Shown here in pieces: positions 1 through 64,000 of a stretch of 64,000 nt of DNA. The stretch lies in the NCBI GenBank assembly GCA_015062115.1, contig SUVG01000004.1:124001-188000 (forward strand), in the 5' to 3' direction. The DNA comes from Elusimicrobium sp. GTDB lineage: Bacteria > Elusimicrobiota > Elusimicrobia > Elusimicrobiales > Elusimicrobiaceae. Both the position numbers and the translations under genes were made by a program. The notes beneath the pieces were generated by a model. It saw nothing but the letters and a program-made list of their open reading frames with translations, was not told the origin of the DNA and searched no databases. Position 1 is the first letter of the stretch. Every line of letters starts with the position of its first letter.

Positions 1-1
1 T

Positions 2-1549
2 TTCTTTGTTGTGGCGTTTCCTCTGGCTGCTGAAAAATTGGTTATTTACCACACAAGTGATATTCACGGGTATTATTTTCCGCGGCCTAACAAAGAGGAA
101 AAACATATTGGCGGTTTTGCCGTTTTGGAACAGGTATTACGGCAGGAAAAAACACCCTTCGTACTTTTGGATTCGGGAGATTTTTCCAGCGGAAACAAAG
201 AAGCCAATTTATCCGACGGCCGTTATTCGGTAGAACTGATGAATAGGGCCGGCAATTCGTCTCTTAATATGTCAGGGCAAGGTTACGCGGCGCTGACCAT
301 CGGCAACCACGATAGCGATTTTGGCGCCGAAACCTTGGCTAAAACGCTTTCCGAGTTTAAAGGGGATATTCTGGCTGCCAATTTAGAAAATCTCCCCTTA
401 AAAGGCAAGACAACCCTTCCTTATAAAATTTATGTTTGGAACGGTATTAGGGTGGCTGTAATCGGTTACGCATTAGACGGCCCTGGAATGACGGGGGGAA
501 TGACCGTACATTCTTTACACCAAACCCAATGGAAAACCTTATTAAAAGAAGTCCATTCCCACAATCCTCAGGCCGTTATCTTACTGGCGCACGATTCTGT
601 AGCTGATGCCAGAAAGCCTTCTCAAATTATCGCCAATCTTTCCCCTGTTTTAGGAGAAAATTATCAAATAGATGTTTTTTTGGGAGGGCATGCCCATGCT
701 TTAAAAACCCAACGTTATTTGGGAGAGAGCGGCCCGTTATTTGTGGAAAGTGCCTCTATGCTGGAGGGCGTAAATCGTATCGAATTGGATTTTGATGATG
801 AAACAGGAAAATTAAAAAATACCTCTGCCCGATTTATTCCGCTACTATTGGATGTTTGGGGAGAAGAACCCGAAACAAAAGCAAAATTGGACGAAATTGA
901 AGATAAATCACTCCGTGCCCCTTATGCCACGGTTCCTGTACTTCTTCCCAAGTATCCGCAAGGAAGCGATGCTTCCCCGGATCTAGCCAAATTAATGGCA
1001 GATCAAATTAAAAAGTGGATATTCTCGCAAGAAAAAGTGGATTTTGCCTTTTTTCAACTTCCCGGTGTTCGGCGGGATGTTCTCCCCGGTGTGCTAACCG
1101 GAAGAGACTTGGCGGAACTGCTCCCATATACGGAATATATATCTACTTTTAACATCAAAGGGAAACAACTGAAAAAAGCCGCAGAAGAAAGTATCAAATG
1201 TTCGCCAGACGGGACGAACTTTTCCTTGTTTGCCTATTCGTCTAATATAGAAATAGAATACCAATGCCGCCCTTTTAAGAAAGAAACCGCCAAAATTACA
1301 AACATGAAAATAAACGGGAAAAAACTTTCTTCTCGTAAAATTTATCGTGCTGCGGGGTTGTCTCATATCCCGGACGGGTATTTTGAAGGAGCGCCCTTTA
1401 AAATAAAGAAAAATGCACAAAAAAAGATATATAAAAAGACTTCCGGAGAAATTTTGTTTGATATTATCAAAGAACTTCCTGGAGAGTTTTATCAAGATAA
1501 GCAACTGTTGGCCCCCAATGATGTGAGAATAAAAGAGAAAAAAATCTAG
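2..1549 (+). CDS. 5'-nucleotidase / UshA-like periplasmic metallophosphatase (5' end outside window)
   Basis: This is a calcineurin-type metallophosphoesterase that probably removes phosphate from nucleotides or UDP-sugars in the periplasm. The metal-binding signatures of the 5'-nucleotidase family appear in order: TSDIHG near residue 16 of the visible part, DSGDF, GNHDSDFG and GGHAHA. A C-terminal 5'-nucleotidase domain follows, ending near residue 490. The frame is open back to base 2, where it reads FFVVAFPLAA. That looks like the end of a signal peptide, so the true start lies left of the window and the GTG at 11 is not the start. It converges on the next gene with a shared terminator between them. 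Substrate specificity cannot be told from sequence. Confidence 0.85.
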   Translation, partial: FFVVAFPLAAEKLVIYHTSDIHGYYFPRPNKEEKHIGGFAVLEQVLRQEKTPFVLLDSGDFSSGNKEANLSDGRYSVELMNRAGNSSLNMSGQGYAALTIGNHDSDFGAETLAKTLSEFKGDILAANLENLPLKGKTTLPYKIYVWNGIRVAVIGYALDGPGMTGGMTVHSLHQTQWKTLLKEVHSHNPQAVILLAHDSVADARKPSQIIANLSPVLGENYQIDVFLGGHAHALKTQRYLGESGPLFVESASMLEGVNRIELDFDDETGKLKNTSARFIPLLLDVWGEEPETKAKLDEIEDKSLRAPYATVPVLLPKYPQGSDASPDLAKLMADQIKKWIFSQEKVDFAFFQLPGVRRDVLPGVLTGRDLAELLPYTEYISTFNIKGKQLKKAAEESIKCSPDGTNFSLFAYSSNIEIEYQCRPFKKETAKITNMKINGKKLSSRKIYRAAGLSHIPDGYFEGAPFKIKKNAQKKIYKKTSGEILFDIIKELPGEFYQDKQLLAPNDVRIKEKKI

Positions 1550-1586
1550 TTATACTTCATCGGGCTACCCGCCTGTAAATCCCACA

Positions 1587-1630
1587 GAATACGCCAAAAC
1601 CCCCGGCTAACCGGGGGTTTTGGCGTATTC
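1587..1630. terminator. Bidirectional intrinsic terminator, perfect 20-bp inverted repeat
   Basis: A perfect 20-bp stem (1587-1606 with 1611-1630) closes on the 4-base loop CTAA. Each arm carries the AAAACCCCC/GGGGGTTTT run typical of a two-way terminator. It lies between the ends of the convergent genes at 1549 and 1666. Confidence 0.85.
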
Positions 1631-1665
1631 TAATATCTGGCCCACCTGCCCGATGGAAAAATGTA

Positions 1666-2757
1666 TCAAGGATTATTTTTAGAAAAAGTATTCAACACAT
1701 TCTTCACAAGCGGTGTATTAGTTGGCGTAGAAATAGTCAGCGATTCAATTAACGGGGCAAAGGCCACCGGGTGTTTAGAAATAAAGTCCACAAACTCCAA
1801 CAAATCGGCCTGTGCCGTGTGGGCGGCGGCCAAAATGTCATCTAAATTTTTTTGCATGGCTTCGGCATACGCTTCTTGCACTTCATCTTTTTCATTACGC
1901 CATAGTAAAGAAGTACTGGCTTCTCCTAGCAATATTATATCGTCTTCCAGTTGTAACCAAGTATCGTAAGACTTTTCCAACCGGTCGCGCAAATAGGCAT
2001 ATACCGCAAAATTTTCTAAAGACAAATTCTCAAAGGTAGTTACCGAAGATAAATCTCTATCCGTCGCCATGAGAATTAAATACTCCAAGGGGCGTATTTC
2101 TTTATCTATGGTTACCATTTCTCCTTCGGGAGTTTTCATCATAACGGAGGTAGGCATCATTTCCTGTTCTACGGGAATTAAATTATACACATTTCGAATC
2201 CAATAATACACTTGCGGATATTGAGTTTTGCGTTGGTTGTAAATTTTTTCTCCCAAGGCGGCAAAATCACCTAATTGTTGACTCGCCGACTCAAATAATA
2301 AGGTGTATTCTTCCTGTGCTCTAAAAAAAGAAAACAAAGCGATCTTCATTTTCCGTTCTGCTTGTTGTAAAGATTTGGCTAACTGCTCTTGCGCCGTCTG
2401 TTGCGCTTTAGAAGTAATGGGAAGGGCGCGAGCTTCCTGCAATAAAGCAGTGGCTTGCGTAATTCCTAAATTAATAGCCGAGGGGGGAAGGAGGGGTTCT
2501 GCCTTCGGTTCGCCTTGCTGCAACTTAGCGATGGTGGTTTCTGTCATATTCATTTTGGCTTTTAAGGAAGAAAGACGCGCACAAAAAAGGCGGTACTCTG
2601 CCGGTTTTAATAGTGAAGGCCCCCCTTGTGTTGCAGCTTGGGAAACCCCCTTGCCGGTTAAGGAAGAAAGAACTTTAGAAGCATTTTTTAAGTTCTTTTG
2701 CGCAGAAAGCGGGAAAGAAAGTAACAGTAATAAAAAAAATAAAAATATTCTATTCAT
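1666..2757 (-). CDS. Secreted protein of unknown function, 363 aa
   Basis: I do not recognise a family. The product starts with a classic signal peptide (MNRIFLFFLLLLLSFPLSA, then QK), so it is probably periplasmic or secreted. The rest is almost entirely helical and rich in Gln, Leu, Ala and Glu. Stretches at residues 60-180 and 250-330 look like coiled coils or a helical bundle. There is no second hydrophobic segment and no lipobox. The gene stands alone: it converges on the nucleotidase and is separated from the transporter upstream by a terminator at 2849-2872. The 92-base leader before the start is AT-rich, and I see no copy of the GGGTC promoter module found before the other secreted proteins. 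Confidence 0.7.
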   Translation of the reverse strand: MNRIFLFFLLLLLSFPLSAQKNLKNASKVLSSLTGKGVSQAATQGGPSLLKPAEYRLFCARLSSLKAKMNMTETTIAKLQQGEPKAEPLLPPSAINLGITQATALLQEARALPITSKAQQTAQEQLAKSLQQAERKMKIALFSFFRAQEEYTLLFESASQQLGDFAALGEKIYNQRKTQYPQVYYWIRNVYNLIPVEQEMMPTSVMMKTPEGEMVTIDKEIRPLEYLILMATDRDLSSVTTFENLSLENFAVYAYLRDRLEKSYDTWLQLEDDIILLGEASTSLLWRNEKDEVQEAYAEAMQKNLDDILAAAHTAQADLLEFVDFISKHPVAFAPLIESLTISTPTNTPLVKNVLNTFSKNNP

Positions 2758-2848
2758 AAAAATCTCAAAACCTCTTTTTTAAATCATAACAATTCCTTTC
2801 TTTCTAAACAAGATGTTTTGCTCCACACACAGAAAATTTTTCCATAAA

Positions 2849-2872
2849 AAAGCCCCGCCGTTAAGCGGGGCT
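2849..2872 (-). terminator. Intrinsic terminator of the antiporter gene
   Basis: An 8-bp stem (2851-2858 with 2865-2872) reads AGCCCCGC/GCGGGGCT. On the minus strand it is followed by a run of T just past the stop of the gene ending at 2890. Confidence 0.8.
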
Positions 2873-2889
2873 CTAAAAAGTAAAGAAAC

Positions 2890-4251
2890 TTATTTCGTTT
2901 CTACTTTAATATCGCTGTTTTCTTTTTTCCAGGCCGTCATGATTAACAAAATACCCACGACGCAGGCAACAATGCAGGAGTTAAATACACCCGCCCAACC
3001 CCATTTATCCAAGATAAACGAAGCGCCGCTACCAGCCAAAAAACCACCGATGTAACCGAACAATCCGCAGAAACCGCAAGCGGCAGCCACCGATTCTTTG
3101 GTGGTGAGCAAGGAAATCTGCACATTGATAAGGTTTTGCGGACCGTCCACGAAGAAACCCAATGTAGCAATAAAGAAGCAAGTAAGGAACAAGTGGTTCG
3201 GGCCGGCAAATAAATAGAAACAATAAGCCGAAATACCCAACGCAATCAAGTAAATGATGTTGGTGGGGGTACAGCGACCTTTGAATACTTTATCCGTTAA
3301 GATACCGGCAACGATACCGCCCAAAGCACCTACCAAGGGGTTCAAGGTAAAAATCAGCGGAATGCTGGCTTTGGACAATTCGCGGGAATCCAAGAAGATA
3401 GCCGCCCAAGAAAGCGTTACATAGCGTACGAAGTAAACGCACAGGAAGGCAACGGACAAAATCCAAATATATTTATTGGTAAGCACATATTTGCGCAAAA
3501 GGACCCAATAACTCTCCCCATCGGATTCTTGTTTAGTAACTAACTGTTGGCAGCCGGTATATTCTTCTACTGGGGGAAGACCCACGCTAACAGGCGTATC
3601 GGTTACATTACGCAAGATATAGAAGGAGGTAATCAACCCTAAAATACCGCAAATAACAAATACATATTGCCAATGAATGTGCGGGGTGATATTCATACCC
3701 TTAAGAACACCTGCGGCAATAATAGCGGCAATGGAGATACCTACCGTATGGGCAGAGGCCCACAAAGTCCATTTGCTAGCTCTTTCTTTCGGGGAGAACC
3801 AATAAGCAAAAATGCGGGCAATCGGCGGGAATCCCATAGATTGGAAGGATTGGTTAAGCGTCCAGAACAAGACCAAGAGGAAAAAAGAGGTCAAGTATCC
3901 GAAGAACAGGTTAATAATGGAAGATGCCATCAAACCAAAAGCCAAAAAAACGCGGATGTTGCTCTTATCAGCCAACATACCGCTTACGAACTTACCTACC
4001 CCATACGCAATTAAGGAAATAGACACCATCAAACCGAATTGGTCGTTGGTAATGCCCGTTTCCGCTTTAAATACGTGAGCAATAGGATTTAAGTTTTGGC
4101 GAGTTACATAGTACATTGCATAACCAATATAAGCGCTGATGAACAAGCGTAATCTCCAGCGTTTATACTGCTTATTGATTTCTGCAGGATCGGTAATTTT
4201 TTCCGCAGCCGGAGGCAACGGTTTAAACCAATCAATAAACTTCTGTAACAT
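2890..4251 (-). CDS. OPA-family organophosphate:phosphate antiporter (UhpT/UhpC/GlpT type)
   Basis: This inner-membrane major-facilitator protein probably exchanges a phosphate ester such as hexose-6-phosphate or glycerol-3-phosphate for inorganic phosphate. It has the family length (453 aa) and about 12 membrane helices. The two substrate-binding arginines of the family appear conserved: R51 in YYVTRQN near the end of helix 1, and the arginine of FVRYVTLSW in helix 7. The YWFSPKERA motif in the central loop is also typical. A short cytoplasmic leader of about 34 residues precedes helix 1. The start has a good ribosome site (AGGAG, about 7 bases upstream) and a TATAAT-like -10 lies at 4302-4307. 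UhpC-like sensors look very similar, but no sensor kinase is nearby, so I favour a transporter. Confidence 0.85.
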   Translation of the reverse strand: MLQKFIDWFKPLPPAAEKITDPAEINKQYKRWRLRLFISAYIGYAMYYVTRQNLNPIAHVFKAETGITNDQFGLMVSISLIAYGVGKFVSGMLADKSNIRVFLAFGLMASSIINLFFGYLTSFFLLVLFWTLNQSFQSMGFPPIARIFAYWFSPKERASKWTLWASAHTVGISIAAIIAAGVLKGMNITPHIHWQYVFVICGILGLITSFYILRNVTDTPVSVGLPPVEEYTGCQQLVTKQESDGESYWVLLRKYVLTNKYIWILSVAFLCVYFVRYVTLSWAAIFLDSRELSKASIPLIFTLNPLVGALGGIVAGILTDKVFKGRCTPTNIIYLIALGISAYCFYLFAGPNHLFLTCFFIATLGFFVDGPQNLINVQISLLTTKESVAAACGFCGLFGYIGGFLAGSGASFILDKWGWAGVFNSCIVACVVGILLIMTAWKKENSDIKVETK

Positions 4252-4430
4252 TTAAGTCTCCTATTTAATTGTGATTATTGTACAACAGGTCTTACCTTCT
4301 TATTATAACACATTTACACATTTTTATTATAAAATTTTTTTAATTTTTTTCGTCTAAACTTTATCTCCTTTTAACCCCCTATAAATTATTTCATTTACAC
4401 AACAAAATTTACCCACAAAAACAACAAAAA

Positions 4431-4458
4431 AACGGCCTGCATTTTTTTGCAGGCCGTT
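4431..4458 (-). terminator. Intrinsic terminator of the 1421-aa gene
   Basis: An 11-bp stem AACGGCCTGCA/TGCAGGCCGTT with a 6-base loop, followed on the minus strand by TTTTTG. It is 24 bases past the stop of the gene ending at 4482. The remaining bases up to 4251 are very AT-rich and hold only the promoter of the antiporter gene. Confidence 0.85.
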
Positions 4459-4481
4459 TGAAAACTTATTTTACTGCTTGA

Positions 4482-7400
4482 TTAGGGTTGGTAAGCCGGG
4501 GGTTCCCAACCGTGTCCTTCTCCTAACATTTTGTTGGCTTTATCCATCAATTCTTTCATGGATACTTCATAGGAGGGGAAATTGCCTTTATAGCGCGCCG
4601 CACGGGTTTCGGCCACACGGGTCAATTCTTTCTTATACATTCTGCTCAGGACATCTAAGCGGAAGAGGTCTAACCCCTCGTTGTGGTTTGTTACACCCAC
4701 GGCAATTTCGTCTAAGCCGGATTCGGTAATATAGTAGCGGCCATAGATTAATTGCGCGGCGTTGGAAATATAGGCATCAATTTGTTCTTTTGTCATTACT
4801 CTGCCGGTGATTTGCTGTTTAAGCGGTTGTACTTCATATTTCTTAAAGGCAGCATAAGTCAATTCGCCGGTGCTTAACGGAACATTGTTATGGGTGGCCC
4901 CGTTCAAGAGTTTCTTGAGTTCTTCCACCATGCGTAAGCGCAAGGTATTAAGTTCAATTTTATCTTGTACAGGCGCCATAACCTCTTCAATGTGGGTCAA
5001 TTCATGTTTCGTTTCTGCATACAGTTTATTTGCAATACGTTCGGCATCGGCAGCTCTTTGTTCGGCAGAAATACCACCGGATTTCAAGTATTTATCGTAG
5101 AAGCCGTCCACTTCCTTACGAACGATTTTATAGTCCACCGTAGGCGGCATTTTCATCCAGCGTTTTACATCCTGCACGAAGTTAGTGGTAAAGTATTTCC
5201 CGTTGATAGCCGTAGCCAGGAATAAGGCGCTGGCAGGCAAGATTAACGCGTTAATTTGAGGATCCGGCACACCGTTGGCGGCAAAGGTGTTAGCCAAGGA
5301 ACCGTACAGTACCGTAAGGGCACCGGACAATCTGGCCAAGGTATAAGCCATGTTTACGCCGGGTTTTTGATCCGGATATTTTTCCATAGCTAAGGAGTTT
5401 TCAAAACCGGCCAAGTTGGCAAAACCTAACCCGGCAACACCCCAGAGGGCGGCTCTCGCGATCAACGGCAAGCCCGGAATAAAGGCCGCAGCGACAGCCA
5501 CGGAACTTAACACACCGGAGGCACCAATGATACCTTGCGGGGAAAGTTTACCCGATTTTACAAATTTAGATAAGTATTGACGACCGGCCCATACCCCTAC
5601 ATAAGCGGTAAGGAAGGTGGCCACCTGAGCAATAGCGGTGGGATCCAACTTAGCGAACATATTTTGAGCCACCGAGTAGATCTCAGGAGAAAGCGCCGTC
5701 GCCGCAGCTGCACCGACACCAACGGTAGGCGCCAAGAATTTCTTCACCGCTTGCTTTAAGGCAGACGGTTCTTCAACTTCGCCCGGATTCACCGGATTCT
5801 TTTTCAACTTACCTTTCAAGAAGTTGTAGCCGGACTGTACCAATTTAGTGCCACCAAAGGCCACCAGACCGGTAAGCGGAGCAGCAACCATCAAAGGCAA
5901 GTTATGCATCCAGTCCACAAACCCTTGTCCTTCGGCAGATTTAATAAAGTTACCGATAATAGCACCCGGGCCGGAGTTAAACATCATACCCGCAAAGTGA
6001 TACAAACCTACCAAGAGCATCATGCGCGGAATGTATTGCGTAAAGGCCGCAGGCAGTTTTTGAGAGAAGAACTGACCGATTTTATTAAGAGTGCTCGGTG
6101 TGGCCGCGGCAGGAGCCGACGACACGGAGGCAGCACCGGTTAAGCCTTCATCTAACAACTTGCCGTATTCTTTATGGCTGGCTTTAATACGGCTCTTTTC
6201 ACGGATTTGGGCCAGGCGTTCCGCATAACCGCCTTTTATGGCAAACATAACGTTATTAGCGATGTTTTTAGCAACACCCCAAACACCTTCTCCGGCAGCT
6301 CTTAAGATAGTACCCACTTTTTGCAATTTGGTTTGTCCTACCAAAGAGGGAGTTTCCATGCCAACGTTTCTAACTTTAGATTTAAACAAGTTAAAAGCAG
6401 CATAAGCAGGTACCAACATACCGGCATAGTAGAGGGCTTGGAAGGCTTCCACACCCGTTAAGGCCAACAGTACGGAAGCCGGGAAGAATAAGTAACCCGT
6501 CATCGTACCGATAGAAGCACGAGCGTTCACAAAGCCCATACGAGCCGTACCGGTTGTGTTATCGTTGGAAAGTTCTTTAGCAAAAATACTGTTGGTAGAT
6601 TTTACACCACCGTTGGCACCCATACCTAATACAAAGGAACCGAGCCCCAACGTAGCAATTGTGCTGGCGATATCACCCATGGTAAAGGCTGTACCACAAA
6701 TACCCAACCCTATGGCAGAAGTAACAAGCCCTAAGGCCAAGGTGTTTTTAATACCCAATACTTTTTGTAACCCGGAGAAAACAACGCTGGTTACGTTACC
6801 TAATTGAGAGTGGGACACACCGGCTTGAAGTTGTTTCGGGTCACTGATGCCCAAAGCCGTGGCTTGCGGAGCAACGGTGGCTTGAGGCAAACCTCCTAAA
6901 CCTTCGGTTAAACCGGCAAACATGGTGGCTCTTTCCGCGAATACATCGGAATAGAGGTTCAAATCTACTTTGCGGGATAATTTACCGGCCTTAAAATCAC
7001 CTAACAAGCGAGCGTGCAAGGCTTCAATACCGGTTTTACCGCCTTCAATGAAAGGTTCGTAAATACCTCTTACGCCGCCACCGGGAGTGGTAATCATCAA
7101 TTCAAACGGGCCACTATTGTTTTTGCGTCCTAAAGAGAAGGTTTCCGATTGACCAATCCCCAATTGTTCAAATTGTTTAACAGCCGTTTCGTCCAATAAA
7201 CGAATGTTAAGTTCCAAGGTTTCCGGGATAGGATTCCCGGCATTATCAAAAATTTTCAAGTCAAAAGAAAGCTCACGCTTGGCAGGGGCCGCCGTTACGG
7301 CAGAGGCCGCCTGTTCAGATTGCATTAAAGAGAGAATTTCGGCTTGATAAGGAGCCAAGCGAGCTTCACGAGAGATAATGGCGGAGAATTCTTCTCCAAA

Positions 7401-8747
7401 GATTCTGTTGTAGTCGGCAGTGGTTAAAAGTTTGCCTTCTTCCGCTGCTTTTTTGGTGGCTTCCATGAATTTTTTATCGGCATTAAAGCGCGCCGTTTCC
7501 ATGGCTTTGTTGAAATCCTTGATAATGGCTTTGTTACCAGTAGCAGGCAAGTTTAAAGCGCTACGCAACGCCGTCTCATTAACCAGAGCACCCGGAACAA
7601 GCACATTTCCAGCGGCTTTGGCCAACACATCCGCGGTTTCTTCCACCACCGCTTCTCCTTGCGGGATGGGGGAGGAACCTAACGAAAGAAGATCGCTCAA
7701 ATTTAAATCGGCAGATAAATCTAAGGAAGGGAAAATATTGCCACCTTCCGAAATGGCTGCAACCTCGCTAGCGGGCAACGCAGCGAGAGCTTGACCTTTG
7801 TTAGCAGCCAAATCCACCCATTCTTGAGTGGCTTTATAGGAAGAATCTAAATGACGTTTAAACAAATCGGTTCTAGATAAAATAGCCTTTTGCTCTTCGG
7901 CTACTTGAATGGGGGAAGTCCCTTCTACCTTAAGGGAGGGAACACTCATTTGGTTGGTAGTAACATAAGTGGCAAAACCATCCCAAACTTCCGTGCCAGT
8001 TACCGCGGAAAGAGCTTCTTTTTCCACATAGGAAGAAAAAGCAGCAAACTCAGCCTCGGCACCCAAAGCGAGTAACGAACGACCTACAATTAATTCGGTA
8101 AGACCCCCATAGGAATAGGAAGACAGTTTTTTATGAACAAATAAGAATAAATTAGCATCTTTGGTAGCATCACCGTAAAAACCCAATGTAGAAATAGCCG
8201 ACATGGCCTGCCCCCATTTTTCTGCCATTTTTTCAGTGGGAATGGCAGATAAATCAGCAGCGGCTAAATCTATCAAGGACTTGCGGTAGAAATCTAATGC
8301 GATTTTCAGTTCTGCTTCGGGAATAGCAAACTCTCGGGTAATTAATAATTCCGGTAAAGTTTCAAAAAAGAGGACTTCTTTTTCCGCAAGAGGACGGTCA
8401 ATCTTAAAGATTTGGCGTAAAACTTCCAAACCGCTTCCAGTCGGCATTTCGGGAGTTTTTACCAAAGCGGCAATTTCAGGAAGAGGTTTGATGGTTGTTA
8501 TCTGCGAAAGTTCAAGAGAATACGCTCTTAGCACACCGGCATAAATCTGATTGGCACGCAGCGCACCAGCCGGCGTTGTTCTTAAAGCTGAAATGGTTTT
8601 AAGCGTGTTCGCCAGACTTGTCGGTCTTCCACTAAGACCAGTAATAACTTGTTTAGCTAGCTTGCCCTTATTCTGTGCAAAGGAAGGCGTAATGCTTCCG
8701 AAAACTAACGAAATACTGAGTACTATCGCAATTAGTTTGTTCATCAT
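4482..8747 (-). CDS. Giant signal-peptide protein with a central MFS-like membrane domain, 1421 aa
   Basis: Unrecognised as a whole. Residues 1-25 form a signal peptide ending TPSFA-QN. Residues 25-650 are hydrophilic and helical; around residues 170-260 they resemble a domain of the neighbouring 396-aa protein (shared IVGRSL motif). Residues 650-1190 contain about twelve hydrophobic helices in two groups split by a charged loop of roughly 110 residues, with glycine-rich motifs such as GLGSFVLGMGANGG, much like a major facilitator fold. Residues 1190-1421 are again soluble and helical. A cleavable export signal plus 600 periplasmic residues ahead of a transporter-like domain is unusual. It lies behind the GGGTC promoter module at 8797-8873. 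Two ATGs stand side by side at the start; either may be used. Transport function is inference only. Confidence 0.75.
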   Translation of the reverse strand: MMNKLIAIVLSISLVFGSITPSFAQNKGKLAKQVITGLSGRPTSLANTLKTISALRTTPAGALRANQIYAGVLRAYSLELSQITTIKPLPEIAALVKTPEMPTGSGLEVLRQIFKIDRPLAEKEVLFFETLPELLITREFAIPEAELKIALDFYRKSLIDLAAADLSAIPTEKMAEKWGQAMSAISTLGFYGDATKDANLFLFVHKKLSSYSYGGLTELIVGRSLLALGAEAEFAAFSSYVEKEALSAVTGTEVWDGFATYVTTNQMSVPSLKVEGTSPIQVAEEQKAILSRTDLFKRHLDSSYKATQEWVDLAANKGQALAALPASEVAAISEGGNIFPSLDLSADLNLSDLLSLGSSPIPQGEAVVEETADVLAKAAGNVLVPGALVNETALRSALNLPATGNKAIIKDFNKAMETARFNADKKFMEATKKAAEEGKLLTTADYNRIFGEEFSAIISREARLAPYQAEILSLMQSEQAASAVTAAPAKRELSFDLKIFDNAGNPIPETLELNIRLLDETAVKQFEQLGIGQSETFSLGRKNNSGPFELMITTPGGGVRGIYEPFIEGGKTGIEALHARLLGDFKAGKLSRKVDLNLYSDVFAERATMFAGLTEGLGGLPQATVAPQATALGISDPKQLQAGVSHSQLGNVTSVVFSGLQKVLGIKNTLALGLVTSAIGLGICGTAFTMGDIASTIATLGLGSFVLGMGANGGVKSTNSIFAKELSNDNTTGTARMGFVNARASIGTMTGYLFFPASVLLALTGVEAFQALYYAGMLVPAYAAFNLFKSKVRNVGMETPSLVGQTKLQKVGTILRAAGEGVWGVAKNIANNVMFAIKGGYAERLAQIREKSRIKASHKEYGKLLDEGLTGAASVSSAPAAATPSTLNKIGQFFSQKLPAAFTQYIPRMMLLVGLYHFAGMMFNSGPGAIIGNFIKSAEGQGFVDWMHNLPLMVAAPLTGLVAFGGTKLVQSGYNFLKGKLKKNPVNPGEVEEPSALKQAVKKFLAPTVGVGAAAATALSPEIYSVAQNMFAKLDPTAIAQVATFLTAYVGVWAGRQYLSKFVKSGKLSPQGIIGASGVLSSVAVAAAFIPGLPLIARAALWGVAGLGFANLAGFENSLAMEKYPDQKPGVNMAYTLARLSGALTVLYGSLANTFAANGVPDPQINALILPASALFLATAINGKYFTTNFVQDVKRWMKMPPTVDYKIVRKEVDGFYDKYLKSGGISAEQRAADAERIANKLYAETKHELTHIEEVMAPVQDKIELNTLRLRMVEELKKLLNGATHNNVPLSTGELTYAAFKKYEVQPLKQQITGRVMTKEQIDAYISNAAQLIYGRYYITESGLDEIAVGVTNHNEGLDLFRLDVLSRMYKKELTRVAETRAARYKGNFPSYEVSMKELMDKANKMLGEGHGWEPPAYQP

Positions 8748-8796
8748 TTTTTTATTCCCATGTGTTATAAGTTATTGTTATGTAATACTTCCTTAT

Positions 8797-8873
8797 ATTC
8801 TAATGCTAACAGAAATTACGACTATGAACAAGGGTCAAAAGACCCAATTTTTTTATAGGACCTTTTGACCCTT
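8797..8873 (-). promoter_or_regulatory. GGGTC promoter module, copy 1
   Basis: On the minus strand the 14-base palindrome GGGTCTTTTGACCC directly touches a -35 hexamer TTGTTC (8831-8826). A 17-base spacer leads to the -10 TAGCAT (8808-8803), with a second -10-like TAGAAT at 8802-8797. The outer arm 8862-8873 makes a 12-bp inverted repeat with 8830-8841. The module lies about 50-80 bases before the start of the 1421-aa gene. The same layout occurs before three other secreted-protein genes. Confidence 0.6.
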
Positions 8874-8954
8874 GCTCCGACTTGAAACACTTACTGTTTC
8901 CATTTATCATTATAGCACAAAATATCTAGTTTGGTACTATAAAAAAGGTCTGTC

Positions 8955-10145
8955 CTATTTTACTCTTTTATTAAGCACTATCGACATCCATGCCGGCACG
9001 TGTATATAAGGGTCAAAGATATTCAAAATAGAATACTCTCTAAAATATACATCGTACTTATCCCATTTAATGTTAACTTCAAGTTCGTTCGGGCTAGCAG
9101 GCACGGAAACACCTAATAAATAAGATTCATTATAAATACGCAAATCGCGCCAGAAAGGAGCAATAAGGAGCCCGTCTGTAGCGCGTAACGCGGCAATTTC
9201 GTTTAAGCCGGCATAACCTTTAAGACTTACCAAAGAACGGCCGACAATCGCATCGGCATAAGGGGCAAGGTCTTTGGGCATGGCACGCAGAACACCCACA
9301 AGCGGTAAAATATCTTGCTCACTGCCGAAAACCCCCAAAAAGGAGGCATCTGCCATCAATTTGGCAAAATCTTTACTCGTCATTTCCACAAAGGAACCGC
9401 TCCCGGCGGAATCTTCCACGAGTTGTAAAAACTTTTGTACTCCGTAACGAGCCGTATGCAACACATTATACGCTTCCTGCGCGGTAACTGTTTTTTTATT
9501 TTTAATTTTTTCCGCTACTTGGTGATAAGAAAGTTCACGCGTTCTGTTTTCAAGCGCGGCGGGTACTTTATCGGCAATGGGGGAGGGGATAATTTCTACT
9601 CCGGAAGTTGAAGCAACAGGCGACGAATTAGAAGATGTTTTCAAAAAAGATTTCAAAGAATTCCACGATCTTTTCAAAATGGAGAAAGAAGCCGGTTCGG
9701 TTTCCTGCAAAGGAGTATTTTCAAAGGCATATACATACCCCGTGGCACCCATTACCTGAAAACGCACCGGCGGCACATGACTTTTGGCCTGCAACCGGGC
9801 AAAATACTCAGGACGGGAAAGCGGTTTGGGGCGTTTGGCAAGTTCGTCTATTTTTAATTGAAGATTTTTCAGGTTTTGCTCCGTAATGGCTTGCATGGAG
9901 GGAGTGCGGAGAATTTGTTCTTCTACGGACGGGAGAAGAAGTTGTTCCATAGAAGGCAGAGCCATAGGGACGGATTTAACCGCACTTTTTTCAATCTGTT
10001 CCAAAAACATTTTTTCGGATAGTTTCATGTATTCGGCGACGGTAAAAGCCTTGCTTACGGGTTTAACAAGTTGCCCTTGCGCAAACAAAGCGGCAGGCAA
10101 AATCACTAAAGAAAAAACACCCAATAAAGATACTTTTTTATTCAT
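8955..10145 (-). CDS. Secreted protein of unknown function, 396 aa, related to the 1421-aa protein
   Basis: The product has a signal peptide ending ALFA-QG and no other membrane segment, so it should be periplasmic or outside the cell. I do not recognise a family. Its C-terminal half (about residues 230-370) looks like a helical-repeat domain. It shares the pattern 'LG.(F/Y)G ... IVGRSL..L ... W.....Y' with residues 170-260 of the giant protein encoded just downstream, which suggests duplication of a common domain. Residues 160-200 are a Ser/Pro-rich linker. The start has the strong ribosome site GGGAG. The gene is transcribed from its own GGGTC-type promoter module, and another such promoter separates it from the giant gene. 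Confidence 0.7.
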   Translation of the reverse strand: MNKKVSLLGVFSLVILPAALFAQGQLVKPVSKAFTVAEYMKLSEKMFLEQIEKSAVKSVPMALPSMEQLLLPSVEEQILRTPSMQAITEQNLKNLQLKIDELAKRPKPLSRPEYFARLQAKSHVPPVRFQVMGATGYVYAFENTPLQETEPASFSILKRSWNSLKSFLKTSSNSSPVASTSGVEIIPSPIADKVPAALENRTRELSYHQVAEKIKNKKTVTAQEAYNVLHTARYGVQKFLQLVEDSAGSGSFVEMTSKDFAKLMADASFLGVFGSEQDILPLVGVLRAMPKDLAPYADAIVGRSLVSLKGYAGLNEIAALRATDGLLIAPFWRDLRIYNESYLLGVSVPASPNELEVNIKWDKYDVYFREYSILNIFDPYIHVPAWMSIVLNKRVK

Positions 10146-10178
10146 AAATTCTCCCTAAAAGTAAAAACATATATTTTT

Positions 10179-10245
10179 ATTGTGCAAAAATGGGAAAAAA
10201 TGAACAAGGGCCCTAAGACCTATTTTCATATAGGTATTTGGGCCC
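10179..10245 (-). promoter_or_regulatory. GGGTC promoter module, copy 2
   Basis: On the minus strand the element reads AGGTCTTAGGGCCC, followed at once by the -35 TTGTTC (10207-10202), a 17-base spacer and the -10-like CACAAT (10184-10179). Two nested inverted repeats lie upstream: GGGCCC (10208-10213 with 10240-10245) and ACCTAT/ATAGGT (10218-10223 with 10230-10235). The paired arms differ from copy 1 yet still pair. It lies about 34 bases before the start at 10145. Confidence 0.55.
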
Positions 10246-10264
10246 AAAGAAAAAGGAAAAAAAG

Positions 10265-11401
10265 TTACCAATCTGCGTCTTTACCGAGCGCGGAGACGGG
10301 TAATTGCTCTCCAAAAGAAAAAGCACGGGGAACTTCGTGGACGGTAAGTTTTTGAGACAAAAAAGCACGGATATCTCTTAATGTTTCTTGGGTGAAACCT
10401 TCGTTTAACACGATAAAGGCCTTCAACCGTTCACCTTCATCGGGGCGCATCAACCGAACGCGGCAATCTTTTACGGCAGGGTGTTCTCTTAACACTTCTT
10501 CCGTATGCTTGGGATATACATTTATTCCGGCTACTTGCACACAGGCATCTGTCCGCTTAACAGGAAAAAATGTCCGTTCGGAAACAATTTCCACCTGATC
10601 CGGTAGTAGCGACCATTTTTCCTGTGATTTTCGTTTAATTTGAGGTTGGTCTTCCAATAACGAAATTTCCCAAAACGGGAATAATTCAAAAGGGGTTCTG
10701 GCATGATTTCGGCGGGCCATGGCTCCCATTTCGCTGGCTCCGTAAATTTCCGTCAACTTTTTGGCTCCGGCTGAGTACAATCCCTCAATCACTTCGTCTT
10801 TACAAGGGGCCGTGGAAGTAAGCACGGATACCCCGGGCGGAAAAGTATGTTTGCATTTCAAAAAGTATTTCCAAAATAAAGGGAAACCCACCACCAAGTC
10901 TCCTTCTTGCAGAAGAGTATTCCACGGTTGGGTCGGTAATGCGGGCCTGGAAATTACGGGAACTTTCAAAGCATGAGGCAAGGCAACCGTAAACGAAAAA
11001 CCGTATAGATGATTGGACGGCACCAAAGAAATAATCCTTTTTACTCCTTCAAATTCCGTTGCTACCCCGTAAGCTTCTTCCGCAATCATATCTGCCGAAT
11101 GAGGGCATTGTTTGGGCGTTCCCGTGCTTCCCGAAGTTAAAAAAACGATTTGCTGATTTTTAAGAAAAGAAGCATAGGCATAATCGGTCATTAAATCTAA
11201 AGAAGAGAAAGGACGGGGGGAGTAACCGAAGAAAATGGCCGTTTTCTCAAAAACCGTTTGGGCAACGGCAGGCGAAACCTGTGCAAAAAAATCTTCTGCG
11301 CTTTGGGTTTCAAAAACCGCCAATGCGTCCGCTTGCGTGCGGGCTGTTTCCGTACGGAAGAAATCAAGAATAATACGCTCAATATCACTACGGTTTAACA
11401 T
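10265..11401 (-). CDS. AMP-ligase (acyl/aryl-adenylating enzyme) of an aryl polyene-type cluster
   Basis: An ANL-superfamily adenylating enzyme, expected to activate the aryl starter acid with ATP and load it on an acyl carrier protein. The phosphate-binding loop reads LTSGSTGTPK near residue 90, and EIYGASEMG near residue 215 matches the adenine-binding motif. At 378 residues it is shorter than free CoA ligases. It ends GKDADW, so the catalytic lysine region is present but the chain stops soon after. I start it at the ATG at 11401 (MLNRSDIE), which overlaps the previous gene by 14 bases, rather than at the longer frame's first Met. It is the last gene of the pigment operon. Confidence 0.8.
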   Translation of the reverse strand: MLNRSDIERIILDFFRTETARTQADALAVFETQSAEDFFAQVSPAVAQTVFEKTAIFFGYSPRPFSSLDLMTDYAYASFLKNQQIVFLTSGSTGTPKQCPHSADMIAEEAYGVATEFEGVKRIISLVPSNHLYGFSFTVALPHALKVPVISRPALPTQPWNTLLQEGDLVVGFPLFWKYFLKCKHTFPPGVSVLTSTAPCKDEVIEGLYSAGAKKLTEIYGASEMGAMARRNHARTPFELFPFWEISLLEDQPQIKRKSQEKWSLLPDQVEIVSERTFFPVKRTDACVQVAGINVYPKHTEEVLREHPAVKDCRVRLMRPDEGERLKAFIVLNEGFTQETLRDIRAFLSQKLTVHEVPRAFSFGEQLPVSALGKDADW

Positions 11402-12173
11402 AGGGCACAGCCTCCAATAAAAATTCGGCTCCGGCAAAGTCATCGCGGAAGATAAACGGTTGTTGCTTTGCAAGTAAGCGGGCCGTTTGCAAAGCAGCCC
11501 AAGCGGAGGTGGAAGGGCTTTTCAAAGAAAAATCGGGGAAGTTTTCCGTCCGGGAAAAAGAAAGTTTTTCCACGGCAAACAAAGAATAGGGAGTCGGTTT
11601 TTTAGAAAGGATAAACGCCGCCGCCGCACGAACAAAAGGCCCTTCGGGATTTCTTATTACCGGGGAAAAAAGCGAGCGATCCCGGGGGGCATACTCAGCC
11701 GCAACGGGGTTGATGTCTTCGGCTACGGACACTAACACCTCCGCACACATTTCCCGTTCCAAAAATTCTTGTGCGGTTAAAAGTGCCCCGGCAAAGGAAA
11801 AATCAAACTGGCCGGTGGTTACGCAAGGGCCGTTTAAGTGTAAAAATAAAGAAAGGGTCAAGCCCGTAAAATTATGAACAGACCCGGCAAAAGCCGTGGG
11901 AGAAGAAAGTTCATCTCCGTCATCAATAATACTGTCCATAAACTTACAAGTGCTTTCCAAACTGCCGGCCCCGACGGCTACGCTTAACCCCATTTCCTTG
12001 GGAGCATGAATATCCAAGCCTGCTTGGCTGAGCGCTTGTGCGGAACAAAAAAGAGCATTTTTGGAAATAATTTCCATTCTGCGCAGACGGCGCGCTTCAA
12101 AATAAGGAGCAAAATTTTCTACGGTAGCATCTCCCTCTAAGAAAGAAAAACCGTTTATGTAAAATTTAGCCAT
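11388..12173 (-). CDS. Ketosynthase-like protein without catalytic cysteine (probable chain-length factor)
   Basis: At 261 residues this corresponds to the N-terminal half of a beta-ketoacyl synthase, like the 'ketoacyl-synt_2' proteins of aryl polyene clusters. The hallmark GPCVT is kept near residue 130. The position that is cysteine in the two true ketosynthases of this operon reads aspartate here (GPCVTTGQFDFS compared with GPCVGASDACAT). It therefore probably cannot condense acyl chains and acts as partner or chain-length factor of the adjacent ketosynthase. It overlaps that gene by 8 bases and the AMP-ligase by 14, implying translational coupling. The assignment to this family is by position and motif; the exact partner is inference. 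Confidence 0.75.
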   Translation of the reverse strand: MAKFYINGFSFLEGDATVENFAPYFEARRLRRMEIISKNALFCSAQALSQAGLDIHAPKEMGLSVAVGAGSLESTCKFMDSIIDDGDELSSPTAFAGSVHNFTGLTLSLFLHLNGPCVTTGQFDFSFAGALLTAQEFLEREMCAEVLVSVAEDINPVAAEYAPRDRSLFSPVIRNPEGPFVRAAAAFILSKKPTPYSLFAVEKLSFSRTENFPDFSLKSPSTSAWAALQTARLLAKQQPFIFRDDFAGAEFLLEAVPYVKP

Positions 12174-13368
12174 AATAGTCCTCCGCGCCCAAGACTACGG
12201 CCGCATTACAACCGCCAAAGGCCAACGAGTTGGAAAGAGCCGCCCGTTTGAGGACGGCGGTTTCACCGCAAGAGGGAGCAAAACCGATGGTTTCGTCCAA
12301 TTGTTCAAACCCCGTGGTAGGCGGCAGAATACGCTTATTTAAGGCTGTCAAAGAAAGCACCGCCTCTACGGCACCCGCCGCGCCCAAAGTATGCCCCGTA
12401 ACGCCTTTGGAACCCCACACACAAACGCCCGGCAAAAGTTCATTAAAAGCCATGGCTTCCGCGGCATCGTTGGCTTGGCTGGCGGTGGCATGCGCATTTA
12501 CAAAGGCTAAATTGTCCGCGGTCAGGGAGGCTTCTTTTAAGGCAAAAGAAATAGCCTTTTTTAAGCCTTTGGCGGTAGGGTCGGGAGCCGTGGGGTGGTA
12601 TGCATCGCAAGCATTTCCGTATCCCAATACGTACCCTCGGGGACGGACGGAAAATTCTTGTGCGGTTTTTTCGTTTAAGAGAAGTAACGCTCCCGCTCCT
12701 TCCCCGATGTTAATACCGTTTCGGTTTTTGGAAAAAGGACGGCACCGCTCTTTAGAAGCAATCAACAGGCGGATAAATCCGTCGTAAGGGATTAAGTTTA
12801 TTTCGTCTGTTCCACCACACAAAACCGCATCGCAAAACCCGGAAAGCAACCAACTTTTAGCCAGGCCTATCGCGTCCGTTCCGCTTGCACAGGCCGTAAC
12901 AATGGTTTGAAACGGCCCCTTAAATCCATAATGCCGGGAAATCGCCCCGGCGGTGGGGGTGCGGAAATAATGGGCTAAACGGGCCGGGTCTTTGGGAGAA
13001 GGTTTACCGGCGCGCCAATTATTGTAAACGGAAAAACAGTTAAAAGAAGCGTCCACCGAGGTGCCGGCTATCACTCCGACACGCTTAGAGGCAAGTGCTT
13101 GGGGGGAAATACCCGCTTGCAAAAAAGCCTCTTGTGCGGCAGTTAAAAAGAAATGTTGGCTAAGGCTTCTGTCCTCGGGGCAAGAGGCTACAAGTTCCGG
13201 CGTTACCATAAAGACGGGGAAACGATCCGTATAAGCACTTTGAACGCGGGCAGTCGGCAACGAAAATTCGGCTTCCCCGCTTAAAGCACCGCGGAAAGTT
13301 TCTTCCACCGTTCTACCGGCGGCGCAAACGCACCCTGTGCCGGCAATGATAACGCGATTTGAAGTCAT
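12166..13368 (-). CDS. Beta-ketoacyl-ACP synthase II-type ketosynthase (KS2)
   Basis: A complete FabF-like condensing enzyme of 400 residues. The catalytic Cys160 sits in TACASGTD. The first histidine is in NAHATASQAND, and the lysine/second histidine region reads SKGVTGHTLGAAG. It should extend the polyene chain by decarboxylative condensation with malonyl-ACP. It begins one base into the stop of the ACP gene (13368) and overlaps the ketosynthase-like gene that follows, so the ACP, KS and chain-length factor are encoded as one coupled block. The first domain residues (RVIIAGTGCVCAAG) are typical, so the start is secure. Confidence 0.88.
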   Translation of the reverse strand: MTSNRVIIAGTGCVCAAGRTVEETFRGALSGEAEFSLPTARVQSAYTDRFPVFMVTPELVASCPEDRSLSQHFFLTAAQEAFLQAGISPQALASKRVGVIAGTSVDASFNCFSVYNNWRAGKPSPKDPARLAHYFRTPTAGAISRHYGFKGPFQTIVTACASGTDAIGLAKSWLLSGFCDAVLCGGTDEINLIPYDGFIRLLIASKERCRPFSKNRNGINIGEGAGALLLLNEKTAQEFSVRPRGYVLGYGNACDAYHPTAPDPTAKGLKKAISFALKEASLTADNLAFVNAHATASQANDAAEAMAFNELLPGVCVWGSKGVTGHTLGAAGAVEAVLSLTALNKRILPPTTGFEQLDETIGFAPSCGETAVLKRAALSNSLAFGGCNAAVVLGAEDYYG

Positions 13369-13628
13369 TATTTTTTCCGGTTTTGTTCAATGTAAGCGGC
13401 CAAAGTACCTAAATCTTTGAAAATTTCGCGGCCTTGTTGCATATTTTCAATGGTAATGCCGTATTTTTTTTGAAGAAGCATAATAAGTTCCACGGCGTCT
13501 AAACTATCCAACCCCAGGCCCTGCTCGCCGAAAATGGCATCTTGCGCGCCGAATTTGGAAAGGTCGGCCCCGCCCAAATCAATCCCGTCGGAAATCATTT
13601 GTTTAATTTCTTCAATCGTTTGTTGCAT
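13368..13628 (-). CDS. Acyl carrier protein (ACP2)
   Basis: An 86-residue acyl carrier protein. The phosphopantetheine attachment serine is S42 in GLGLDSLDAVEL, followed by the usual acidic helix. I choose the ATG at 13628 (MQQTIEE) because GGGAG stands about 7 bases upstream; the longer frame would begin inside the preceding gene. It overlaps the acyltransferase gene by 17 bases and the ketosynthase gene by one base. It carries growing acyl chains for the type II polyene synthase. No phosphopantetheinyl transferase is visible in the window, so that activity must come from elsewhere. Confidence 0.88.
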   Translation of the reverse strand: MQQTIEEIKQMISDGIDLGGADLSKFGAQDAIFGEQGLGLDSLDAVELIMLLQKKYGITIENMQQGREIFKDLGTLAAYIEQNRKK

Positions 13629-14529
13629 AATCTTTCTCCCAAAGGTCAAAATAATTAAAAAACTGATATGGATATTTTATACAAAATGCTTGCAAGGCGT
13701 CCACGAATTGTTGCGCGAAAATTTGGTAATTTTCTTTGGACGGGCCTTTTTCGGGTACGGTAAAATGGGCAACCGTCCAAGAAGCAAATTTGCCCGCTCC
13801 TAGCCAAGGCGAAAATATAATCACAATCGGTGCGCCCGTAGCCGCTGCCATGCGGTAGAAACTGTACGGCACGCGTATTTTTCCGCCTAAAAAGGAGGTT
13901 TCCACCGTGTTTTTTTCGTCACCGAATACGCGGTCTGCCATGGCACAAACAACTTCTCCTTTTTGCAAAGCACTCATCATTTCCACCACCCCGCCCAACG
14001 GCCCGGCCGGGTTAATGAAAGAAAAAGGTGCCTGCTTACCGCTGTGTTCCGCTACGGTTTTATCGTTGTCTTTCGGGTTTCGGTAGTAAAGCACATGTTT
14101 TTTGGCAGAAATAAAATCGGTTAAATTGACAGCCATTTGCCATGCCCCGCAATGAGCGGAAAGCAAAATAAGGCCTTTCCCGCAGGATACAAGTTCACGA
14201 CAAAGCACGCATTCTTCTTCCGTGGAAACAACTTCCACCTTTCCCAATATTCCCAAAGCGGCGCGGTCAACCAATGTGCGCGCAAAAGTGAGGTTTAACA
14301 AATAAGTATGCTTAAAAAACTGCCAACGGTTTTTGGGCGCAAATCTATGCTGAATATAGGCACTCGATTTGCGGTAAACGGCAGGGGACAACGAATAAAA
14401 AAGGACAAGCGGATAAAGAAACAAATAAGCCACTCCGCGCCCGCCCAAAAAAATAAGTGCATAGACGAAACGATGCTTAAATTTAGAGGCCAAACTGCGC
14501 CCGGTTTTTTCGGTTTGTTTATTTTTCAT
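13612..14529 (-). CDS. LpxL/HtrB-type acyltransferase of the pigment cluster
   Basis: A 305-residue member of the lysophospholipid/lipid A acyltransferase group with a hydrophobic segment at residues 22-48. It is expected to move an acyl chain, here perhaps the polyene, from ACP onto a lipid or sugar at the inner membrane. The catalytic histidine lies in SAHCGAWQ. The usual HxxxxE/D motif therefore has Gln in the acid position, which would be unusual for LpxL itself. FLGGKIRVPYSF and the downstream GAP motif fit the family. It overlaps the GT2 gene by 11 bases upstream and the ACP gene downstream. The acceptor is not known. Confidence 0.75.
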   Translation of the reverse strand: MKNKQTEKTGRSLASKFKHRFVYALIFLGGRGVAYLFLYPLVLFYSLSPAVYRKSSAYIQHRFAPKNRWQFFKHTYLLNLTFARTLVDRAALGILGKVEVVSTEEECVLCRELVSCGKGLILLSAHCGAWQMAVNLTDFISAKKHVLYYRNPKDNDKTVAEHSGKQAPFSFINPAGPLGGVVEMMSALQKGEVVCAMADRVFGDEKNTVETSFLGGKIRVPYSFYRMAAATGAPIVIIFSPWLGAGKFASWTVAHFTVPEKGPSKENYQIFAQQFVDALQAFCIKYPYQFFNYFDLWEKDYATND

Positions 14530-15676
14530 ATTGTTTACCGTTCAGTCCGCGTGTCAATAATTTTCCAATCACCCACACTAGCCCGAAAGTTAAAGCGGCT
14601 AAAAGCGGTGCTACCACGAAGGAACCGATAACCCACTCCCATACGCGTTGCAGGAATTGATGCCCTAAAGTGGTTAAATTAAACTCGGTCAAAAAATGGC
14701 CGTACCGAATAAAATATCCCGCTTCGATACACAAGGCAGGAACCAAGGGGCCGATGCATAATTTTTCAAAAGAAATGGTAAGCACCCGGTTCAAATTCCA
14801 CCAACCCGCCCCCATAAAAAGCATAACCTGACGCACCCCGGGAAAGGCAATACTTCCGCAAAAAATACCCCATGCCGCCGAAAAAGCATTTTTTACTGCA
14901 CTGTCGGGGTGTTTTAGATTTTCTATCATCACTTCCCAGTAGCCTCGTTTTTTAACCGGTTTTTTCGGTTGGGAAACACGGCAATACTGGCGATGCGGAA
15001 CGGGCAACATGGAACGAATCGTTAAGTAAGTATTGAGCACGGTTAAACGCAAATTGTCCTTCAATCCGCTAAAGTGGGAAATTCTGTTTTTAGGGTAAGT
15101 AACCGAAATATCAACTTCTTCCACGGGGAAACCCGCCCAAAGAGCCCGCACGGTTACTTCCACTTCAAAGGCATATCGCTTACACCAATACCGTTGGCAC
15201 AAAAGTAAGTCCACCGGATAGCAACGGTATCCGCTTTGAATATCGCCGATCGGCTTGCCGGTTTGCAAATGTACCCAAAACCCGCCGAAAGCCCGCCCGA
15301 AACGCGAAGAAAAAGGAACCGTTTTTTTATCAAATTTTCGTTTCCCGATTACCAACGCCAACGGATTTTGCTTGGCGGCGGCCAACAGCAAAGGAAAATC
15401 GTTCGGGTGGTGTTGGCCGTCGGCATCAATGGTAACCAAATGGGTATAACCGTGCGCGTGGGCCCATTTGGCGGCTTCTTGGATAACCACCCCTTTTCCG
15501 CGGTTTTGCGCGAAACGGATAAAGGATACCTTCAACCCTGCCAGTTCTTTTTCGGGCGATACGGTGCTTCCGTCATCAAACACGGCCACATGCGGGCAGA
15601 GAGCCAAACAGCCCTCGGCTACCCGGCGTAAGGTGGCGGAGTGATTATAATGCGGAATAACGATAAGCACTTTCAT
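14519..15676 (-). CDS. GT2 glycosyltransferase fused to a DUF2062 membrane domain
   Basis: The N-terminal half (about residues 1-235) is a family 2 glycosyltransferase. It has a PHYNHS start, DDGST, a DADGQHHP metal site and the IQSGYR region. The C-terminal part (about 250-375) contains hydrophobic helices matching the DUF2062 membrane domain. This fusion recurs in aryl polyene clusters, where it probably modifies or anchors the pigment at the inner membrane. It starts three bases after the DNA methyltransferase stop and overlaps the acyltransferase gene by 11 bases. Sugar donor and acceptor cannot be read from the sequence. Confidence 0.85.
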   Translation of the reverse strand: MKVLIVIPHYNHSATLRRVAEGCLALCPHVAVFDDGSTVSPEKELAGLKVSFIRFAQNRGKGVVIQEAAKWAHAHGYTHLVTIDADGQHHPNDFPLLLAAAKQNPLALVIGKRKFDKKTVPFSSRFGRAFGGFWVHLQTGKPIGDIQSGYRCYPVDLLLCQRYWCKRYAFEVEVTVRALWAGFPVEEVDISVTYPKNRISHFSGLKDNLRLTVLNTYLTIRSMLPVPHRQYCRVSQPKKPVKKRGYWEVMIENLKHPDSAVKNAFSAAWGIFCGSIAFPGVRQVMLFMGAGWWNLNRVLTISFEKLCIGPLVPALCIEAGYFIRYGHFLTEFNLTTLGHQFLQRVWEWVIGSFVVAPLLAALTFGLVWVIGKLLTRGLNGKQYEK

Positions 15677-15679
15677 GGG

Positions 15680-16765
15680 TTATTTTTCCAATAAAAATAA
15701 ATACTCTATGTGGTTGCCGTTATGTTGGGCAGAAACCCACCGGCGGGTACTGCACATATGCGCCATTACATTTTGTTTATAATCAATTTCCAGCATTTTT
15801 TTTATTTTGCCGCGGGAAGACAAAATATCCAGCAGCTCCTTTTGCGTTGCTCTTCCGCCGGAACTGTAGGAAAGCAAAATATAACGGGCCTTGGTTTGTT
15901 TGATGAGTTCGTCCAAGGCCTGCAAGGCCACAAAATGCCCGCTTGGTGTTTTGCGGTATGATTCGAAAACGGAAGGACTTTGCAAATCCCGGGAATCTTC
16001 CCGACGGTTAGCCTTGCCGAAAAGCACGGGCTTATCGTGGCGGATAACGGTTGTCCAAAAGTGGTAGTACGCATTATACCGAACACGGCTGGGGGGCATT
16101 TTCTCGTTATTGGAACCGTACGGCGGGTCAAAATAGGCTAAGTCCCACTCTTGTTTGGATAAAAGAGAAAAAATATCCCCGCGTGAAACCTCATGTTCCT
16201 GAGTAAGCGGAAATTTTCGGGGCATTTTCAATACCAATTCCTTGTAAGAACGCGCCGACCACTTGGATAGGTAAGAGGCATAATGCCCCAAGGTGCTATC
16301 CACTTCGTCCAAGGCTAAAATTAAACTGGTTAACAATACACTTTTATCTTCGAAAGAGAGATTCATTTTCTCTATTTCGTCCCGCACCGCATCCAACTTA
16401 CGCATATTTTTTAATTGAAAGGGCTTTTTGGTATCTTTTTCTGTTCCGCCGTAATGAGAACTGAACCAACCTTCATAACCGTTTAGCGCGTTTAAGTGGT
16501 CTATCATTTCTTGGTAATACCGAACAGGCCGATTGGCTTTTAAGTAACAAGTTCCAAACACTTCCGCCCAGTCCGCCACATCGTTGGCTGCAACGCTGTA
16601 TCCGCATTGTGCAAACCCCTGCGATACACGCGTTGTTCCGCTAAAACCGTCCAACACACGCCGAACGGAGCCCAACTCCCCGCAAACCTGCAAAATATGC
16701 GGCAAGATCTTTAATTTGGATCCCGCATATTTGATTCCTTCGGTTTGAATGATAGGGGGTTTCAT
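15680..16765 (-). CDS. D12-class DNA adenine N6-methyltransferase
   Basis: A 361-residue DNA methyltransferase of the Dam/M.MboI (D12) type. KYAGSK at residues 13-18 is the start motif. The SAM-binding FxG motif is DGFSGTTRVSQGF at residues 39-51, and the catalytic DPPYGSN motif is near residue 211. It would methylate the adenine N6 in a short site. No restriction endonuclease lies next to it. It sits in the middle of the pigment operon, three bases from each neighbour (thioesterase stop, glycosyltransferase start). It is therefore almost certainly cotranscribed with genes that have no obvious need for it. Whether it is an orphan epigenetic regulator or a passenger is open. Confidence 0.85.
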   Translation of the reverse strand: MKPPIIQTEGIKYAGSKLKILPHILQVCGELGSVRRVLDGFSGTTRVSQGFAQCGYSVAANDVADWAEVFGTCYLKANRPVRYYQEMIDHLNALNGYEGWFSSHYGGTEKDTKKPFQLKNMRKLDAVRDEIEKMNLSFEDKSVLLTSLILALDEVDSTLGHYASYLSKWSARSYKELVLKMPRKFPLTQEHEVSRGDIFSLLSKQEWDLAYFDPPYGSNNEKMPPSRVRYNAYYHFWTTVIRHDKPVLFGKANRREDSRDLQSPSVFESYRKTPSGHFVALQALDELIKQTKARYILLSYSSGGRATQKELLDILSSRGKIKKMLEIDYKQNVMAHMCSTRRWVSAQHNGNHIEYLFLLEK

Positions 16766-16768
16766 AAA

Positions 16769-17236
16769 TTAGAGAATAATTTTTCCTTCTTTCCAGTTTT
16801 GTAAAAAAGGACGGGCAAACTCCGGCCACTCAAAAAGCAGGTTTTGGTCTTTATCCACCATTAACTGCACACTGTAACCGCGAGCCATGGTTTTTTGATT
16901 TTGGTCTAAAATGGTAAAGTCGTAATTCAGGCGGGCGGCATCCGTATAAAACAGACGGGCTTGTATTTCGTATTGTTTCCCGAAGAAGAGAGAAGACAAG
17001 TAATCTACATGAAACTGCCGAACCGGAATTAAAATACCGTGATTGTAGAAATCTTGATACCCGATACCAAGCGCATCTCCCAAAGCCACGCGGGCATCTT
17101 CAATAAACCCGGCATAGTGTCCATGCCACATAATGCCCATAGGGTCTACTTCATTAAAGCGCACCGTACGAAAGGCCGATTTCGTCAACGGAGCAGGTGC
17201 GCCTTCGGGAGTAGTAAAATAAGAAATTTTCTTCAT
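16769..17236 (-). CDS. Hotdog-fold acyl thioesterase (4HBT/YbgC type)
   Basis: A 155-residue single hotdog domain. The 4HBT signature is clear: RFNEVDPMGIMWHGHY with catalytic Asp31, then a helix FIEDARV. In aryl polyene clusters this enzyme hydrolyses acyl thioesters, either as release or proof-reading step. Its start overlaps the dehydratase stop by four bases, and it is followed after three bases by the DNA methyltransferase. Residues 1-20 are a leader ahead of the fold; a shorter start is possible but no internal Met lies before the motif. Confidence 0.82.
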   Translation of the reverse strand: MKKISYFTTPEGAPAPLTKSAFRTVRFNEVDPMGIMWHGHYAGFIEDARVALGDALGIGYQDFYNHGILIPVRQFHVDYLSSLFFGKQYEIQARLFYTDAARLNYDFTILDQNQKTMARGYSVQLMVDKDQNLLFEWPEFARPFLQNWKEGKIIL

Positions 17237-17586
17237 ATAAGTTCCTTTACTCTTAAAATAATTTGGCTGAATTTTTCCTCCGTAGAGAGGGAGGATAATT
17301 CGGCTAAAAACTTCCCTTCCGGGCGGGGGGTGAAAGAAACTCTCACCCGGGAGCCGGGCCCAATAGGACGCATAAACTTGGAACGCACCACTTCTGCCAC
17401 TTCCACCGGCTTACCCTCTTGGCGGGAAAGGGCATCGGCACATAAACCCATCTGGCAGACGGCCGGCAAAAGCGGGTTTCCTTCAAAATGTCCGTTAAAA
17501 GCGGGGAAATCTGCCGGGATATGATATAAAAAACTATTTTCTTCCCGTCTTACAAAACAAGCGGAAAAATTTTCTTCTAAAGACAT
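17233..17586 (-). CDS. FabZ/FabA-like hotdog dehydratase subunit (ApeI-like)
   Basis: A 117-residue hotdog protein carrying the FabZ-type motif FNGHFEGNPLLPAV with the catalytic His33. The FabZ glutamate that normally follows 'PGV.ILE' is glycine here (PAVCQMG). It could therefore need a partner to supply the acid, and the other dehydratase-like gene at 20874-21326 shows the opposite pattern. I begin it at the ATG at 17586, which has AGGAGAAG just upstream; the longer frame runs back into the lipoprotein gene. It overlaps that gene by 10 bases. Role: dehydration of 3-hydroxyacyl-ACP during polyene extension. Confidence 0.8.
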   Translation of the reverse strand: MSLEENFSACFVRREENSFLYHIPADFPAFNGHFEGNPLLPAVCQMGLCADALSRQEGKPVEVAEVVRSKFMRPIGPGSRVRVSFTPRPEGKFLAELSSLSTEEKFSQIILRVKELI

Positions 17587-17990
17587 TTTTCTTCTCCTGT
17601 TGCTTGAACCGAAAAACGCGCACGAGTACGCGAATCGGTAAAAGAAATTTGTTGTTCCGGGCAAGCGGTTTGCAAATGAGTTTTGGCAAAACGCCCGAAA
17701 GCCGCCGCCGCCACTTTAGGCAGGGCCTCCGCCTTAAAATAAACTTCCGTTTGTTGTGCGCTTATGCCCATGTCCAGCAGTTTTATCCCGATTTCCGATA
17801 AAACAAGTAAGCGGGTCTGTTCACCGTCATAATGGGACAGCGCCGTGAAATATAACCCCCAAGGTTGTATTTCTCCTACCAGTTTTGTCGTTTGGCGAGA
17901 ATCTAAAACCGTTTGCGGAGCCTCCTTAAACACCAGTCCGCTCCTACACCCGGCCAGTAACAAACAAAGCAGTAAACCCCAAATTCTCAT
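17577..17990 (-). CDS. DUF3261-type lipoprotein of the pigment cluster
   Basis: A 137-residue lipoprotein. A short hydrophobic signal leads to the lipobox LLAGC, with lipidation expected on the cysteine at residue 14. The rest is a small beta-rich domain with the spacing of DUF3261, a family that regularly occurs in aryl polyene clusters next to the MMPL exporter. It overlaps the exporter gene by four bases and the dehydratase gene by ten. Probable place is the periplasmic side of the inner or outer membrane, acting in pigment transport with the LolA-like carrier. This role is inferred from context. Confidence 0.75.
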   Translation of the reverse strand: MRIWGLLLCLLLAGCRSGLVFKEAPQTVLDSRQTTKLVGEIQPWGLYFTALSHYDGEQTRLLVLSEIGIKLLDMGISAQQTEVYFKAEALPKVAAAAFGRFAKTHLQTACPEQQISFTDSRTRARFSVQATGEEKCL

Positions 17991-20251
17991 TTCTTTTTCT
18001 CCAATAAAGCAGGCAATACAAATAAAGAAGCCAGCATGGCTCCGCTTATTCCCAAAAAGGAAGAAATCCCCATAATTTTCAGTACGCTGTGTTCGGCACA
18101 GGCCAGCACACCGAACCCGGCCAGGGTGGAAAGAGCCGCCGTGAGAAGTGCCACAGGCGGGTAAAGATGCTGATGATTACTGCCGAATTTCATTACCTGA
18201 AAAATACCATAATCTATCCCTAATCCCATTAAAAGGGGTAAAAATACAAGGACAAATAAGTTCACTTCCACCTTAAACAGAGCAAAACAACCGAAAGTAA
18301 AGCAACCCGCCAACACCACGGGAACAAATGAACCCAACACTTCCTTGGTGTTCTTAAACAGCAACCCGACCGCCAGCAAGTTAAAAAGTATCGCCAAAAG
18401 GACTATTTGCACGGCTTGCTTTTTAATGGAAGATAAAAGATTTTCTTTTAAGTCTTCCCCGGATACAAAAACAGCATTTTCCTTTTCGTCCAACTCCCGA
18501 TATTGCGGTGTGTTGGGCACTATATTTACCACGGCAAATTCGCCTTTTTCCGTTTCAATTAGCGGATTATAGATTTCTGTAAAGTCCAAGGTATCTTTTT
18601 GAGGATTTTGCAACTGATTGAAAAAAGCGGAAAACACTTGCGGGGCAAAACCTTTTTGGGCGGCTTCTTTTTCCACTAACCCCCGAAGAGAGGTGATTTG
18701 TTGTTCCGTCCAAAATTGTTGCCACCGTGCCAAATTTTCCCGTTGTGCTTTTGCGGAAGGAATCATGCGAGCCGTTGCCAACGAAGCAGGTAAAAGGGAG
18801 GATATTTTTTCGTTATTTTCCAAGGCTTGCTCGGGGGTACTCCCTTTTACAAATAAAAGCGCATTTTGAGCAGATACTTGAGAGAAAACTTTATCGAAAA
18901 GTGCTTTTTCTTCCTTAAAGACGGCAGAGGTAGAATTCAGGCTTTCCAGATCGGAAGAAAAATGGGTATTAAAAACACCCCAAATACCAAAAAGAACAAT
19001 GAAAAGACTCACCCCACCTGCTACTTTTTTAGATAAAACGGGTAAAGAAAAAAAGGTTTTGGGTGCCCATGATAAATCTTTTTCTGTCCAGAAAGGGGGG
19101 AATACATACAAGGCCAAAAGAATGGCCAGCAAAATACCCGCCACCGAGAAAACCGCTATCTGCTTAAACAGTTCCACCGATGAACAAAACAGGGCAAGAA
19201 AACAAAGAGAAGAGGTTAAAAAATTACACCACAGATGTTTCTTCAATTTTTGCACGGCATCTTCGGCAGAGGTATCCGTTTGGGAAATAGCAAAGAAAGT
19301 ATAAATACTGTAATCAACCGATAAACCCGCCACCACACTGCCAAAACCCAGCGTAATACCCGAAATATGCCCGAATACGGCATAAGTTACCAACGCGGCG
19401 GGGGGTAAAACCACAACCGGTAAGAGATAAATAAGCAAAGAGGTTTTTCGGCGAAGGAAGAAAAAGAATACGCCTCCCAAAGCCAACAGGGCAAGAAGTG
19501 TTATTTTAATTAAATCTTTGCGGATAATGGATACATTTTCAACCGTATAACGCAGGCCGCCTAAATAAAACGCGCGAACTTGTTGGGATAAAGTCCCCGC
19601 CAGTTGCATAAATTTGCGGGAAAATTCCTCCGCCTGAGCGAACCCGCCCGCTTCGTTGTAATCGTAGAGGCCGATAAGTATTTTCCCTTCCTCGGCAGAT
19701 AAAAACCCTTCGCGATAATCGATGCCTGTTTCTGCCCCGAAAGCGGCCAATTTTTGCGCCATCAGGCCGGTAAAGTTCAACGGATCTGCGGTAATAAGAG
19801 GGCGGTATAAGAACCCTTCGAAAGAAAGCAGTTTTTGGTAATTTTCTTCCATTTGGCGGGAAACATATTCCGGTGTGAGACGCGAAGGAAGGTCCTTTTC
19901 GTCTTCTGCGGAAAAACGCGCGGGCAACGCATAAAAAAGTGTTTTGGCAAATTCGGGGCCCGCCAGGAACGGCGTACGCACCAGGTGATGTTTTAATAAA
20001 TAATTACGCACCGTTTCGGCCCCTTCCAAGGCTTCTTCTGCGGTCGGGGCGGTAATTACCGTAAATAATTTTTTATTAAGGGGGGAGTGTTCAAAAAGTT
20101 CCACCTTTTCACGAATAGAAGCGGGAATCATCGCGTGCAAATTTTCCTGCACACGCATCATACTCATACCCCAAACACATAAGCCCGTCAGGGCCGCAAA
20201 GAGCCCCAATGTTAATTTTTTATGACGGCTTATCATTTCCCAAAATTTCAC
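17987..20251 (-). CDS. MMPL/RND-family exporter of the pigment cluster
   Basis: A 754-residue membrane protein with two homologous halves. Each has one helix, a periplasmic loop of about 200 residues, then five helices. The sterol-sensing/MMPL signatures GLSVDYSIY in the first half and GLGIDYGIF in the second carry the aspartate used in proton relay. In aryl polyene and flexirubin clusters such exporters are paired with a LolA-like protein and are thought to move the lipid-linked pigment toward the outer membrane. It overlaps the LolA-like gene upstream by four bases and the lipoprotein downstream by four. Confidence 0.87.
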   Translation of the reverse strand: MKFWEMISRHKKLTLGLFAALTGLCVWGMSMMRVQENLHAMIPASIREKVELFEHSPLNKKLFTVITAPTAEEALEGAETVRNYLLKHHLVRTPFLAGPEFAKTLFYALPARFSAEDEKDLPSRLTPEYVSRQMEENYQKLLSFEGFLYRPLITADPLNFTGLMAQKLAAFGAETGIDYREGFLSAEEGKILIGLYDYNEAGGFAQAEEFSRKFMQLAGTLSQQVRAFYLGGLRYTVENVSIIRKDLIKITLLALLALGGVFFFFLRRKTSLLIYLLPVVVLPPAALVTYAVFGHISGITLGFGSVVAGLSVDYSIYTFFAISQTDTSAEDAVQKLKKHLWCNFLTSSLCFLALFCSSVELFKQIAVFSVAGILLAILLALYVFPPFWTEKDLSWAPKTFFSLPVLSKKVAGGVSLFIVLFGIWGVFNTHFSSDLESLNSTSAVFKEEKALFDKVFSQVSAQNALLFVKGSTPEQALENNEKISSLLPASLATARMIPSAKAQRENLARWQQFWTEQQITSLRGLVEKEAAQKGFAPQVFSAFFNQLQNPQKDTLDFTEIYNPLIETEKGEFAVVNIVPNTPQYRELDEKENAVFVSGEDLKENLLSSIKKQAVQIVLLAILFNLLAVGLLFKNTKEVLGSFVPVVLAGCFTFGCFALFKVEVNLFVLVFLPLLMGLGIDYGIFQVMKFGSNHQHLYPPVALLTAALSTLAGFGVLACAEHSVLKIMGISSFLGISGAMLASLFVLPALLEKKK

Positions 20252-20877
20252 GAAAAAAGTTCCTCTGCAATCGGCTTATTGATTTTGGTATTTTCAAAAA
20301 TCAGCACGGTGTTATCCCCGCCGGGTTCGTCCATTTGTATCTTTTCCAAGGCTCGGGAATTTGTTTTACTGAACCAAACCGTTATTTTTTCCAAAATTTT
20401 ATTATCGTCGGATTTGGGGGTTAGTTCCACCCCGTTTTCCAATAAGTTAATATGATAAGAATTGGAAAGAGAGTGCAAATCAAAAGCGAGCCAAACAAGC
20501 ATTTGGGAGGCTATATTACGGGCCAGCACGCCTTTTACTTTCTTTTTAACGCCTTTTTCCAAACGATAGGTATTGTCTGCGTCCAATAAAAAACCGTTTT
20601 GGAAAGGCTCCGTGTATTCCCAACGAATACGAGAAGGTTTTTTGGAAAAATAAAAAAGTCCCCGGCTTATTACAGGCTCGTTCAAAATAGCCAACTTTTT
20701 TTCTTGCGTAAAACGGGCGGAAATGGTGTTTACCGCACGGAAGCGGTCGGCAATTTCTTTGATTTTAGAGGCTAATACTTCTTCTTGGGCAGCCGGTGTT
20801 TCAACAGGCAAAGAAGTTTCCGCGGATAAACCGGCCGCGGCGCAACACAAACACAATAACATCAGTATTTTTTTCAT
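20248..20877 (-). CDS. LolA-like outer-membrane lipoprotein carrier
   Basis: A 209-residue periplasmic protein with signal peptide (cleavage near LSA-ET). The LolA fold is suggested by the helical ISARFTQEKK segment and the beta strands RGLFYFSKKPSRIRWEY, where the 'F.kP.r.rW.y' motif is characteristic. It would shuttle a hydrophobic cargo from the MMPL exporter to the outer membrane. I use the ATG at 20877, which gives an ATGA overlap with the stop of the preceding dehydratase gene; the longer reading frame runs back inside that gene. It overlaps the exporter start by four bases. Confidence 0.83.
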   Translation of the reverse strand: MKKILMLLCLCCAAAGLSAETSLPVETPAAQEEVLASKIKEIADRFRAVNTISARFTQEKKLAILNEPVISRGLFYFSKKPSRIRWEYTEPFQNGFLLDADNTYRLEKGVKKKVKGVLARNIASQMLVWLAFDLHSLSNSYHINLLENGVELTPKSDDNKILEKITVWFSKTNSRALEKIQMDEPGGDNTVLIFENTKINKPIAEELFS

Positions 20878-21326
20878 TTCATCACTCCCGGAGGATTTTT
20901 CCCTTCCCACATAAAAATATATACCGTGGCACGAGCCAGTTTTTCCGTTCCGCAAAAAACTTCTCCTTCCACAATGCGGGTATCCATAAAATCGTCTTTT
21001 TGGATAACTTTTGTGATTAAGGTATCATTAAGACGCGCTTTTGAAAAAATTTCAAATTCCCGTACAGCCGTTAAATATCCGCCGCCTTCGTTGTCTAGTC
21101 CCGCCCACTCCCGGCGCTGCGCTTCACAAGCAGCGAAACTTTGCGCGATAATTTCGGCAAAGGCTTCGGGCATCAAAGTTCCGTCTTTTCGTAAAAACAA
21201 ATGATTTTCCCCGATAAAACTTTTTACCCGGCTGTCTTGCGGTTGCGCGGATAAAATTTCATCAACCAAACGCATAGGGCCTTTGTGCGGGATAAGGGTA
21301 GAAACGGGAGAAAGAGGTTTTGTCAT
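20874..21326 (-). CDS. Hotdog dehydratase-like subunit (ApeP-like)
   Basis: A 150-residue hotdog-fold protein starting with the motif IPHKGPMRLVDE, typical of the second dehydratase-like protein of aryl polyene clusters. Aligned by eye with FabZ, the 'GHF' histidine position reads lysine (FLRKDG), whereas the helix glutamate is kept (FAEIIAQS). Together with the His-containing subunit at 17233-17586 it could form one mixed active site. Its start lies three bases after the lipoprotein stop, and its stop overlaps the LolA-like gene as ATGA. Confidence 0.78.
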   Translation of the reverse strand: MTKPLSPVSTLIPHKGPMRLVDEILSAQPQDSRVKSFIGENHLFLRKDGTLMPEAFAEIIAQSFAACEAQRREWAGLDNEGGGYLTAVREFEIFSKARLNDTLITKVIQKDDFMDTRIVEGEVFCGTEKLARATVYIFMWEGKNPPGVMK

Positions 21327-21329
21327 TGT

Positions 21330-21710
21330 TTATTTTCCTACGCTGGCCCATTTGAAAATAGCAATATCCAAAAATTCTATCCAACGATTATATTTGGGAT
21401 GAATTTTATGTGTTTTAGGGTTGTAACGCATATTTTTACTATCCGCATATTGAATAGCATATCCGCTTTGCGTATAAGGGATATCCACATCCACTTCGTG
21501 CCCGCGGGCATACAGATGCGCTCTCATCACGCCGGGAACCAATTCGGAAACACTCCAGTTACGAGTTGATGCGCCTTGAATAATGGCTTCTTTCACCGTT
21601 CGGCCCTCCGCCAAAACAATCGATTTCATCGGTTTATCTTGCACGGGAGCCAAACCGCGGCAACCTACTAACAAAGAAACAAAAACTCCTAAAAACAATA
21701 CTTTTTTCAC
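21330..21710 (-). CDS. Small lipoprotein of unknown function in the pigment operon
   Basis: A 126-residue protein with signal and lipobox LLVGC (cysteine 17). The mature part has Tyr-rich strands (YTQSGYAIQY) and a conserved-looking 'NPKTHKIHPKYNRWIEFLD' ending. I do not know the family; similar short lipoproteins are found beside many aryl polyene operons. The ATG overlaps the stop of the acyltransferase gene by four bases, and the next gene starts after three bases, so it is part of the operon. A role in pigment assembly at the membrane is context-based inference. Confidence 0.7.
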   Translation of the reverse strand: MKKVLFLGVFVSLLVGCRGLAPVQDKPMKSIVLAEGRTVKEAIIQGASTRNWSVSELVPGVMRAHLYARGHEVDVDIPYTQSGYAIQYADSKNMRYNPKTHKIHPKYNRWIEFLDIAIFKWASVGK

Positions 21711-22435
21711 TTTTTTTCCTCCAGATTTACAAAATCCATAATTTGTTTTTTTACACTGCGCGCCATTTCCAAATGGGCGAGTTCGCCCGAAAAATCTTGC
21801 GGATAAACAGCTGGAAAAGATTTCAATACCACTTCGGCAGGGCGAAGTTTCAACGAACCGGAAGGGAGCATTTTTCCCGTTCCCGCAATAGCCATGGGAA
21901 TAACGGGCGCACCTGTTTTTTCCGCCAAATAAAATGCACCGCTTTTGAAACGGGCCTGCGGATTTTTACGAGAACCTTGCGGGAAAAGCACAATATCATA
22001 GCCGTTATTAAGGGCTTCTTGGCACTTTGCAAGCATTTCTTCGGGCGGGGTTTTTTCGGCATCAATGTATCCGGCACCCTTCATCACAAAACGGAAAAAC
22101 GGTAACTTAAAAACCCACCCTTTGGTAATATATACCACTTTATTAAATCCCAAGGCTGCTACGGTATATAAATCCAACGCGCTGGCATGGTTGGCCGCCA
22201 CAATGCAGGGCTGTTCGGGACGGGGGGCTTTTTCCACCTTTATTCCGCGCGAACAACACCAAATAAAAAAGAGAATTCCCTTAGATTGGTAATACACAAA
22301 TGTACGCACATTTTTTCCGTTCTTGCCGGGGAAAAGCCACAAAAAAGGAGCCGCCGCCAAGGCAGAAAGAAAAAGCCATAATATGGCCGATACCCCTATT
22401 ATGGCTGTATTAAAAAAAGTGCGCACCGCGTACAT
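21707..22435 (-). CDS. PlsC-type 1-acyl-glycerophosphate acyltransferase
   Basis: A 242-residue PlsC-family acyltransferase with one or two N-terminal membrane helices (residues 10-60). The catalytic NHxxxxD motif is NHASALD, and the substrate-binding motif appears as FPQGSRKN where many relatives have FPEGTRS. GAPVIPMAI completes the family pattern. It probably acylates a glycerolipid or forms the lipid anchor of the polyene. It starts three bases after the ACP stop and overlaps the lipoprotein gene by four bases. Confidence 0.85.
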   Translation of the reverse strand: MYAVRTFFNTAIIGVSAILWLFLSALAAAPFLWLFPGKNGKNVRTFVYYQSKGILFFIWCCSRGIKVEKAPRPEQPCIVAANHASALDLYTVAALGFNKVVYITKGWVFKLPFFRFVMKGAGYIDAEKTPPEEMLAKCQEALNNGYDIVLFPQGSRKNPQARFKSGAFYLAEKTGAPVIPMAIAGTGKMLPSGSLKLRPAEVVLKSFPAVYPQDFSGELAHLEMARSVKKQIMDFVNLEEKK

Positions 22436-22438
22436 AAT

Positions 22439-22705
22439 TTATTTTCCCGCTTCGTGTTCGCGGGCTAATTTTTCGATAAAATCGTACAAATCGTTTAAGG
22501 TAACGATGGAGCGGATATCATAGCCTTGGCGCAAAGTCATGCCGAATTTTTGCTCCAACACTACCACCATATCCACCGCGTCCAAACTATCTAACCCTAC
22601 ATCATTTTGCAAATGAGCGGTGGGGAAAAGTTGTTCGTCCGTCAACTCAAATTCTTTTTTGAGGGCTTCGTTGGTCAGGTTAATAATTTCTTCTCTCGTA
22701 ATCAC
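22439..22705 (-). CDS. Acyl carrier protein (ACP1), GTG start
   Basis: An 88-residue acyl carrier protein with the phosphopantetheine serine S40 in VGLDSLDAVDM. I choose the GTG at 22705. It overlaps the ketosynthase stop as GTGA, and GGAG stands at the right distance. An upstream ATG at 22732 would add nine residues but would lie inside the ketosynthase gene. It shares the DSLDA core with ACP2 at 13368-13628, and two ACPs with different roles are usual in aryl polyene systems. Confidence 0.85.
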   Translation of the reverse strand: MITREEIINLTNEALKKEFELTDEQLFPTAHLQNDVGLDSLDAVDMVVVLEQKFGMTLRQGYDIRSIVTLNDLYDFIEKLAREHEAGK

Positions 22706-23931
22706 AGGGGTCTCCTTAAAACCAAAGAACAATTATTGCCACCGATGGCAAAACTGTTCTTCAAAATGATATTTACCGGGCGGGTTTCGTTTTGGGTAAC
22801 AAACCGTACCTGAGCACAACGATCGTCCGGCGTTTGCAAATTTTTGGTACCGATAAGGGTCTGGCGGTTGAGCATATCCACACAAGCAATCGTTTCCAAA
22901 CTTCCGCTGGCACCCATCGTATGCCCCAAGTGGCCTTTAAGGCTGTTTACACAAATAGCGGGGCCGAAAACGGCTTGAGCGGCTTGCGTTTCGGCAATAT
23001 CGCCGATGACAGTACCCGTGGCATGGGCATTTAATAAATCTACTTGGTCGGGCGTGATATGGGCATCTTGCAAAGCGGCCTGCATACACTCCCGCAATGT
23101 TTCCGCGGACGGATAGGCCATATTTTCCGTTTCCGTATTGGAAGCAAATCCTATAATTTCGGCCAAAATATGAGCCCCGCGCGCTTTGGCATTTTCTTCC
23201 GTTTCCAGGAAGAGAAGCCCGCACCCCTCGGAGCAAACAAGGCCCGTTCTGTCTTTATCAAACGGACGGCAAGCCTCTTTAGGGGAAGTATTAAAATTGT
23301 GAGAAGTGGCCTGCATGATATCAAAACAAGCACTAAACATGGGGTGGTATTCTTCCGTTCCGCCGCACAGAGCCTGTTTGACAAAACCGCTTTTGACAGC
23401 CAAATAAGCAAGGCCAATATTCATTAACCCCGTGGCACAGGCATCACTGGCCCCGACGCAAGGCCCGTTAATTTTTAAGGCCTGCGATACGGTTGCCAAG
23501 GGGGAGTGATTCATAATTTGTAAAAAATCGGAAGTTTTTACCAGTTCCAAATGCCCGTTATGGCAGTGGCCGCAAATTTCCATCCATACGGAAATACTGT
23601 TTAGCGTAGATCCCATAAAAAAGCCCAATCCCTGCGGTGGGGTATCATATCCGGCAGATTTAAGGGTTTCCTGCGCGGCGGCATAGGCGTATTTGGCCAT
23701 ACGGCTCATAGAGCGACGGTCACGGCGGGGAATATAGGAAAAATCCATCTCGGGAACGGTAACCGCTACTTTGGTTTTCACCATAGGTAACGCTTCCAAT
23801 TCCGCAACCGTGTGACAACAAGATTCTCCTGCAAAAAGACCGTCAAGCAAAGCGGGAACCCCTGCCCCGTAAGGGGAAACGGCACCCATTGCTGTAATTA
23901 CCACTTTAGGGTTGGAAAAAGAATTGGTCAT
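22702..23931 (-). CDS. Beta-ketoacyl-ACP synthase II-type ketosynthase (KS1)
   Basis: A 409-residue FabF-like condensing enzyme. The catalytic Cys165 lies in SDACATGL; the histidines are in NAHATGTVIGD and GHTMGASG, and the lysine is in SLKGHLGH. Together with KS2 and the chain-length-factor-like protein it provides the condensations of the pathway. It follows the ketoreductase by 36 bases, the largest gap in the operon, and overlaps ACP1 as GTGA. The sequence could equally support a starter-unit or an extension role. Confidence 0.88.
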   Translation of the reverse strand: MTNSFSNPKVVITAMGAVSPYGAGVPALLDGLFAGESCCHTVAELEALPMVKTKVAVTVPEMDFSYIPRRDRRSMSRMAKYAYAAAQETLKSAGYDTPPQGLGFFMGSTLNSISVWMEICGHCHNGHLELVKTSDFLQIMNHSPLATVSQALKINGPCVGASDACATGLMNIGLAYLAVKSGFVKQALCGGTEEYHPMFSACFDIMQATSHNFNTSPKEACRPFDKDRTGLVCSEGCGLLFLETEENAKARGAHILAEIIGFASNTETENMAYPSAETLRECMQAALQDAHITPDQVDLLNAHATGTVIGDIAETQAAQAVFGPAICVNSLKGHLGHTMGASGSLETIACVDMLNRQTLIGTKNLQTPDDRCAQVRFVTQNETRPVNIILKNSFAIGGNNCSLVLRRPL

Positions 23932-23967
23932 GGATACATTTATTATACTATTTTACGGTAGAGAAAC

Positions 23968-24708
23968 CTACATAGCCACCCCACCGTTTACTTGGAAGGC
24001 CTGGCCCGTTATATAAGACGCTTTCGGCGAACACAAAAATGATACCACCTCTGCCACTTCCTGCGGTTTACCCAAACGGCGCAAAGGAATTAAAGGCAAA
24101 ATTTTATCCATAGGCAAGCCGTCCAACATTTCGGTTTCTATAAACCCCGGGGAAACGGCATTTACTAAAATATTGCGTTTGGCTACTTCCAGAGCCAAAC
24201 TGCGCGTGGCCCCCAAAATACCCGCTTTGGCGGCGGAATAGTTGGTTTGACCCGGCACCGGGGCATGGGCCGCGGCGGAAGAAATGTTGACGATTCTTCC
24301 TTCTTTGGCATGAATCATGGCCGCCAGTACGGTTTTGGTTACATTATGAAATCCGCCCAAAACGGTGGAAATAACCTGCGACCAGTCTTCGTCCTGCATC
24401 CAAATAAGTAAATTGTCCTTGCGGATACCGGCATTGTTAACAAGCACATAAGGAGTGTTTTTTTCCAATAACGGGTTTAACGCCGCGCGCACGGCAGTTG
24501 CATTGGCCACATCAAAAGGAAGAAGTGTTACGCAGGCCCCCAGTGCTTCTATTTCGGTTTTTGCCTTTTCGGCGGCGGTATGGTTGGAGTGATAATTGAG
24601 CCAAATATCAAAGCCGTCTTTGGCCAGTTGTTTGGCTACCGCTAAACCAATGCCGCGGCTGGCACCCGTAACCAGGGCTATTTTTCGGGAAGAAGGGGTA
24701 TTTGTCAT
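23968..24708 (-). CDS. 3-oxoacyl-ACP reductase, FabG-like SDR
   Basis: A short-chain dehydrogenase of 246 residues, first gene of the pigment operon. It shows the NADPH-binding TGASRGIG motif, VNNAG, the catalytic serine in NISSAAA and the YSAAKAG catalytic Tyr-Lys pair. It ends with the tetramer-type tail [13 protein letters not shown]. It would reduce 3-ketoacyl-ACP intermediates. Only 41 bases separate it from the divergent O-methyltransferase, so both promoters must overlap in that gap. I see no strong ribosome site before its ATG. Confidence 0.88.
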
Positions 24709-24749
24709 TTGTAAACTCGCTGTAAATAAAATAAAATTATCTATAGAAT
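24709..24749. promoter_or_regulatory. Divergent promoter region of pigment operon and O-methyltransferase
   Basis: This 41-base AT-rich gap must serve both directions. Rightward, TTGTAA (24709-24714) and TAAAAT (24732-24737) are spaced by 17 bases; TATCTA (24738-24743), six bases before the ATG, is an alternative -10. Either would give a leader of about 0-6 bases. The leftward promoter must extend into the methyltransferase gene. Confidence 0.4.
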
Positions 24750-25838
24750 ATGATAACTAAAAACACTCTAAAATACAACACACCTTACCGCCGCACGCGT
24801 CGCGAAAATCGCACGATGGCGGATATTGCTTTTGACGCGCAAAAAATTGCCTTTGCGCCCATCAGTTTTCAAGCCGCACTGGCCTTGCGCGATCTGGGTA
24901 TTTTATCGCTCTTAAACGAAAAAGAAGCGGACGATAAAACAATTTCCAAAAAATTAAAACTTTCGTTGTATGCGGTTCAAACTCTTTTGGAAAACGGAGT
25001 GGCACTTGATTTGGTATCGCTCAAAGACGGGAAATATGCGCTTACCAAAACGGGTTGGTTTTTACTGTGCGACCCCATGACCCGTGCCAATATGGATTTT
25101 GTAAATGATGTGTGTTATTTGGGTATGCACTCTTTGCAAGAATCGCTTAAAAAAGGCAAGCCCACGGGGCTTAAGGTGTTCGGCAAATGGAAAACCGTTT
25201 ATGAAGGGCTTTCTAAGTTGCCTGCCAAAAACCGCAAAAGTTGGTTTGCCTTTGACCATTTCTATTCGGATATTGCCTTCCCCGAAATTTTACCGCTTGT
25301 GTTTGAACTAAACCCCGCCCGGGTAATGGATATCGGGGCCAACACCGGAAAATGGGCCAAAAAATGCCTGGACTATAAAAAAGATACCTCTGTGATGCTG
25401 GTTGACTTGCCCGGACAACTTAATGTTGCCAAGAAGAATTTGAAAAAATACGGAGACCGCGCCCAATATCACGCCGCCAATGTGTTAGATGCCAAAACGG
25501 TTCTTCCCAAAGGGGCCGACGCAGTTTTGATGAGCCAGTTTTTAGATTGTTTTTCGGAAGCGGAAATTGTATCTATTCTCAAAAAAGTAAAAGCGTCCGC
25601 CGATAAAAATACCCGTATTTATATATTGGAACCGTTGTGGGATCGCCAAGAATATGCCGCTTCCACCTTTTGCCTGAATCACACTTCGCTTTACTTTACC
25701 AACATTGCCAACGGAAACAGCAAAATGTATTCTTATGCTCAAATGGAAAATTGTGTAAAAAAAGCAGGCCTAAAGGTAGAAAAAGTGTTTGACGGCGTAG
25801 GCCGTTTTGCTTACACGCTTATACGCTGCCGCAAATAA
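24750..25838 (+). CDS. SAM-dependent O-methyltransferase (methyltransferase family 2)
   Basis: A 362-residue enzyme built like small-molecule O-methyltransferases. An N-terminal winged-helix dimerisation domain (about residues 30-110) is followed by a Rossmann methyltransferase domain. The SAM motif is [12 protein letters not shown], followed by VDLPGQL and MSQFLDCFS. In aryl polyene or flexirubin pathways such an enzyme methylates the aryl head group, which fits its place divergent to the operon. An inner ATG at 24816 is an alternative start. No ribosome site precedes either, and the first ATG lies close behind a -10, so leaderless translation is possible. Confidence 0.8.
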
Positions 25839-25839
25839 T

Positions 25840-27228
25840 ATGACCTTGATTAAAGCCCCGCGCATCAGTAAAAAGTGGATGATTTTTTCCGTTACCGCCA
25901 ACGGTACTTTTATGTCCACGTTGTCGGCCGGAATTGTAAATATCGCTTTGCCCACCATGTCGGGCGAGTTCGGGGTTTCGTTGGAAAGTATCCAGTTGGT
26001 CGTCAGCATGTACCTGTTGGTACTAACCTGTTTACTCCCCGTATTCGGTAAACTAAGCGATATTTACAGCCGTAAGTGGATGTATTTAAGCGGCTTTGCT
26101 ACCTTTGGGGTAGGGGCTCTTTTGGGGGCTCTTTCCAACTCGCTGGGTCTAATGTTGCTGGCCCGTGCCGTACAAGGGATAGGCTCTTCTGCCATGATGG
26201 CTACTTCCCAAGCCTTGATTGCCCAAGTCTTTCACGGAGCATCTCGCGGAAAAGCCTTCGGGGCTATCGGTGCGGTAGTAGCGTGTGGTTCGTTGGCGGG
26301 GCCCGCCGTGGGCGGAGCCTTGATTCAAGCCTGGGGGTGGAAATCTATTTTTTGGTTATCTATCCCGATTGCCGTTATCGGTGTTTGGCGCGGCATTTAC
26401 CTGATTCCGCGCTTTAAGCACCCCAAATGTCCGCCGATGGATTATTTCGGTGCAATCTGCTACACCTTAACCAGTTTCCTCTTTTTATATGCGCTTAACA
26501 CCGCCGCCGATAAAGGTTGGACTTCGCCCGTCATTTTAACTTCCTTTGTTTTATCCCTGGCCTTTTTCTTCTTATTTATGAGAAGAGAAAATCACGCAAA
26601 AAACCCGTTTATCGGCCTGAGCATCTTTCAAATTCCTGCCATTTCATTTGGTTGTTTGATAGCGGTACTGGGGTTTACATCCGTATTTACGAACTCGGTT
26701 CTTCTGCCTTTTTATTTAACGGACATCATGCAAATGGATCCCATTAAAATCGGTATGCTGATTTTACCCTTTCCCGTAACTTTGGCTATTTCTTCGGCGG
26801 TATCGGGGGCGCTCTGTGCCAAATGGCCTTCCAAAATCATCATCACGGCCGGCTTTTTGTTTCTGTTGATTTCTTACCTGATGTTTGCATGCATCGGGTG
26901 CCACCCCAGCATTTCCTATATCATTTTGGCACAACTGGTCATGGGGGCAGGGAGCGGTACATTTCAGGTACCCAATAATAACATAGTCATCAGCGCGGCC
27001 CCTAAAGGAAAACTCGGTGTGGTGGCAAGCGTAAATGCACTGGCACGCAATGTGGGTATGATTTTGGGAATTGCCCTTTCCGTACTGGTATTTACCGCCG
27101 TTCAAAACCATGCACTCGCCCGGGATTTTTCCGCGCAAGACGCCTTTATCAGGGGATATGCTTGCGCCATGTTATTGGGTGCTTTGTGCGCGGCCTTGGG
27201 GGGAGTGCTATCAGCCGTGCGAAAATAA
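25840..27228 (+). CDS. MFS drug-exporter family protein (DHA2-like, 14 helices)
   Basis: A 462-residue membrane transporter with about 14 hydrophobic helices. DHA2-type signatures are present: GTFMSTLSAGIVNIALPT at the start, then GKLSDIYSRKW for the loop 2-3 motif, and the antiporter motif GSLAGPAVGGALI in helix 5. It begins two bases after the methyltransferase stop and without its own ribosome site, so it is probably translated by coupling. It may export the pathway's products or precursors, but drug or metabolite export unrelated to the pigment cannot be excluded. The longer frame that starts at 25807 overlaps the methyltransferase and is less likely. Confidence 0.82.
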   Translation: MTLIKAPRISKKWMIFSVTANGTFMSTLSAGIVNIALPTMSGEFGVSLESIQLVVSMYLLVLTCLLPVFGKLSDIYSRKWMYLSGFATFGVGALLGALSNSLGLMLLARAVQGIGSSAMMATSQALIAQVFHGASRGKAFGAIGAVVACGSLAGPAVGGALIQAWGWKSIFWLSIPIAVIGVWRGIYLIPRFKHPKCPPMDYFGAICYTLTSFLFLYALNTAADKGWTSPVILTSFVLSLAFFFLFMRRENHAKNPFIGLSIFQIPAISFGCLIAVLGFTSVFTNSVLLPFYLTDIMQMDPIKIGMLILPFPVTLAISSAVSGALCAKWPSKIIITAGFLFLLISYLMFACIGCHPSISYIILAQLVMGAGSGTFQVPNNNIVISAAPKGKLGVVASVNALARNVGMILGIALSVLVFTAVQNHALARDFSAQDAFIRGYACAMLLGALCAALGGVLSAVRK

Positions 27229-27241
27229 AATTCTTCCATAA

Positions 27242-27269
27242 AAAAACCCCACCGATTGGTGGGGTTTTT
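27242..27269. terminator. Bidirectional intrinsic terminator
   Basis: A 12-bp stem AAAAACCCCACC/GGTGGGGTTTTT with loop GATT lies between the convergent MFS and rubrerythrin genes. It ends in runs of T on both strands. Confidence 0.85.
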
Positions 27270-27286
27270 GTTATTTCCAAAAACAA

Positions 27287-27826
27287 CTAGAAGTTTTCGG
27301 GGTGAATCATGAAGTAGGCTTGCGGGTGAGCGCAGACAGGGCATACTTCGGGGGCTTTTTCGCCCACGTGTACATGACCGCAGTTGGCGCATTCCCACAC
27401 CACTACACCGGCTTTGGCGAACACTTCTTTGGCTTCTACATTGTGTAAAAGTTTGCGATAGCGTTCTTCGTGCATTTTTTCGATTTTGGCTACAGCCCCG
27501 AACAAGTAGGCCAATTTATCAAAGCCTTCTTCTTTGGCTTCTTTTTCGAATTGGGCGTACATATCAGTCCATTCATAGTTTTCGCCTTGGGCGGCATCTA
27601 ACAAGTTGGTAGCGGTGTCGGCAATTTGTCCGTCGTGCAACGCTTTGAACCACAATTTGGCGTGTTCTTTTTCGTTGTTAGCGGTTTCTTCAAAAATTTT
27701 GGCAATTTGCACATACCCTTCTTTTTTGGCTTTAGAAGCGTAGTAGGTATATTTATTGCGGGCTTGAGATTCTCCGGCAAAAGCGGCCATCAAGTTTTTT
27801 TCGGTTTTAGATCCTTTTAATTCCAT
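27287..27826 (-). CDS. rbr: Rubrerythrin
   Basis: A 179-residue peroxide-reducing non-haem iron protein. The N-terminal ferritin-like domain has the diiron ligands in [20 protein letters not shown] and EKMHEERY. The C-terminal rubredoxin-like domain has two CxxC pairs, CANCG and CPVCA. It detoxifies hydrogen peroxide in anaerobes. The start has a strong AAAGGAG site. It follows the PerR-like gene by 37 bases in the same direction, so the two probably form one operon. Confidence 0.95.
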
Positions 27827-27863
27827 TTTTGTCTCCTTTACAAAACAACAATTATTATATCAA

Positions 27864-28325
27864 TTACGATATCTTTTTTTGACACCGATTGCAAATTCCT
27901 CTAAACTGCACATTTACTTGCTTGATTTCGCCCCACTCGCAAACGGGGGAAAAAGCATCTTTTTCTTCGGAGAAAATATCGTACACTTCTCCGCATCGGG
28001 TACACACAAAATGGGCGTGAGGGCGCAAGTCTCCGTCAAAGCGCTCTTTGGCCGGAGTACCCACCCGCACCAAAAGTTCCATGGCTTCCAGGGAAGAAAG
28101 GGTGCGGTACACCGTATCCAAGGATACATGAGGGATTTTTTTGCGAACCAAATCGCAGACTTTTTCCGCACAAGGGTGTTCGCGGGAAGAAGCCACCGTA
28201 CGGAAAATTTCCCGGCGTTGTTCCGTTACACGCAATCCTTTTTTGCGGCAAACGGTTTCAAAAGCCTCTAATCGTTTTTCCACTTCCTTTTCATTTGGTA
28301 GCATTTGTGTGTTCATAATCATCAT
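27864..28325 (-). CDS. perR: Fur-family peroxide-type repressor (PerR-like)
   Basis: A 153-residue Fur-family regulator. The winged-helix part includes HVSLDTVYRTLSSLE. The regulatory metal site carries RPHAHFVCTRCGEV, and a structural zinc site uses CTRCG with CNRCQ near the end. Pairing with rubrerythrin favours PerR over Fur. Starts at 28325, 28316 or 28304 are all possible, as no ribosome site is evident. A promoter (TTACAA, 16 bases, TATACT) and a 7-1-7 dyad at 28328-28342 lie directly in front, fitting autoregulation. Confidence 0.82.
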   Translation of the reverse strand: MMIMNTQMLPNEKEVEKRLEAFETVCRKKGLRVTEQRREIFRTVASSREHPCAEKVCDLVRKKIPHVSLDTVYRTLSSLEAMELLVRVGTPAKERFDGDLRPHAHFVCTRCGEVYDIFSEEKDAFSPVCEWGEIKQVNVQFRGICNRCQKKIS

Positions 28326-28327
28326 AT

Positions 28328-28374
28328 TAGTAATAATTCTTAATAAAGTATAACATATTTTTTTATCTTTGTAA
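28328..28374 (-). promoter_or_regulatory. perR promoter with Fur/PerR-like operator
   Basis: On the minus strand the -35 TTACAA (28374-28369) and -10 TATACT (28352-28347) are 16 bases apart. TAGTAAT-A-ATTCTTA on the plus strand (28328-28342) is an imperfect 7-1-7 inverted repeat like a PerR box. It covers the expected transcription start. Confidence 0.5.
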
Positions 28375-28422
28375 GCGTTTTTTAGAATTTATTGAAGATT
28401 CAAATTTGCTATCCTTATATAT

Positions 28423-29616
28423 ATGGGTATATATGCAAACTCAAAGAATACTGTTTTTCATACGGCTATTGTCGGTGCGGGAGCCGGAGGACTTTTTTGC
28501 GCAGGAAGTTTTAACCACCATAAAATTGTGCTGGAAGCCAACACCAAACCTGCTCTTAAAGTAGGAGTATCGGGTGGGGGAAAATGTAATTTTTCCAACC
28601 GCTTTGTTACCGCTGCCGACTATTTAAGCCGAAATAAACATTTTTGCAAAAGTGCTTTAGCCGCTTTTAAGCCGCAAGATTTTATCCGTTTGCTCGATGA
28701 ATCTCATATCCCTTGGGAAGAACGACAAAACGGTCAGCTCTTTGCGTTTGACGCGCAGGAAATCGTAAGACTTCTTGTAAAAAGGGCTCAAGCGGCCAAT
28801 ACCCAAATTCTTTATAATACGCGCGTGTTGGATATCCGCAAAGAAAAAAATCTTTTTATACTGGATACTTCCGCCGGCCCTATACAAGCCCAACGAGTAG
28901 TCCTTGCTACGGGGGGGCTTTCCTTCCCGGCACTCGGGGCTAACGGGTTTGGAATTAAAATGGCTCATAAATTCGGGTGGGAGGTAACGGAACCGCGCCC
29001 GGCTTTGTGCGGCCTTTCTTTTCCTAAAGAATACAGAGAAAATTTTTCTGCTTTAGCCGGGAACAGTTTAACGGCAAAACTGACTTACGAAAAGAAATCT
29101 TTTCCGGGGCAGTTGCTTTTCACGCACGACGGAATCAGCGGCCCGGCGGTACTGCAGACTTCTTTATTTTGGGAACCGGGCAACTCCATTGAAATCGATT
29201 TCTTGCCGGGGAAAAATGTGTTGGAATTTTTAGTTTCTTGCAAAAACTCCAACCAAACCGTTTCTTCTGCGCTCGTGCAAGCGGGACTGGCTAAAAAAAT
29301 AGCAAAGTCCATTTTACACGGAATCGATTGCGATTTGCCCAACGCTACACGCGCCCAACTGGCAGAAACAGCCCGCTTAATCAATCATTTTACGGTTACG
29401 CCGAGCGGCACCTCCGGCTACACCAAGGCGGAAGTAACAGCGGGGGGAATTTCCGCAAGAGCCTTTAATGCTTCCACCTTTGAGTCCCGTTCCGTACCGG
29501 GCCTGTATGCCGTAGGGGAAGTGTTAGATGTTACGGGCCGCCTGGGCGGGTTTAACTTGCATTGGGCGTGGAGTAGCGGTTTTTCCGCCGCCAAAGCATT
29601 AGAAAAATTATTCTAA
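28423..29616 (+). CDS. HI0933/YhiN-family FAD flavoprotein
   Basis: A 397-residue NAD(P)/FAD-dependent oxidoreductase of the HI0933 (YhiN/BaiN) family. It has the dinucleotide fold AIVGAGAGGL, the family hallmark GVSGGGKCNFSN, an inner ATGGLSFPALG and the C-terminal FAD motif GLYAVGEVLDVTGRLGGFNL. The cellular substrate of this family is mostly unknown. No ribosome site precedes the ATG; a -10-like TATCCT ends seven bases before it, so the mRNA may be leaderless. It stands alone between the perR operon and the membrane-protein gene. Confidence 0.87.
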   Translation: MGIYANSKNTVFHTAIVGAGAGGLFCAGSFNHHKIVLEANTKPALKVGVSGGGKCNFSNRFVTAADYLSRNKHFCKSALAAFKPQDFIRLLDESHIPWEERQNGQLFAFDAQEIVRLLVKRAQAANTQILYNTRVLDIRKEKNLFILDTSAGPIQAQRVVLATGGLSFPALGANGFGIKMAHKFGWEVTEPRPALCGLSFPKEYRENFSALAGNSLTAKLTYEKKSFPGQLLFTHDGISGPAVLQTSLFWEPGNSIEIDFLPGKNVLEFLVSCKNSNQTVSSALVQAGLAKKIAKSILHGIDCDLPNATRAQLAETARLINHFTVTPSGTSGYTKAEVTAGGISARAFNASTFESRSVPGLYAVGEVLDVTGRLGGFNLHWAWSSGFSAAKALEKLF

Positions 29617-29682
29617 ATTTCGTACGCGCACACGCGTTGCTTTTGCTATAATATGGGTACACCTATACCAAAGAGGTAACAC

Positions 29683-30810
29683 ATGGAAATTCGCGAAGAA
29701 CAGAATTTATTTCAGTTATTAATTGGAAGTTTCCGTCTTATCAATCGTGCCACCGGGGCAATTATTGTCTATATTATTTTAATTGCATTGATTAACGGGG
29801 CAATTGCTTTCTCTCCCAAAGTTGGTGTGCCTCAACCGATTTCCTCTCTTCTCGGCTCTTTCTTTTCCGTTTACTCGGGCCTTGCTTTGTGGCGGATTTT
29901 AGCCGCCAAAGCAGAAAATAACGGCGAATCAATTACCAATTCTTTTTCCGCATCCCTCTTTCCCACTTTCTATATGTTGGTTTACAGTGTATTTGTCGGG
30001 ATCGTGGGGGTAGTTGTTGCGGTCGTACTTTATTTCTTGCGCTTGCCGATGCCGGTTATGATAATCCTTGTATCTGTCCTAGTATTCTTGTTCTTAACCC
30101 GCTTGATTTTTGTACCGTTAGCCATTGCCCTTAGAAACCAAGGCCCCATAGAAGCCGTTGTGTACAGTTGGAACTTAACCGGAAGAAGATTTCTAAAAGT
30201 GATTTCCGGGATTATTTTATCTTCTGTATTTCCTTTCCTCGTTTTGGGTGGAATTGCTTACGGCCTTTATGTGGCAATCCCGCTTTACTTTGCGAACCAT
30301 TTTAACACGGTGTTCTTTATCATTTTAATTGCAGGGCTGGGAATTTTGTGGATATTTTTGTGGTTTTCCATGACGGCTTTTCTTCTGTTACTCTTCTTAA
30401 ATTTAGATTATGGCGAAAACCGCTTTTCCTTCACTCCCAATGTGGTGAAAGAAGCCCAAGCCAAACAACAATCTTTTGCGCCCTCCAAACCCGAACCGGT
30501 CAACTTAAAAACGCAAAATGTTAACCTGCTTGATGAAACCGATGTGCAAGCCGTAAGCGTTACTCAAGCTTCCATTAAAACGGAATCTGCACACGAACAT
30601 TTAAGCGAACATTTGGATCAAGTTTATCAACCCAAGCAAGAAGATTTAGAACAATATGTTGCGGAGGAAGACCGCATGCCCACTATTCTGTTTGACGACG
30701 ATATGGCCCGCCAAATGGAAGAAAACCGAAAAATGTGGGAACAACAAGCCCAAACGGGCCAACAAGAGGATAAAGGGGAAGACGATTCTCCGATTAAAAT
30801 GTCCAAATGA
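29683..30810 (+). CDS. Polytopic membrane protein of unknown function, 375 aa
   Basis: No family recognised with confidence; the layout resembles YciC-like/DUF membrane proteins. There are about six hydrophobic segments between residues 15 and 250. A highly charged, Gln/Glu-rich cytoplasmic tail of roughly 120 residues follows and ends SPIKMSK. The gene has its own promoter (TATAAT at 29648-29653) and a good ribosome site (AAAGAGG). A terminator-like hairpin at 30894-30931 follows. Function unknown. Confidence 0.7.
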   Translation: MEIREEQNLFQLLIGSFRLINRATGAIIVYIILIALINGAIAFSPKVGVPQPISSLLGSFFSVYSGLALWRILAAKAENNGESITNSFSASLFPTFYMLVYSVFVGIVGVVVAVVLYFLRLPMPVMIILVSVLVFLFLTRLIFVPLAIALRNQGPIEAVVYSWNLTGRRFLKVISGIILSSVFPFLVLGGIAYGLYVAIPLYFANHFNTVFFIILIAGLGILWIFLWFSMTAFLLLLFLNLDYGENRFSFTPNVVKEAQAKQQSFAPSKPEPVNLKTQNVNLLDETDVQAVSVTQASIKTESAHEHLSEHLDQVYQPKQEDLEQYVAEEDRMPTILFDDDMARQMEENRKMWEQQAQTGQQEDKGEDDSPIKMSK

Positions 30811-30893
30811 TGCTAACAGCACCACTTGTTTCGCTTGCTTTACAGCCGACCTCGTTGACACAAGCAACGGGCAAGGAAAAATTTGTTTGTCAT

Positions 30894-30931
30894 AAAACGG
30901 GAGAATCCGCTATTGCGGGTCTCCCGTTTTT
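30894..30931 (+). terminator. Intrinsic terminator
   Basis: AAAACGGGAGA/TCTCCCGTTTT stem with an inner CCGC/GCGG pair and a T run follows the membrane-protein gene. It lies 42 bases before the next start. No strong promoter is visible between it and that gene; TTGACA at 30855 lies upstream of the hairpin, so it might act as a leader attenuator. Confidence 0.65.
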
Positions 30932-30972
30932 GTTGTTTGAAAAAGAAAAAATAAAAAGGAGAAAAAACACGT

Positions 30973-32760
30973 ATGTCAACCTTATTGACCACGCTTAACC
31001 TATTCGGTGGCATGGCCATCTTTCTGTTCGGCATGAAAATCATGAGCGACGGATTGCAGAAAGTATCCGGTGATAAAATGCGCCAACTCTTGGGCATTGC
31101 CACCGCAAACCGCTTTGCGGCTACCTTTTCGGGTGCATTGGTAACCAGTATTATTCAGGCTTCCGGTGCTACTACCGTCATGGTGGTAGGCTTCACCAGT
31201 GCCGGATTATTAACACTCTATCAAGCCCTCGGGGTTATCTTCGGGGCCAACATCGGCACCACCTTTACGGCTTGGATTGTCAGTTTCTTTGGGTTTAAGG
31301 TTCAAATTTCCCTGTTTGCCTTGCCCGTTATTGCAGTAGGTTTTTTCGCACAGTTTATCCCCAAAGCCGTTACGATTCGCCGCATTGGCGAAACCATGGT
31401 AGGCTTCGGGCTTTTGTTCCTCGGTTTGGATATTATGAAAAATACTATCCCTCCGGACTTTGCCCAAAACCCCACCGTTGTGGCCTGGATCAGCAAGTTC
31501 CACCCCAGCAACATTTGGAACTTGTTTATTCTCATTTTTACGGGTTCCTTCTTAACCATTATGCTTCAATCTTCCAGCGCGGTAATGGCCATGACGCTTA
31601 CCTGCGCGGCAGCCGGAATCATTGACTTCCCGACCTCCTGCGCTTTGGTGTTAGGGGAAAACATCGGCACCACCATTACCGCTAACCTGGCTGCTCTCGG
31701 CGCAGGCAAAAATGCTCAACGCGCGGCCTTGGGGCACTTTCTCTTTAACTTCTTGGGCGTAGTGTGGGTTTGCTGTGTATTTAACCACTTCGTAGAGTTT
31801 ATAGATTGGATGATACCGGAAAGCCCTTATAGCAAAGACCCGGAAGTGCTTACTTCCACTTTGCCGTACCACATTTCGGCCTTCCACACGGCATTTAACA
31901 TCATTAACACATTGATTATGTTGCCGCTACTCAAACAATTGGCCCACCTTACTTACCTTATCATTCCCAAATCTAAACGGGAAGATAAAAAAGAACACGA
32001 ACTGGTGTTCTTGTCCACGCGCCTTACCCAAACGCCGGAACTTTCCCTGATTGCGGTGCGCAAAGAAGTGGAACGCATGATGAGTTTTGTTACCAAAATG
32101 ACGGATAAACTTATCCATGCCGTAAAAGTAGATGACGAAAAAATGTTCGCCCGCCTCATTGAAGATGTAAAAGAAGCGGAACGCACTACTGATGTGTTGG
32201 AACATAAAATCAACCTCTATTTAACCACCCTTACACACGGGAACCTTTCCCGCCATGCGGTAGCGCAAGCGTTCTCGCTTTTTGATGTGCTTAACAGCAT
32301 TGAACGCATGGGTGACTGCGGAGAAAAAATTGCCCGTATTTTGGAAAAATTCCACACCAAGCAACCGTTCTCTACGACTGCGGTGGACGATTTGGAAAGC
32401 ATTGCCAAATTGACCAAAGTAATCACCAAACGCACCCGCCGCGTACTTGTGGACTTCCAACAAACCACCAAACAAGGTCAAGCCCGCGCAGAACAAACTT
32501 TCCGCGATGCTTTAACCGACGAAGAACAATTAAACGCCATGCGTAAACAATTGTTAAAAGACCGCCGCGAACGCATCTTAACAGGGAAGGAAGAAGCCTC
32601 CCCGGATTCTATCACCGCGTATGCCGATATCTTAAACAACTTTGAAAGAATCGGCGACTACGCCATGCGTGTAAACGAAACCATTTTGGGTATGCGTGCG
32701 GACGACTTAACCGCCCAAGAAACACCCGAAAATGCGGACAAACCGCAAGAGGTTTTATAA
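30973..32760 (+). CDS. Na+/phosphate cotransporter with C-terminal PhoU domain
   Basis: A 595-residue member of the NptA/YjbB family. The membrane part (about residues 1-330) has two inverted repeats with the family's QASGATT and LQSSSAVMAM motifs and repeated GANIGTT/GENIGTT signatures. A soluble helical PhoU-like domain (about 350-560) follows. It should import phosphate with sodium, or export it, at the inner membrane. AAAAGGAG stands before the ATG. The DUF1232 gene starts one base after its stop, so the two are cotranscribed. Confidence 0.9.
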   Translation: MSTLLTTLNLFGGMAIFLFGMKIMSDGLQKVSGDKMRQLLGIATANRFAATFSGALVTSIIQASGATTVMVVGFTSAGLLTLYQALGVIFGANIGTTFTAWIVSFFGFKVQISLFALPVIAVGFFAQFIPKAVTIRRIGETMVGFGLLFLGLDIMKNTIPPDFAQNPTVVAWISKFHPSNIWNLFILIFTGSFLTIMLQSSSAVMAMTLTCAAAGIIDFPTSCALVLGENIGTTITANLAALGAGKNAQRAALGHFLFNFLGVVWVCCVFNHFVEFIDWMIPESPYSKDPEVLTSTLPYHISAFHTAFNIINTLIMLPLLKQLAHLTYLIIPKSKREDKKEHELVFLSTRLTQTPELSLIAVRKEVERMMSFVTKMTDKLIHAVKVDDEKMFARLIEDVKEAERTTDVLEHKINLYLTTLTHGNLSRHAVAQAFSLFDVLNSIERMGDCGEKIARILEKFHTKQPFSTTAVDDLESIAKLTKVITKRTRRVLVDFQQTTKQGQARAEQTFRDALTDEEQLNAMRKQLLKDRRERILTGKEEASPDSITAYADILNNFERIGDYAMRVNETILGMRADDLTAQETPENADKPQEVL

Positions 32761-32761
32761 T

Positions 32762-33070
32762 ATGAAATTCTCCCCCGCGATACTTCTTCAGGATATGGCA
32801 TCTTTTTTCCCGATGCTTTGGGCGGTATTGCGGGGGAAATACAAAATGCCCTGGGGCACTTTTTGCTGGGGTATTTTGTGTTTGATTTATGTGATTAGCC
32901 CCATTGATATCTTGCCTGAATTTTTACCCGTTTTAGGCATCACGGACGACGGAGCCTTTGTGTTATTGGTATTAACGCTTTTACATAAAGATTTAGAAAA
33001 CTTCCGCCAAGAAAAAAAAGAACAGGAAAATGTAATAGAAGCAGAAGTAATTTCCGACAAAAACAACTAA
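32762..33070 (+). CDS. YkvA/DUF1232 small membrane protein
   Basis: A 102-residue protein with the DUF1232 core YVISPIDILPEFLPVLGITDDG and one or two hydrophobic segments. The function of the family is not established. It starts one base after the stop of the phosphate transporter and lacks its own ribosome site, suggesting coupling. The longer frame beginning at 32732 lies within the transporter gene and is rejected. A terminator follows at 33078. Confidence 0.82.
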   Translation: MKFSPAILLQDMASFFPMLWAVLRGKYKMPWGTFCWGILCLIYVISPIDILPEFLPVLGITDDGAFVLLVLTLLHKDLENFRQEKKEQENVIEAEVISDKNN

Positions 33071-33077
33071 CCCTTTT

Positions 33078-33108
33078 GCGTGCTGGAATTTTTCTGCACG
33101 CCTTTTTT
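33078..33108 (+). terminator. Intrinsic terminator
   Basis: GCGTGC/GCACGC stem followed by TTTTTT. It ends just 11 bases before the ATG of the AsmA-like gene, whose -10 overlaps the T run. Confidence 0.75.
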
Positions 33109-33119
33109 ATATTAAACAT

Positions 33120-35339
33120 ATGAAAAAACTATTCAAAATACTACTTAAAATGGCCCTCGTACTCGCGGTATTGGGGATAGCGGGGTTGATTACCCTTCGG
33201 CTGATGTTTCCGCCCGAAAAAGTAAAAACCCTGGCTTTAGACTATGCAAAAAATAATTTGCATCGGGAAATGTCCTTCGACAAACTTTCCTTTAATTTAA
33301 TCGGCGTTACTTTGGAAAATTTTGCCCTTTCCGAAAGTTCCACCTTTCAGGAAGGCACTTTTGTAAAAGCCGATAAATTAGTAGTAAAAGTGGCGCTTCT
33401 TCCGTTACTTAAAAAACGGGTAGAAATTTCCACCATTGAAATAGACGGGTTAGATGTAAACATTGTAAAGCAAAAAGACGGCGCATTTAATTTTGATTCG
33501 CTCCTCTCTTCTTCCTCTACTCCCGCCGAGGCCGCAACCGCCGACCCTGTCGAAAAAACCGCAGAAACGGATACTTCTTCCTCTTTAGTGCTGCTGGCCG
33601 AAACCATAGAGGTAAAAGATTGCAATTTTTATTATAAGGACTTACAAACGGGCACTTCCACCGAAGTGGAGAAACTTAATATCGAAATTTCCGATTTCGA
33701 CCTTGCCTCCCCGTTTAATACGGTTATCTCCTTCACGACTGCCTTTGAACAGGACGGAGGAATTTCCGTTTCCGTTCCTGTCACGTTGGACTTTACCGCC
33801 TTTTTAGCCAATTTGGAAATGGCAAAAGCCTATGTAAAGGTAAATAAAATTTCAGCTGACTATAAAACGGTAAAATTCTTATTAAAAGGGGAAGTAAATA
33901 ACTTTGAATCGCCCAAAGCCGACCTGACAGGTTCCTTAAGCGGTATTAACAATCTCGTCTTAGCCGACCTGTTGCCGGACTTGCCCAACTTCACCCTTCC
34001 CGTGATTAACTTAACCTTAAAGGCCGATGCCGATTTGAACAACTCCTCCGCGGTTATCAATCAAGTGGCCCTGTCGGTGCGGGACAGTTCCTTCAACTCT
34101 TCGGGAAAAGTAAATTGGGGGGGAGCCGCGCCTGCTTATAATCTGACCGGTAACCTTAAAATAGATTTGGCCCAACTCGTACAAATGACCGACACCATCA
34201 GCGGCTTTAACCCCGCGGGGCAAATCAGCGGTTCTTTCAAAGCCACGGAAAAAAAGGAAAATAAAGATATCAGCGGTACAATAACCTTAAAAGATGTCAC
34301 CCTTTTCTACGCACCTTTTACGGCAAAATCCTTAAACGGAACTATCAAATTGGCCTCTTTGGACGATATATCCTGCGATAGTTTCACGGGCCTTCTTAAT
34401 AACGAAAAATTTACCTCTTCGTTCTCTTACAAAAATGTAAAAGAGGTAATGGCCTTAGCGTTAAACTTAGATTTAGCCGCCCTTAAATTGGACGCGTTCC
34501 CGGGCCAAGACACCCCTGAAGAAGAAACGGCTTCAAGCGAAAGCCCCTCTCAAGAAACGCCCGAACAAAATACGGAAAAAACCGGACAAACCCCGGAAAC
34601 TTTTATGAATATAAAAGCCGATGTAAAAGTGGGCGCGGTACAAGTGCCGTATTTCCGCACGGACGGTTTTTCCATTAAGGCTGACCTTACCCAAATCAGT
34701 TCGTCTATGGCCAAATCAAACGGGCAAGTTTCTTTTAATCTTCAACCGGGAGCGATTACGAACTTAGACTCTTTCGTGAAAGAAAACAAAATTGTAAAAA
34801 TCTTACTTCTGCCCATTACGGTGGTACGCAAAGTAGCCAATATGTTGCATATTGACCTTTTCCCCGCCGAAAACGAAAGCAAAAAAGGGGAAATTACTTT
34901 CACCAGCGGAGAAGGTGTTTACACGTTTACAAACGGACTGATGACTTTGGACAAAACTTCCTTCCTATCCAAAGTTACCAATCTGAACGGTACGGGTAAA
35001 ATTAACTTTGCCACCCAAGCCCTGGATATGAAAGTTTCCGCCACAGTGTTAACCAGCCAAACACCGATTGTCATTAAAATCGGCGGGACGATGGATAACC
35101 CCAGCGGAAAGTTAGATGTCGTCAACACCGTTACCTCTGTGGTGGGGGGAATTTTGAACTATAAAACCCCCGGCAAAGTAGTTACCGGAACGGCTGATGC
35201 GGCGGCCGCCGTTACCAAAGGGGTTGCCACCACGGCCACCGACACGGTAAAAGGCACCGTAGATGCCGCCAAAGACACGCTTAAATCTATCGGCAGTCTG
35301 TTTAAGAAAAAGACAGATACGCAAGAAGAAAACCAATAA
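33120..35339 (+). CDS. AsmA-family inner-membrane-anchored periplasmic protein
   Basis: A 739-residue protein with one N-terminal membrane helix (residues 8-28). A long beta-rich region typical of AsmA/bridge-like lipid transport proteins follows, starting with the characteristic 'NLHREMSFDKLSFNL.G..L.NF.L' segment. Residues 130-155 and 460-490 are acidic Ser/Thr/Glu-rich linkers. AsmA relatives help move phospholipid to, or assemble, the outer membrane. The C-terminal 40 residues are an Ala/Thr/Lys amphipathic helix. No ribosome site precedes the ATG, and a TATATT -10 ends six bases upstream, so the mRNA is probably leaderless. Confidence 0.82.
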   Translation: MKKLFKILLKMALVLAVLGIAGLITLRLMFPPEKVKTLALDYAKNNLHREMSFDKLSFNLIGVTLENFALSESSTFQEGTFVKADKLVVKVALLPLLKKRVEISTIEIDGLDVNIVKQKDGAFNFDSLLSSSSTPAEAATADPVEKTAETDTSSSLVLLAETIEVKDCNFYYKDLQTGTSTEVEKLNIEISDFDLASPFNTVISFTTAFEQDGGISVSVPVTLDFTAFLANLEMAKAYVKVNKISADYKTVKFLLKGEVNNFESPKADLTGSLSGINNLVLADLLPDLPNFTLPVINLTLKADADLNNSSAVINQVALSVRDSSFNSSGKVNWGGAAPAYNLTGNLKIDLAQLVQMTDTISGFNPAGQISGSFKATEKKENKDISGTITLKDVTLFYAPFTAKSLNGTIKLASLDDISCDSFTGLLNNEKFTSSFSYKNVKEVMALALNLDLAALKLDAFPGQDTPEEETASSESPSQETPEQNTEKTGQTPETFMNIKADVKVGAVQVPYFRTDGFSIKADLTQISSSMAKSNGQVSFNLQPGAITNLDSFVKENKIVKILLLPITVVRKVANMLHIDLFPAENESKKGEITFTSGEGVYTFTNGLMTLDKTSFLSKVTNLNGTGKINFATQALDMKVSATVLTSQTPIVIKIGGTMDNPSGKLDVVNTVTSVVGGILNYKTPGKVVTGTADAAAAVTKGVATTATDTVKGTVDAAKDTLKSIGSLFKKKTDTQEENQ

Positions 35340-35352
35340 ACTTGTTTTTCAT

Positions 35353-35380
35353 CGCCCCGTTTCACGGAACGGGGCGTTTC
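35353..35380 (+). terminator. Intrinsic terminator
   Basis: CGCCCCGTT/AACGGGGCG stem followed by TTTCTTTTC after the AsmA-like gene. Confidence 0.8.
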
Positions 35381-35432
35381 TTTTCTCGTGTTTTAAGCCC
35401 CTTTCTTGAGGTAAATTTACTATAATAGATAT

Positions 35433-36707
35433 ATGGGACATATTATCCTTATTCTTACCAATTTGGTGTTCCCTTTGGCGGCACTGGGCGTGGTGATAAG
35501 TTTTCTGTTATCGCCCCGGCGCGACCTATTAAAACACCTAACGCAAGAATTACGCGAACGCTTTGGCTTGGAGGCGGAAGGCTCCGTCATACAAGATGCT
35601 GTTTGGCTCCATTGTGCCAGCGTGGGGGAAGTGATGTCCATGAAGGAAGTAATTTCCCGCTTAAAAGATTTCTACGGAAAAGAAATTTTGGTAACCACCT
35701 CTACCCAAGCCGGGAAAGAAACCGCCTTAAAAAACCCGCAAATTAAGCAAGCCCTCTTGGTTCCGCTCGATTTTTACCCGTCCTGCAAGCGTTTTATCCG
35801 CTTGGCAAAACCGTACCGCTTATTTGTTGTCGAACGCGAAATTTGGCCTAACATGCTCTATGCCGCCGAAAAAGCGGGCGTGCCTACTGCCTTAATCAAC
35901 GGACGCATTTCCGCTAAATCGGCTACTGCCTACAAACTTATTAAACCGCTTTTTTCGCTTACTTTAGGAGGACTTCGCTTCGCCGCTTTGCAGGATAACG
36001 ATGCCGCGGCTCGCTATGCCGGGCTCGGTATTAAAAAAGAAAATATTTTTGTTTGCGGAAATGTAAAATACGATACCTTAAACGATCAACCCGCCAAAAT
36101 AAAAGAAGTGGAAAAAATCTTTACTGCGCTGGGTTGGAATAAAAATAAAATTTTAGTAATGGGCAGCACTCACCCGCAAGAGGAAACCATGCTGTTACGC
36201 GCCGCGCCGGAACTGATTAAAAAAGGAGTAAAAATCGTTTTTGCGCCGCGCCACCTGGAACGCATGCCCGAAATTACCGATGCCCTGCGCCAAAGCGGGT
36301 TGAAATACGCGCTTGTCAGCGAAAATAAATTTAATAAAAAAATCGATGTTTTGTGTGTAGATGTAATGGGCCTTTTGTCCTCCGTTTACGCAAAAGCCAC
36401 TCTTACTTTTGTGGGCGGTTCCGTGGCTCCCCGCGGAGCGCACAACTTATTGGAACCCGCCATTTTGTCTAAAACCGTTTTGTTTGGAAAGTATTTCTAT
36501 AACGCTCCCTTAACCGCAGAGGCCTTATTGGAATGCGGGGGGGGAGTCCTTGTAAATGAAAACAATTTCAAAGAAACCGTCCTGCGTTTGTTGGCCGATT
36601 CGGCACATTTGGAAAATATGTCCGGCAAGGCACGCACCGCAGCACTCGGTTTCAAAGGAGCAACCAATAAAATTATGGAAGTGGTAAAAGCCTATGAACA
36701 AAAATAA
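35433..36707 (+). CDS. waaA: 3-deoxy-D-manno-octulosonic acid (Kdo) transferase
   Basis: A 424-residue GT30 enzyme that adds Kdo to lipid IVA at the cytoplasmic face of the inner membrane. The N-terminal helix anchors it. WLHCASVGEV, VTTSTQAGKE and VEREIWPN are family signatures, as is GSTHPQEE in the C-terminal lobe. The EPAILSKTVLFG region completes the fold. It shows that the organism makes a lipopolysaccharide-like lipid. TATAAT (35421-35426) ends six bases before the ATG and no ribosome site is present, suggesting a leaderless message. The GT9 gene overlaps its end by 14 bases. Confidence 0.93.
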   Translation: MGHIILILTNLVFPLAALGVVISFLLSPRRDLLKHLTQELRERFGLEAEGSVIQDAVWLHCASVGEVMSMKEVISRLKDFYGKEILVTTSTQAGKETALKNPQIKQALLVPLDFYPSCKRFIRLAKPYRLFVVEREIWPNMLYAAEKAGVPTALINGRISAKSATAYKLIKPLFSLTLGGLRFAALQDNDAAARYAGLGIKKENIFVCGNVKYDTLNDQPAKIKEVEKIFTALGWNKNKILVMGSTHPQEETMLLRAAPELIKKGVKIVFAPRHLERMPEITDALRQSGLKYALVSENKFNKKIDVLCVDVMGLLSSVYAKATLTFVGGSVAPRGAHNLLEPAILSKTVLFGKYFYNAPLTAEALLECGGGVLVNENNFKETVLRLLADSAHLENMSGKARTAALGFKGATNKIMEVVKAYEQK

Positions 36708-38232
36708 ACCCAACATTTTAGTTATCCGCTTATCTTCTTTGGGCGATATTGTGCTATCTTCGCCCGTGTATAAAAACATCAAAGCCGCTTGGCCCGATGC
36801 CCGTATTACCCTACTGGTAAAACCTCAATTTGCCCAAGCCTTGGCGGGCCACCCCGATATCGACGAAATTATGGTGGCTAAAAAAAGTTTATTTGCCAAT
36901 ATCCGCCAAATTCGTGCCGGACACTTTACACACTTGTTGGACTTGCATGTAACCTTAAAAACCATGCTCATGAGTTTCTTCAGCAAAATTTCCAACCGTA
37001 TCCGCTACGATAAAAACTCCATTGCCCGCCGTATGTTTGTGCGTTTCCACAAAACTTCGCCGGTATTGGAAAGACATACCTTGGATAAATATTTGGAAGC
37101 CCTGAAACTTTGGAATATCGAAATTAAATACAGAGAACCGAAACTCGGCGACTGGGCCTACAAAAATGCCGAAGTAAACGGTAAAAAAGTGCGCAAAATT
37201 GCCATTTTCCAAACTTCTTTTATCGGTGATAGCGTACTGACTACCCCGTTAGTGAAGAAAACCGCTAAACTCTTCCCCGATTCCAAAATTGTAGTCATTA
37301 CCCGCCCTCAAACGGACGAAATTTTCCGCCCCATGAAGGAAGTAAGCGAAGTAATCCTCAATGATAAAAAAGGCTGGAACAAACTTGCCGGTATTTGGAA
37401 AACGGCTCAAGCCATTAAAAAAGCGGGTGTGGATATTATTTTGGTACCCCACCGCAGTTTTAGAAGTGCCTTAATCGCCTGGCTTTCCGGCGTACCGGTA
37501 CGCATCGGCTTTACCTCCAGTGAAGGTTGGTTCCTTTATACCAAAACCGTTCCGTTCTCTTGGATGATTCACGATGCGGAACGCAACCTCTCTCTCTTAC
37601 AAGGTATTGTAAAAGAAAAATTTACCGCCGAAAAATTAAATATGCGCTACACCCCTTCCGCCGAAGAAAATGTGGCACGCCTGATGAAAGATTTTAACTT
37701 AGAAGGCAAAACCTTGGTCGGTATTCATGCCGGCAGTGCCTGGCCGACCAAATGCTGGCCGATGGACTATTTCGTAAAACTCATCAGCCGCTTACAAACC
37801 GAAATGGGTGTAAAAGTGGTTCTTGTGGGAGGCGGTAAAAAAGACGCCGACTTGGGTGAAAAAATCTGCCAACTTTCCGAAGGCCATGCCGCTAATCTGT
37901 GCGGAAAAACCAGCCTGTCTGACTTGATGGCTCTTATGGAACATTTCAAACTGTTTATCACCAACGATTCCGGCCCGATGCATATTGCCACCGCGTTTGA
38001 TGTACCCACTTTGGCCATTTTCGGCCCTACCACGCGCGAACTCGGTTTCTTCCCGTATGGGGAAGGGCACCGCGTGTTAGAGGTGGAAAACTTGCCTTGC
38101 CGCCCCTGTGCGCTCCACGGCGGAAAGAAATGCCCGCTTGGACACTTCAAGTGCATGCGCGATATCTTGCCCGAACGTGCCTTTGAAAACGCCAAAGAAA
38201 TGTTGGAAAAACAAGGCATTACGGCAAAATAA
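36694..38232 (+). CDS. GT9 heptosyltransferase-like enzyme with a duplicated N-terminal lobe, 512 aa
   Basis: Family 9 glycosyltransferases are about 350 residues. Here residues 1-160 form a first acceptor-type lobe (IRLSSLGDIVLSSP). Residues 165-335 form a second one (FQTSFIGDSVLTTP), and 340-512 the donor lobe (GIHAGSAWPTKCWP, NDSGPMHIA, FGPTTRE). The last 170 residues plus the second lobe are a complete enzyme, so an extra N-terminal lobe has been added. A cysteine-rich tail (CRPCALHGGKKCP) is typical of GT9. It probably adds heptose or a similar sugar to the core, as it overlaps waaA by 14 bases. Confidence 0.87.
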   Translation: MNKNKPNILVIRLSSLGDIVLSSPVYKNIKAAWPDARITLLVKPQFAQALAGHPDIDEIMVAKKSLFANIRQIRAGHFTHLLDLHVTLKTMLMSFFSKISNRIRYDKNSIARRMFVRFHKTSPVLERHTLDKYLEALKLWNIEIKYREPKLGDWAYKNAEVNGKKVRKIAIFQTSFIGDSVLTTPLVKKTAKLFPDSKIVVITRPQTDEIFRPMKEVSEVILNDKKGWNKLAGIWKTAQAIKKAGVDIILVPHRSFRSALIAWLSGVPVRIGFTSSEGWFLYTKTVPFSWMIHDAERNLSLLQGIVKEKFTAEKLNMRYTPSAEENVARLMKDFNLEGKTLVGIHAGSAWPTKCWPMDYFVKLISRLQTEMGVKVVLVGGGKKDADLGEKICQLSEGHAANLCGKTSLSDLMALMEHFKLFITNDSGPMHIATAFDVPTLAIFGPTTRELGFFPYGEGHRVLEVENLPCRPCALHGGKKCPLGHFKCMRDILPERAFENAKEMLEKQGITAK

Positions 38233-38254
38233 TTTTTTTTCACACCACTTCCCA

Positions 38255-38287
38255 AAAGGGCCTACCCAAACGGTAGGCCCTTTTTTT
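38255..38287 (+). terminator. Intrinsic terminator of the waaA operon
   Basis: A 12-bp stem (38255-38266 with 38272-38283) AAAGGGCCTACC/GGTAGGCCCTTT runs into seven T. Its left arm AAGGGCC can also pair with GGCCCTT at 38306-38312 in the downstream promoter element. Confidence 0.85.
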
Positions 38288-38296
38288 ATTTTTCCT

Positions 38297-38339
38297 GGGT
38301 CCTTCGGCCCTTGGATATAAGTTGGCAATTTCTTACTAT
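38297..38339 (+). promoter_or_regulatory. GGGTC promoter module, copy 3
   Basis: GGGTCCTTCGGCCC (38297-38310) directly touches the -35 TTGGAT (38311-38316). A 17-base spacer leads to the -10 TACTAT (38334-38339). It lies 34 bases before the start of the 1632-residue secreted protein. Confidence 0.6.
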
Positions 38340-38372
38340 ATGAGTATAACTAGTTATCTAAAGGGAGCCCTT

Positions 38373-41300
38373 ATGTTCCAACACTACTTACGCCTATTTC
38401 TTGCTTTTGTATTTTTTATTAACATTTTTACACCTTCTTTACTTCAGGCTCAACAGGCCACCGACGGAAAGAGAAGACGGATTTTGAGCACTTCCACGAG
38501 CAGACAAGAACTAGAACTTATGCGCTGGGATTACTATTCGCTCCCTCAGGATAATACAAGAGTTGTTGATACCTCCCAATTGCGCCCAATCAATACCATA
38601 AAGAATCCCGGACTCCCTATAGAAACAGATTCTTCTATCCCTGCTGTCAGACAATACATTAGCCAACGATTAGAAAATAAGGTAAACGAAAGGATAAGTG
38701 ACGAAGGACTTAGCAGGCTTGAATCAATGGAACCGCTTGCTCTGTATGAAATGCATGTCTTGCACGACCGAAGGAATTTTCTCCAAGCAGAAAAAGCGCT
38801 GTTAAAACAAGTGAAAGCAGAACATGAGTCCGGAAAATTGGACTTAACAGATACCGAACGAATATGGAAAGCGACCAAAACTGCGAAAATTCTTAACTTG
38901 CTGGAGGAAGGGAGTCAAGAGTATTCCGCAAAAAACGCTGTTAAGAGAGATAACACTTATGTCGCGCCGCCGGTTATTTTTACAAGACCGTTACCTGAAC
39001 CTAAAGGTACGAAAAAAATCTTCCCGCTAGAAGCCTTATATAACGAAGATAACTTACATATCGGTTGGATAAAGTATTTTTTGTCCGGCGAAGAGAAATT
39101 TTTGCTTCAAAATTTTGCCTATAAGTGGTCCGATTTGCGTTATTTCTATTCCTCAACTCCTAAGATGGTTTCTAAACTCAACAGTTTTACCGGCAGATAT
39201 GACAATATCAAAGAAACTCAACCCAACTTTCTTAATGCTTGGTTCAAATATTTTACCACTGGCCCGGCTAAGGAAATTACTAAATACGAAACAGATCTTT
39301 TGCGATATTTTGTCGTTGAAAGAAAGCATTCTTTGGAAGAAGTGGCCGAAGCCGCAATTTACTTTACAGATTTACTTGACCCGCAAGAATTTGCTTCTTT
39401 TGCGGGAGAAGAGAGAGAATTTATTATCCAAGAATTTTTGGAAGTGGAAGAAATTCTTAAAAAACGCTTGTATTCCATAAAAGGAAAAAACTGGGAAGCT
39501 GTCAACGCTCGCGGCGCACTTCGCCTGGCGTTGTGGAACTTATACAAATTCTACTATCAAACGGGTATCAAAGAAACCAGCGGCATGGAAGCCCCGCTTG
39601 ATGAATTATTAAAAGGCATGCAGATTGGGTGGAATTACTACAAGCACACCACTTTTTCCTTCCCCAAAGAACATTATCAACCCGCCAAGGTTTTCCCATT
39701 AGCGGCGGAAGGTTCCTTTGGAGACAAACTTTGCAAAGAAGCCATAGAAGAAGCAAAAAGCGTAGACGGGAACCAAGAAGTCTATCACACAGCTTTGCAG
39801 TATGCCGCCATCCTTTTAATGCAAGCAAAAGGAAACATTTTACCCTTAATGCGCTATGTGGACCAAAACAAAGAATCCGTTGACTTGACCAGCCCCGTTG
39901 TGAGCGACTCGGCCGTCGTTTTACAAACAGCGGCTAATGAAGCCTACCAAGATCCTTTCAAATTGGCTCTTTTTATCGGTGCGTTACGGATTTTATCTGC
40001 CCCTGTCGAATTTTCTATGCGCACGCGTTTGTCCGCGGTGGAACACGCTTCCTTACTCTACGGTAATACTCCGCGTAAAAAACAATCTATCCCGGCATTA
40101 GATGACAAAATTAAAGCTCAGTTAGAAAAAGACAAAGCCTATTTTGCCGAAATGACAGGCAAACTGTATTGCTTTATGTTATTCACTTATAAGCGAAATG
40201 ATTCCTTCGAGTTGGACTCCGATAATTTCGCAACTTTAGTTACTTCATTAAATTCAACCTATTACGATTTTTATTACCCGGACGGTCCCATAATTCAAGC
40301 AGCTGGGTCTCCTTCCATTTTGCCTAAAAATATGGATAATGAGAGAGCCTACTGCCAGCCCTATGATCATGTTAAAGTTTTAGAAAACAAAAAAATAGAT
40401 GAAATGGAAGAGGCCGTTGCCATGTTTGTGGTAGATGCCGGACTGTGGATTGTCGGCGGATGGGTTATTGGTGCTTTATTCAAAGGCGTTTCTATTGTAA
40501 TTCGTTCTTCTTGGGTAGCCTTAAAAGCAACGCCCAAGGCGCTTGGAGCCGTCAATACAGTTAGAAAAGGGCGCAAAATACAGGCCGCCGTTATCGAATA
40601 CAAAAAAGCCTACCGCTATAGTAACTATATGCGTAATGTGGCTAAAAACAGCACTGTTACCCAAACTTATACAAGAGCAAATACTGCCGCCCGTACGGCC
40701 AAAGGAGCCTCCACCGCTCAGCAAAGCAGCCGTGCTGCCACAACCGTCACTGCTCAGGGGGGGAAAGGGGCAACAACTATTACAAGCCAAGGAGCAAAAG
40801 GAGCAGGCACCGCAACATCCGCTTCTGCCGGAGCATCTTCTGCGACCTCCGGCTCTGCTGCCGGCACTGTCGGCCGCGAAACAACCAGAGCTGTTACCAA
40901 AAAAAGCCAACTTATTTATAGCGACTGGAACCCTTTTAGAAACCCGAAACAACTTACTAACTTAACACGCACGGAATACAGACCTTTTACCAGCGAACCG
41001 TTGACTTGGCGTTTAACGGATGAATCGCTTGCCCTGTTTAATGCCGAAAGAGGTATCCGCAACTATGATATTCTGCGCAAAATGAGGGGAGTGGATCAAT
41101 TTGGAAATACCATGAAATTCTTTGAACCGTTGCCCGCTTCCAGATTATTCTCCTTCAATCCCACTATCGCCCAAAGAGAACTGGGTGTGATGACCCAGTA
41201 TGTCCAAAACGGAGGATTAAAAGAATTAAATATATGGGGGTTAACCGAATCGGGAAATTTAGTACAGATGATAGGCCCGCTGGGTAAACCCGTGGGGAAC

Positions 41301-43271
41301 CCGCTTATTACCCGGGTTTTTGCCGCAGACCAGGGTTTCACAAAATTAGCCTTGAACAACCCTGCTTCCTTTATGAGGCTGGCAGCCTCGCCCAACAAAC
41401 CGGCTGTAGGATTGATCAGCGAATTAAGCTTTCCGCTTTCTTCGGAAAGTATTGCCTTAAGTTTTTTAAGAAAAGGCTATGGCCTTTCGGGCAAAAATTT
41501 GTTTACAAAGGCCCTACTCCCGACTTCTTGGAAAACCTTACCCCTGGCCGAGTGGAATTACATTAAGAGATCTTGGAAACCCACTCTTACACTCTTCGGG
41601 GCTTGGGAAGCTGGAGATATTATTGCAGAACCGTTAATTACACAATGGCAAGAAAAAACACTTCTTTCTTTAACCAACAAAGCGATGACTCCCTATTCTG
41701 GTATTTTTGATGAAGCAGGTAAATGGGGGAAAGCGTTAACAGAATTGAATTACAAAAATGGCTCTATTCCGCCCGCATCGGCTCATTTAGCAAGTGATTT
41801 AGCCGACAACAACAAAGACCCCGAGTATTTATTCCCGCTTCTGGCGGGGGGAATCGGTACCGGTCTTGATTATGTAGATATTTGGAAAGATATTCCCCTT
41901 ATCGGCAATATGACAGATTGGATTGGAAAATCTCTCATGTCTCTGGGCCAAGAGATATCCTCTGTTCCCGGCGGAGAATACTTGTCGCTTCCCTTTATCT
42001 TAACCAGCCTGCCTTTTCAAGGGGCAGAACCTTTGAAAATGATGGGAGGAATTGAAGTTCCCCAAGAAGCCAAAGATATGTTAAGCGAGCAAACCGAACA
42101 TCGAGCTTGGAAGACTCGTACGGATACCAACAAAATAAAACGTTCCTATAGAAAAATGGCAGAAAGTATGTATGAAAATGCAAGTCAAGTCATTTTTGAG
42201 AACGTTCCTAAAGAGCGCCGAAAAGACGTTCAAGAAGCCTTTGGAGATTTGTTGGCTGAATATAAACGCGACCTTACAGAAGCTGTTAAAAAACCCGAAA
42301 CAGCTAACGATATCATGCCTATTACGGAAAAGTTCAATCAAAACTTTTGGTTGCGTTCCCACGAAGTTAACTTTAGAGAATTAAAAAATTTGGCAAAAGA
42401 AAATCTAAATACCGAACTAAGAAAACCGGTTTTAACCAAAATAGATCAGGCCATGAAAGAGATTGATACGATCCGGCAAGGGGATTCTATTTTGTCGGAA
42501 GCCGAAAAAGAAGAAAAAGAAAAACAATTAACCGGTATCTATAATAATGCCGTTTTAGCATTAAGAGAACAAATATATATAGCCAAAATAATGAAAGAAA
42601 TTGAAAATGCAAATCAAGCCTACTATATTAAATTTGTTCAGTCTTCTTTTGCAAAGGTTTCTCAAAATATACAACCTGAGAAATTTGATGACTATTTCCA
42701 ACACTTGGAAACAAATTTGGCTAATGGCTTTTCTATCCTTGAGTTTTGGGTATATTACAAAGAGGCCTTTGTCACAATGCAATCTCAAGCAAGGGAATTA
42801 GGAAATGAAGAATTATGGGGAGAAATCGAACAAGTTTTAGGGAAAGTAGAAGAATACTTAAATGATCCCAAACCTTTAACAGCGGAGCAACAGATAGAAA
42901 TAAACAACGCTTACCGTACCCTGCATTCCAAGCTAAAAAAATCTCTGGAACAAAATATCATTTTGTGGGAAAAAACAATCTTGGCTGATATTAACAATTT
43001 TGGAACCAAGGTTCAAACTTACATTGTTTCTTGGAAAAATAAAGAAGCACGCAAAGAGGCCGAAGCGGCTATCGAAACCTTTGTGCAACAAGCCACGGCT
43101 GTTGTAAAAGGGGAAGGTTTGGTATCCGACAAAAACAATCAACTCAGAGCACTTCTATCCGCCATACAAAAGCAATTACAAAAAATCTATAATGAAAAAG
43201 AGTTGCAACAGGAAATGAAGGAAGAACTCTTACCTTCCAGCAATACTGACCTACATACCCAAGCGTATTAA
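38373..43271 (+). CDS. Giant secreted protein of unknown function, 1632 aa
   Basis: I recognise no family. I start it at 38373, where GGGAG precedes the ATG and a signal peptide (ending LLQA-QQ) follows. Residues 25-680 are mainly helical and tyrosine-rich. A hydrophobic helix lies near residues 685-720 (WIVGGWVIGALF). Residues 766-845 are a low-complexity Ala/Thr/Ser/Gly/Gln stretch, probably a flexible linker. Residues 1220-1620 are rich in Lys and Glu and look like a long coiled coil. Base composition is like the neighbours, with no sign of recent transfer. It has its own GGGTC promoter module and terminator, so it is a single-gene unit. Confidence 0.75.
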   Translation: MFQHYLRLFLAFVFFINIFTPSLLQAQQATDGKRRRILSTSTSRQELELMRWDYYSLPQDNTRVVDTSQLRPINTIKNPGLPIETDSSIPAVRQYISQRLENKVNERISDEGLSRLESMEPLALYEMHVLHDRRNFLQAEKALLKQVKAEHESGKLDLTDTERIWKATKTAKILNLLEEGSQEYSAKNAVKRDNTYVAPPVIFTRPLPEPKGTKKIFPLEALYNEDNLHIGWIKYFLSGEEKFLLQNFAYKWSDLRYFYSSTPKMVSKLNSFTGRYDNIKETQPNFLNAWFKYFTTGPAKEITKYETDLLRYFVVERKHSLEEVAEAAIYFTDLLDPQEFASFAGEEREFIIQEFLEVEEILKKRLYSIKGKNWEAVNARGALRLALWNLYKFYYQTGIKETSGMEAPLDELLKGMQIGWNYYKHTTFSFPKEHYQPAKVFPLAAEGSFGDKLCKEAIEEAKSVDGNQEVYHTALQYAAILLMQAKGNILPLMRYVDQNKESVDLTSPVVSDSAVVLQTAANEAYQDPFKLALFIGALRILSAPVEFSMRTRLSAVEHASLLYGNTPRKKQSIPALDDKIKAQLEKDKAYFAEMTGKLYCFMLFTYKRNDSFELDSDNFATLVTSLNSTYYDFYYPDGPIIQAAGSPSILPKNMDNERAYCQPYDHVKVLENKKIDEMEEAVAMFVVDAGLWIVGGWVIGALFKGVSIVIRSSWVALKATPKALGAVNTVRKGRKIQAAVIEYKKAYRYSNYMRNVAKNSTVTQTYTRANTAARTAKGASTAQQSSRAATTVTAQGGKGATTITSQGAKGAGTATSASAGASSATSGSAAGTVGRETTRAVTKKSQLIYSDWNPFRNPKQLTNLTRTEYRPFTSEPLTWRLTDESLALFNAERGIRNYDILRKMRGVDQFGNTMKFFEPLPASRLFSFNPTIAQRELGVMTQYVQNGGLKELNIWGLTESGNLVQMIGPLGKPVGNPLITRVFAADQGFTKLALNNPASFMRLAASPNKPAVGLISELSFPLSSESIALSFLRKGYGLSGKNLFTKALLPTSWKTLPLAEWNYIKRSWKPTLTLFGAWEAGDIIAEPLITQWQEKTLLSLTNKAMTPYSGIFDEAGKWGKALTELNYKNGSIPPASAHLASDLADNNKDPEYLFPLLAGGIGTGLDYVDIWKDIPLIGNMTDWIGKSLMSLGQEISSVPGGEYLSLPFILTSLPFQGAEPLKMMGGIEVPQEAKDMLSEQTEHRAWKTRTDTNKIKRSYRKMAESMYENASQVIFENVPKERRKDVQEAFGDLLAEYKRDLTEAVKKPETANDIMPITEKFNQNFWLRSHEVNFRELKNLAKENLNTELRKPVLTKIDQAMKEIDTIRQGDSILSEAEKEEKEKQLTGIYNNAVLALREQIYIAKIMKEIENANQAYYIKFVQSSFAKVSQNIQPEKFDDYFQHLETNLANGFSILEFWVYYKEAFVTMQSQARELGNEELWGEIEQVLGKVEEYLNDPKPLTAEQQIEINNAYRTLHSKLKKSLEQNIILWEKTILADINNFGTKVQTYIVSWKNKEARKEAEAAIETFVQQATAVVKGEGLVSDKNNQLRALLSAIQKQLQKIYNEKELQQEMKEELLPSSNTDLHTQAY

Positions 43272-43286
43272 AGCTATGTAAAGAAG

Positions 43287-43316
43287 AACCCCCGGTAAAT
43301 GCCGGGGGTTTTTGTT
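43287..43316 (+). terminator. Intrinsic terminator
   Basis: AACCCCCGG/CCGGGGGTT stem followed by TTTTGTTTTT after the giant secreted-protein gene; it also lies past the end of the convergent gene at 43322. Confidence 0.85.
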
Positions 43317-43321
43317 TTTAA

Positions 43322-43780
43322 CTAAAACTCAATTTCGGGTTGTTCTTCCAAAATAGTCAAAGTGTCCTGAAACAATTTTTTTATCTCTTTTATTTTGCTA
43401 AACGGCAACCAAATTCCTTTGCGAGAGCGGGAACCTTCCTGCGTTTGATAAAAAGTCAATCCCACTTTTCCGCGAAAACCCGCTAAACCAACCACTACAC
43501 AAATTCCCGGGCGTTTGGCAAATTTACCGATATCTCCCAGTTTTACATCACTTTCCCTGTCGGGCAGAGCCGCTATCATGGGAATAAGTACCCGGGCAAT
43601 TTCGGGAGTAAGCGTGATGCCGTCTCTTGTAGCACCGCTAAATCCGTCCGTCTGCAAATAACGACGGATAGACACATAACGAAATCCGCGATAAGCATCT
43701 ATACTAAAGAGGACTTCTTCGTTTTCTTCAAGCGGCAAAATGCCGATTTCTCTTAATAAAGTGAAACTGCTTTCGCTCAT
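43322..43780 (-). CDS. Protein with two PC4-like (p15 coactivator) segments
   Basis: A 152-residue protein. Residues 20-65 (SIDAYRGFRYVSIRRYLQTD, then GITLTPEIARVLI) match the beta-strand-plus-helix pattern of PC4/p15 single-strand DNA-binding domains. Residues 95-150 (VGLTFYQTQ, then KGIWLPFSKIKEIKKLF) look like a second, more divergent copy. Bacterial PC4 proteins usually have one domain and dimerise; a tandem would form the dimer within one chain. I take the ATG at 43780 rather than 43795. It is transcribed divergently from the kinase gene. DNA or RNA binding is inference. Confidence 0.65.
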   Translation of the reverse strand: MSESSFTLLREIGILPLEENEEVLFSIDAYRGFRYVSIRRYLQTDGFSGATRDGITLTPEIARVLIPMIAALPDRESDVKLGDIGKFAKRPGICVVVGLAGFRGKVGLTFYQTQEGSRSRKGIWLPFSKIKEIKKLFQDTLTILEEQPEIEF

Positions 43781-43820
43781 AAGGAACCCTCTCAAAAAAA
43801 AATACTAAACTCCCCCTGTA

Positions 43821-43905
43821 TTGACACGACAAAATATGATATCATAATCGTGACAGATATATTTTATTGCTTGATTGAGATAAAATCAAGCGGTTTTTGT
43901 ATAAT
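43821..43905 (+). promoter_or_regulatory. Promoter and leader hairpin of the kinase-phosphatase operon
   Basis: TTGACA at 43823 with an AT-rich -10 region (TATCATAATC) is followed by a hairpin GCTTGAT/ATCAAGC (43869-43875 with 43885-43891) running into GGTTTTTG. A second -10-like TATAAT lies at 43900-43905. The hairpin could be a weak terminator between two promoters. Confidence 0.4.
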
Positions 43906-43941
43906 AAAAAAAAGTACTTTTTATTTTCTTAAAGGACAATT

Positions 43942-46221
43942 ATGACCGATACCGTTTCCCTCATAGGTAAAGAAATTTCCGGCTGCGAGATTTTAAGCAA
44001 AACAGCCGAAGGCGGGATGGGGGCCGTATATAAGGCTCGCCATAAAGCGTTGAACCGCATCGTCTGCGTCAAAATTTTAAGTCCGTCCCTGGCAAACGAT
44101 AAAAAAGCGGTAGAATTGTTTTTAACGGAAGCCCGCGCTATCGCCGAGTTGGATCACCCTAACATCGTTAATGTATATAACGTAGGGAAGGAAAAAGGGT
44201 TTTATTTTATTGTCATGTCCTTTATTGAGGGGCAAACGCTGTCTATGCTTCTCAAGAAAAATAAAATTCTCCCTATCGGGCAAGTGTTAGATTTGTTCGA
44301 CGGGGTTTTGCAAGGTTTAGATGCCGCCCACGCCAAGGGTATTATCCACCGCGATATTAAACCTTCCAACATTTTAATCAACCCGCAAGGCCAGGCCAAA
44401 GTGGTGGACTTCGGTATTGCCAAAAAAGTAGATAAAGACAAAGGCTCCACCAAAACAACCGAACTGGCCGGTACGGCTTACTTTATCGCACCGGAACAAG
44501 CCCTCGGCAGAGATTTGGACACCCGCGCCGACCTCTATTCTATCGGGGCCAGTTTGTACTATGTATTGACGGGCCAATTCCCCTACAACGGGAAAAACAC
44601 CATTGATATTATCCAAAAACACATCAACGAACCCGTTCCGGATCCGGCTAAGGTTCGTAAAGATATGCCGGGTTGGCTTTCCTTGGGTATTCAAAAGTTA
44701 ATGAGTAAAAATCCGGCCGACCGTTTCCAAACGGCCAAGGAAACATACTCCTACTTCCGCAAAATGCGTGCGGAAGAACAACTGCGCTTAAAGTCCGGTG
44801 CCGGACGCGCTATTGAATTAGGAGACGAAGGCCCGCTCAAAATTATCAAAGAAGAACAGTTTTCCACCGACACGGTAAAAAAGCAACGGATTGAAAATTA
44901 TCCTGCTCACCGGGTAACGGCTCCTTCTTCGTCCAATTTACCTTCTTTGCCGCAAATGGACGAAATGCCCGATTCTTCCGCCAAACCGCAACCCGCGCCG
45001 GCGAAAGAACCTTCTATCCGTATTCCGCAAAACAACTTTATGCCGCAAGCTTCCTTGGTTTCGGCCACAGGACTTCAAGAAGAATCGAGCAAATCAAATT
45101 TGATCAAAAGTATTTTGCAACTGATTGCTTTTGTTCCGCTCTATCTGGCTTTTGCGGCAGGGATTGTTTATCTGTATTACTCTTTTGGTAAGCTATGCTC
45201 CGTTCACATTTCGGAACATGCGGGGCTCCTGTATAACATGATTTCACCTTTTGTGGCTGCCGAATATGCCCCTAACCAACTGGCACTGACGGCTTTGGCC
45301 GCTATGGGGTTGGCTTTCATTTTAGCGTCTTCAGCACTCAAACCGTTTGCCCGCTCGACGGCAAATTTGCTGATTTTAGCCTTCTGTTCCTATTTGGCAG
45401 GGCTGTTTACACCGGAAGTTCCTTTTATGGAACTGTCCATGGTTAAACAGTTTTTATTTACGCCGGAATACTGCTTGTGCTACTTGGTAATAGCCGCCTC
45501 TTGGGCCGTTTCCCTGTTTTGGAGAATCAACCGCACGATTCCGCAGGGTTTTTTGGGTGTTGCCTTGGTTGCTTTATCCATGACGATGGTTTACTTGGCC
45601 TCTCACCTTTCCATCGTCCCCGATGCACAATCGGTGATGACCAAAGGGCTTCTCTATGCGGCTCTATTCTGTTCGCTTTTAATCGCCTACTACCTTCTTT
45701 CTCCCAAAGAAAAAGAAACGATGTTGCTTCCTTCCGTTCTTTTCTTGGTTGCACTCTGCGCCTTATGGACTTATTCCGTTTCCGGCCTGGCTGCGGATAT
45801 GAACGCCACGCTTAGAGCCCTCGTCGCCAAAGTGGAAGTTAAAAAAGCCCATGTAGATGCTAAAAACATGAGTATCAGTGCAGGCATGAATAAGTTCTCG
45901 CAAGTTAATAACACCAATGAACTTACGCCTCTTACGGTAGAAGAAGCCATGAAATTTTTAGAACCGCAGGTGGATCGTTTAGCCCCCGGCGTGTTTGATG
46001 AAGAAACCAAACCGTTGTTCCTCAGTTTGCTTGTACGCAACTATCAAGGCGGGCGCAGCAAAATGAAGGTCGGAGCTTGGGACTATGCCCTCAGTTACCC
46101 GATTAAAAACTTTAACGAAAACGCCAAGAACAACAATGCCTACTTCTTCCTAATCTTAATGCTCGGCGTTTTGGGAGTGTTAGGCTGTGCCGGTAATGTT
46201 ATTTTCGGAGATGAACTATGA
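43942..46221 (+). CDS. Membrane-anchored Ser/Thr protein kinase (PknB-like)
   Basis: A 759-residue Hanks-type kinase. The catalytic domain covers about residues 14-280: glycine loop EGGMGAVY, Lys44 in VCVK, Glu63 in the C helix, HRDIKPSN with Asp138 and DFG at 157-159, APEQALG. A Pro/Ser-rich linker follows, then from about residue 390 seven or eight hydrophobic helices with a loop of some 100 residues near the end. It has no PASTA repeats, so the sensed signal is unclear. AAAGGA stands before the ATG. The phosphatase gene overlaps its stop as ATGA, giving a kinase-phosphatase pair. Confidence 0.92.
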   Translation: MTDTVSLIGKEISGCEILSKTAEGGMGAVYKARHKALNRIVCVKILSPSLANDKKAVELFLTEARAIAELDHPNIVNVYNVGKEKGFYFIVMSFIEGQTLSMLLKKNKILPIGQVLDLFDGVLQGLDAAHAKGIIHRDIKPSNILINPQGQAKVVDFGIAKKVDKDKGSTKTTELAGTAYFIAPEQALGRDLDTRADLYSIGASLYYVLTGQFPYNGKNTIDIIQKHINEPVPDPAKVRKDMPGWLSLGIQKLMSKNPADRFQTAKETYSYFRKMRAEEQLRLKSGAGRAIELGDEGPLKIIKEEQFSTDTVKKQRIENYPAHRVTAPSSSNLPSLPQMDEMPDSSAKPQPAPAKEPSIRIPQNNFMPQASLVSATGLQEESSKSNLIKSILQLIAFVPLYLAFAAGIVYLYYSFGKLCSVHISEHAGLLYNMISPFVAAEYAPNQLALTALAAMGLAFILASSALKPFARSTANLLILAFCSYLAGLFTPEVPFMELSMVKQFLFTPEYCLCYLVIAASWAVSLFWRINRTIPQGFLGVALVALSMTMVYLASHLSIVPDAQSVMTKGLLYAALFCSLLIAYYLLSPKEKETMLLPSVLFLVALCALWTYSVSGLAADMNATLRALVAKVEVKKAHVDAKNMSISAGMNKFSQVNNTNELTPLTVEEAMKFLEPQVDRLAPGVFDEETKPLFLSLLVRNYQGGRSKMKVGAWDYALSYPIKNFNENAKNNNAYFFLILMLGVLGVLGCAGNVIFGDEL

Positions 46222-47042
46222 GCAGTTTTGATATTGAATTTGCTGCCGTAACGGATATTGGAAAAATCCGCGAGAAAAATGAAGACAATGTCCTCATCTC
46301 TTCCGATTTGGGCTTAGGCGTAGTGGCCGACGGTATGGGGGGGCACAGTGCCGGCGAAATTGCCAGCAACATTGCCGTATCCGTGTTGGCGGAAACCATA
46401 CGCAAAGTAAACAACGGCCAGTTGAAAATTCCGGAGAATTTCTTAGCAAAATTGGATAGCACGGAACGCAAACTGTTAATGGCCGCGAACTTGGCCAATG
46501 CCGCTATTTTTTCTACGGCCCAATCTTCCGAAATTTACCGTATGATGGGCACCACCTTAACGGGTGTTCTGTTTGATAAAGACTCCGCTATCGCCGTCCA
46601 TGTGGGAGATTCCCGCCTGTATCTGTTTAGAGACGGAAAAATCGTGCAAATCACCACGGATCACTCCCTGGCCATGGAGCATGTCCGCCGCGGTTTACTT
46701 ACCCGTGCGGAAGCGGATCGCTCTAAAATTCAAAACGTCCTTACCCGTGCTATGGGAATTAAAAAGAATATCGAATTTGACCTCTTAAAATTCCCGGTAA
46801 AAGAAGGAGATACCTTACTGCTTTGCTCGGACGGTCTGTATAAAGGCCTTAGCGAAGCGGATATGGGTACATTGCTGGAAGCCGGAAAACAAACCTCTAT
46901 CGTAAAACTCTGCAAACACTTGGTCAGAGTTTCTAATGAAAAAGACGGGCAGGACAATATTTCCGCGGTACTTATCAAAATTCTTCCGCCGCGCAAAGTA
47001 ACGCTAAAACAACGCTTACAACGCTTGTTTTCCCGCTCTTAA
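46218..47042 (+). CDS. PP2C-type Ser/Thr protein phosphatase
   Basis: A 274-residue PPM phosphatase that should reverse phosphorylation by the adjacent kinase. Metal-binding motifs are all present: REKNEDN, VADGMGGHSAGE, VGDSRLY, LCSDGLYKGL and GQDNISAVL. No membrane segment, so it is cytoplasmic. It overlaps the kinase stop by four bases, a usual arrangement for a bacterial kinase-phosphatase pair. A basic C-terminal tail follows the domain. Confidence 0.93.
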   Translation: MSSFDIEFAAVTDIGKIREKNEDNVLISSDLGLGVVADGMGGHSAGEIASNIAVSVLAETIRKVNNGQLKIPENFLAKLDSTERKLLMAANLANAAIFSTAQSSEIYRMMGTTLTGVLFDKDSAIAVHVGDSRLYLFRDGKIVQITTDHSLAMEHVRRGLLTRAEADRSKIQNVLTRAMGIKKNIEFDLLKFPVKEGDTLLLCSDGLYKGLSEADMGTLLEAGKQTSIVKLCKHLVRVSNEKDGQDNISAVLIKILPPRKVTLKQRLQRLFSRS

Positions 47043-47078
47043 AACTTAACTTTTTCCGTCTAACGAACAACCCCTTTT

Positions 47079-47153
47079 TTAGCACTCTAAGAAAGGGGTT
47101 GACAATTTATAAACTTATTTGCTAAATTAGCATTAAGACCGAAAGAGTGCTAA
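47079..47153 (+). promoter_or_regulatory. groES promoter with CIRCE-like half sites
   Basis: TTGACA (47099-47104) with CTAAAT 17 bases on forms the promoter. A perfect left CIRCE arm TTAGCACTC (47079-47087) and a perfect right arm GAGTGCTAA (47145-47153) flank it. They are 57 bases apart instead of nine. Weaker arms at the normal nine-base spacing complete each: GGTTGACAA (47097-47105) and TTAGCATTA (47127-47135). HrcA control is likely. Confidence 0.65.
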
Positions 47154-47207
47154 AAACTATCTTTCGGCAGAAAAATTTAATTCCAATATAAAAGGAGTGT
47201 ATGGAAT

Positions 47208-47501
47208 ATGGCAGAAGTAAAGATTAAACCGTTGGGGGATCGTGTAATCGTAAAACCCATTGAAAGAGAAACCATGAAAGGGGGAATCATCATTCCGGAC
47301 ACCGCTAAAGAAAAACCGATGGAAGGCGAAGTATTGGCCGTAGGCCCGGGTAAAGTGGCCGACAAAGGCGTACGCACCGAAATGGATGTGAAAGTAGGTG
47401 ACCGCGTATTGTACGGCAAATATTCCGGCACGGAAGTAAAACTCGATAACGAAACTTATTTAATTATTCACCAAGACGAAATCTTGGGTATTTTAGGTTA
47501 A
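47208..47501 (+). CDS. groES: Co-chaperonin GroES
   Basis: A 97-residue GroES. KIKPLGDRVIVKPIE at the start, the mobile loop ETMKGGIIIPDTAKEKP and GDRVLYGKYSGTEVK are family signatures. It caps the GroEL barrel in the cytoplasm. GGAG precedes the ATG and groEL begins 18 bases after its stop. The upstream region holds CIRCE-like sites, so it is probably controlled by the heat-shock repressor HrcA. Confidence 0.97.
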   Translation: MAEVKIKPLGDRVIVKPIERETMKGGIIIPDTAKEKPMEGEVLAVGPGKVADKGVRTEMDVKVGDRVLYGKYSGTEVKLDNETYLIIHQDEILGILG

Positions 47502-47519
47502 TCTGGGGGAAATAATAAT

Positions 47520-49154
47520 ATGGCTAAACAAATTATTTATGGTGATGAAGCCCGCGCCAAAATGAAAGCGGGTATCGAAAAAGTAGCAAATGCTGTAAAA
47601 GTAACTTTGGGGCCCAAAGGCAGAAGCGTGGTCCTCGAAAAAAAATTCGGTTCTCCGCTTATTATTGACGACGGCGTAACCATTGCCAAAGACATTGAAC
47701 TCGAAGATAAATTTGAAAACATGGGTGCCCAACTTATTCGTGAAGTGGCCTCCAAAACCAACGATGTCGCCGGCGACGGTACCACCTCCGCCACCGTACT
47801 CGCAAATGCCATGTTGACCGAAGGCATCAAAAACATTACTGCCGGTGCCAACCCGACTTTGGTAAAAAAAGGTATCGAAATGGCCGTAGAAGCCACCAAA
47901 GCCGAACTCAATAAAATGCACAAACCGGTAAAAACCAAAGAAGAAAAAGCGCAAATCGCCACCATTTCTTCCAACGATCGCGTCATCGGTGATTTGATTG
48001 CCGAAGCCATCGAAAAAGTAGGTGCGGAAGGCGTTATTACCGTAGAAGAAGGCAAAACCGCTACCACCCAATTAGATGTGGTGGAAGGTATGCAATTTGA
48101 CCGCGGTTATATCTCTCCTTATTTCGTAACGGATTCCGAAAGAATGGAATGCGTGCTCGAAAACCCGTACATCATTGTAACCGATAAAAAGATTTCTTCC
48201 ATGAACGAACTGTTGCCCGTACTCGAAAAAATCGTACAAAGCGGCAAACAATTCTTAATCATTGCCGAAGATGTGGACGGCGAAGCCTTGGCCACCTTAG
48301 TTGTAAACAAACTGCGCGGAACCTTGAAAGGTTGTGCCGTAAAAGCCCCGGGCTTCGGCGACCGCCGCAAAGAAATGTTGGAAGATATTGCCATTTTAAC
48401 GGGTGGAGATGTCCTTAGCGAAGAACGCGGCATGAAACTCGATAAAGCCGAACTCGCTATGCTCGGCCAATGCTCCCGCGTTGTTATCGATAAAGAAAAC
48501 ACCACCATCGTCAGCGGAAAAGGCAGCAAAGAAGCCATTGCCGCCCGAGCCGCCCAAATCCGCGGACAAATTGAAAACTCCAAGAGCGAATACGACAGAG
48601 AAAAATTGCAAGAACGCTTGGCTAAACTCTCCGGCGGTGTAGCCGTCATCAGCGTAGGCGCTGCCACGGAAACCGAACTGAAAGCCAAAAAAGCCAAAGT
48701 GGAAGATGCCAAAAACGCCACCAAAGCCGGCGTGGAAGAAGGTATCGTTCCCGGCGGCGGTGTAGCCTTGGCCCGCTGTCAAAAAGCCTTGGACGGTTTG
48801 AAAGTTGAAAACGAAGATGTCCGCACCGGTATCAACATTGTTAAAAAAGCCTTAACGGCTCCTTTAAGACAAATCGCAGTCAACGCCGGTTTGGACGGTG
48901 CCGTAGTGGTGGATAATGTCCTTAAAATGAAAGGCGATGCAGACGGATACGATGCCGACAACGACACCTATTGCGACCTCTTAAAAGCAGGTGTTGTGGA
49001 TCCGGCCAAAGTAGTCCGCACCGCTTTGGAAAATGCAGCCTCTATCACGGGAACGGTTCTTTTAACCGAAACCTTGGTAGCCGATGCTCCCGAAAAAGAA
49101 CACAACCACGCTCCTGCCATGCCCGGCATGGGGGGAATGGGCGGCATGATGTAA
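47520..49154 (+). CDS. groEL: Chaperonin GroEL
   Basis: A 544-residue group I chaperonin with all hallmarks: [10 protein letters not shown], the ATP-binding [11 protein letters not shown], the catalytic aspartate region, [12 protein letters not shown] and the C-terminal GMGGMGGMM tail. It folds cytosolic proteins with GroES. GGGGG stands before the ATG. The terminator at 49171 closes the operon. Codon use is strongly biased toward GCC, AAA and GAA, as expected for a highly expressed gene. Confidence 0.98.
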
Positions 49155-49170
49155 TTTGAAAGCAAGCCTA

Positions 49171-49203
49171 AAAAAACCCGGCATTTCTGCCGGGTTTTTT
49201 TTA
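49171..49203 (+). terminator. Intrinsic terminator of groESL
   Basis: AAAAAACCCGGC/GCCGGGTTTTTT perfect 12-bp stem with a 6-base loop and T run. Confidence 0.9.
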
Positions 49204-49212
49204 TTCTTAATC

Positions 49213-49295
49213 GGGGCCCAGAAAAAAATAGGCCCTTCCTCTTTTACTTTCTGGGTCTTTTGCCCCTGGAAATTTTTGATAAAAATTATTATGAT
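49213..49295 (+). promoter_or_regulatory. GGGTC promoter module, copy 4
   Basis: GGGTCTTTTGCCCC (49253-49266) runs into CTGGAA (49266-49271) as -35, with an 18-base spacer to the -10 TATGAT (49290-49295). Upstream bases from 49213 give a long imperfect inverted repeat (GGGGC...GCCCC, CCAGAAA...TTTCTGG). It lies about 36 bases before the ATG at 49332. Confidence 0.55.
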
Positions 49296-49331
49296 ATGTA
49301 AATAGAAGGAATCTTTTAGGAGAGCCCACTT

Positions 49332-50198
49332 ATGAAAAAATTATTTGCATTAGCGTTACTTCTCTGCCTGGCGACCCCTTTTGTGAGCGCACAGCAGACC
49401 TCTGTTCTCATGAAAAATATTGGGAAAAAGTTAGTGGAATCATCCTCTACCAATGCTCATGAAAAAGGCGTTATTATGATTAACTTGATAGTAGATGCCG
49501 TTTTTCTTGATGTAGAGGCAAAAAATGATCCCATTGAAAAAAAATGCCCGGCCGTGCGCATTGCTCCCAACACTTTGCTTGCTTCCCGCGCTTGCATTGA
49601 TTTAAGCGGAAAAGGAACTCTTATTCAATCCGGCGGCGGGAGTGGAGATCTTATTTATTCCGAACGCAGAGTAGCCCGCTGGGTTTCCAGCATCAAAATC
49701 GAAGGTGTAACCATAGGGGAAGAAAATTTCCGCGAAGACGGCAAACTGTTACTGATTGCCATTGACGGTTCTAACGAAAAATTGCAAAAAGCAATCCAAA
49801 AGATGCCGATTGTAGATTTGTTCGTTGCGCAAGATGCGGAAAGCTTAAAAACCACTTTCCCGGAAATTACCCTTAACCGTAACGATATGTTGTGGGGAAG
49901 AGAATGTGCCCCCGTGGATGTGGTTAATGTGTGCACGGAAGAACAATGTTTCAAAATCTGTTGGAAAGCCGTTAGAGGAGATACGGGTGACCCGGTTTTC
50001 GGCAGAAACCCCGATACGAACAATTTAGAATATCTCTTGGGTTTCAATGTAACCAACTCCGATAAAGACGGGCGCAACCCCGGCAGATGGTATCACTTCT
50101 TGTCACAGTCTTCTTTAGACTTTTTCAAAAAGAATTTACTTAAACAAGAGTGGGATTACATTAAGAAACATGTAAAAGATGAAACCTTGTACAATTAG
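49332..50198 (+). CDS. Secreted trypsin-like protein lacking catalytic residues
   Basis: A 288-residue protein with signal peptide (cleavage VSA-QQ). The layout resembles a trypsin-fold peptidase. 'VRIAPNTLLASRACI' stands where proteases have the '.V.TAAHC' histidine motif. 'VRGDTGDPVFG' stands where they have GDSGGP. By this alignment the histidine reads alanine and the serine reads threonine. Cysteines at 'ECAPV', 'VCTEEQC' and 'KICWK' may form disulphides. So it would be a non-catalytic relative, perhaps a binding protein. The likeness is by eye only. AGGAGAG precedes the ATG, and the gene has the GGGTC module and its own terminator. Confidence 0.6.
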   Translation: MKKLFALALLLCLATPFVSAQQTSVLMKNIGKKLVESSSTNAHEKGVIMINLIVDAVFLDVEAKNDPIEKKCPAVRIAPNTLLASRACIDLSGKGTLIQSGGGSGDLIYSERRVARWVSSIKIEGVTIGEENFREDGKLLLIAIDGSNEKLQKAIQKMPIVDLFVAQDAESLKTTFPEITLNRNDMLWGRECAPVDVVNVCTEEQCFKICWKAVRGDTGDPVFGRNPDTNNLEYLLGFNVTNSDKDGRNPGRWYHFLSQSSLDFFKKNLLKQEWDYIKKHVKDETLYN

Positions 50199-50212
50199 TT
50201 TTTACTAAACCC

Positions 50213-50252
50213 AAAACCGACCTCTAATATAAAAAAGAGGTCGGTTTTTTTT
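50213..50252 (+). terminator. Intrinsic terminator
   Basis: AAAACCGACCTC/GAGGTCGGTTTT stem followed by a T run after the trypsin-like gene. Confidence 0.88.
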
Positions 50253-50309
50253 GTTTATTTTCGTAATTTCATATAATAGAAGTATCTTATTAAAAAAGGG
50301 GGAAATACC

Positions 50310-51041
50310 ATGGCATCTAATCCGGTATTTAACGAAGGCGCCTTTGAACGCGCCCAACAAAATATGCGCTCTGCCACCCAAGTGATGACATTGCAGGGCA
50401 CCATTAACAAAACCTTCCTGCTACTCTTTTTGTGCGTAGTGGGAGGCATGCTCGCTTGGAAAAACTACATGGCCTGGATAGCCTATCTTACGCCCATTTC
50501 CTTGGGTGCGTTGGTTATCGCCTTTATAACTTGCTTTAGGCCCAAAATTTCGCCGTTTACGGCACCTGTCTATGCTTTTGCGGAAGGGCTTTTGCTGGGG
50601 ATTATTTCCGCCGCGTATAATGCGCGTTTTCAGGGCATTGTTTTTAATGCGGTAGCCATAACGCTGCTGGTGTTTTTCTTTATGCTTTTTATTTACCGCA
50701 TGCGTATTATCCCGGTAACAAAAAAACTGCGCTTGGGTATCACTTCCGCCACGGCCGCTATTGCGGTTTTCTATATCGGTTCTTGGCTGTTGTCGCTCTT
50801 TGGGGTGAATATTTCGTACCTCACTTCCGCGTCCCCTCTTTCTATCGGGATAAGCGTAGTCGTTTGCGCGGTGGCCGCGTTTAACTTCCTGCTTGATTTT
50901 GATTTTATAGACCAAATGACAGGCCGTTTTGCCGCACCCAAATTTATGGAGTGGTATGCCGGTTTCGGCCTGGTGGTTACTTTGGTGTGGCTGTATATCG
51001 AAATCTTAAATCTGCTGGGTAAAATGCAAAGCCGCAAATAA
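50310..51041 (+). CDS. Bax inhibitor-1/YccA-like membrane protein
   Basis: A 243-residue protein with seven hydrophobic helices after a 50-residue soluble start. The pattern AEGLLLGIIS, FRPKISPFTAPVYA and FNFLLDFDFID matches the bacterial Bax-inhibitor-like group (COG4760 type), whose members may act as pH-sensitive ion leaks. The N-terminal 'NPVFNE.AF' is typical of this subgroup. A run of G gives the ribosome site. Physiological role unknown. Confidence 0.82.
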   Translation: MASNPVFNEGAFERAQQNMRSATQVMTLQGTINKTFLLLFLCVVGGMLAWKNYMAWIAYLTPISLGALVIAFITCFRPKISPFTAPVYAFAEGLLLGIISAAYNARFQGIVFNAVAITLLVFFFMLFIYRMRIIPVTKKLRLGITSATAAIAVFYIGSWLLSLFGVNISYLTSASPLSIGISVVVCAVAAFNFLLDFDFIDQMTGRFAAPKFMEWYAGFGLVVTLVWLYIEILNLLGKMQSRK

Positions 51042-51137
51042 CCTAGTGCCCGACGGCACGAAATTTTGTAAAATGATAGTGTTAAGGGTTGGATATTTTC
51101 CGGCCCGGAAAAGATAAAAAAGGAGTCAAAGAAAAGT

Positions 51138-52337
51138 ATGAATTTTGACAGCATCAAAAAAATTCAGGACATGGACCTGAAAGATAAAAAAGTTTTAGTG
51201 CGCGTTGACTACAACGTACCCTTGAAAGACGGTAAAGTGGACAACAACAAACGCATCGTTGCCACCGAAAAAACCATTAAACATTTGTTGGAAAACAACT
51301 GCCGCGTAGTGCTCGTAGCCCACTTGGGCCGCCCGAAAGGCAAAGTATGCCCCGAATTTAGCTTGGCTCCTGTTGCTGCCGAAGTGGAAAAACTTTTTGG
51401 TGTGCCGGTGCACTTTGCGACCGACTGCATTGGCGAAGCTGCCGATAAAGTAGTAGCCGAAACTAAAAACGGCGAAATCGCCTTGTTGGAAAACCTCCGC
51501 TTCCACGCCGAAGAAGAAAAGAACGACCCCGAATTTGCCAAACAACTCGCTAAACACGGCGAAGTGTTCGTACAAGAAGCCTTCGGTACCGTTCACCGCG
51601 CCCATGCTTCCACCAGCGCCGTAGCCGATTACTTGCCCGGTTGCGCCGGTTACCTCGTACAAAAAGAAGTGGAGTTCTTGGGGAAAGCCTTGGAAAACCC
51701 GGCCCGCCCGTTTGCCGCTGTTGTGGGTGGTGCTAAAGTATCCGATAAAATCATGCTCTTAAACAACTTGATGGATAAGGTAAACGTCCTCGTCATCGGT
51801 GGCGGTATGGCTTATACCTTCCTCAAAGTACAAGGCTACGAAATCGGTAAATCTCTGTTTGATGCCGAAAAAGAAAACGAAGCCAAAGCCGTTTTGGCAA
51901 AAGCCGCTGAAAAAGGCGTCAAAATCTTGTTGCCGGTTGACCACATTTGTGGTAAAGAATTTGCCGAAACCACCGAACCCGTTTCCGTGGACGATGTAAA
52001 TATCCCTGCCGATCTTATGGGGTTGGATATCGGGCCCAAAACGGTGGAACTTTTCCACAATGAACTTTTGAACTGCAAAACCATTTTCTGGAACGGCCCC
52101 ATGGGCGTGTTTGAGTTCCCGAATTTTGCCAAAGGCAGCTTTGCCGTTGCCCAAGCCATGATTGATGCCACCAAAGCCGGTGCCACCACCATCATTGGCG
52201 GCGGGGACAGCGTAAACGTGCTCAAAAAAGGCAAATTCAACCAAAAAGAACTCTCCCACGTTTCCACCGGCGGCGGCGCCAGCATGGAATTTGTGGAAGG
52301 TAAAGAATTGCCCGGTTTAGTAGCCTTGGCTAAATAA
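51138..52337 (+). CDS. pgk: Phosphoglycerate kinase
   Basis: A 399-residue glycolytic enzyme that transfers phosphate from 1,3-bisphosphoglycerate to ADP. VLVRVDYNVPLKDG, HLGRPKG, LLENLRFH, EAFGTVHRAHAST and the ATP-site IIGGGDSVN are all family motifs. GGAG precedes the ATG. Highly biased codon use, like groEL. A terminator follows at 52368. Confidence 0.97.
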   Translation: MNFDSIKKIQDMDLKDKKVLVRVDYNVPLKDGKVDNNKRIVATEKTIKHLLENNCRVVLVAHLGRPKGKVCPEFSLAPVAAEVEKLFGVPVHFATDCIGEAADKVVAETKNGEIALLENLRFHAEEEKNDPEFAKQLAKHGEVFVQEAFGTVHRAHASTSAVADYLPGCAGYLVQKEVEFLGKALENPARPFAAVVGGAKVSDKIMLLNNLMDKVNVLVIGGGMAYTFLKVQGYEIGKSLFDAEKENEAKAVLAKAAEKGVKILLPVDHICGKEFAETTEPVSVDDVNIPADLMGLDIGPKTVELFHNELLNCKTIFWNGPMGVFEFPNFAKGSFAVAQAMIDATKAGATTIIGGGDSVNVLKKGKFNQKELSHVSTGGGASMEFVEGKELPGLVALAK

Positions 52338-52367
52338 ACCGAAAAGTCTTTTAGTGTTTGACACAAA

Positions 52368-52399
52368 TCAGCCCTGCCTTGTGCGGGGCTGAATTTTTT
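52368..52399 (+). terminator. Intrinsic terminator of pgk
   Basis: TCAGCCCTGC/GCGGGGCTGA stem (one G-T pair) with loop CTTGT and ATTTTTTA. Confidence 0.82.
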
Positions 52400-52504
52400 A
52401 AGGGAGGGGGAAGTTTTTATTTTGTTGTTGTAAAAAAAGAAATACTATCCTTTGGAAAAAATTGTATAATGATATTGTTACTTTTATAGGAGAAACTTAA
52501 TTTC

Positions 52505-52798
52505 ATGTATACGCTTATTTTAACGCTTCATTTTGTCGTCTGCGTTTTACTCATTTTACTCGTACTTTTGCAAAGCGGAAAAGGCTCCGCCGCCGGTATT
52601 TTCGGCGCGTCGGGTGCGGATAACTTGTTCGCCAGCCCCACCGCCTTTAACGCCATTAACAAATTTACCGCTATTTTGGCTTTGGTACTTATGTGCACTT
52701 CCATTGTGCTTACCATCGCTTCCAATAAAAAAGCGTCTTCTTCCGTAATGGATAAAGTACAAATTCCCGTTTCTGCTCCTGCGGAAGCCGGTAAATAG
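52505..52798 (+). CDS. secG: Preprotein translocase subunit SecG
   Basis: A 97-residue two-helix protein. The first helix carries VLLILLVLLQSGKG, and GASGADNLFASPTAFN lies in the loop, both characteristic of SecG, which assists SecYEG export. Its own AGGAG site and a preceding TATAAT-like element show it is expressed separately from pgk. It is followed by a terminator and then tRNA-Leu. Confidence 0.9.
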   Translation: MYTLILTLHFVVCVLLILLVLLQSGKGSAAGIFGASGADNLFASPTAFNAINKFTAILALVLMCTSIVLTIASNKKASSSVMDKVQIPVSAPAEAGK

Positions 52799-52804
52799 TT
52801 TTTT

Positions 52805-52840
52805 CGCCCCCGATAGCATTAAACGGGGGCGTTTTCTTTT
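52805..52840 (+). terminator. Intrinsic terminator of secG
   Basis: CGCCCCCG/CGGGGGCG stem followed by TTTTCTTTT. Confidence 0.85.
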
Positions 52841-52929
52841 GAAAAATCTTGCGTTACGACGATTTATTTGTTAAAATATCTAGGTAGCAAGAAAAGTTCT
52901 TTAACAAAACCCTCTTAGTTCAGATTTTC

Positions 52930-53011
52930 GCGCAGGTGGCGGAATTGGTATACGCGTGCGTTTGAGGGGCGCATGCCGCAAGGCTTGAGGGTTCGAGTCC
53001 CTCTCTGCGCA
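52930..53011 (+). tRNA. tRNA-Leu (anticodon GAG)
   Basis: A class II tRNA. The acceptor stem GCGCAGG pairs with TCTGCGC, followed by discriminator A. The anticodon stem TGCGT/GCGCA (52957-52961 with 52969-52973) closes on TTGAGGG with anticodon GAG at 52964-52966. A long variable arm (TGCCGCAAGGCT) and the T-arm GAGGGTTCGAGTCCCTC complete it. CCA is not encoded. The integrase gene ends 55 bases downstream, so its 3' part is the likely attachment site. Confidence 0.95.
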
Positions 53012-53029
53012 TTGTTTTATCGTCGGTAC

Positions 53030-53051
53030 TGTAGTAAAAATTGTAGTAAAA
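53030..53051. repeat. Direct repeat beside the attachment site
   Basis: TGTAGTAAAA occurs twice, at 53030-53039 and 53042-53051, between the tRNA and the integrase gene. The 12-base period and the place suggest integrase arm-type binding sites, but nothing else shows it. Confidence 0.4.
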
Positions 53052-53059
53052 TTTGAGAA

Positions 53060-53086
53060 AGCCCAGTTAAATACTGGGCTTTTTTG
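53060..53086 (+). terminator. Terminator of tRNA-Leu inside the integrase 3' end
   Basis: AGCCCAGT/ACTGGGCT stem with TTTTTT on the plus strand. The convergent integrase stop codon lies within the hairpin. After integration the phage DNA therefore supplies the tRNA terminator. Confidence 0.7.
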
Positions 53087-54182
53087 TTGCCGGAAGGTAC
53101 TTAATAGCATCGGATAAGGTGGAGGGAAGCAAATGGGCATATATCTCCGTTGTTTTAATGCTATTATGACCTAAAAGTTTTGAAATCCGATATAAGTCAA
53201 CTCCGGCTTGTGCTAAATGGCTCGCAAAAGTATGGCGCAATTTATGAACGCCACCCTTAAGTCCGCACTTTTTAACAAACTTTTTGAATCGTGTGGTTGC
53301 TATATCCAAAGTTAAAGAATCTCCATAATTATCCACCAATATACGATTCGTACGCCTTGGTAAGTTTACACAATAAAGCAAGTGTTCCCGCAATTCCTCT
53401 GACATGGGAATATCTCTGCACTCGTTGGTTTTAGGTGTCCACCCTTTTTTGGGCTGTATTGAAATAATGTTTTTAGTGAAGTCTAAATCCTTTTCTTCCA
53501 AATAAACCATTTCTCCGCGGCGCAACCCTGCTTGGGCACCCAACATAACCACCGTTTCTTCAAAACAGTAATTTTTGTGCATTTTGGCCATTTCTGCGGC
53601 TTTTTGTCGCATAAGCACAACTTCCTCTACCGTATAAAATTCAACGCGACCACGGGGCGTTTTTAAGCGTTTTACAATACTCCAACGAATTTCAGGCATC
53701 AAATCCCACTCGTTTGCTTTGCGAAAACTGGCTTTGAGAGCCGCCATAACACGATTTATGGCTGTATTACCTAAAATTCCTTTGGGGCGCTTTATTCCTT
53801 TTTGGCTTTTATAATTTTCCTCTAACTTCATGCTTTTTGTTTTAAGCCATATCTTGAAATCTTCCAGAAGGGATATGTTTATTTCGGTTAATTCTCTTAA
53901 ATTGGGTGCAAAAGATTCTAAATAAGAAAACGCGTGTTTGTCTCTATATACTGTCAATGGGGATTTGTTGGCTAGACCCCAATCTAAATACCTGTGCTTA
54001 AATGCTAAATAAGAGGGGGATTGGGTTTTCCCTTTGTTTTCTTCTCTTAATTGCGCCAACACTTCTTGAGAGTATTTTTTATTCTTAAATAAGGCCAGTT
54101 GCTTTCGTTTTCCGTTTTTCATAATAGACCCCCAGTAAACAGGGCTTCCGGCTCTTTTATAAACTGATGGTAATTTATTCAT
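53067..54182 (-). CDS. Tyrosine recombinase integrase (prophage)
   Basis: A 371-residue phage-type integrase. An N-terminal arm/core-binding part (about residues 1-170) is followed by the catalytic domain. The active site shows Arg in GLRRGEM, the lysine region in IQPKKGW, HKLRHTF (His and second Arg), LGHNSIKTTE and Tyr in IYAHLLP. It would insert the element into the adjacent tRNA-Leu. Its start has a GGAGG site. It reads toward the tRNA, as in many tRNA-targeting prophages. Confidence 0.93.
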   Translation of the reverse strand: MNKLPSVYKRAGSPVYWGSIMKNGKRKQLALFKNKKYSQEVLAQLREENKGKTQSPSYLAFKHRYLDWGLANKSPLTVYRDKHAFSYLESFAPNLRELTEINISLLEDFKIWLKTKSMKLEENYKSQKGIKRPKGILGNTAINRVMAALKASFRKANEWDLMPEIRWSIVKRLKTPRGRVEFYTVEEVVLMRQKAAEMAKMHKNYCFEETVVMLGAQAGLRRGEMVYLEEKDLDFTKNIISIQPKKGWTPKTNECRDIPMSEELREHLLYCVNLPRRTNRILVDNYGDSLTLDIATTRFKKFVKKCGLKGGVHKLRHTFASHLAQAGVDLYRISKLLGHNSIKTTEIYAHLLPSTLSDAIKYLPATKKPSI

Positions 54183-54546
54183 ATTTCCTCCTAATTTTGT
54201 TTTATTCTAGAACAAAAACTGTGCCCACTGTGGCGGGCTAAATAGGGCACAATTAGGGGGTTTTAGAGGCAAAAAAATACCCTCTATGGGAAAACTCCAT
54301 AGAGGATAAAAAAATGTTTTTGTGTCTATAGCAAAAATTAAATTATTTTTTGCTATAATGAAATTTAGTGTAACCGTCTGAACTTTGGACGGTGCGGACG
54401 GTTACACTTTGCTTTAAGCCGGTTGGGCCTTATTATGCCCTTCCGAGCAAATCTACTTTATACCGTCCTTAATGTACACTATTCTTTTACATATTATGTA
54501 AAAAAAATGTGTACAAGTCAAGTTTTTTTCAAAAAGAGGATATTTT
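54183..54546. promoter_or_regulatory. Non-coding control region between integrase and repressor
   Basis: No gene here. Contents: TGTGCCC/GGGCACA inverted motif near 54222-54251; a hairpin CCTCTATGG/CCATAGAGG (54281-54305) that on the minus strand runs into seven T, so it could terminate leftward transcripts before the integrase; a -10 TATAAT at 54354; a 12-bp inverted repeat AGTGTAACCGTC/GACGGTTACACT (54367-54378 with 54397-54408). AAAAAGAGGA before 54547 is the repressor's ribosome site. Confidence 0.6.
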
Positions 54547-54894
54547 ATGACGGTAAAGAAAATTGGAGAAAGAATAAAAAAAGCGATTAAAGAAAGCAAT
54601 TTAACTCAAGAAGATACCGCAAAAAAACTAAAAATCAGCAGACAACAAATATGCAACTGGATTCACAATAGAAACACTCCTACAATAAATCTGCTAAACG
54701 AAATAATAAAAATAACGGGAAAAGATGCAAACTACTTTTTTGGCATTCCTTCTTACACTGTGAACAACCCCCTCGTAGGCAACAAACCAAATACACTTCA
54801 AACCACTATCGATGCCGCCGAATTTGAGAGTATAAAGCAAGATATTGCTCTTCTAAAAAAAGTAGTTATTGAACTTCAAGATAAGGAAAAATAA
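54547..54894 (+). CDS. XRE-family (CI-like) transcriptional repressor
   Basis: A 115-residue regulator. Residues 5-60 are a helix-turn-helix of the XRE type (NLTQEDTAKKLKISRQQICNWI). After a linker, the C-terminus (IKQDIALLKKVVIELQ) is a short coiled coil for dimerisation. It lacks a LexA-like peptidase domain, so release from lysogeny might depend on the ImmA-like protease encoded at 56075-56563. It is divergent from the integrase and the obvious lysogeny repressor. Low GC compared with host genes. Confidence 0.87.
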   Translation: MTVKKIGERIKKAIKESNLTQEDTAKKLKISRQQICNWIHNRNTPTINLLNEIIKITGKDANYFFGIPSYTVNNPLVGNKPNTLQTTIDAAEFESIKQDIALLKKVVIELQDKEK

Positions 54895-54897
54895 TAA

Positions 54898-55233
54898 ATG
54901 GAGAAAAAACTACAAAACGATAAATACAATATCCCTGTAATGACCGACTTAAAACGGCCCGATGAAATCCTGTACGCGACGGAAACACAAGTTCTCGGCA
55001 AGCCCAAAACGAACTACTTTGCCATGATGGATTTTGATTACAATCCTAGAAAAGAGGCCCAAGGACAAATTGCTATACTATCATCTATTTGCGTTTGCGC
55101 TCTTTTATTCTTTTTGTTATTATGTTTTTTAGTTAAAAGATACAGAATTTTATCTTTTTTCAAACTATACAAAAGAAAAAAACAGAATAAATTCACACTG
55201 GATGATATTTTTGAAACAGAAATTAAAAAATAA
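54898..55233 (+). CDS. Phage protein with one membrane helix, unknown function
   Basis: A 111-residue protein with a hydrophilic start and a single strong hydrophobic segment at about residues 60-80 (rich in Leu, Cys and Phe). A very basic tail (RYRILSFFKLYKRKK) suggests the C-terminus stays in the cytoplasm. It starts three bases after the repressor stop, so the two are probably cotranscribed. I recognise no family. Could be a superinfection-exclusion protein, but that is only a guess from size and place. Confidence 0.6.
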   Translation: MEKKLQNDKYNIPVMTDLKRPDEILYATETQVLGKPKTNYFAMMDFDYNPRKEAQGQIAILSSICVCALLFFLLLCFLVKRYRILSFFKLYKRKKQNKFTLDDIFETEIKK

Positions 55234-55630
55234 TTTACTTTTTTGTCTGTTCCTCTTATTCTTACTCGTACCTGCTTCCGCCGAACCGCAACCCACCGCT
55301 ACCTTCAACTCCGTAAAACTCGGCAAAGTGATTGATGGGGATACCTTCAAAGTAAATCTGAATTGCAAATACAAAATCTTTTGCAAGGCAATTTCAGTAC
55401 GGGTACGCGGCATAAACACTCCGGAGTTAAGTGCCAAAGAACCCGCCATTAAGAAAAAAGCCCAAGAAGCCAAACAGTTTACAAAGGATTTTCTCTCTAA
55501 AAAGAAAATAAAACTTAAAAGATGTTCAAGAGGAAAGTATTTTCGTCTTGTTTGCGATGTTTACGCAAACAAAGAAAGTTTGGCAGAGGCCTTATTGGCC
55601 AAGGAATTAGCGGTTTCCTACGAATTATAA
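55202..55630 (+). CDS. Secreted thermonuclease-like (SNase) nuclease
   Basis: A 142-residue protein with signal peptide (cleavage near ASA-EP) and a staphylococcal-nuclease fold. VIDGDTF and VRGINTPE hold the metal-binding Asp and active Arg/Glu region, and YFRLVCDVY matches the later 'YGR.la.V' motif. It overlaps the upstream gene by 32 bases. Exported nucleases near a repressor may be lysogenic-conversion genes expressed from the prophage. Four cysteines in the mature chain could form disulphides. Confidence 0.82.
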   Translation: MIFLKQKLKNNLLFCLFLLFLLVPASAEPQPTATFNSVKLGKVIDGDTFKVNLNCKYKIFCKAISVRVRGINTPELSAKEPAIKKKAQEAKQFTKDFLSKKKIKLKRCSRGKYFRLVCDVYANKESLAEALLAKELAVSYEL

Positions 55631-55651
55631 GTAAAATAAAATTTCACACTA

Positions 55652-55679
55652 AACCCTGACACAAACCAGTGTCAGGGTT
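55652..55679. terminator. Hairpin between convergent genes, probable terminator
   Basis: AACCCTGACAC/GTGTCAGGGTT perfect 11-bp stem with a 6-base loop, between the ends of the nuclease and of the gene at 55678. T runs are weak on both strands. Confidence 0.55.
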
Positions 55680-56073
55680 ATTCATGGTGAAAAAAGTAAT
55701 TTAGGCCTATTGCCCACAAACCGACCACAGTACCTAGTGAACTTGTAATAAAAGCAATAGCAACCGAAGGTGGGAGGAAATGCTTTAATTTGGCCATATG
55801 CCTAATTTCATATCCTGTAAAATAAAGCCACGAAAGCGATAAAATAGACAAGACTATTATTAAACAAATTCTAACAACCTGATTCTTTTTTCGGTGTTCA
55901 TTATCTATTTTTAATTTATAAACTTCTTCCTTCAATTTATTGAGTTCTTCTGCCGCTATAGCAGAGAGTTCGCCGGAGTCGGCATTTTCACCGGAACCGG
56001 CATTTTCACATGGACTAGGAATAATGTAAGCATTTTCCAATATAGAAGATTCTTTTTTGTTTCTTTCTTCCAT
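55678..56073 (-). CDS. Phage membrane protein, unknown function
   Basis: A 131-residue protein. Residues 35-65 form a coiled coil (AAEELNKLKEEVYKLK); two hydrophobic helices follow at about 68-88 and 103-125. An early repeat ENAGSGENADSGE is visible at 20-33. It starts one base after the protease gene's stop and is in the same operon. Family not recognised; the membrane topology would let it partner the protease. Confidence 0.6.
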   Translation of the reverse strand: MEERNKKESSILENAYIIPSPCENAGSGENADSGELSAIAAEELNKLKEEVYKLKIDNEHRKKNQVVRICLIIVLSILSLSWLYFTGYEIRHMAKLKHFLPPSVAIAFITSSLGTVVGLWAIGLNYFFHHE

Positions 56074-56074
56074 A

Positions 56075-56563
56075 CTATATTCCTAAATCATGTCGGCGAT
56101 AACCGATAACATCAACAGAAACCCCAAACAAATTAGCAAGTTGCTGATTGGTAGCGAAGGGAAAACGAGAAATACAATCTTTCAAAAGATTTTCCGGCAC
56201 AAGCAAATTGGCCGCAAAACAATTGGCTTCCTGCTCTAAGGGAGTATTGGGAATATTGCCGATTGGTTGCCTATACAAAACATCATAATCAGGGTCTGAT
56301 AAATGCCCCAACAAATAATGGCCCAACTCATGCGCAATCGTAAAATTTTTACGCACATTAGATTCAGCAGAGTTAACAATAATTTCCCCTTTAGAATCAA
56401 CAAAACCAGCAATATCCATGTGCTGCGGCTTAAAAACACAGTATTTAACATTTAAGCCATAGTTCCGCGCTATCTGTTCGGCAATAATAGGCGGTTGAGT
56501 AATGAAGTTATTTTTAATAACTTTTTGGGCTTCTTCTAAAGCTCTTCTATAGTTGGCTTGCAT
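56075..56563 (-). CDS. ImmA/IrrE-family metallopeptidase
   Basis: A 162-residue zinc protease with HELGH at residues 78-82 and the downstream glutamate in EQEANCFAANLL. ImmA proteases cut phage or ICE repressors; here the likely target is the XRE protein encoded at 54547. I choose the ATG at 56563: TATAAT ends six bases before it, so the message looks leaderless. An ATG at 56602 would add 13 residues upstream of that promoter. Confidence 0.85.
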   Translation of the reverse strand: MQANYRRALEEAQKVIKNNFITQPPIIAEQIARNYGLNVKYCVFKPQHMDIAGFVDSKGEIIVNSAESNVRKNFTIAHELGHYLLGHLSDPDYDVLYRQPIGNIPNTPLEQEANCFAANLLVPENLLKDCISRFPFATNQQLANLFGVSVDVIGYRRHDLGI

Positions 56564-56655
56564 ATTTTTATTATAGCAATTTCTCAAAATTGCTTTCTCC
56601 ATTATTCTAATTTTAATCCCAAAAATCCAAATTTCAATCTAAAAAGGAGGTTATT

Positions 56656-57678
56656 ATGTTCTTACGAGGAAACATCTATTACGGAGATTGTTACTATCGT
56701 GGCAAAAGATACCGTCCGTCCCTACACACTTCCGATCCGAAAGTAGCCGCTACCCGAGAAAGTGTTTTTGTTCAGTTTTTAGAGGAAAACAATATCACCC
56801 CAAAAGAGGTTCCGCTATGGAAAGATTTTAAGAAATGGTACTTTTGGTACTTGTCTCAAAACCGCACTTCCGGAACGGAGTATATCCATCATACAGCCAC
56901 ACGGCTAATGGAAGAATACCGCACTCCATACTACTTACGCAGCATTACCCCTGATTTTTTATTAAAATTTAAGATTTTTCTACACGAAAAATACCAGGGA
57001 AAATGCCCCGCCGGCCGGAACCGTTATCTTAAAGCCATAAAAGCCATGATGCACACCGCCGAAATGTTCGGCAAAATAGGCATCAAACAAAATTGGGAAC
57101 TGGTTAAAAAGGACGACGAAAACGAAAATCGTACCGAATACCACGAAGTGTTTGAACTTTCCCAAATCAAATCCGCATTAGAAGGGGATTTATTAACGGC
57201 CTTTTTGTTGGGCTGTGAAGAAGGGTTAAGAAGGGGGGAAATAGCCTTCTTATACAAAACAGACTATAACCCCTATACACACACCATAACTATCAGCAAA
57301 AAGGTTGAGTGGAAACCCAAAACGAAAAAATCCATACGAACAATTCCCCTGCGCCCACTCACGGAAGAAGCCATAAAAGCGAGTATTGCAAGAGCCCCAA
57401 AAGAAAGCCCTTACATCATCAATTTAGAGGGAAATCGAGAAAAGTACAGTTATGTAAGCGCGGCATATATACGAGAAACCAAAAAAAAATTACCGCATTT
57501 GCACTGTTATTTGCACAAATTAAGGCATACTTTCGGAAGTTTACTTATACAACAGGGGGTTCACTTAAAAACGGTATGTGATTTAATGGGGCATAGCAAC
57601 ATATTACAGACGGAAAAATATGTTCACTTAGGTCGTTCGCAGTATATTTCGGCCATCAGTTGTTTACCCGAAATTTAG
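56656..57678 (+). CDS. Second tyrosine recombinase/integrase
   Basis: A 340-residue tyrosine recombinase. Catalytic residues: Arg in GLRRGEI, Lys in KKVEWKPKT, HKLRHTF, MGHSNILQTE and Tyr in KYVHLG. The pattern is similar to the leftmost integrase, but the N-terminal part differs. A strong AAAAGGAGG site stands before the ATG. Having two integrases 3 kb apart suggests either a nested element or a second recombination function such as DNA inversion or excision control. Confidence 0.9.
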   Translation: MFLRGNIYYGDCYYRGKRYRPSLHTSDPKVAATRESVFVQFLEENNITPKEVPLWKDFKKWYFWYLSQNRTSGTEYIHHTATRLMEEYRTPYYLRSITPDFLLKFKIFLHEKYQGKCPAGRNRYLKAIKAMMHTAEMFGKIGIKQNWELVKKDDENENRTEYHEVFELSQIKSALEGDLLTAFLLGCEEGLRRGEIAFLYKTDYNPYTHTITISKKVEWKPKTKKSIRTIPLRPLTEEAIKASIARAPKESPYIINLEGNREKYSYVSAAYIRETKKKLPHLHCYLHKLRHTFGSLLIQQGVHLKTVCDLMGHSNILQTEKYVHLGRSQYISAISCLPEI

Positions 57679-57912
57679 CAAACAGGGCACAGGTGGGGCT
57701 CGTTCTCGTCGGTTTGACATTTCCCATAGAGGGAAATTGTCAAAGAGCAATTTAGATCGGCGAGGGCTGGCTTACCCCCGAACGATACCCAAACAAGGGT
57801 GGTGTATAAATTTGCAAAAGCACCTAGGGGTGCTATACATCAAGCAAAAGGCAAGTATCAAGCCGTTAAGCGGCGCTCCGAGCCAGCGGAGTTAACAGAT
57901 ACTTGCCTTTTT
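57679..57912 (+). ncRNA. Candidate structured RNA ending in a terminator
   Basis: A gene-free stretch with many pairings: TTTGACATTTCCC/GGGAAATTGTCAAA (57713-57725 with 57731-57744), enclosed by CTCGTCG/CGGCGAG (57705-57711 with 57758-57764); TGTATA/TATACA with inner GCACC/GGTGC (57803-57839); and a final 14-bp stem AAAAGGCAAGTATC/GATACTTGCCTTTT (57846-57911) enclosing two small hairpins and ending in T. It could be a trans-acting RNA or the 3' end of the recombinase message. No known class recognised. Confidence 0.45.
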
Positions 57913-57938
57913 ATTATAGCAAATGCCTAGGAGAGAGT

Positions 57939-58217
57939 ATGAAAAAAGAACGCATGGCTAAGGCGGTTAAAACAGTAGAAATCGGCGCTCAAACTTACTT
58001 TACTGTGTGCGGGTTGCGTGAACAATTGCCGGGCCGTATTAGTGGAACGCATATAAGTGCTGAACAGATTTTCAAACTTATTAAAGAAGGTATGCCTTGC
58101 TTTAGTTTTAGTGGAAGATATCTGTTTGATTTATCAAAAGTGCAAGATTGGCTGGTTTTAAGACAACCAACTTCGCAACTAAATCATCTTGCCCGGTTTA
58201 CGAAAATCAGAGGATAA
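57939..58217 (+). CDS. Small phage protein, possible DNA-binding/excisionase type
   Basis: A 92-residue basic protein. Residues 35-75 (GTHISAEQIFKLIKEGMPC, then GRYLFDLSKVQDWL) resemble the winged-helix of MerR/excisionase-like proteins, where a helix is followed by a strand pair and 'W' helix. GGAGAGAG precedes the ATG at 57939. It opens the rightward early gene set downstream of the structured region. Confidence 0.6.
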   Translation: MKKERMAKAVKTVEIGAQTYFTVCGLREQLPGRISGTHISAEQIFKLIKEGMPCFSFSGRYLFDLSKVQDWLVLRQPTSQLNHLARFTKIRG

Positions 58218-58223
58218 GAAAGT

Positions 58224-58553
58224 ATGGCTAGAAGAAAAGGCGGGAAGGTGGTTAATCGGCCGTGTAAGCATTGTGGGGAAGTGCTACCTATGGTGGGAAA
58301 GCAGCGCGTGTGCAAAAAGTGTCAACAAGCACAAAAAACCGCTTGGCAAAACGAATACAACCACATTCCTGCGGCCGAAAGAAAAGTCCGTGCAGATAAA
58401 AGAAGGAAAGATTTAGGGCTTACCTTTTCGTTTTCGGGGGGAAAATGGACTTGGCACGCGCCCAATGGGTTATCAAACGGGCCGTTTGATACTATCCGTG
58501 CCGCTAGAAATGATGCCCGAAAGGCCTTTGGGCTTAAGGAGGAAAAGAGATGA
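58224..58553 (+). CDS. Small phage zinc-ribbon protein
   Basis: A 109-residue basic protein. CKHCG and CKKCQ (residues 14-35) form a zinc ribbon. The C-terminal half has a WTWHAPNGLSNGPFDTIRAAR segment resembling AP2-like DNA-binding beta sheets, with 'G.f.t...A...a' spacing, though this is by eye. It starts six bases after the previous gene and overlaps the next as ATGA. Function unknown. Confidence 0.6.
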   Translation: MARRKGGKVVNRPCKHCGEVLPMVGKQRVCKKCQQAQKTAWQNEYNHIPAAERKVRADKRRKDLGLTFSFSGGKWTWHAPNGLSNGPFDTIRAARNDARKAFGLKEEKR

Positions 58554-58687
58554 AAAGATTTTGGCAAGTTTTAACTAAACCGGAAGATTGGCACACCGCA
58601 AGTGCGGTAGTCGTAGGGATTGCCGGAAGTATTTTACTAACCCTGCTTTTTATTAACGCATTTGATTATAATTTCCCGGCGAAATAG
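58550..58687 (+). CDS. 45-aa single-helix membrane peptide
   Basis: A small gene starting at the ATGA overlap with the zinc-ribbon gene; AAGGAGG stands upstream. The product reads MKRFWQVLTKPEDW, then a hydrophobic helix (VVVGIAGSILLTLLFI) and NYFPAK-like end. One membrane pass. It could be a holin-like or accessory membrane peptide; nothing decides it. Confidence 0.6.
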   Translation: MKRFWQVLTKPEDWHTASAVVVGIAGSILLTLLFINAFDYNFPAK

Positions 58688-59081
58688 CACCGGGCGGGCG
58701 TGGATCTGCAACAACCTCCATGGTTAAGTCTACGATACAAGTACAACAACCACGCCCGAGAAATTAAAAATCAAAGTAGTTTTGGTGCCAATCGCCCCCG
58801 ATAAGTTGCGGATAAGCAGTTGCCAAGAGAGCGGGCCGCAAGGGGCCAAAACGAAATGAGAAGGGAGTAATTAACCCTTACGGGTGCGCCCGTTATAGCG
58901 CACGATTTGCAGTAAGGAAGGGCCGACACCTTCCTAAATCCAAAAGTCGGGTGTTCTAAACTCAAACTTGTAAGAAAGTAAAAAGGAAAAAACTATCCTG
59001 CCCCCACTGACCGTTTGGAGGTGGGGGTAAATTTTAACAAATGAAAAACGGCAGGCCGAATTTGCCGCTTATAGGGTAATT
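58688..59081 (+). other. Gene-free stretch with strong inverted repeats
   Basis: Nearly 400 bases with no convincing gene. GGGCGTGG/CCACGCCC (about 58693-58700 with 58751-58758) could close a 65-base structure. GGGCC-GCAA-GGGGCC, GTGCGC/GCGCAC and a CCCCCAC/GTGGGGG hairpin (58999-59026) followed by TAAATTTT are further pairings. The last may be a terminator. AAGGAAGG...CCTTCCT also pairs. It may be a non-coding RNA or a packaging/replication site. Confidence 0.4.
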
Positions 59082-59477
59082 ATGAAAATAAACGATGAAA
59101 AACACTTGCTATTCCTACATATTTTAGATGCGATGAAGGTGCAAGCCAACGCACAAGAGTGTTTCCTTGTGGATAGAATCCGCGCGGAGTTTGAAAATAT
59201 GTTTTCTATGGAACTGAATTATGCGCGTACAAGAAATACCGCTGAGTTTGATGAAGATGTTCGTAATGTGAGAGATGCTCTTTATCAAGCCTGCAAAAAG
59301 CACCCTCTTTTTGCGAACTCTCCCGAACAAGGAGTTTGTATTTTGCTCGAAGAGGTGGGGGAACTTGCCCAAGAGGTAAACGATAATTCGCTCGATTATC
59401 AATGGAAATCCAGGGCTTATGAGGAAGCGGCACAGGTTGCTGCTGTGGCGATTCGGTTTATGAGGAAAATAAGATGA
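59082..59477 (+). CDS. MazG-like nucleotide pyrophosphohydrolase-type phage protein
   Basis: A 131-residue helical protein. The C-terminal half shows the all-alpha NTP pyrophosphatase pattern: ILLEEVGELAQEVND (EExxE) followed 12-15 residues later by YEEAAQVAAVAIR. Such phage proteins hydrolyse nucleotides such as dUTP or ppGpp. The N-terminal half is not typical. The next gene starts in an ATGA overlap. Confidence 0.7.
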   Translation: MKINDEKHLLFLHILDAMKVQANAQECFLVDRIRAEFENMFSMELNYARTRNTAEFDEDVRNVRDALYQACKKHPLFANSPEQGVCILLEEVGELAQEVNDNSLDYQWKSRAYEEAAQVAAVAIRFMRKIR

Positions 59478-59569
59478 TTATTTTCTTAAAAATAGTGTTT
59501 ATTTTGGGCCTTTTCTGTCTGCTCGTTTCGGGTGTTTTTGAATTTTTGGAGAGAGATGATGAGTGGTAG
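59474..59569 (+). CDS. 31-aa single-helix membrane peptide
   Basis: Starts in ATGA overlap with the MazG-like gene. The product is one hydrophobic helix (IFLKIVFILGLFCLLVSG) and an acidic tail ending RDDEW. Its end contains the ribosome site and start of the next gene. Real expression is likely from the coupling, function unknown. Confidence 0.5.
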   Translation: MIIFLKIVFILGLFCLLVSGVFEFLERDDEW

Positions 59570-59765
59570 CCGATTGGTGTGGTGGTTGGAAGTACCGGAA
59601 ATTTGTACCGGTTGGGCTGTTTGCCGAGACTTGGAGAAAGGTTCTCTTGTAAAAGTGAGGACTTTAGAGGGGCGCGAATTAAATGTTTGCCGAGAGGACT
59701 TGCATTTAAGTTACGGAAGTGCCGCTTTGGAATTGGAAAAAATTGTGCGTATGACGAGGGTATAA
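59556..59765 (+). CDS. Small phage protein of unknown function
   Basis: A 69-residue protein with two adjacent ATGs (59556 and 59559) behind GGAGAGAG. It is probably a beta-barrel-like small domain (SLVKVRTLEGRELNVCRED) of the kind that binds nucleic acid or protein. It overlaps the previous small gene by 14 bases and leaves two bases before the next. Confidence 0.55.
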   Translation: MMSGSRLVWWLEVPEICTGWAVCRDLEKGSLVKVRTLEGRELNVCREDLHLSYGSAALELEKIVRMTRV

Positions 59766-59767
59766 CG

Positions 59768-59887
59768 ATGGAAACATTTGAATATTGTGAATACTGCGGG
59801 GATAAGTTTTTTAAGGAAGACTTAAAAGAAACGCCTAACGGACGGCGTATTTGTTCGGTTTGTGCCGAGAAAATGGGCTTTATTTGA
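59768..59887 (+). CDS. 39-aa zinc-ribbon peptide
   Basis: A tiny protein with CEYCG and CSVCA, the two CxxC pairs of a zinc ribbon. It starts at the ATG at 59768, two bases after the previous stop, with GAGGGT upstream. An in-frame run upstream belongs to another gene's shadow. Such small ribbons are common in phage early regions. Confidence 0.6.
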   Translation: METFEYCEYCGDKFFKEDLKETPNGRRICSVCAEKMGFI

Positions 59888-59896
59888 GGAGTATTT

Positions 59897-60304
59897 ATGA
59901 GCATGTTAACGATGTATTGGATTATAAAGTTAGATGATTTTAGATGTGCCTTAAACGGGGCTTGGGCGGCTTCGTTTACTATGTTTGTTGTCGTTGTTGT
60001 TGTGTTAGGGATTTTAGGTTCAGATTATGGCTTTGAATGGTTTTGGAAAAGATGTCGTCCGATTCTTTTGTTACTCGTGTTTGGCTTTGCTTCGTTATTG
60101 GTGCGTAGTTTTTTGCCCAGCACCAAACAAATGGCGGCCATTATTGTTATTCCGGCAGTGCTTAACAATGAACGAGTGCAGGTGTTGGGAGACAAAGCAC
60201 TGGATACGGGAGATTTACTCCTAACGCTTGCCCAAGAATATATACAAGAACACCTAAAAAAGCCGGAGGGCGGGAACAATGCCTCCCATAACAGTAACTT
60301 TTGA
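59897..60304 (+). CDS. Phage membrane protein, unknown function
   Basis: A 135-residue protein with two hydrophobic helices (about residues 22-43 and 55-75) and an extended hydrophilic tail ending NNASHNSNF. GAGGAG stands before the ATG at 59897. The next small frame starts inside its end. Two helices and size could fit a holin or spanin-like protein, but its place amid early genes argues against a lysis role. Confidence 0.55.
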   Translation: MSMLTMYWIIKLDDFRCALNGAWAASFTMFVVVVVVLGILGSDYGFEWFWKRCRPILLLLVFGFASLLVRSFLPSTKQMAAIIVIPAVLNNERVQVLGDKALDTGDLLLTLAQEYIQEHLKKPEGGNNASHNSNF

Positions 60305-60398
60305 GCAAGACGGGAAGCGGGCTACCGTTACCTTAACCAGGAACGATAAACTTTTGAGACGGGAAGCAGGCTACCGTTACCTTAACCAGGAACGATAA
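60279..60398 (+). CDS. Short phage gene disrupted by an internal tandem duplication (39 aa)
   Basis: Overlaps the preceding gene's end and starts with an ATG behind GGAGGG. The first 24 residues (MPPITVTFEQDGKRATVTL...) look like a normal small beta protein. Bases 60296-60399 are a near-exact duplication of about 50 bases with a 4-base shift, so the second copy is read in another frame and the chain stops at 60398. It could be a broken gene. Confidence 0.4.
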   Translation: MPPITVTFEQDGKRATVTLTRNDKLLRREAGYRYLNQER

Positions 60399-60399
60399 A
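60296..60399 (+). repeat. Tandem duplication of about 50 bases
   Basis: Two copies of ACTTTTGAG..ACGGGAAGC(G/A)GGCTACCG and following bases to GAACGATAAA (60296-60347 and about 60348-60399). They differ by one substitution and a 4-base deletion in the second copy. The near identity suggests a recent event. Confidence 0.85.
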
Positions 60400-60431
60400 A
60401 AAAAGACTTTGAAATTATTAAGAGGGCAGAT

Positions 60432-60662
60432 ATGGCAAAAGCACTAAATATAGAGAGAGTTTCTCTTATGGTTTTGGGCCTGCTTGGGGCCTACGCCGTT
60501 GTTAGTCATGGTTATGACTCTGTTTTTATTGTCAACAAACATATTACTGTTTTGGTAGGGCGGAACGGATATAGTTTTAAGGATCATAAAACAGGAAAAA
60601 CCCCTTCCAAAGAGATGCAAAAACTCATTATCCGATGTATTAAAAAAAACCAGGAGAAATAG
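60432..60662 (+). CDS. Small phage protein, one membrane helix
   Basis: A 76-residue protein whose N-terminal segment (LMVLGLLGAYAVVSHGY) is hydrophobic and may be a membrane anchor, followed by a small basic domain. GAGGG precedes the ATG. Next gene starts one base after its stop. Family not recognised. Confidence 0.5.
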   Translation: MAKALNIERVSLMVLGLLGAYAVVSHGYDSVFIVNKHITVLVGRNGYSFKDHKTGKTPSKEMQKLIIRCIKKNQEK

Positions 60663-60663
60663 T

Positions 60664-60909
60664 ATGACGAAAGCAAAAAAGAAAATCCTTGAGCAAGGAT
60701 GGAAAGAAAGGTTGGCGAAGGAATACTCCCAAACCAAAGAACGGTATGAAAAAATACATAAAACCATTGTGAAACTTGAAGCAGGGACATGCCCTTTTGA
60801 ATCTTCTTGTTCATTAGATCTTCTTAAACGCCAAGCAAAAGCGATTGGGAAATATCTGTTTATCCTTGAGGTTCGTGCAGAACAGGCAGGCATTGTGTTG
60901 CAGGATTAG
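60664..60909 (+). CDS. Small phage helical protein (resembles the 'crAss001_48-related' group)
   Basis: An 81-residue helical protein. KEYSQTKERYEKIHKTIVKLEAG followed by SLDLLKRQAKAIGKYLFILEVRAE resembles a widespread small phage family that I know only as crAss001_48-related. Function unknown. AGGAG stands before the ATG; the next gene begins three bases after its stop, in the same operon. Likeness is from memory only. Confidence 0.55.
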   Translation: MTKAKKKILEQGWKERLAKEYSQTKERYEKIHKTIVKLEAGTCPFESSCSLDLLKRQAKAIGKYLFILEVRAEQAGIVLQD

Positions 60910-60912
60910 AAC

Positions 60913-61941
60913 ATGAGCAAGGGGTTTGTGAAAACATGGCGAAGTGAGGCGGATATTCCCCAGTTGTGGCAGAATACTACCCTTTTTTGCGTGTATCAAA
61001 AACTAAAGATTTTGGCCGCGCGGCCTGGGTGGACAGTAACCCTGTCTATCCCCGCGCTGGCCAAACGAATTTGTTTGTCCCCAAACACCTTGCAGAAGTC
61101 CATCAAGGAATTAGCGGAAATCGGCCTTATTTATGCCGGAAAGAACGAAGAGGGGGTAACCCGCCTGGAACTTCTTTTTTGCGAAAATGAGCCCGATTTA
61201 GAGGGATTGACGGTGGGTGTAACGCGCGCGACGAGCAAGCAACTGGCACAGGCGCGCCGAACGGCCCCGAAACGCGTATCAAAAAATGATATGCCTGCAA
61301 AGCCGTCTATGTCAAAAAATGACATACCCACCATATCAAAAAATGACATGCCCACTTTATATAAACAAGAAGAACTACATAGCAAGAAAACTACTAACCC
61401 CCTTCTATCCCCCATGGACTTTATGGCCGAATTTGCCTCTTTTTGGAATTTGTACCCGAACAAGAAAGGAAAACAACGCGCTATTAGACGGTGGAAAAGA
61501 GGGGCTTACGATGTAAGCAAGATCCTGCCGGTGTTGGCTAAACAAAAGAAACTGCGAGAGTGGAACAAACAAGACGGCCAGTTTGTGCCGCGCGCTGATG
61601 CGTATCTTAACCAAAAGCGCTGGGAAGATGTGTTACCTGTCGGAGAAGAGTTTTACATTTTGGACTTCAAAGAACCCAAAACCGAACGCGAAACGACTTT
61701 GAGAAACTGGATTTCAGTTGTAAGTCCTTCCCTTTTGAAAAACGACAATCAAAAAATAAACAGCGTTTTCGAAAAAGACAGATGCGCGTTTGAAGAAATT
61801 GTGGCGCTTGCCGGAACAGTATCTGCTGCTTTCGAAATCATGCGACACGGCTGGCGAAAAGGATGCAACGGTATGTTGTCTATCCGTGAAAAAGCGGCCG
61901 CTTACAGGGACGAATTGAAACGAGAAGGTAAAATTGTATGA
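60913..61941 (+). CDS. Phage replication-initiation type protein with winged helix
   Basis: A 342-residue protein. Residues 15-90 form a winged helix of replisome-organiser type (LSIPALAKRICLSPNTLQKSIKELAEIGLI). Residues 118-155 hold three repeats of (M/I)SKNDMP or SKNDIP. From about 175 the segment EFASFWNLYPNKKGKQRAIRRW and PRADAYLNQKRWED match the C-terminal motif often found in phage DnaD/replication proteins. It would load helicase at the phage origin. The following gene starts in ATGA overlap. No DnaC or helicase is visible. Confidence 0.7.
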   Translation: MSKGFVKTWRSEADIPQLWQNTTLFCVYQKLKILAARPGWTVTLSIPALAKRICLSPNTLQKSIKELAEIGLIYAGKNEEGVTRLELLFCENEPDLEGLTVGVTRATSKQLAQARRTAPKRVSKNDMPAKPSMSKNDIPTISKNDMPTLYKQEELHSKKTTNPLLSPMDFMAEFASFWNLYPNKKGKQRAIRRWKRGAYDVSKILPVLAKQKKLREWNKQDGQFVPRADAYLNQKRWEDVLPVGEEFYILDFKEPKTERETTLRNWISVVSPSLLKNDNQKINSVFEKDRCAFEEIVALAGTVSAAFEIMRHGWRKGCNGMLSIREKAAAYRDELKREGKIV

Positions 61942-62366
61942 ACAAAAAATATGTACGCTCTTTTGGTGAACAACCAAACAACGCGCCGGTGGCGGCGATA
62001 AAAAGGCCCGCCTCGTGGTGTGAAGCCTGTGGCAAACATTTTGTGGCCGCGCGCCCTGTTTTTTTGGAGTATATGGGCCAAAATTACGAGGTGTGTCAAA
62101 GAAATGTATGTCTGCGCTGTGGGCATATCCCCGTTTGGAGAAATGCTGATGATGCTTTTCCTGCGTTTTGGACTCGGCGCAGTAACGGGAGTATTTCGGT
62201 GCATAAAAGAGATTTCTTTTTGCCGCGTTCTCTTTATGAGACCGAAGAAGGGAAAGCCGATGTGGGGTTGAAAGTGCGCATCATTTCGGCCCTTATCATC
62301 TTGGCGCAAAAAGAACCGACAAACACTATTTTTTCTTATTCTTTAGTAGAAAAAATGATTAAATAA
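61938..62366 (+). CDS. Phage protein with a Cys4 zinc-binding segment
   Basis: A 142-residue protein. CEACG (residues 28-32) and CLRCG (about 58-62) likely hold one zinc. The rest has a basic segment RRSNGSISVHKRDFFLPRSLYE. It overlaps the replication gene by four bases, and may be an accessory to replication or a late regulator. Its last part (RIISALIILAQKEPTNTIFSY) is helical. No family recognised. Confidence 0.55.
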   Translation: MNKKYVRSFGEQPNNAPVAAIKRPASWCEACGKHFVAARPVFLEYMGQNYEVCQRNVCLRCGHIPVWRNADDAFPAFWTRRSNGSISVHKRDFFLPRSLYETEEGKADVGLKVRIISALIILAQKEPTNTIFSYSLVEKMIK

Positions 62367-62410
62367 TAAGCATTTATAAATTTAGCAACAATTTTGTTCC
62401 TAAATAGGGG

Positions 62411-62512
62411 TTGAATTTTTTTAATTTATTTACCACAATATATGTACTTAACGGCCTTACTGGACTTAAGGCTAAAGCACCCTTGGGGTGTTCTGTCCGG
62501 TAAGGTCGTTTT
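62411..62512 (+). promoter_or_regulatory. Possible late promoter followed by leader terminator
   Basis: TTGAAT (62411-62416) and ACAATA (62435-62440) form a weak promoter with 18-base spacing. Directly behind it an 11-bp stem AACGGCCTTAC/GTAAGGTCGTT (62450-62460 with about 62499-62509) encloses GGAC/GTCC and a GCACCC/GGGTGT hairpin and ends in six T. GTG of the terminase gene follows within a few bases. It might be an attenuator or the terminator of the early operon. Confidence 0.5.
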
Positions 62513-62514
62513 TT

Positions 62515-63093
62515 GTGGCTAAAACTAACTTAAAAGAAGTTCTTACAGTGGAAATAGAACGCGCCGAAAAGATACTCTCGGCACGCAAAACCGCTCCACA
62601 AAACTTCCAACTCCAACTTTTTGAAGAGTTGGAAGATTATAACGCCCTGCAAAAAAAGAAAAACCCAAAAAACTCGGCCGGACTTACCATAAGCCAAGAA
62701 GTGTTTGCGCGCCTGCTTGCCTGCGGCCTTACCAAAACTGAAGCCTATATTCGGGCCTACGAATTAACCAACTATAAACTTTCTACCGTCTATCCCAAAG
62801 CGTGCCGGTTGTCAAAAGAGGACAAGATTGTGGCAAGGGTTGAGGCTTTGAGAAGGGAAATTGAGGATAAGGCCCTCATGAGCCCGACGGAGTTTTATCA
62901 AATCATTACCGAAAAAGCGAGAAAAGAGGGCAAGGAACAGGCTTGGGCGCTTGAGCAAGTGGGTAAATGTTTGGGAGTGTATAAGGCCGATAAAGGCCTG
63001 CCCGGAAGTGCCGATGCTCCGTTTGTGATTAAGTATTTAGACGAAGAAACTCCCGTGGCTACCGTTGGGGGATTTAGCGGAGGGAAAGCATGA
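62515..63093 (+). CDS. Phage terminase small subunit
   Basis: A 192-residue protein read from GTG at 62515 (a GTG at 62548 is possible). The centre (QEVFARLLACGLTKTEAYIRAY, then STVYPKACRLSKEDKIVARVEALR) matches the DNA-binding helix-turn-helix of Terminase_2-type small subunits. The C-terminal part is helical and binds the large subunit. A longer frame from 62488 starts inside the upstream hairpin and is rejected. The large-subunit gene begins in an ATGA overlap. Confidence 0.75.
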   Translation: MAKTNLKEVLTVEIERAEKILSARKTAPQNFQLQLFEELEDYNALQKKKNPKNSAGLTISQEVFARLLACGLTKTEAYIRAYELTNYKLSTVYPKACRLSKEDKIVARVEALRREIEDKALMSPTEFYQIITEKARKEGKEQAWALEQVGKCLGVYKADKGLPGSADAPFVIKYLDEETPVATVGGFSGGKA

Positions 63094-64000
63094 ACGAACT
63101 GCTGATACCTTACCGCGCAAGACACCCGCAAACCGAAATCCACCCGCAACTGGAAAGCCACCGCTTTTCGGTGCTTGTTACCCATCGCCAAATGGGTAAA
63201 ACCGTGTGTGCGATTAACCACCTTATCAAAATGGCTATAAAAAACCCGCGCCCCGCCGCGCAGTATTTCTATATTGCCCCTTACAGAAACCAAGCAAAAA
63301 ACCTTACTTGGGATTATTTCAAAAGATTTTTATCTGCTTTTGTCCGCGCTCCGTACAAAGACCGCAACGGAAGTACCCATTATGCGCAACTGGTTAAGTT
63401 TAACGAGAGTGAACTTTCTGTTGATATTAACGGAAAGGCCCTGATTCGCGTGGTGGGGGCAGATAACCCTGATGCCTTGCGCGGTAACTATGCGGACGGA
63501 GTAGTGCTTGATGAGTTTGGGGATATCCGCCCCGATGTATATACCGAAATTATCCGCCCGATGCTCATTAGCCGAAACGGGTGGGTGGTTTTTATGGGCA
63601 CGCCAAAGGGGCAAAACCAGTTTTATGACATTTACCTTCATGCCGCCAGCGAATACGCCAAAAAACCAAACGGAGATTGGTGGGCGGGAATGTATCGCGC
63701 CGATGAAACGGGGGTATTTCCTGCCGAAGAGTTGGCGCAAATTAAAAAAGAGACCGCCGAAAACATTTTTAAGCGCGAGTATCTTTGTGATTTTTCCACC
63801 TCTGCCGAAGATTGTGTGTTTTCGGGTGAAATGCTGATGCAAGCCGAAAAGAACAATTTTGCTTTTTCGGGGGGAGAAAGGGTGGCCGCCTTGGACTTGG
63901 CACGCTACGGTGCCGATAATACGGTGCTTGCTGTTTGGGAATATGCCGGCCCCAACAAGTGGAAGGAAGTTTCTATTGAGGCATGGAACGGAAAAGATGC
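63090..64000 (+). CDS. Phage terminase large subunit (3' end outside window)
   Basis: The first 303 residues of a DNA-packaging motor. The ATPase shows Walker A-like VTHRQMGKT near residue 35, then Walker B GVVLDEFGD at about 143-151 and the coupling motif FMGTPKG. The nuclease domain starts near residue 255 (AALDLARYG, with Asp as metal ligand). The frame is open to base 64000, so the nuclease end lies outside. GGAGGG stands before the ATG. It shows the element is a tailed phage. Confidence 0.93.
   Translation, partial: MNELLIPYRARHPQTEIHPQLESHRFSVLVTHRQMGKTVCAINHLIKMAIKNPRPAAQYFYIAPYRNQAKNLTWDYFKRFLSAFVRAPYKDRNGSTHYAQLVKFNESELSVDINGKALIRVVGADNPDALRGNYADGVVLDEFGDIRPDVYTEIIRPMLISRNGWVVFMGTPKGQNQFYDIYLHAASEYAKKPNGDWWAGMYRADETGVFPAEELAQIKKETAENIFKREYLCDFSTSAEDCVFSGEMLMQAEKNNFAFSGGERVAALDLARYGADNTVLAVWEYAGPNKWKEVSIEAWNGKD

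What the first reader, a model, noticed from the sequence alone, without database searches (positions are those of the whole stretch)
8797..8873. A repeated 14-base element fused to the -35 box controls four secreted-protein genes
Seen: four promoters share one plan. GGGTCTTTTGACCC+TTGTTC (8747 gene), AGGTCTTAGGGCCC+TTGTTC (10145), GGGTCCTTCGGCCC+TTGGAT (38373) and GGGTCTTTTGCCCC+CTGGAA (49332), each followed by a 17-18 base spacer and a -10 (TAGCAT, CACAAT, TACTAT, TATGAT). All four genes encode signal-peptide proteins of unknown or odd type (1421, 396, 1632 and 288 aa), and three of the four are single-gene units. Upstream arms form longer inverted repeats whose sequences differ but still pair. 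Inference: a dedicated activator or alternative factor reads this box, defining a secretome regulon. An RNA hairpin role is less likely because the element lies upstream of the predicted start, unless transcription starts earlier.
Basis: partly seen in the sequence, partly recalled or inferred. Interest (0 to 1): 0.75.

Follow-up and report, generated by a model that had tools for sequence, protein, structure and literature searches.

The report
Shared promoter box for secreted proteins
A short paired DNA sign, placed exactly where an activator protein would sit on a promoter, stands in front of about twenty different exported-protein genes in this gut bacterium and recurs in the same place in relatives across its class, so it marks a previously undescribed regulon whose reader protein is still unknown.

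Summary
The window belongs to an Elusimicrobiaceae gut MAG (Elusimicrobiota). The box T[AG]GG[TC]C[TC]TTTG[AG]CC-C-TTG occurs 507 times in 66 congeners against 8 for the reversed-pattern control. It also occurs in other families of the class, and in none of the sampled genomes outside it. It is a 12-bp dyad (GGYC-N4-GRCC) abutting the -35, followed by a 17-bp spacer and TAnAAT. A second copy often lies 24-25 bp upstream. ATGs cluster at box+49/50, directly after the -10, and there lack Shine-Dalgarno sites (1/45 versus 106/128). So transcription starts downstream, the box is DNA, and it is centred near -42.5, the class II activator position. Its half-sites do not covary, which argues against an RNA hairpin. 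Nearly all targets carry signal peptides yet fall into 25 sequence clusters plus 60 singletons. Free-living relatives put it before secreted endonuclease I, a PLD-like enzyme and a metallo-beta-lactamase-fold protein. A NarL-type response regulator beside a TadE gene is the best candidate on distribution (boxes never seen without it), but that correlation is confounded by phylogeny. No published description was found.

The parts
8829..8845 (-). Proximal box, site 1: GGGTCTTTTGACCCTTG (17/17 to consensus)
8855..8873 (-). Distal unit, site 1: AAGGGTCAAAAGGTCCTAT; read on the + strand it gives a mirror box GGACCTTTTGACCCTTG (8858-8874) with no secreted ORF behind it
8803..8831 (-). Promoter core, site 1: TTGTTC, 17-bp spacer, TAGCAT
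4482..8747 (-). Target 1: 1421-aa signal-peptide protein, no family match
10205..10221 (-). Proximal box, site 2: AGGTCTTAGGGCCCTTG
10179..10207 (-). Promoter core, site 2: TTGTTC, 17-bp spacer, CACAAT
8955..10145 (-). Target 2: 396-aa signal-peptide protein, no family match
38297..38313 (+). Proximal box, site 3: GGGTCCTTCGGCCCTTG
38311..38339 (+). Promoter core, site 3: TTGGAT, 17-bp spacer, TACTAT
38373..43271 (+). Target 3: 1632-aa signal-peptide protein, no family match
49253..49269 (+). Proximal box, site 4: GGGTCTTTTGCCCCTGG
49267..49295 (+). Promoter core, site 4: TGGAAA, 17-bp spacer, TATGAT
49332..50198 (+). Target 4: 288-aa signal-peptide protein; a GDTGDPVF stretch recalls trypsin-like proteases (by eye; no Pfam support)

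Best explanation
The box is the operator of a transcription factor that turns on export-protein genes. Each unit GGYC-N4-GRCC is bound by a dimer. The proximal unit lies at about -42.5, overlapping the 5' edge of a weak sigma-70 -35 (TTGY instead of TTGACA), and in about half of promoters a second dimer binds 24-25 bp upstream. The bound factor would touch RNA polymerase and replace the missing -35 contacts (class II activation, with a class I-like helper site). Every gene that acquires the box joins one secretome regulon. Shown by sequence statistics: the box, its fixed register to -35/-10, the second phased unit, a start downstream of the box, and the target bias. Inferred: that a protein reads it, that it activates, and that it is a NarL/FixJ-type response regulator. 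The best candidate is RR2 (G000:C1:36490-37176), encoded with a dCache histidine kinase and a REC-histidine kinase next to a TadE gene; I put about 0.35 on RR2 itself.
For: Enrichment 507 versus 8 controls in 66 congeners. Class-wide presence in f1, f2, f7, f8, f10 with the same geometry. Matrix of 204 sites: near-invariant dyad, -10 peak at a 17-bp spacer. Distal unit phased at 17-18 bp before the box in 94 of 204 sites. -35 register real without being asked for: TTG follows in 78 of 147. ATG spike at box+49/50 with no Shine-Dalgarno (1/45 versus 106/128). A is rare (9%) after TTG, so the -35 is poor. Targets: 62 of 69 context-blind hits precede signal-peptide ORFs, though in 25 clusters plus 60 singletons. 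Only two NarL-type regulators and no CRP-type one in the own genome; RR2 kept at about 60-95% identity wherever boxes occur among genomes tested: 27/50 with RR2 versus 0/16 without, outside f1 within the class, p=6e-5.
Against: No binding or expression data. The signal-peptide predictor is crude (24 of 59 window ORFs score positive). RR2 also occurs in genomes without a box (f5, f12-f14, some f7, three f1 genera), its locus has no good box upstream, and it may only serve the adjacent TadE/Tad genes. The RR2-box correlation is confounded by phylogeny and partly by my choice of genomes. Other regulator families were not searched. A repressor would fit the same position.
Confidence: 0.72

Rival explanations
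1. Repressor operator: a factor bound over the -35 keeps secreted-protein genes off until a signal removes it.
For: The proximal unit touches the -35; repressors often use dyads of this size.
Against: The -35 is systematically poor, which suits activation; a phased distal unit at about -66 is more typical of activators.
Confidence: 0.15
2. RNA element: the repeats are transcribed and act as a hairpin (terminator, riboswitch or stability element).
For: The 14-mer can fold and was flagged as terminator-like at site 1 on both strands; longer arms pair at some sites.
Against: No covariation between half-sites (Fisher p=1.0; p=0.73). Many ATGs lie 49-50 nt after the box start with no Shine-Dalgarno, so the box is upstream of the start. 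No T-run follows on the coding strand.
Confidence: 0.03
3. Alternative sigma factor: the box is an extended -35 read by a special sigma subunit.
For: The box abuts the -35 at a fixed register and marks one gene class.
Against: The -10 is ordinary TAnAAT with a 17-bp spacer; a dyad repeated at a 24-25 bp distance is not how sigma factors read DNA. No sigma-factor census was made.
Confidence: 0.06
4. Small mobile repeat (MITE-like) that happened to land upstream of genes.
For: Many near-identical copies per genome, with numbers varying among congeners.
Against: Conservation stops at the box and the phased distal unit, with no longer shared flank; fixed distances to -10 and ATG; restriction to signal-peptide genes across the class.
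Confidence: 0.03

Closest known systems
ComA promoters of Bacillus subtilis (NarL-family response regulator; PMC4797271)
   Same: Dyad with a 4-nt spacer, used in a class II plus class I (class III) layout by a dimeric activator
   Different: Half-site TTGCGG versus TAGGYC; the ComA proximal site is a direct repeat, here both units are dyads; reader here unknown; different phylum and targets
Sigma-54/PrsK-PrsR PEP-CTERM genes (PMC9850573, PMC1569441)
   Same: One promoter class linked to a set of exported proteins, with a two-component system implicated
   Different: That system uses -24/-12 sigma-54 promoters and a C-terminal sorting tag; here a sigma-70-type -35/-10, and no common C-terminal tag was noticed (not searched systematically)
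DegS-DegU exoenzyme regulon (from memory)
   Same: NarL-family regulator driving secreted degradative enzymes
   Different: No conserved strict operator of this kind; no homology to the box tested
CRP/FNR class II promoters (from memory)
   Same: Dyad centred near -41.5 overlapping a weak -35
   Different: Different half-site and spacing; no CRP-type regulator found in the genome

Membership tests
Class II activator promoter | Factor site centred near -41.5/-42.5 overlapping the -35 | tested here: met
   Dyad centre at about -42.5 if the start is box+49/50; start inferred, not mapped
Class II activator promoter | Transcription depends on the bound factor | not testable with these tools
   Needs reporter or in vitro transcription
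NarL/FixJ (ComA-like) response-regulator operator | Dyad of hexamers with a 4-nt spacer | tested here: met
   TAGGYC-N4-GRCC(C/TA); layout compared with PMC4797271
NarL/FixJ (ComA-like) response-regulator operator | A NarL-type regulator is present wherever the box is | tested here: inconclusive
   RR2 present in all box-bearing genomes tested, but confounded by phylogeny
NarL/FixJ (ComA-like) response-regulator operator | The regulator binds the box | not testable with these tools
   Needs gel shift or footprint
CRP/FNR regulon | CRP-type HTH regulator in the genome | tested here: not met
   PF13545 gives only a LexA-like protein below cut-off
Cis-acting RNA element | Compensatory changes in paired positions | tested here: not met
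   Independent variation, p=1.0 and 0.73
Sigma-54 (PEP-CTERM type) promoter | -24 GG / -12 GC elements | tested here: not met
   -35 TTGY and -10 TAnAAT with a 17-bp spacer
MITE | Conserved element extending beyond the regulatory site, with target duplication | tested here: not met
   Conservation falls to background beyond the box and the phased distal unit; target duplications were not examined

The most novel reading that the evidence does not exclude
A class-wide regulatory system that tags genes by protein destination: one response regulator, tied to a Tad-type locus, reads a near-invariant double dyad and drives the export repertoire. It began with a few secreted enzymes (nuclease-like among them) in free-living ancestors and was expanded in the gut lineage to dozens of unrelated, partly leaderless, secreted proteins that may leave the cell through the Tad machinery.
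Probability: 0.15. Interest if true: 0.85.

Novelty: new variant of a known kind. Interest (0 to 1): 0.66.

Why it matters
It gives a sequence-only handle on the secreted repertoire of a poorly studied phylum: anything downstream of the box is very likely exported and co-regulated, which groups dozens of families without known function. It also shows regulon growth by repeated capture of one operator, and offers a compact promoter that often drives apparently leaderless mRNAs. One box-bearing genome (G128, a single 1,643,562-bp contig) has the length I recall for the cultured Elusimicrobium minutum, so the idea can be tested at the bench.

Tried and rejected
RNA hairpin: no covariation, start downstream. 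Terminator reading of the 14-mer: flagged on both strands at site 1, but a T-run follows only on the + strand and the register to -35/-10 is class-wide. CRP-type reader: no such regulator. RR1 as universal reader: no close relative in the f7 genomes that have boxes. Autoregulation clue: one own-genome box precedes a dCache histidine kinase (L352), but most orthologues in congeners keep the promoter without a proximal box, so it is not conserved. Hits outside the phylum (Kaistella, Trichodesmium, Meiothermus and others) lack the geometry and are chance. hisS (L016/L071) is judged a chance match and the radical-SAM gene (L018/L068) an exception. Literature searches found no description.

Full report
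WHAT WAS CHECKED. All have exactly 17 bp between the -35 and -10; the fourth -35 is TGGAAA in the common register (the finding wrote CTGGAA). Coding lengths and signal peptides agree. Matches of at least 15/17 to the consensus number 5 in the window (the fifth is the mirror of the distal unit at 8858-8874), against 0 or 1 in twelve Markov surrogates.

WHERE IT COMES FROM. The window lies in a 1.44-Mb draft genome. A scan of named genomes with the box returns mostly Elusimicrobiota, mainly gut Elusimicrobiaceae MAGs, which fits the kinship tables.

HOW COMMON. In the own genome the loose pattern gives 28 hits versus 9 controls (up to 2 mismatches) and 15 versus 1 (up to 1 mismatch). After reading each locus, about 20 precede signal-peptide genes. 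Exceptions are hisS (judged chance), a radical-SAM gene, a histidine kinase and the mirror copy. In 66 congeners a pattern without the -35 gives 507 hits versus 8 controls. Among 295 genomes of the phylum the 19-mer (1 mismatch) occurs in f1 and, at 1-4 copies with essentially no control hits, in f2, f7, f8 and f10, but in none of the sampled genomes outside the class.

ANATOMY. From 204 sites: T, A/G, GG, Y, C, Y, TTT, G, R, CC, C, TTG, then Y; then TAnAAT with a 17-18 bp spacer (128 of 179). The unit is the dyad GGYC-N4-GRCC. A second unit (RRGRCCYR searched) begins 17 or 18 bp upstream of the box in 94 of 204 sites, with a weak third step at 39-41, giving dyad centres 24-25 bp apart. Because the units are themselves palindromes, two of them look like a long inverted repeat. 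That explains the 'arms that differ but still pair'. The two varying positions of the proximal dyad are statistically independent (p=1.0; p=0.73 in a set that did not require the -35), so base pairing is not what is conserved. TTG follows in 78 of 147 of that second set, which shows that the -35 register is real and not just a product of the search pattern. A is rare (9%) after TTG, so the -35 is poor.

WHERE TRANSCRIPTION STARTS. ATG distances spike at box+49/50 (37 of 179), mostly 6-8 nt after the -10. Of 45 ATGs at 45-53, one has a Shine-Dalgarno-like motif; of 128 beyond 58, 106 do. The simplest reading is that transcripts start at about box+49/50 and many are leaderless. The box then lies at about -49 to -33 with its dyad at -42.5, and the distal dyad at about -66.5.

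WHAT IT CONTROLS. By a crude predictor 179 of 204 sites precede signal-peptide ORFs, and most of the rest look like missed signal peptides or contig ends. In lists taken without regard to context in six congeners it is 62 of 69. The same crude predictor, which also counts membrane proteins, of 59 window ORFs. The 185 distinct target proteins fall into 25 sequence clusters plus 60 singletons, so export, not homology, is what they share. Recognised domains: M20 peptidase, a weak trypsin-like match, and in free-living families endonuclease I, a PLD-like domain protein and a metallo-beta-lactamase-fold protein. A secreted, partly nuclease-like scavenging role in the ancestor is an inference from these few.

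WHO READS IT. A dyad of this size at -42.5 suits a dimeric activator. The own genome has two NarL-type response regulators and no CRP-type one. RR1, next to a DesK-like kinase, is conserved in f1 but has no close relative in f7 genomes with boxes. RR2, encoded with a dCache kinase and a REC-kinase next to a TadE gene, is kept at about 60-95% identity in f1, f2, f7, f8 and some others. Outside f1 but within the class, boxes occur in 27 of 50 genomes with RR2 and 0 of 16 without (Fisher p=6e-5; table compiled by hand). The genomes are not independent, some were chosen because they had boxes, RR2 also occurs without boxes, and its locus has no good box. So RR2 is a candidate, not a conclusion. 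Other regulator families were not searched.

COMPARISON. The closest described layout is the ComA promoter: TTGCGG-N4-CCGCAA distal plus a class II proximal site (PMC4797271). It works like that on paper. Membership in a NarL-type regulon is unproven. The idea of one promoter class for exported proteins is known from sigma-54-dependent PEP-CTERM genes (PMC9850573), but the promoter type here is different. I found no paper on this box; the library holds only open-licence papers.

VERDICT. A real, class-wide promoter element and secretome regulon, new to description as far as could be searched, of a known general kind (activator operator), with an unidentified reader.

Noticed in passing
L062, L066, L069 (boxes at G000:C1:227520, C2:58802, C5:49285): Three box-controlled paralogues carry a signal peptide and a C-terminal response-regulator receiver-like domain (Pfam PF00072 E=5.8e-8 in one; AlphaFold model of another matches receiver domains in the PDB, E about 5e-5), with the usual Lys apparently missing: an apparently exported receiver domain.
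   Followed up: partly
window 10265-23931 (-): Cluster with FabF-like ketosynthases, an AMP-ligase and a glycosyltransferase; resembles an aryl-polyene or related fatty-acid-type biosynthetic locus.
   Followed up: no
window 1666-2757 (-): 363-aa signal-peptide protein whose mature N-terminus (QKNLKNASKVLSSLTG) resembles the box-controlled proteins but which has no box upstream.
   Followed up: partly
window 8858-8874 (+): Mirror copy of the box facing the other way, a by-product of the distal unit, with no secreted ORF behind it.
   Followed up: yes
L342:5284-6429: RR1's partner kinase starts with a Cys-rich stretch (CEFSCSQCANRLDGTCPHE) ahead of the kinase core, possibly a metal or redox sensor.
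   Followed up: no
G193, G195, G198 (f1 genera g14-g16): Same-family genomes with RR2 but no box at 1 mismatch; either the regulon was lost or the box has drifted.
   Followed up: no
L137:3605 and L142:1319: Boxes in a Rs-type Elusimicrobium MAG precede cytosolic DNA/nucleotide genes (a UvrB-like and an RdgB-like protein, named by eye), rare exceptions to the secretome rule.
   Followed up: no

Follow-up and report, generated by a model that had tools for sequence, protein, structure and literature searches.

The stretch at about 57733-57921 of the window, by which we mean the whole 64 000 nucleotides of Elusimicrobium sp. DNA analysed here, is interpreted as an untranslated leader that heads the rightward early (lytic) operon in a temperate phage of Candidatus Avelusimicrobium, in which the stems P0-P2 would set the read-through of a terminator, P3; judging from sequence alone, we give this reading a probability of about one half. 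Comparison with relatives shows that the + strand can form P1, P2 and the terminator P3, with P0 in a subgroup, and that the stems are kept by compensatory change. The retention of one shape in 18 prophages while the letters change is strong evidence for termination-based RNA control of the lytic operon in this phylum, by a mechanism that we infer. The phages of Elusimicrobiota have hardly been studied, and a search of titles and abstracts in the literature found nothing on their gene control and no description of such an RNA.

The window lies in a genome of 1.44 Mb, the genus relatives of which include Candidatus Avelusimicrobium. A prophage starts at a tRNA-Leu gene (52930-53011) and contains two tyrosine recombinases: an integrase gene on the - strand (53067-54182) and a second gene, int2, on the + strand (56656-57678), which ends directly before the structured region. 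The repeat of the tRNA-Leu end that would mark attR was sought up to the end of the contig and was not found. The structured RNA is followed on its 3' side by a small gene and then by genes for a replication protein and the small subunit of terminase; the first gene (57939-58217, +) encodes a small protein without a Pfam match that is helix-turn-helix-like by eye only. Among 90 genomes of the family, int2 has one relative at 50% identity (L004) and others at 37% or less, and in the window it occupies the position of the repressor gene in relatives; it is probably not part of the RNA system. The word TGTTGGGCGCA was noticed 3' of several integrase genes in the family (L018, L019, L022, L027 and L017) and is possibly a common attachment core.

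An earlier note had described many hairpins across 57679-57912, the last being a 14-bp stem with two inner hairpins and a T run. The folding energy of this region is -96.1 kcal/mol versus -63.4 +/- 4.9 kcal/mol for dinucleotide shuffles (n = 200), corresponding to z = -6.74, and none of the 200 shuffles is as stable; the reverse strand is likewise structured (z = -5.6), as expected from inverted repeats. The terminal stem is exactly as described, its arms at 57846-57859 and 57898-57911 being 100% complementary. Supported by both fold and alignment, P3 (57846-57912, +) consists of this 14-bp stem with a T tail and inner hairpins at 57862-57874 and 57875-57892, and thus has the stable stem and following T run of an intrinsic terminator. 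The hairpins are real, with one correction: the long 5' hairpin of the minimum-energy fold (about 57690-57781) has no support from relatives, which support a smaller hairpin, P0 (57756-57786), instead. The minimum-energy fold of the full region hides P0, the longer hairpin being 14 kcal/mol more stable (-98.3 versus -84.4 kcal/mol), and for the sequence from 57750 onward the conserved fold with P0 is the minimum-energy fold.

The best-supported core of the conserved element is located at 57782-57919. On the + strand, P0 was read by comparison, with the sequences inspected by eye, as ATCG-GC, a GGG..CCC hairpin and GAA-CGAT. It is followed, in both fold and alignment, by P1 (57787-57800), a small ACCC/GGGT hairpin with the loop AAACAA, and by P2 (57800-57842), a 9-bp stem, TGGTGTATA/TATACATCA, enclosing single-stranded AAATTTG (57808-57814) and the hairpin AGCACC/GGTGCT (57819-57834). 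The fold also contains a hairpin TTTGACATTTCCC/GGAAATTGTCAAA at 57713-57744 (+), within which GAAATTGTCAAAGA.CAATT resembles the 5' end of the leader in genome G041.

Direct nucleotide searches matched 2 of 101 related genomes, one of which is the window's own, and gave no match to phage records. Genome G047 has a 33-base match to the window and the same three-way-junction terminator with paired changes, located before a helix-turn-helix gene, and the protein encoded at 59082-59477 of the window, which lies downstream in the same prophages, led to G005, G049, G125 and others. A covariance model (R1) built from the G005 and G047 leaders only, with the window left out, was run against 149 genomes and matched the window at 57782-57919 with 48.1 bits (E = 5.8e-12). 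The same model matched G042 (27.4 bits) and G001 (30.0 bits), and, more weakly (12-18 bits), G127, G049, G026, G007 and G128, in the right orientation and directly upstream of the first early gene. A search with an alignment of the first-gene protein found 13 of the 149 genomes, 11 of them with the leader; G077 and G092 have the protein match but, by reading, no leader.

A second model (R2), made from ten leaders and scanned over 149 genomes of the order, matched 51 genomes at E <= 1 and recovered all ten training leaders. Its matches outside the training set include G020 (1.9e-10), G041 (8.3e-10), G116 (2.2e-8), G113 (1.9e-6) and G023 (1.5e-4). Eleven further R2 contexts were checked by eye: three are leaders (G020, G041 and G023, the last with a small HTH-like gene downstream), while five with E values of 8e-5 to 9e-4 and three weaker ones are no phage leaders and look like chromosomal terminators, so that R2 values near 1e-4 are regarded as noise. 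The leaders of G102, G105 and G125 are not recovered by R2 and were identified by synteny and the P2-P3 test described below only. In total, 18 leaders were counted. At E <= 0.01, a scan of 340 genomes across the phylum matched 19, which belong to 2 of 100 genera, and the leader family spans prophages of Candidatus Avelusimicrobium and one sister genus; the covariance model can be used to find further members. Protein scans of viral contigs yielded a single related phage contig (L066), the start of which already lies downstream of any leader, and none of 31 regions downstream of integrase relatives (the window's two copies excluded) is leader-like by eye. Eight leaders with P0 make up group A (the window, G041, G020, G042, G001, G005, G047 and G023), and in all eight the flanks CGGC and GAACG surround a variable hairpin; the G041 leader, which is misplaced in the MAFFT alignment, was read from its sequence by eye. 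Positions 60-220 of L049 (G020:C34) are leader-like, with AAACAATTTGAG and a P2-like stem and without a T-run terminator, directly before a gene.

Homologues with covarying stems were found. In an alignment of ten leaders (A8), which was fitted to the structure of the model so that its counts lean towards that structure, changes on both sides occur at 30 of 41 pairs and 98.5% of cells are paired; none of 500 shuffles reaches any of these measures. Both-side changes are present in all ten pairs of P2 and all ten of P3, and pairing falls to 32-46% when the partner is slid by 1-3 columns. The corresponding values for an alignment of four leaders (A6) are 18 of 41 pairs and 97.0%, both alignments leaving out weaker or antisense matches. 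In addition, a model-free test was defined as a stem of at least 7 pairs followed, after 0-8 nt, by a terminator of at least 8 pairs with a T run, both lying no more than 300 nt upstream of the first gene. This tandem arrangement is present in 15 of 15 prophages versus 0.47 expected from dinucleotide shuffles, a count that is not wholly blind, as stems were sought and G049, G026 and G007 were picked with weak RNA-model matches in view; upstream of other reading frames in these loci it occurs in 11 of 344 cases. When P2 and P3 are extended through single mismatches, their non-Watson-Crick pairs comprise seven G-U (about five of them independent), no C-A and five others, which speaks for the rightward (+) RNA, rather than DNA or a leftward RNA, as the molecule that folds.

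A coding function of the leader was considered and is unlikely: an 82-aa frame over the G047 leader is interrupted by a stop codon in the leader of G005, which is 93% identical. A search of Rfam 15 at the gathering threshold over the whole window returned only a tRNA, and over 57600-59100, including the leader, nothing was obtained at E <= 5; the RNA family is absent from Rfam. With covarying homologues, improbable coding and no Rfam match, the suggestion of the earlier note that this could be a new phage RNA is supported, and its remark that no reverse transcriptase, TnpB or Cas gene lies nearby agrees with a scan of ten neighbouring proteins, in which none was matched. The recurrence of the RNA before the early operon of many prophages and the leftward promoter motif at its tail go beyond that note.

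On one side of the leader is the operator/promoter region, and on the other a small first gene, usually of helix-turn-helix type. Among forward promoters, one with TTGACA ranks best in 12 of 15 prophages (all but the window, G001 and G125); it is placed at -231 to -335 relative to the first gene and often inside a palindrome. From the end of P3 to the first gene there are 28-66 nt in the 15 prophages, and no forward promoter stood out in this interval; since it is too short for a promoter wholly downstream, read-through of P3 is likely to be needed. A repressor-type HTH gene is located directly upstream and divergent in 11 of the 15, and the exceptions are the window (int2), G001 and G125 (an HTH gene on the same strand) and G047 (a contig end). 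The first genes match Pfam HTH_17 (E <= 0.0003) in seven of ten tested, with four above the curated cut-off and no match for that of the window.

In the window itself, no good forward promoter was found between int2 and P2, and a scan of the region gave no + strand promoter. A TTGACA at 57714-57719, adjoining CTCGTCG, may be a decayed early promoter. With int2 in place of the repressor and no strong early promoter in view, the window's leader may depend on transcription from upstream or may have partly decayed. The sequence CTCGTCGGTTTGACA at 57703-57719 resembles the junction of the repressor start and TTGACA in relatives, and may be a remnant of an immunity region replaced by int2.

In the proposed mechanism, polymerase from the early promoter would make a structured RNA of about 150-250 nt and would mostly stop at P3, and the lytic genes would be expressed only by read-through. 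P0-P2 would most likely be a cis element that sets this read-through, its partner in antitermination or attenuation being a phage factor, a host factor or RNA polymerase itself, and a further role of the terminated RNA in trans is possible. The proposal also includes a leftward promoter on the tail of P3, described below, that would give an antisense transcript directed to the repressor and integrase genes. A classical attenuator based on a P2/P3 swap was rejected as the conserved mechanism because no alternative pairing of P2 and P3 is conserved; in G042 the 5' arm of P2 could pair with the 5' arm of P3, and in G001 P2 is changed and P3 is unchanged. Nor is the boxA element of lambda nut-type antitermination enriched: the best match to its consensus is no better than in shuffles for 15 of 15 leaders at the P < 0.05 level.

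Several known systems resemble parts of this arrangement. The lambda late leader (6S RNA, tR') has a promoter, a short leader and a terminator before an operon, and lambda pRE is a leftward promoter antisense to the early rightward transcript; the present element is similar in both respects, but belongs to a different operon and has a different structure, with no antiterminator gene identified here and no enrichment of boxA. The int-alpA RNA motif, an Rfam family placed between an integrase and an alpA-type gene, recalls the window, where the leader lies between int2 and a small putative DNA-binding gene without a Pfam match. However, in 11 prophages the 5' neighbour is a divergent repressor rather than an integrase, and the search of Rfam, which should include the int-alpA covariance model, gave no match at E <= 5 over 57600-59100.

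The HK022 put RNA and Gifsy-1 IsrK are the nearest working analogies, put being characterised by binding to RNA polymerase and by suppression of termination without proteins. As described, put is an RNA of about 70 nt with two stem-loops, a conserved sequence and no terminator of its own (PMC9378689). As with put, the leader would be a structured and untranslated part of early phage transcripts that is likely to act at terminators, and it lies downstream of an early promoter (of the TTGACA type in 12 of 15, with the window among the exceptions). Unlike put as described, it comprises P0-P3, extends over about 150-250 nt, ends in a terminator and shows little sequence conservation. The conserved leader is a defined element of 190 nt on which put-like, protein-dependent or antisense control can be studied.

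The short isoform of IsrK is reported to act in trans on the form made by read-through (PMC4825925). The element is similar in being a prophage RNA with a terminator, for which short terminated and long read-through isoforms would be expected, and differs in that trans action on the read-through form is a feature of IsrK. This precedent lends weight to an alternative in which the terminated leader would itself be the product, a trans-acting phage small RNA that pairs with phage or host RNA, read-through of P3 being incidental. The RNA would be discrete, structured and terminator-ended, with a single-stranded GAACG by P0 in all eight group-A leaders and an AATTTG-like sequence in P2 in several. 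However, loop sequences outside group A are not conserved, and the downstream genes in this layout would still need read-through, and we consider this alternative unlikely. The cis-acting leader is favoured; the trans small RNA ranks second, a sense/antisense switch third and a plain terminator fourth.

The sense/antisense switch builds on a leftward extended -10 motif, TGCTATAAT, located at 57913-57921 on the - strand and overlapping the P3 tail. Ten representative leaders have a TTTTATTTTANCA-like sequence after P3, the reverse complement of which is an extended -10 promoter; TGnTAWAAT (TGnTAWAATAAAA) is directed leftward at the P3 tail in 12 of 15 leaders, and the hexamer alone in 14. The window's own genome contains 14 sites of the motif, eight with a reading frame starting 15-50 nt downstream and three (L102, L104 and L110) with a downstream tRNA gene detected by ARAGORN; a frame of annotated length or a tRNA follows at 10-11 of the 14, and neither follows at the leader's own site. 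A transcript from this promoter would begin at the P3 hairpin, cross the leader in the antisense direction and, in most relatives, continue towards the repressor and integrase genes, as from lambda pRE, an activator-dependent promoter with a weak -35 region. The 15-bp direct repeat TTTTTATTATAGCAA (56565-56579 and 57908-57922), which flanks int2 and the leader, is probably the leftward extended -10 promoter present twice, with the copy at 56565-56579 preceding an ImmA-like gene.

In such a switch, the leader and the complementary 5' part of a leftward repressor transcript from P3 would set lysis or lysogeny by pairing or polymerase collision, and divergence of the leader would reflect the immunity type. 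The frequency of the motif at the P3 tail, its position before frames or tRNAs elsewhere in the genome and a leftward repressor in 11 of 15 prophages are consistent with this idea. Nevertheless, it is rather improbable: the -35 region is weak or poor in most leaders, the T tract itself gives the TAAAAT part and leaves the TG as the sole addition, the leftward transcript of the window and of G125 would initially be antisense to int2 or an HTH gene, and the G-U and C-A counts speak for folding of the rightward strand. A more elaborate and quite speculative form is a lysis/lysogeny switch of two overlapping complementary structured RNAs, the self-stopping leader and a leftward transcript from its terminator into the repressor, with phage-specific pairing; if this were true, rapid sequence divergence under a constant shape would mark RNA-based immunity types.

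It could also be argued that P3 is simply an intrinsic terminator with neighbouring hairpins that acts as an insulator, without any regulation by P0-P2, given that P3 is of textbook form and terminators are common between phage genes. This is doubtful, since P1 and P2 covary as well as P3 does (with both-side changes in 10 of 10 pairs of P2) and tandem P2-P3 precedes only the 11 of 344 other reading frames mentioned above. A site of DNA recombination (attP or similar) used by the adjacent int2, suggested by the abutting leader and the flanking TTTTTATTATAGCAA repeat, is very improbable, as the other 17 leaders were not found beside an int2 homologue, the nearest int2 relative (L004) has no leader, two leftward promoter motifs account for the repeat, and G-U without C-A points to RNA.

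The earlier note had also observed that GCACC/GGTGC (57819-57834) recurs in the leader of the terminase gene, and this holds. A terminator-like structure at 62451-62512 (+), before the small terminase gene, contains the hairpin AAAGCACC..GGGGTG (62474-62490), which has 14 specified bases in common with the inner hairpin of P2; with a loop of two or three bases, these two hairpins are the only exact matches within the window. On contig L066, a short leader with a terminator, headed by a TTGACA promoter, precedes the terminase. The sequences hint that the phage may use termination control twice, in the early and late operons, and the early and late leaders of G047 have only a few 8-9-mers in common.

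A second non-coding stretch, at 58680-59080 of the window, forms a GC-rich hairpin cluster between early genes, several of the hairpins having pyrimidine-rich CUCCU-like loops. Counterparts occur at the same place in G005, G047 and G049 (L044 2950-3140, L053 11670-11850 and L045 2235-2610).
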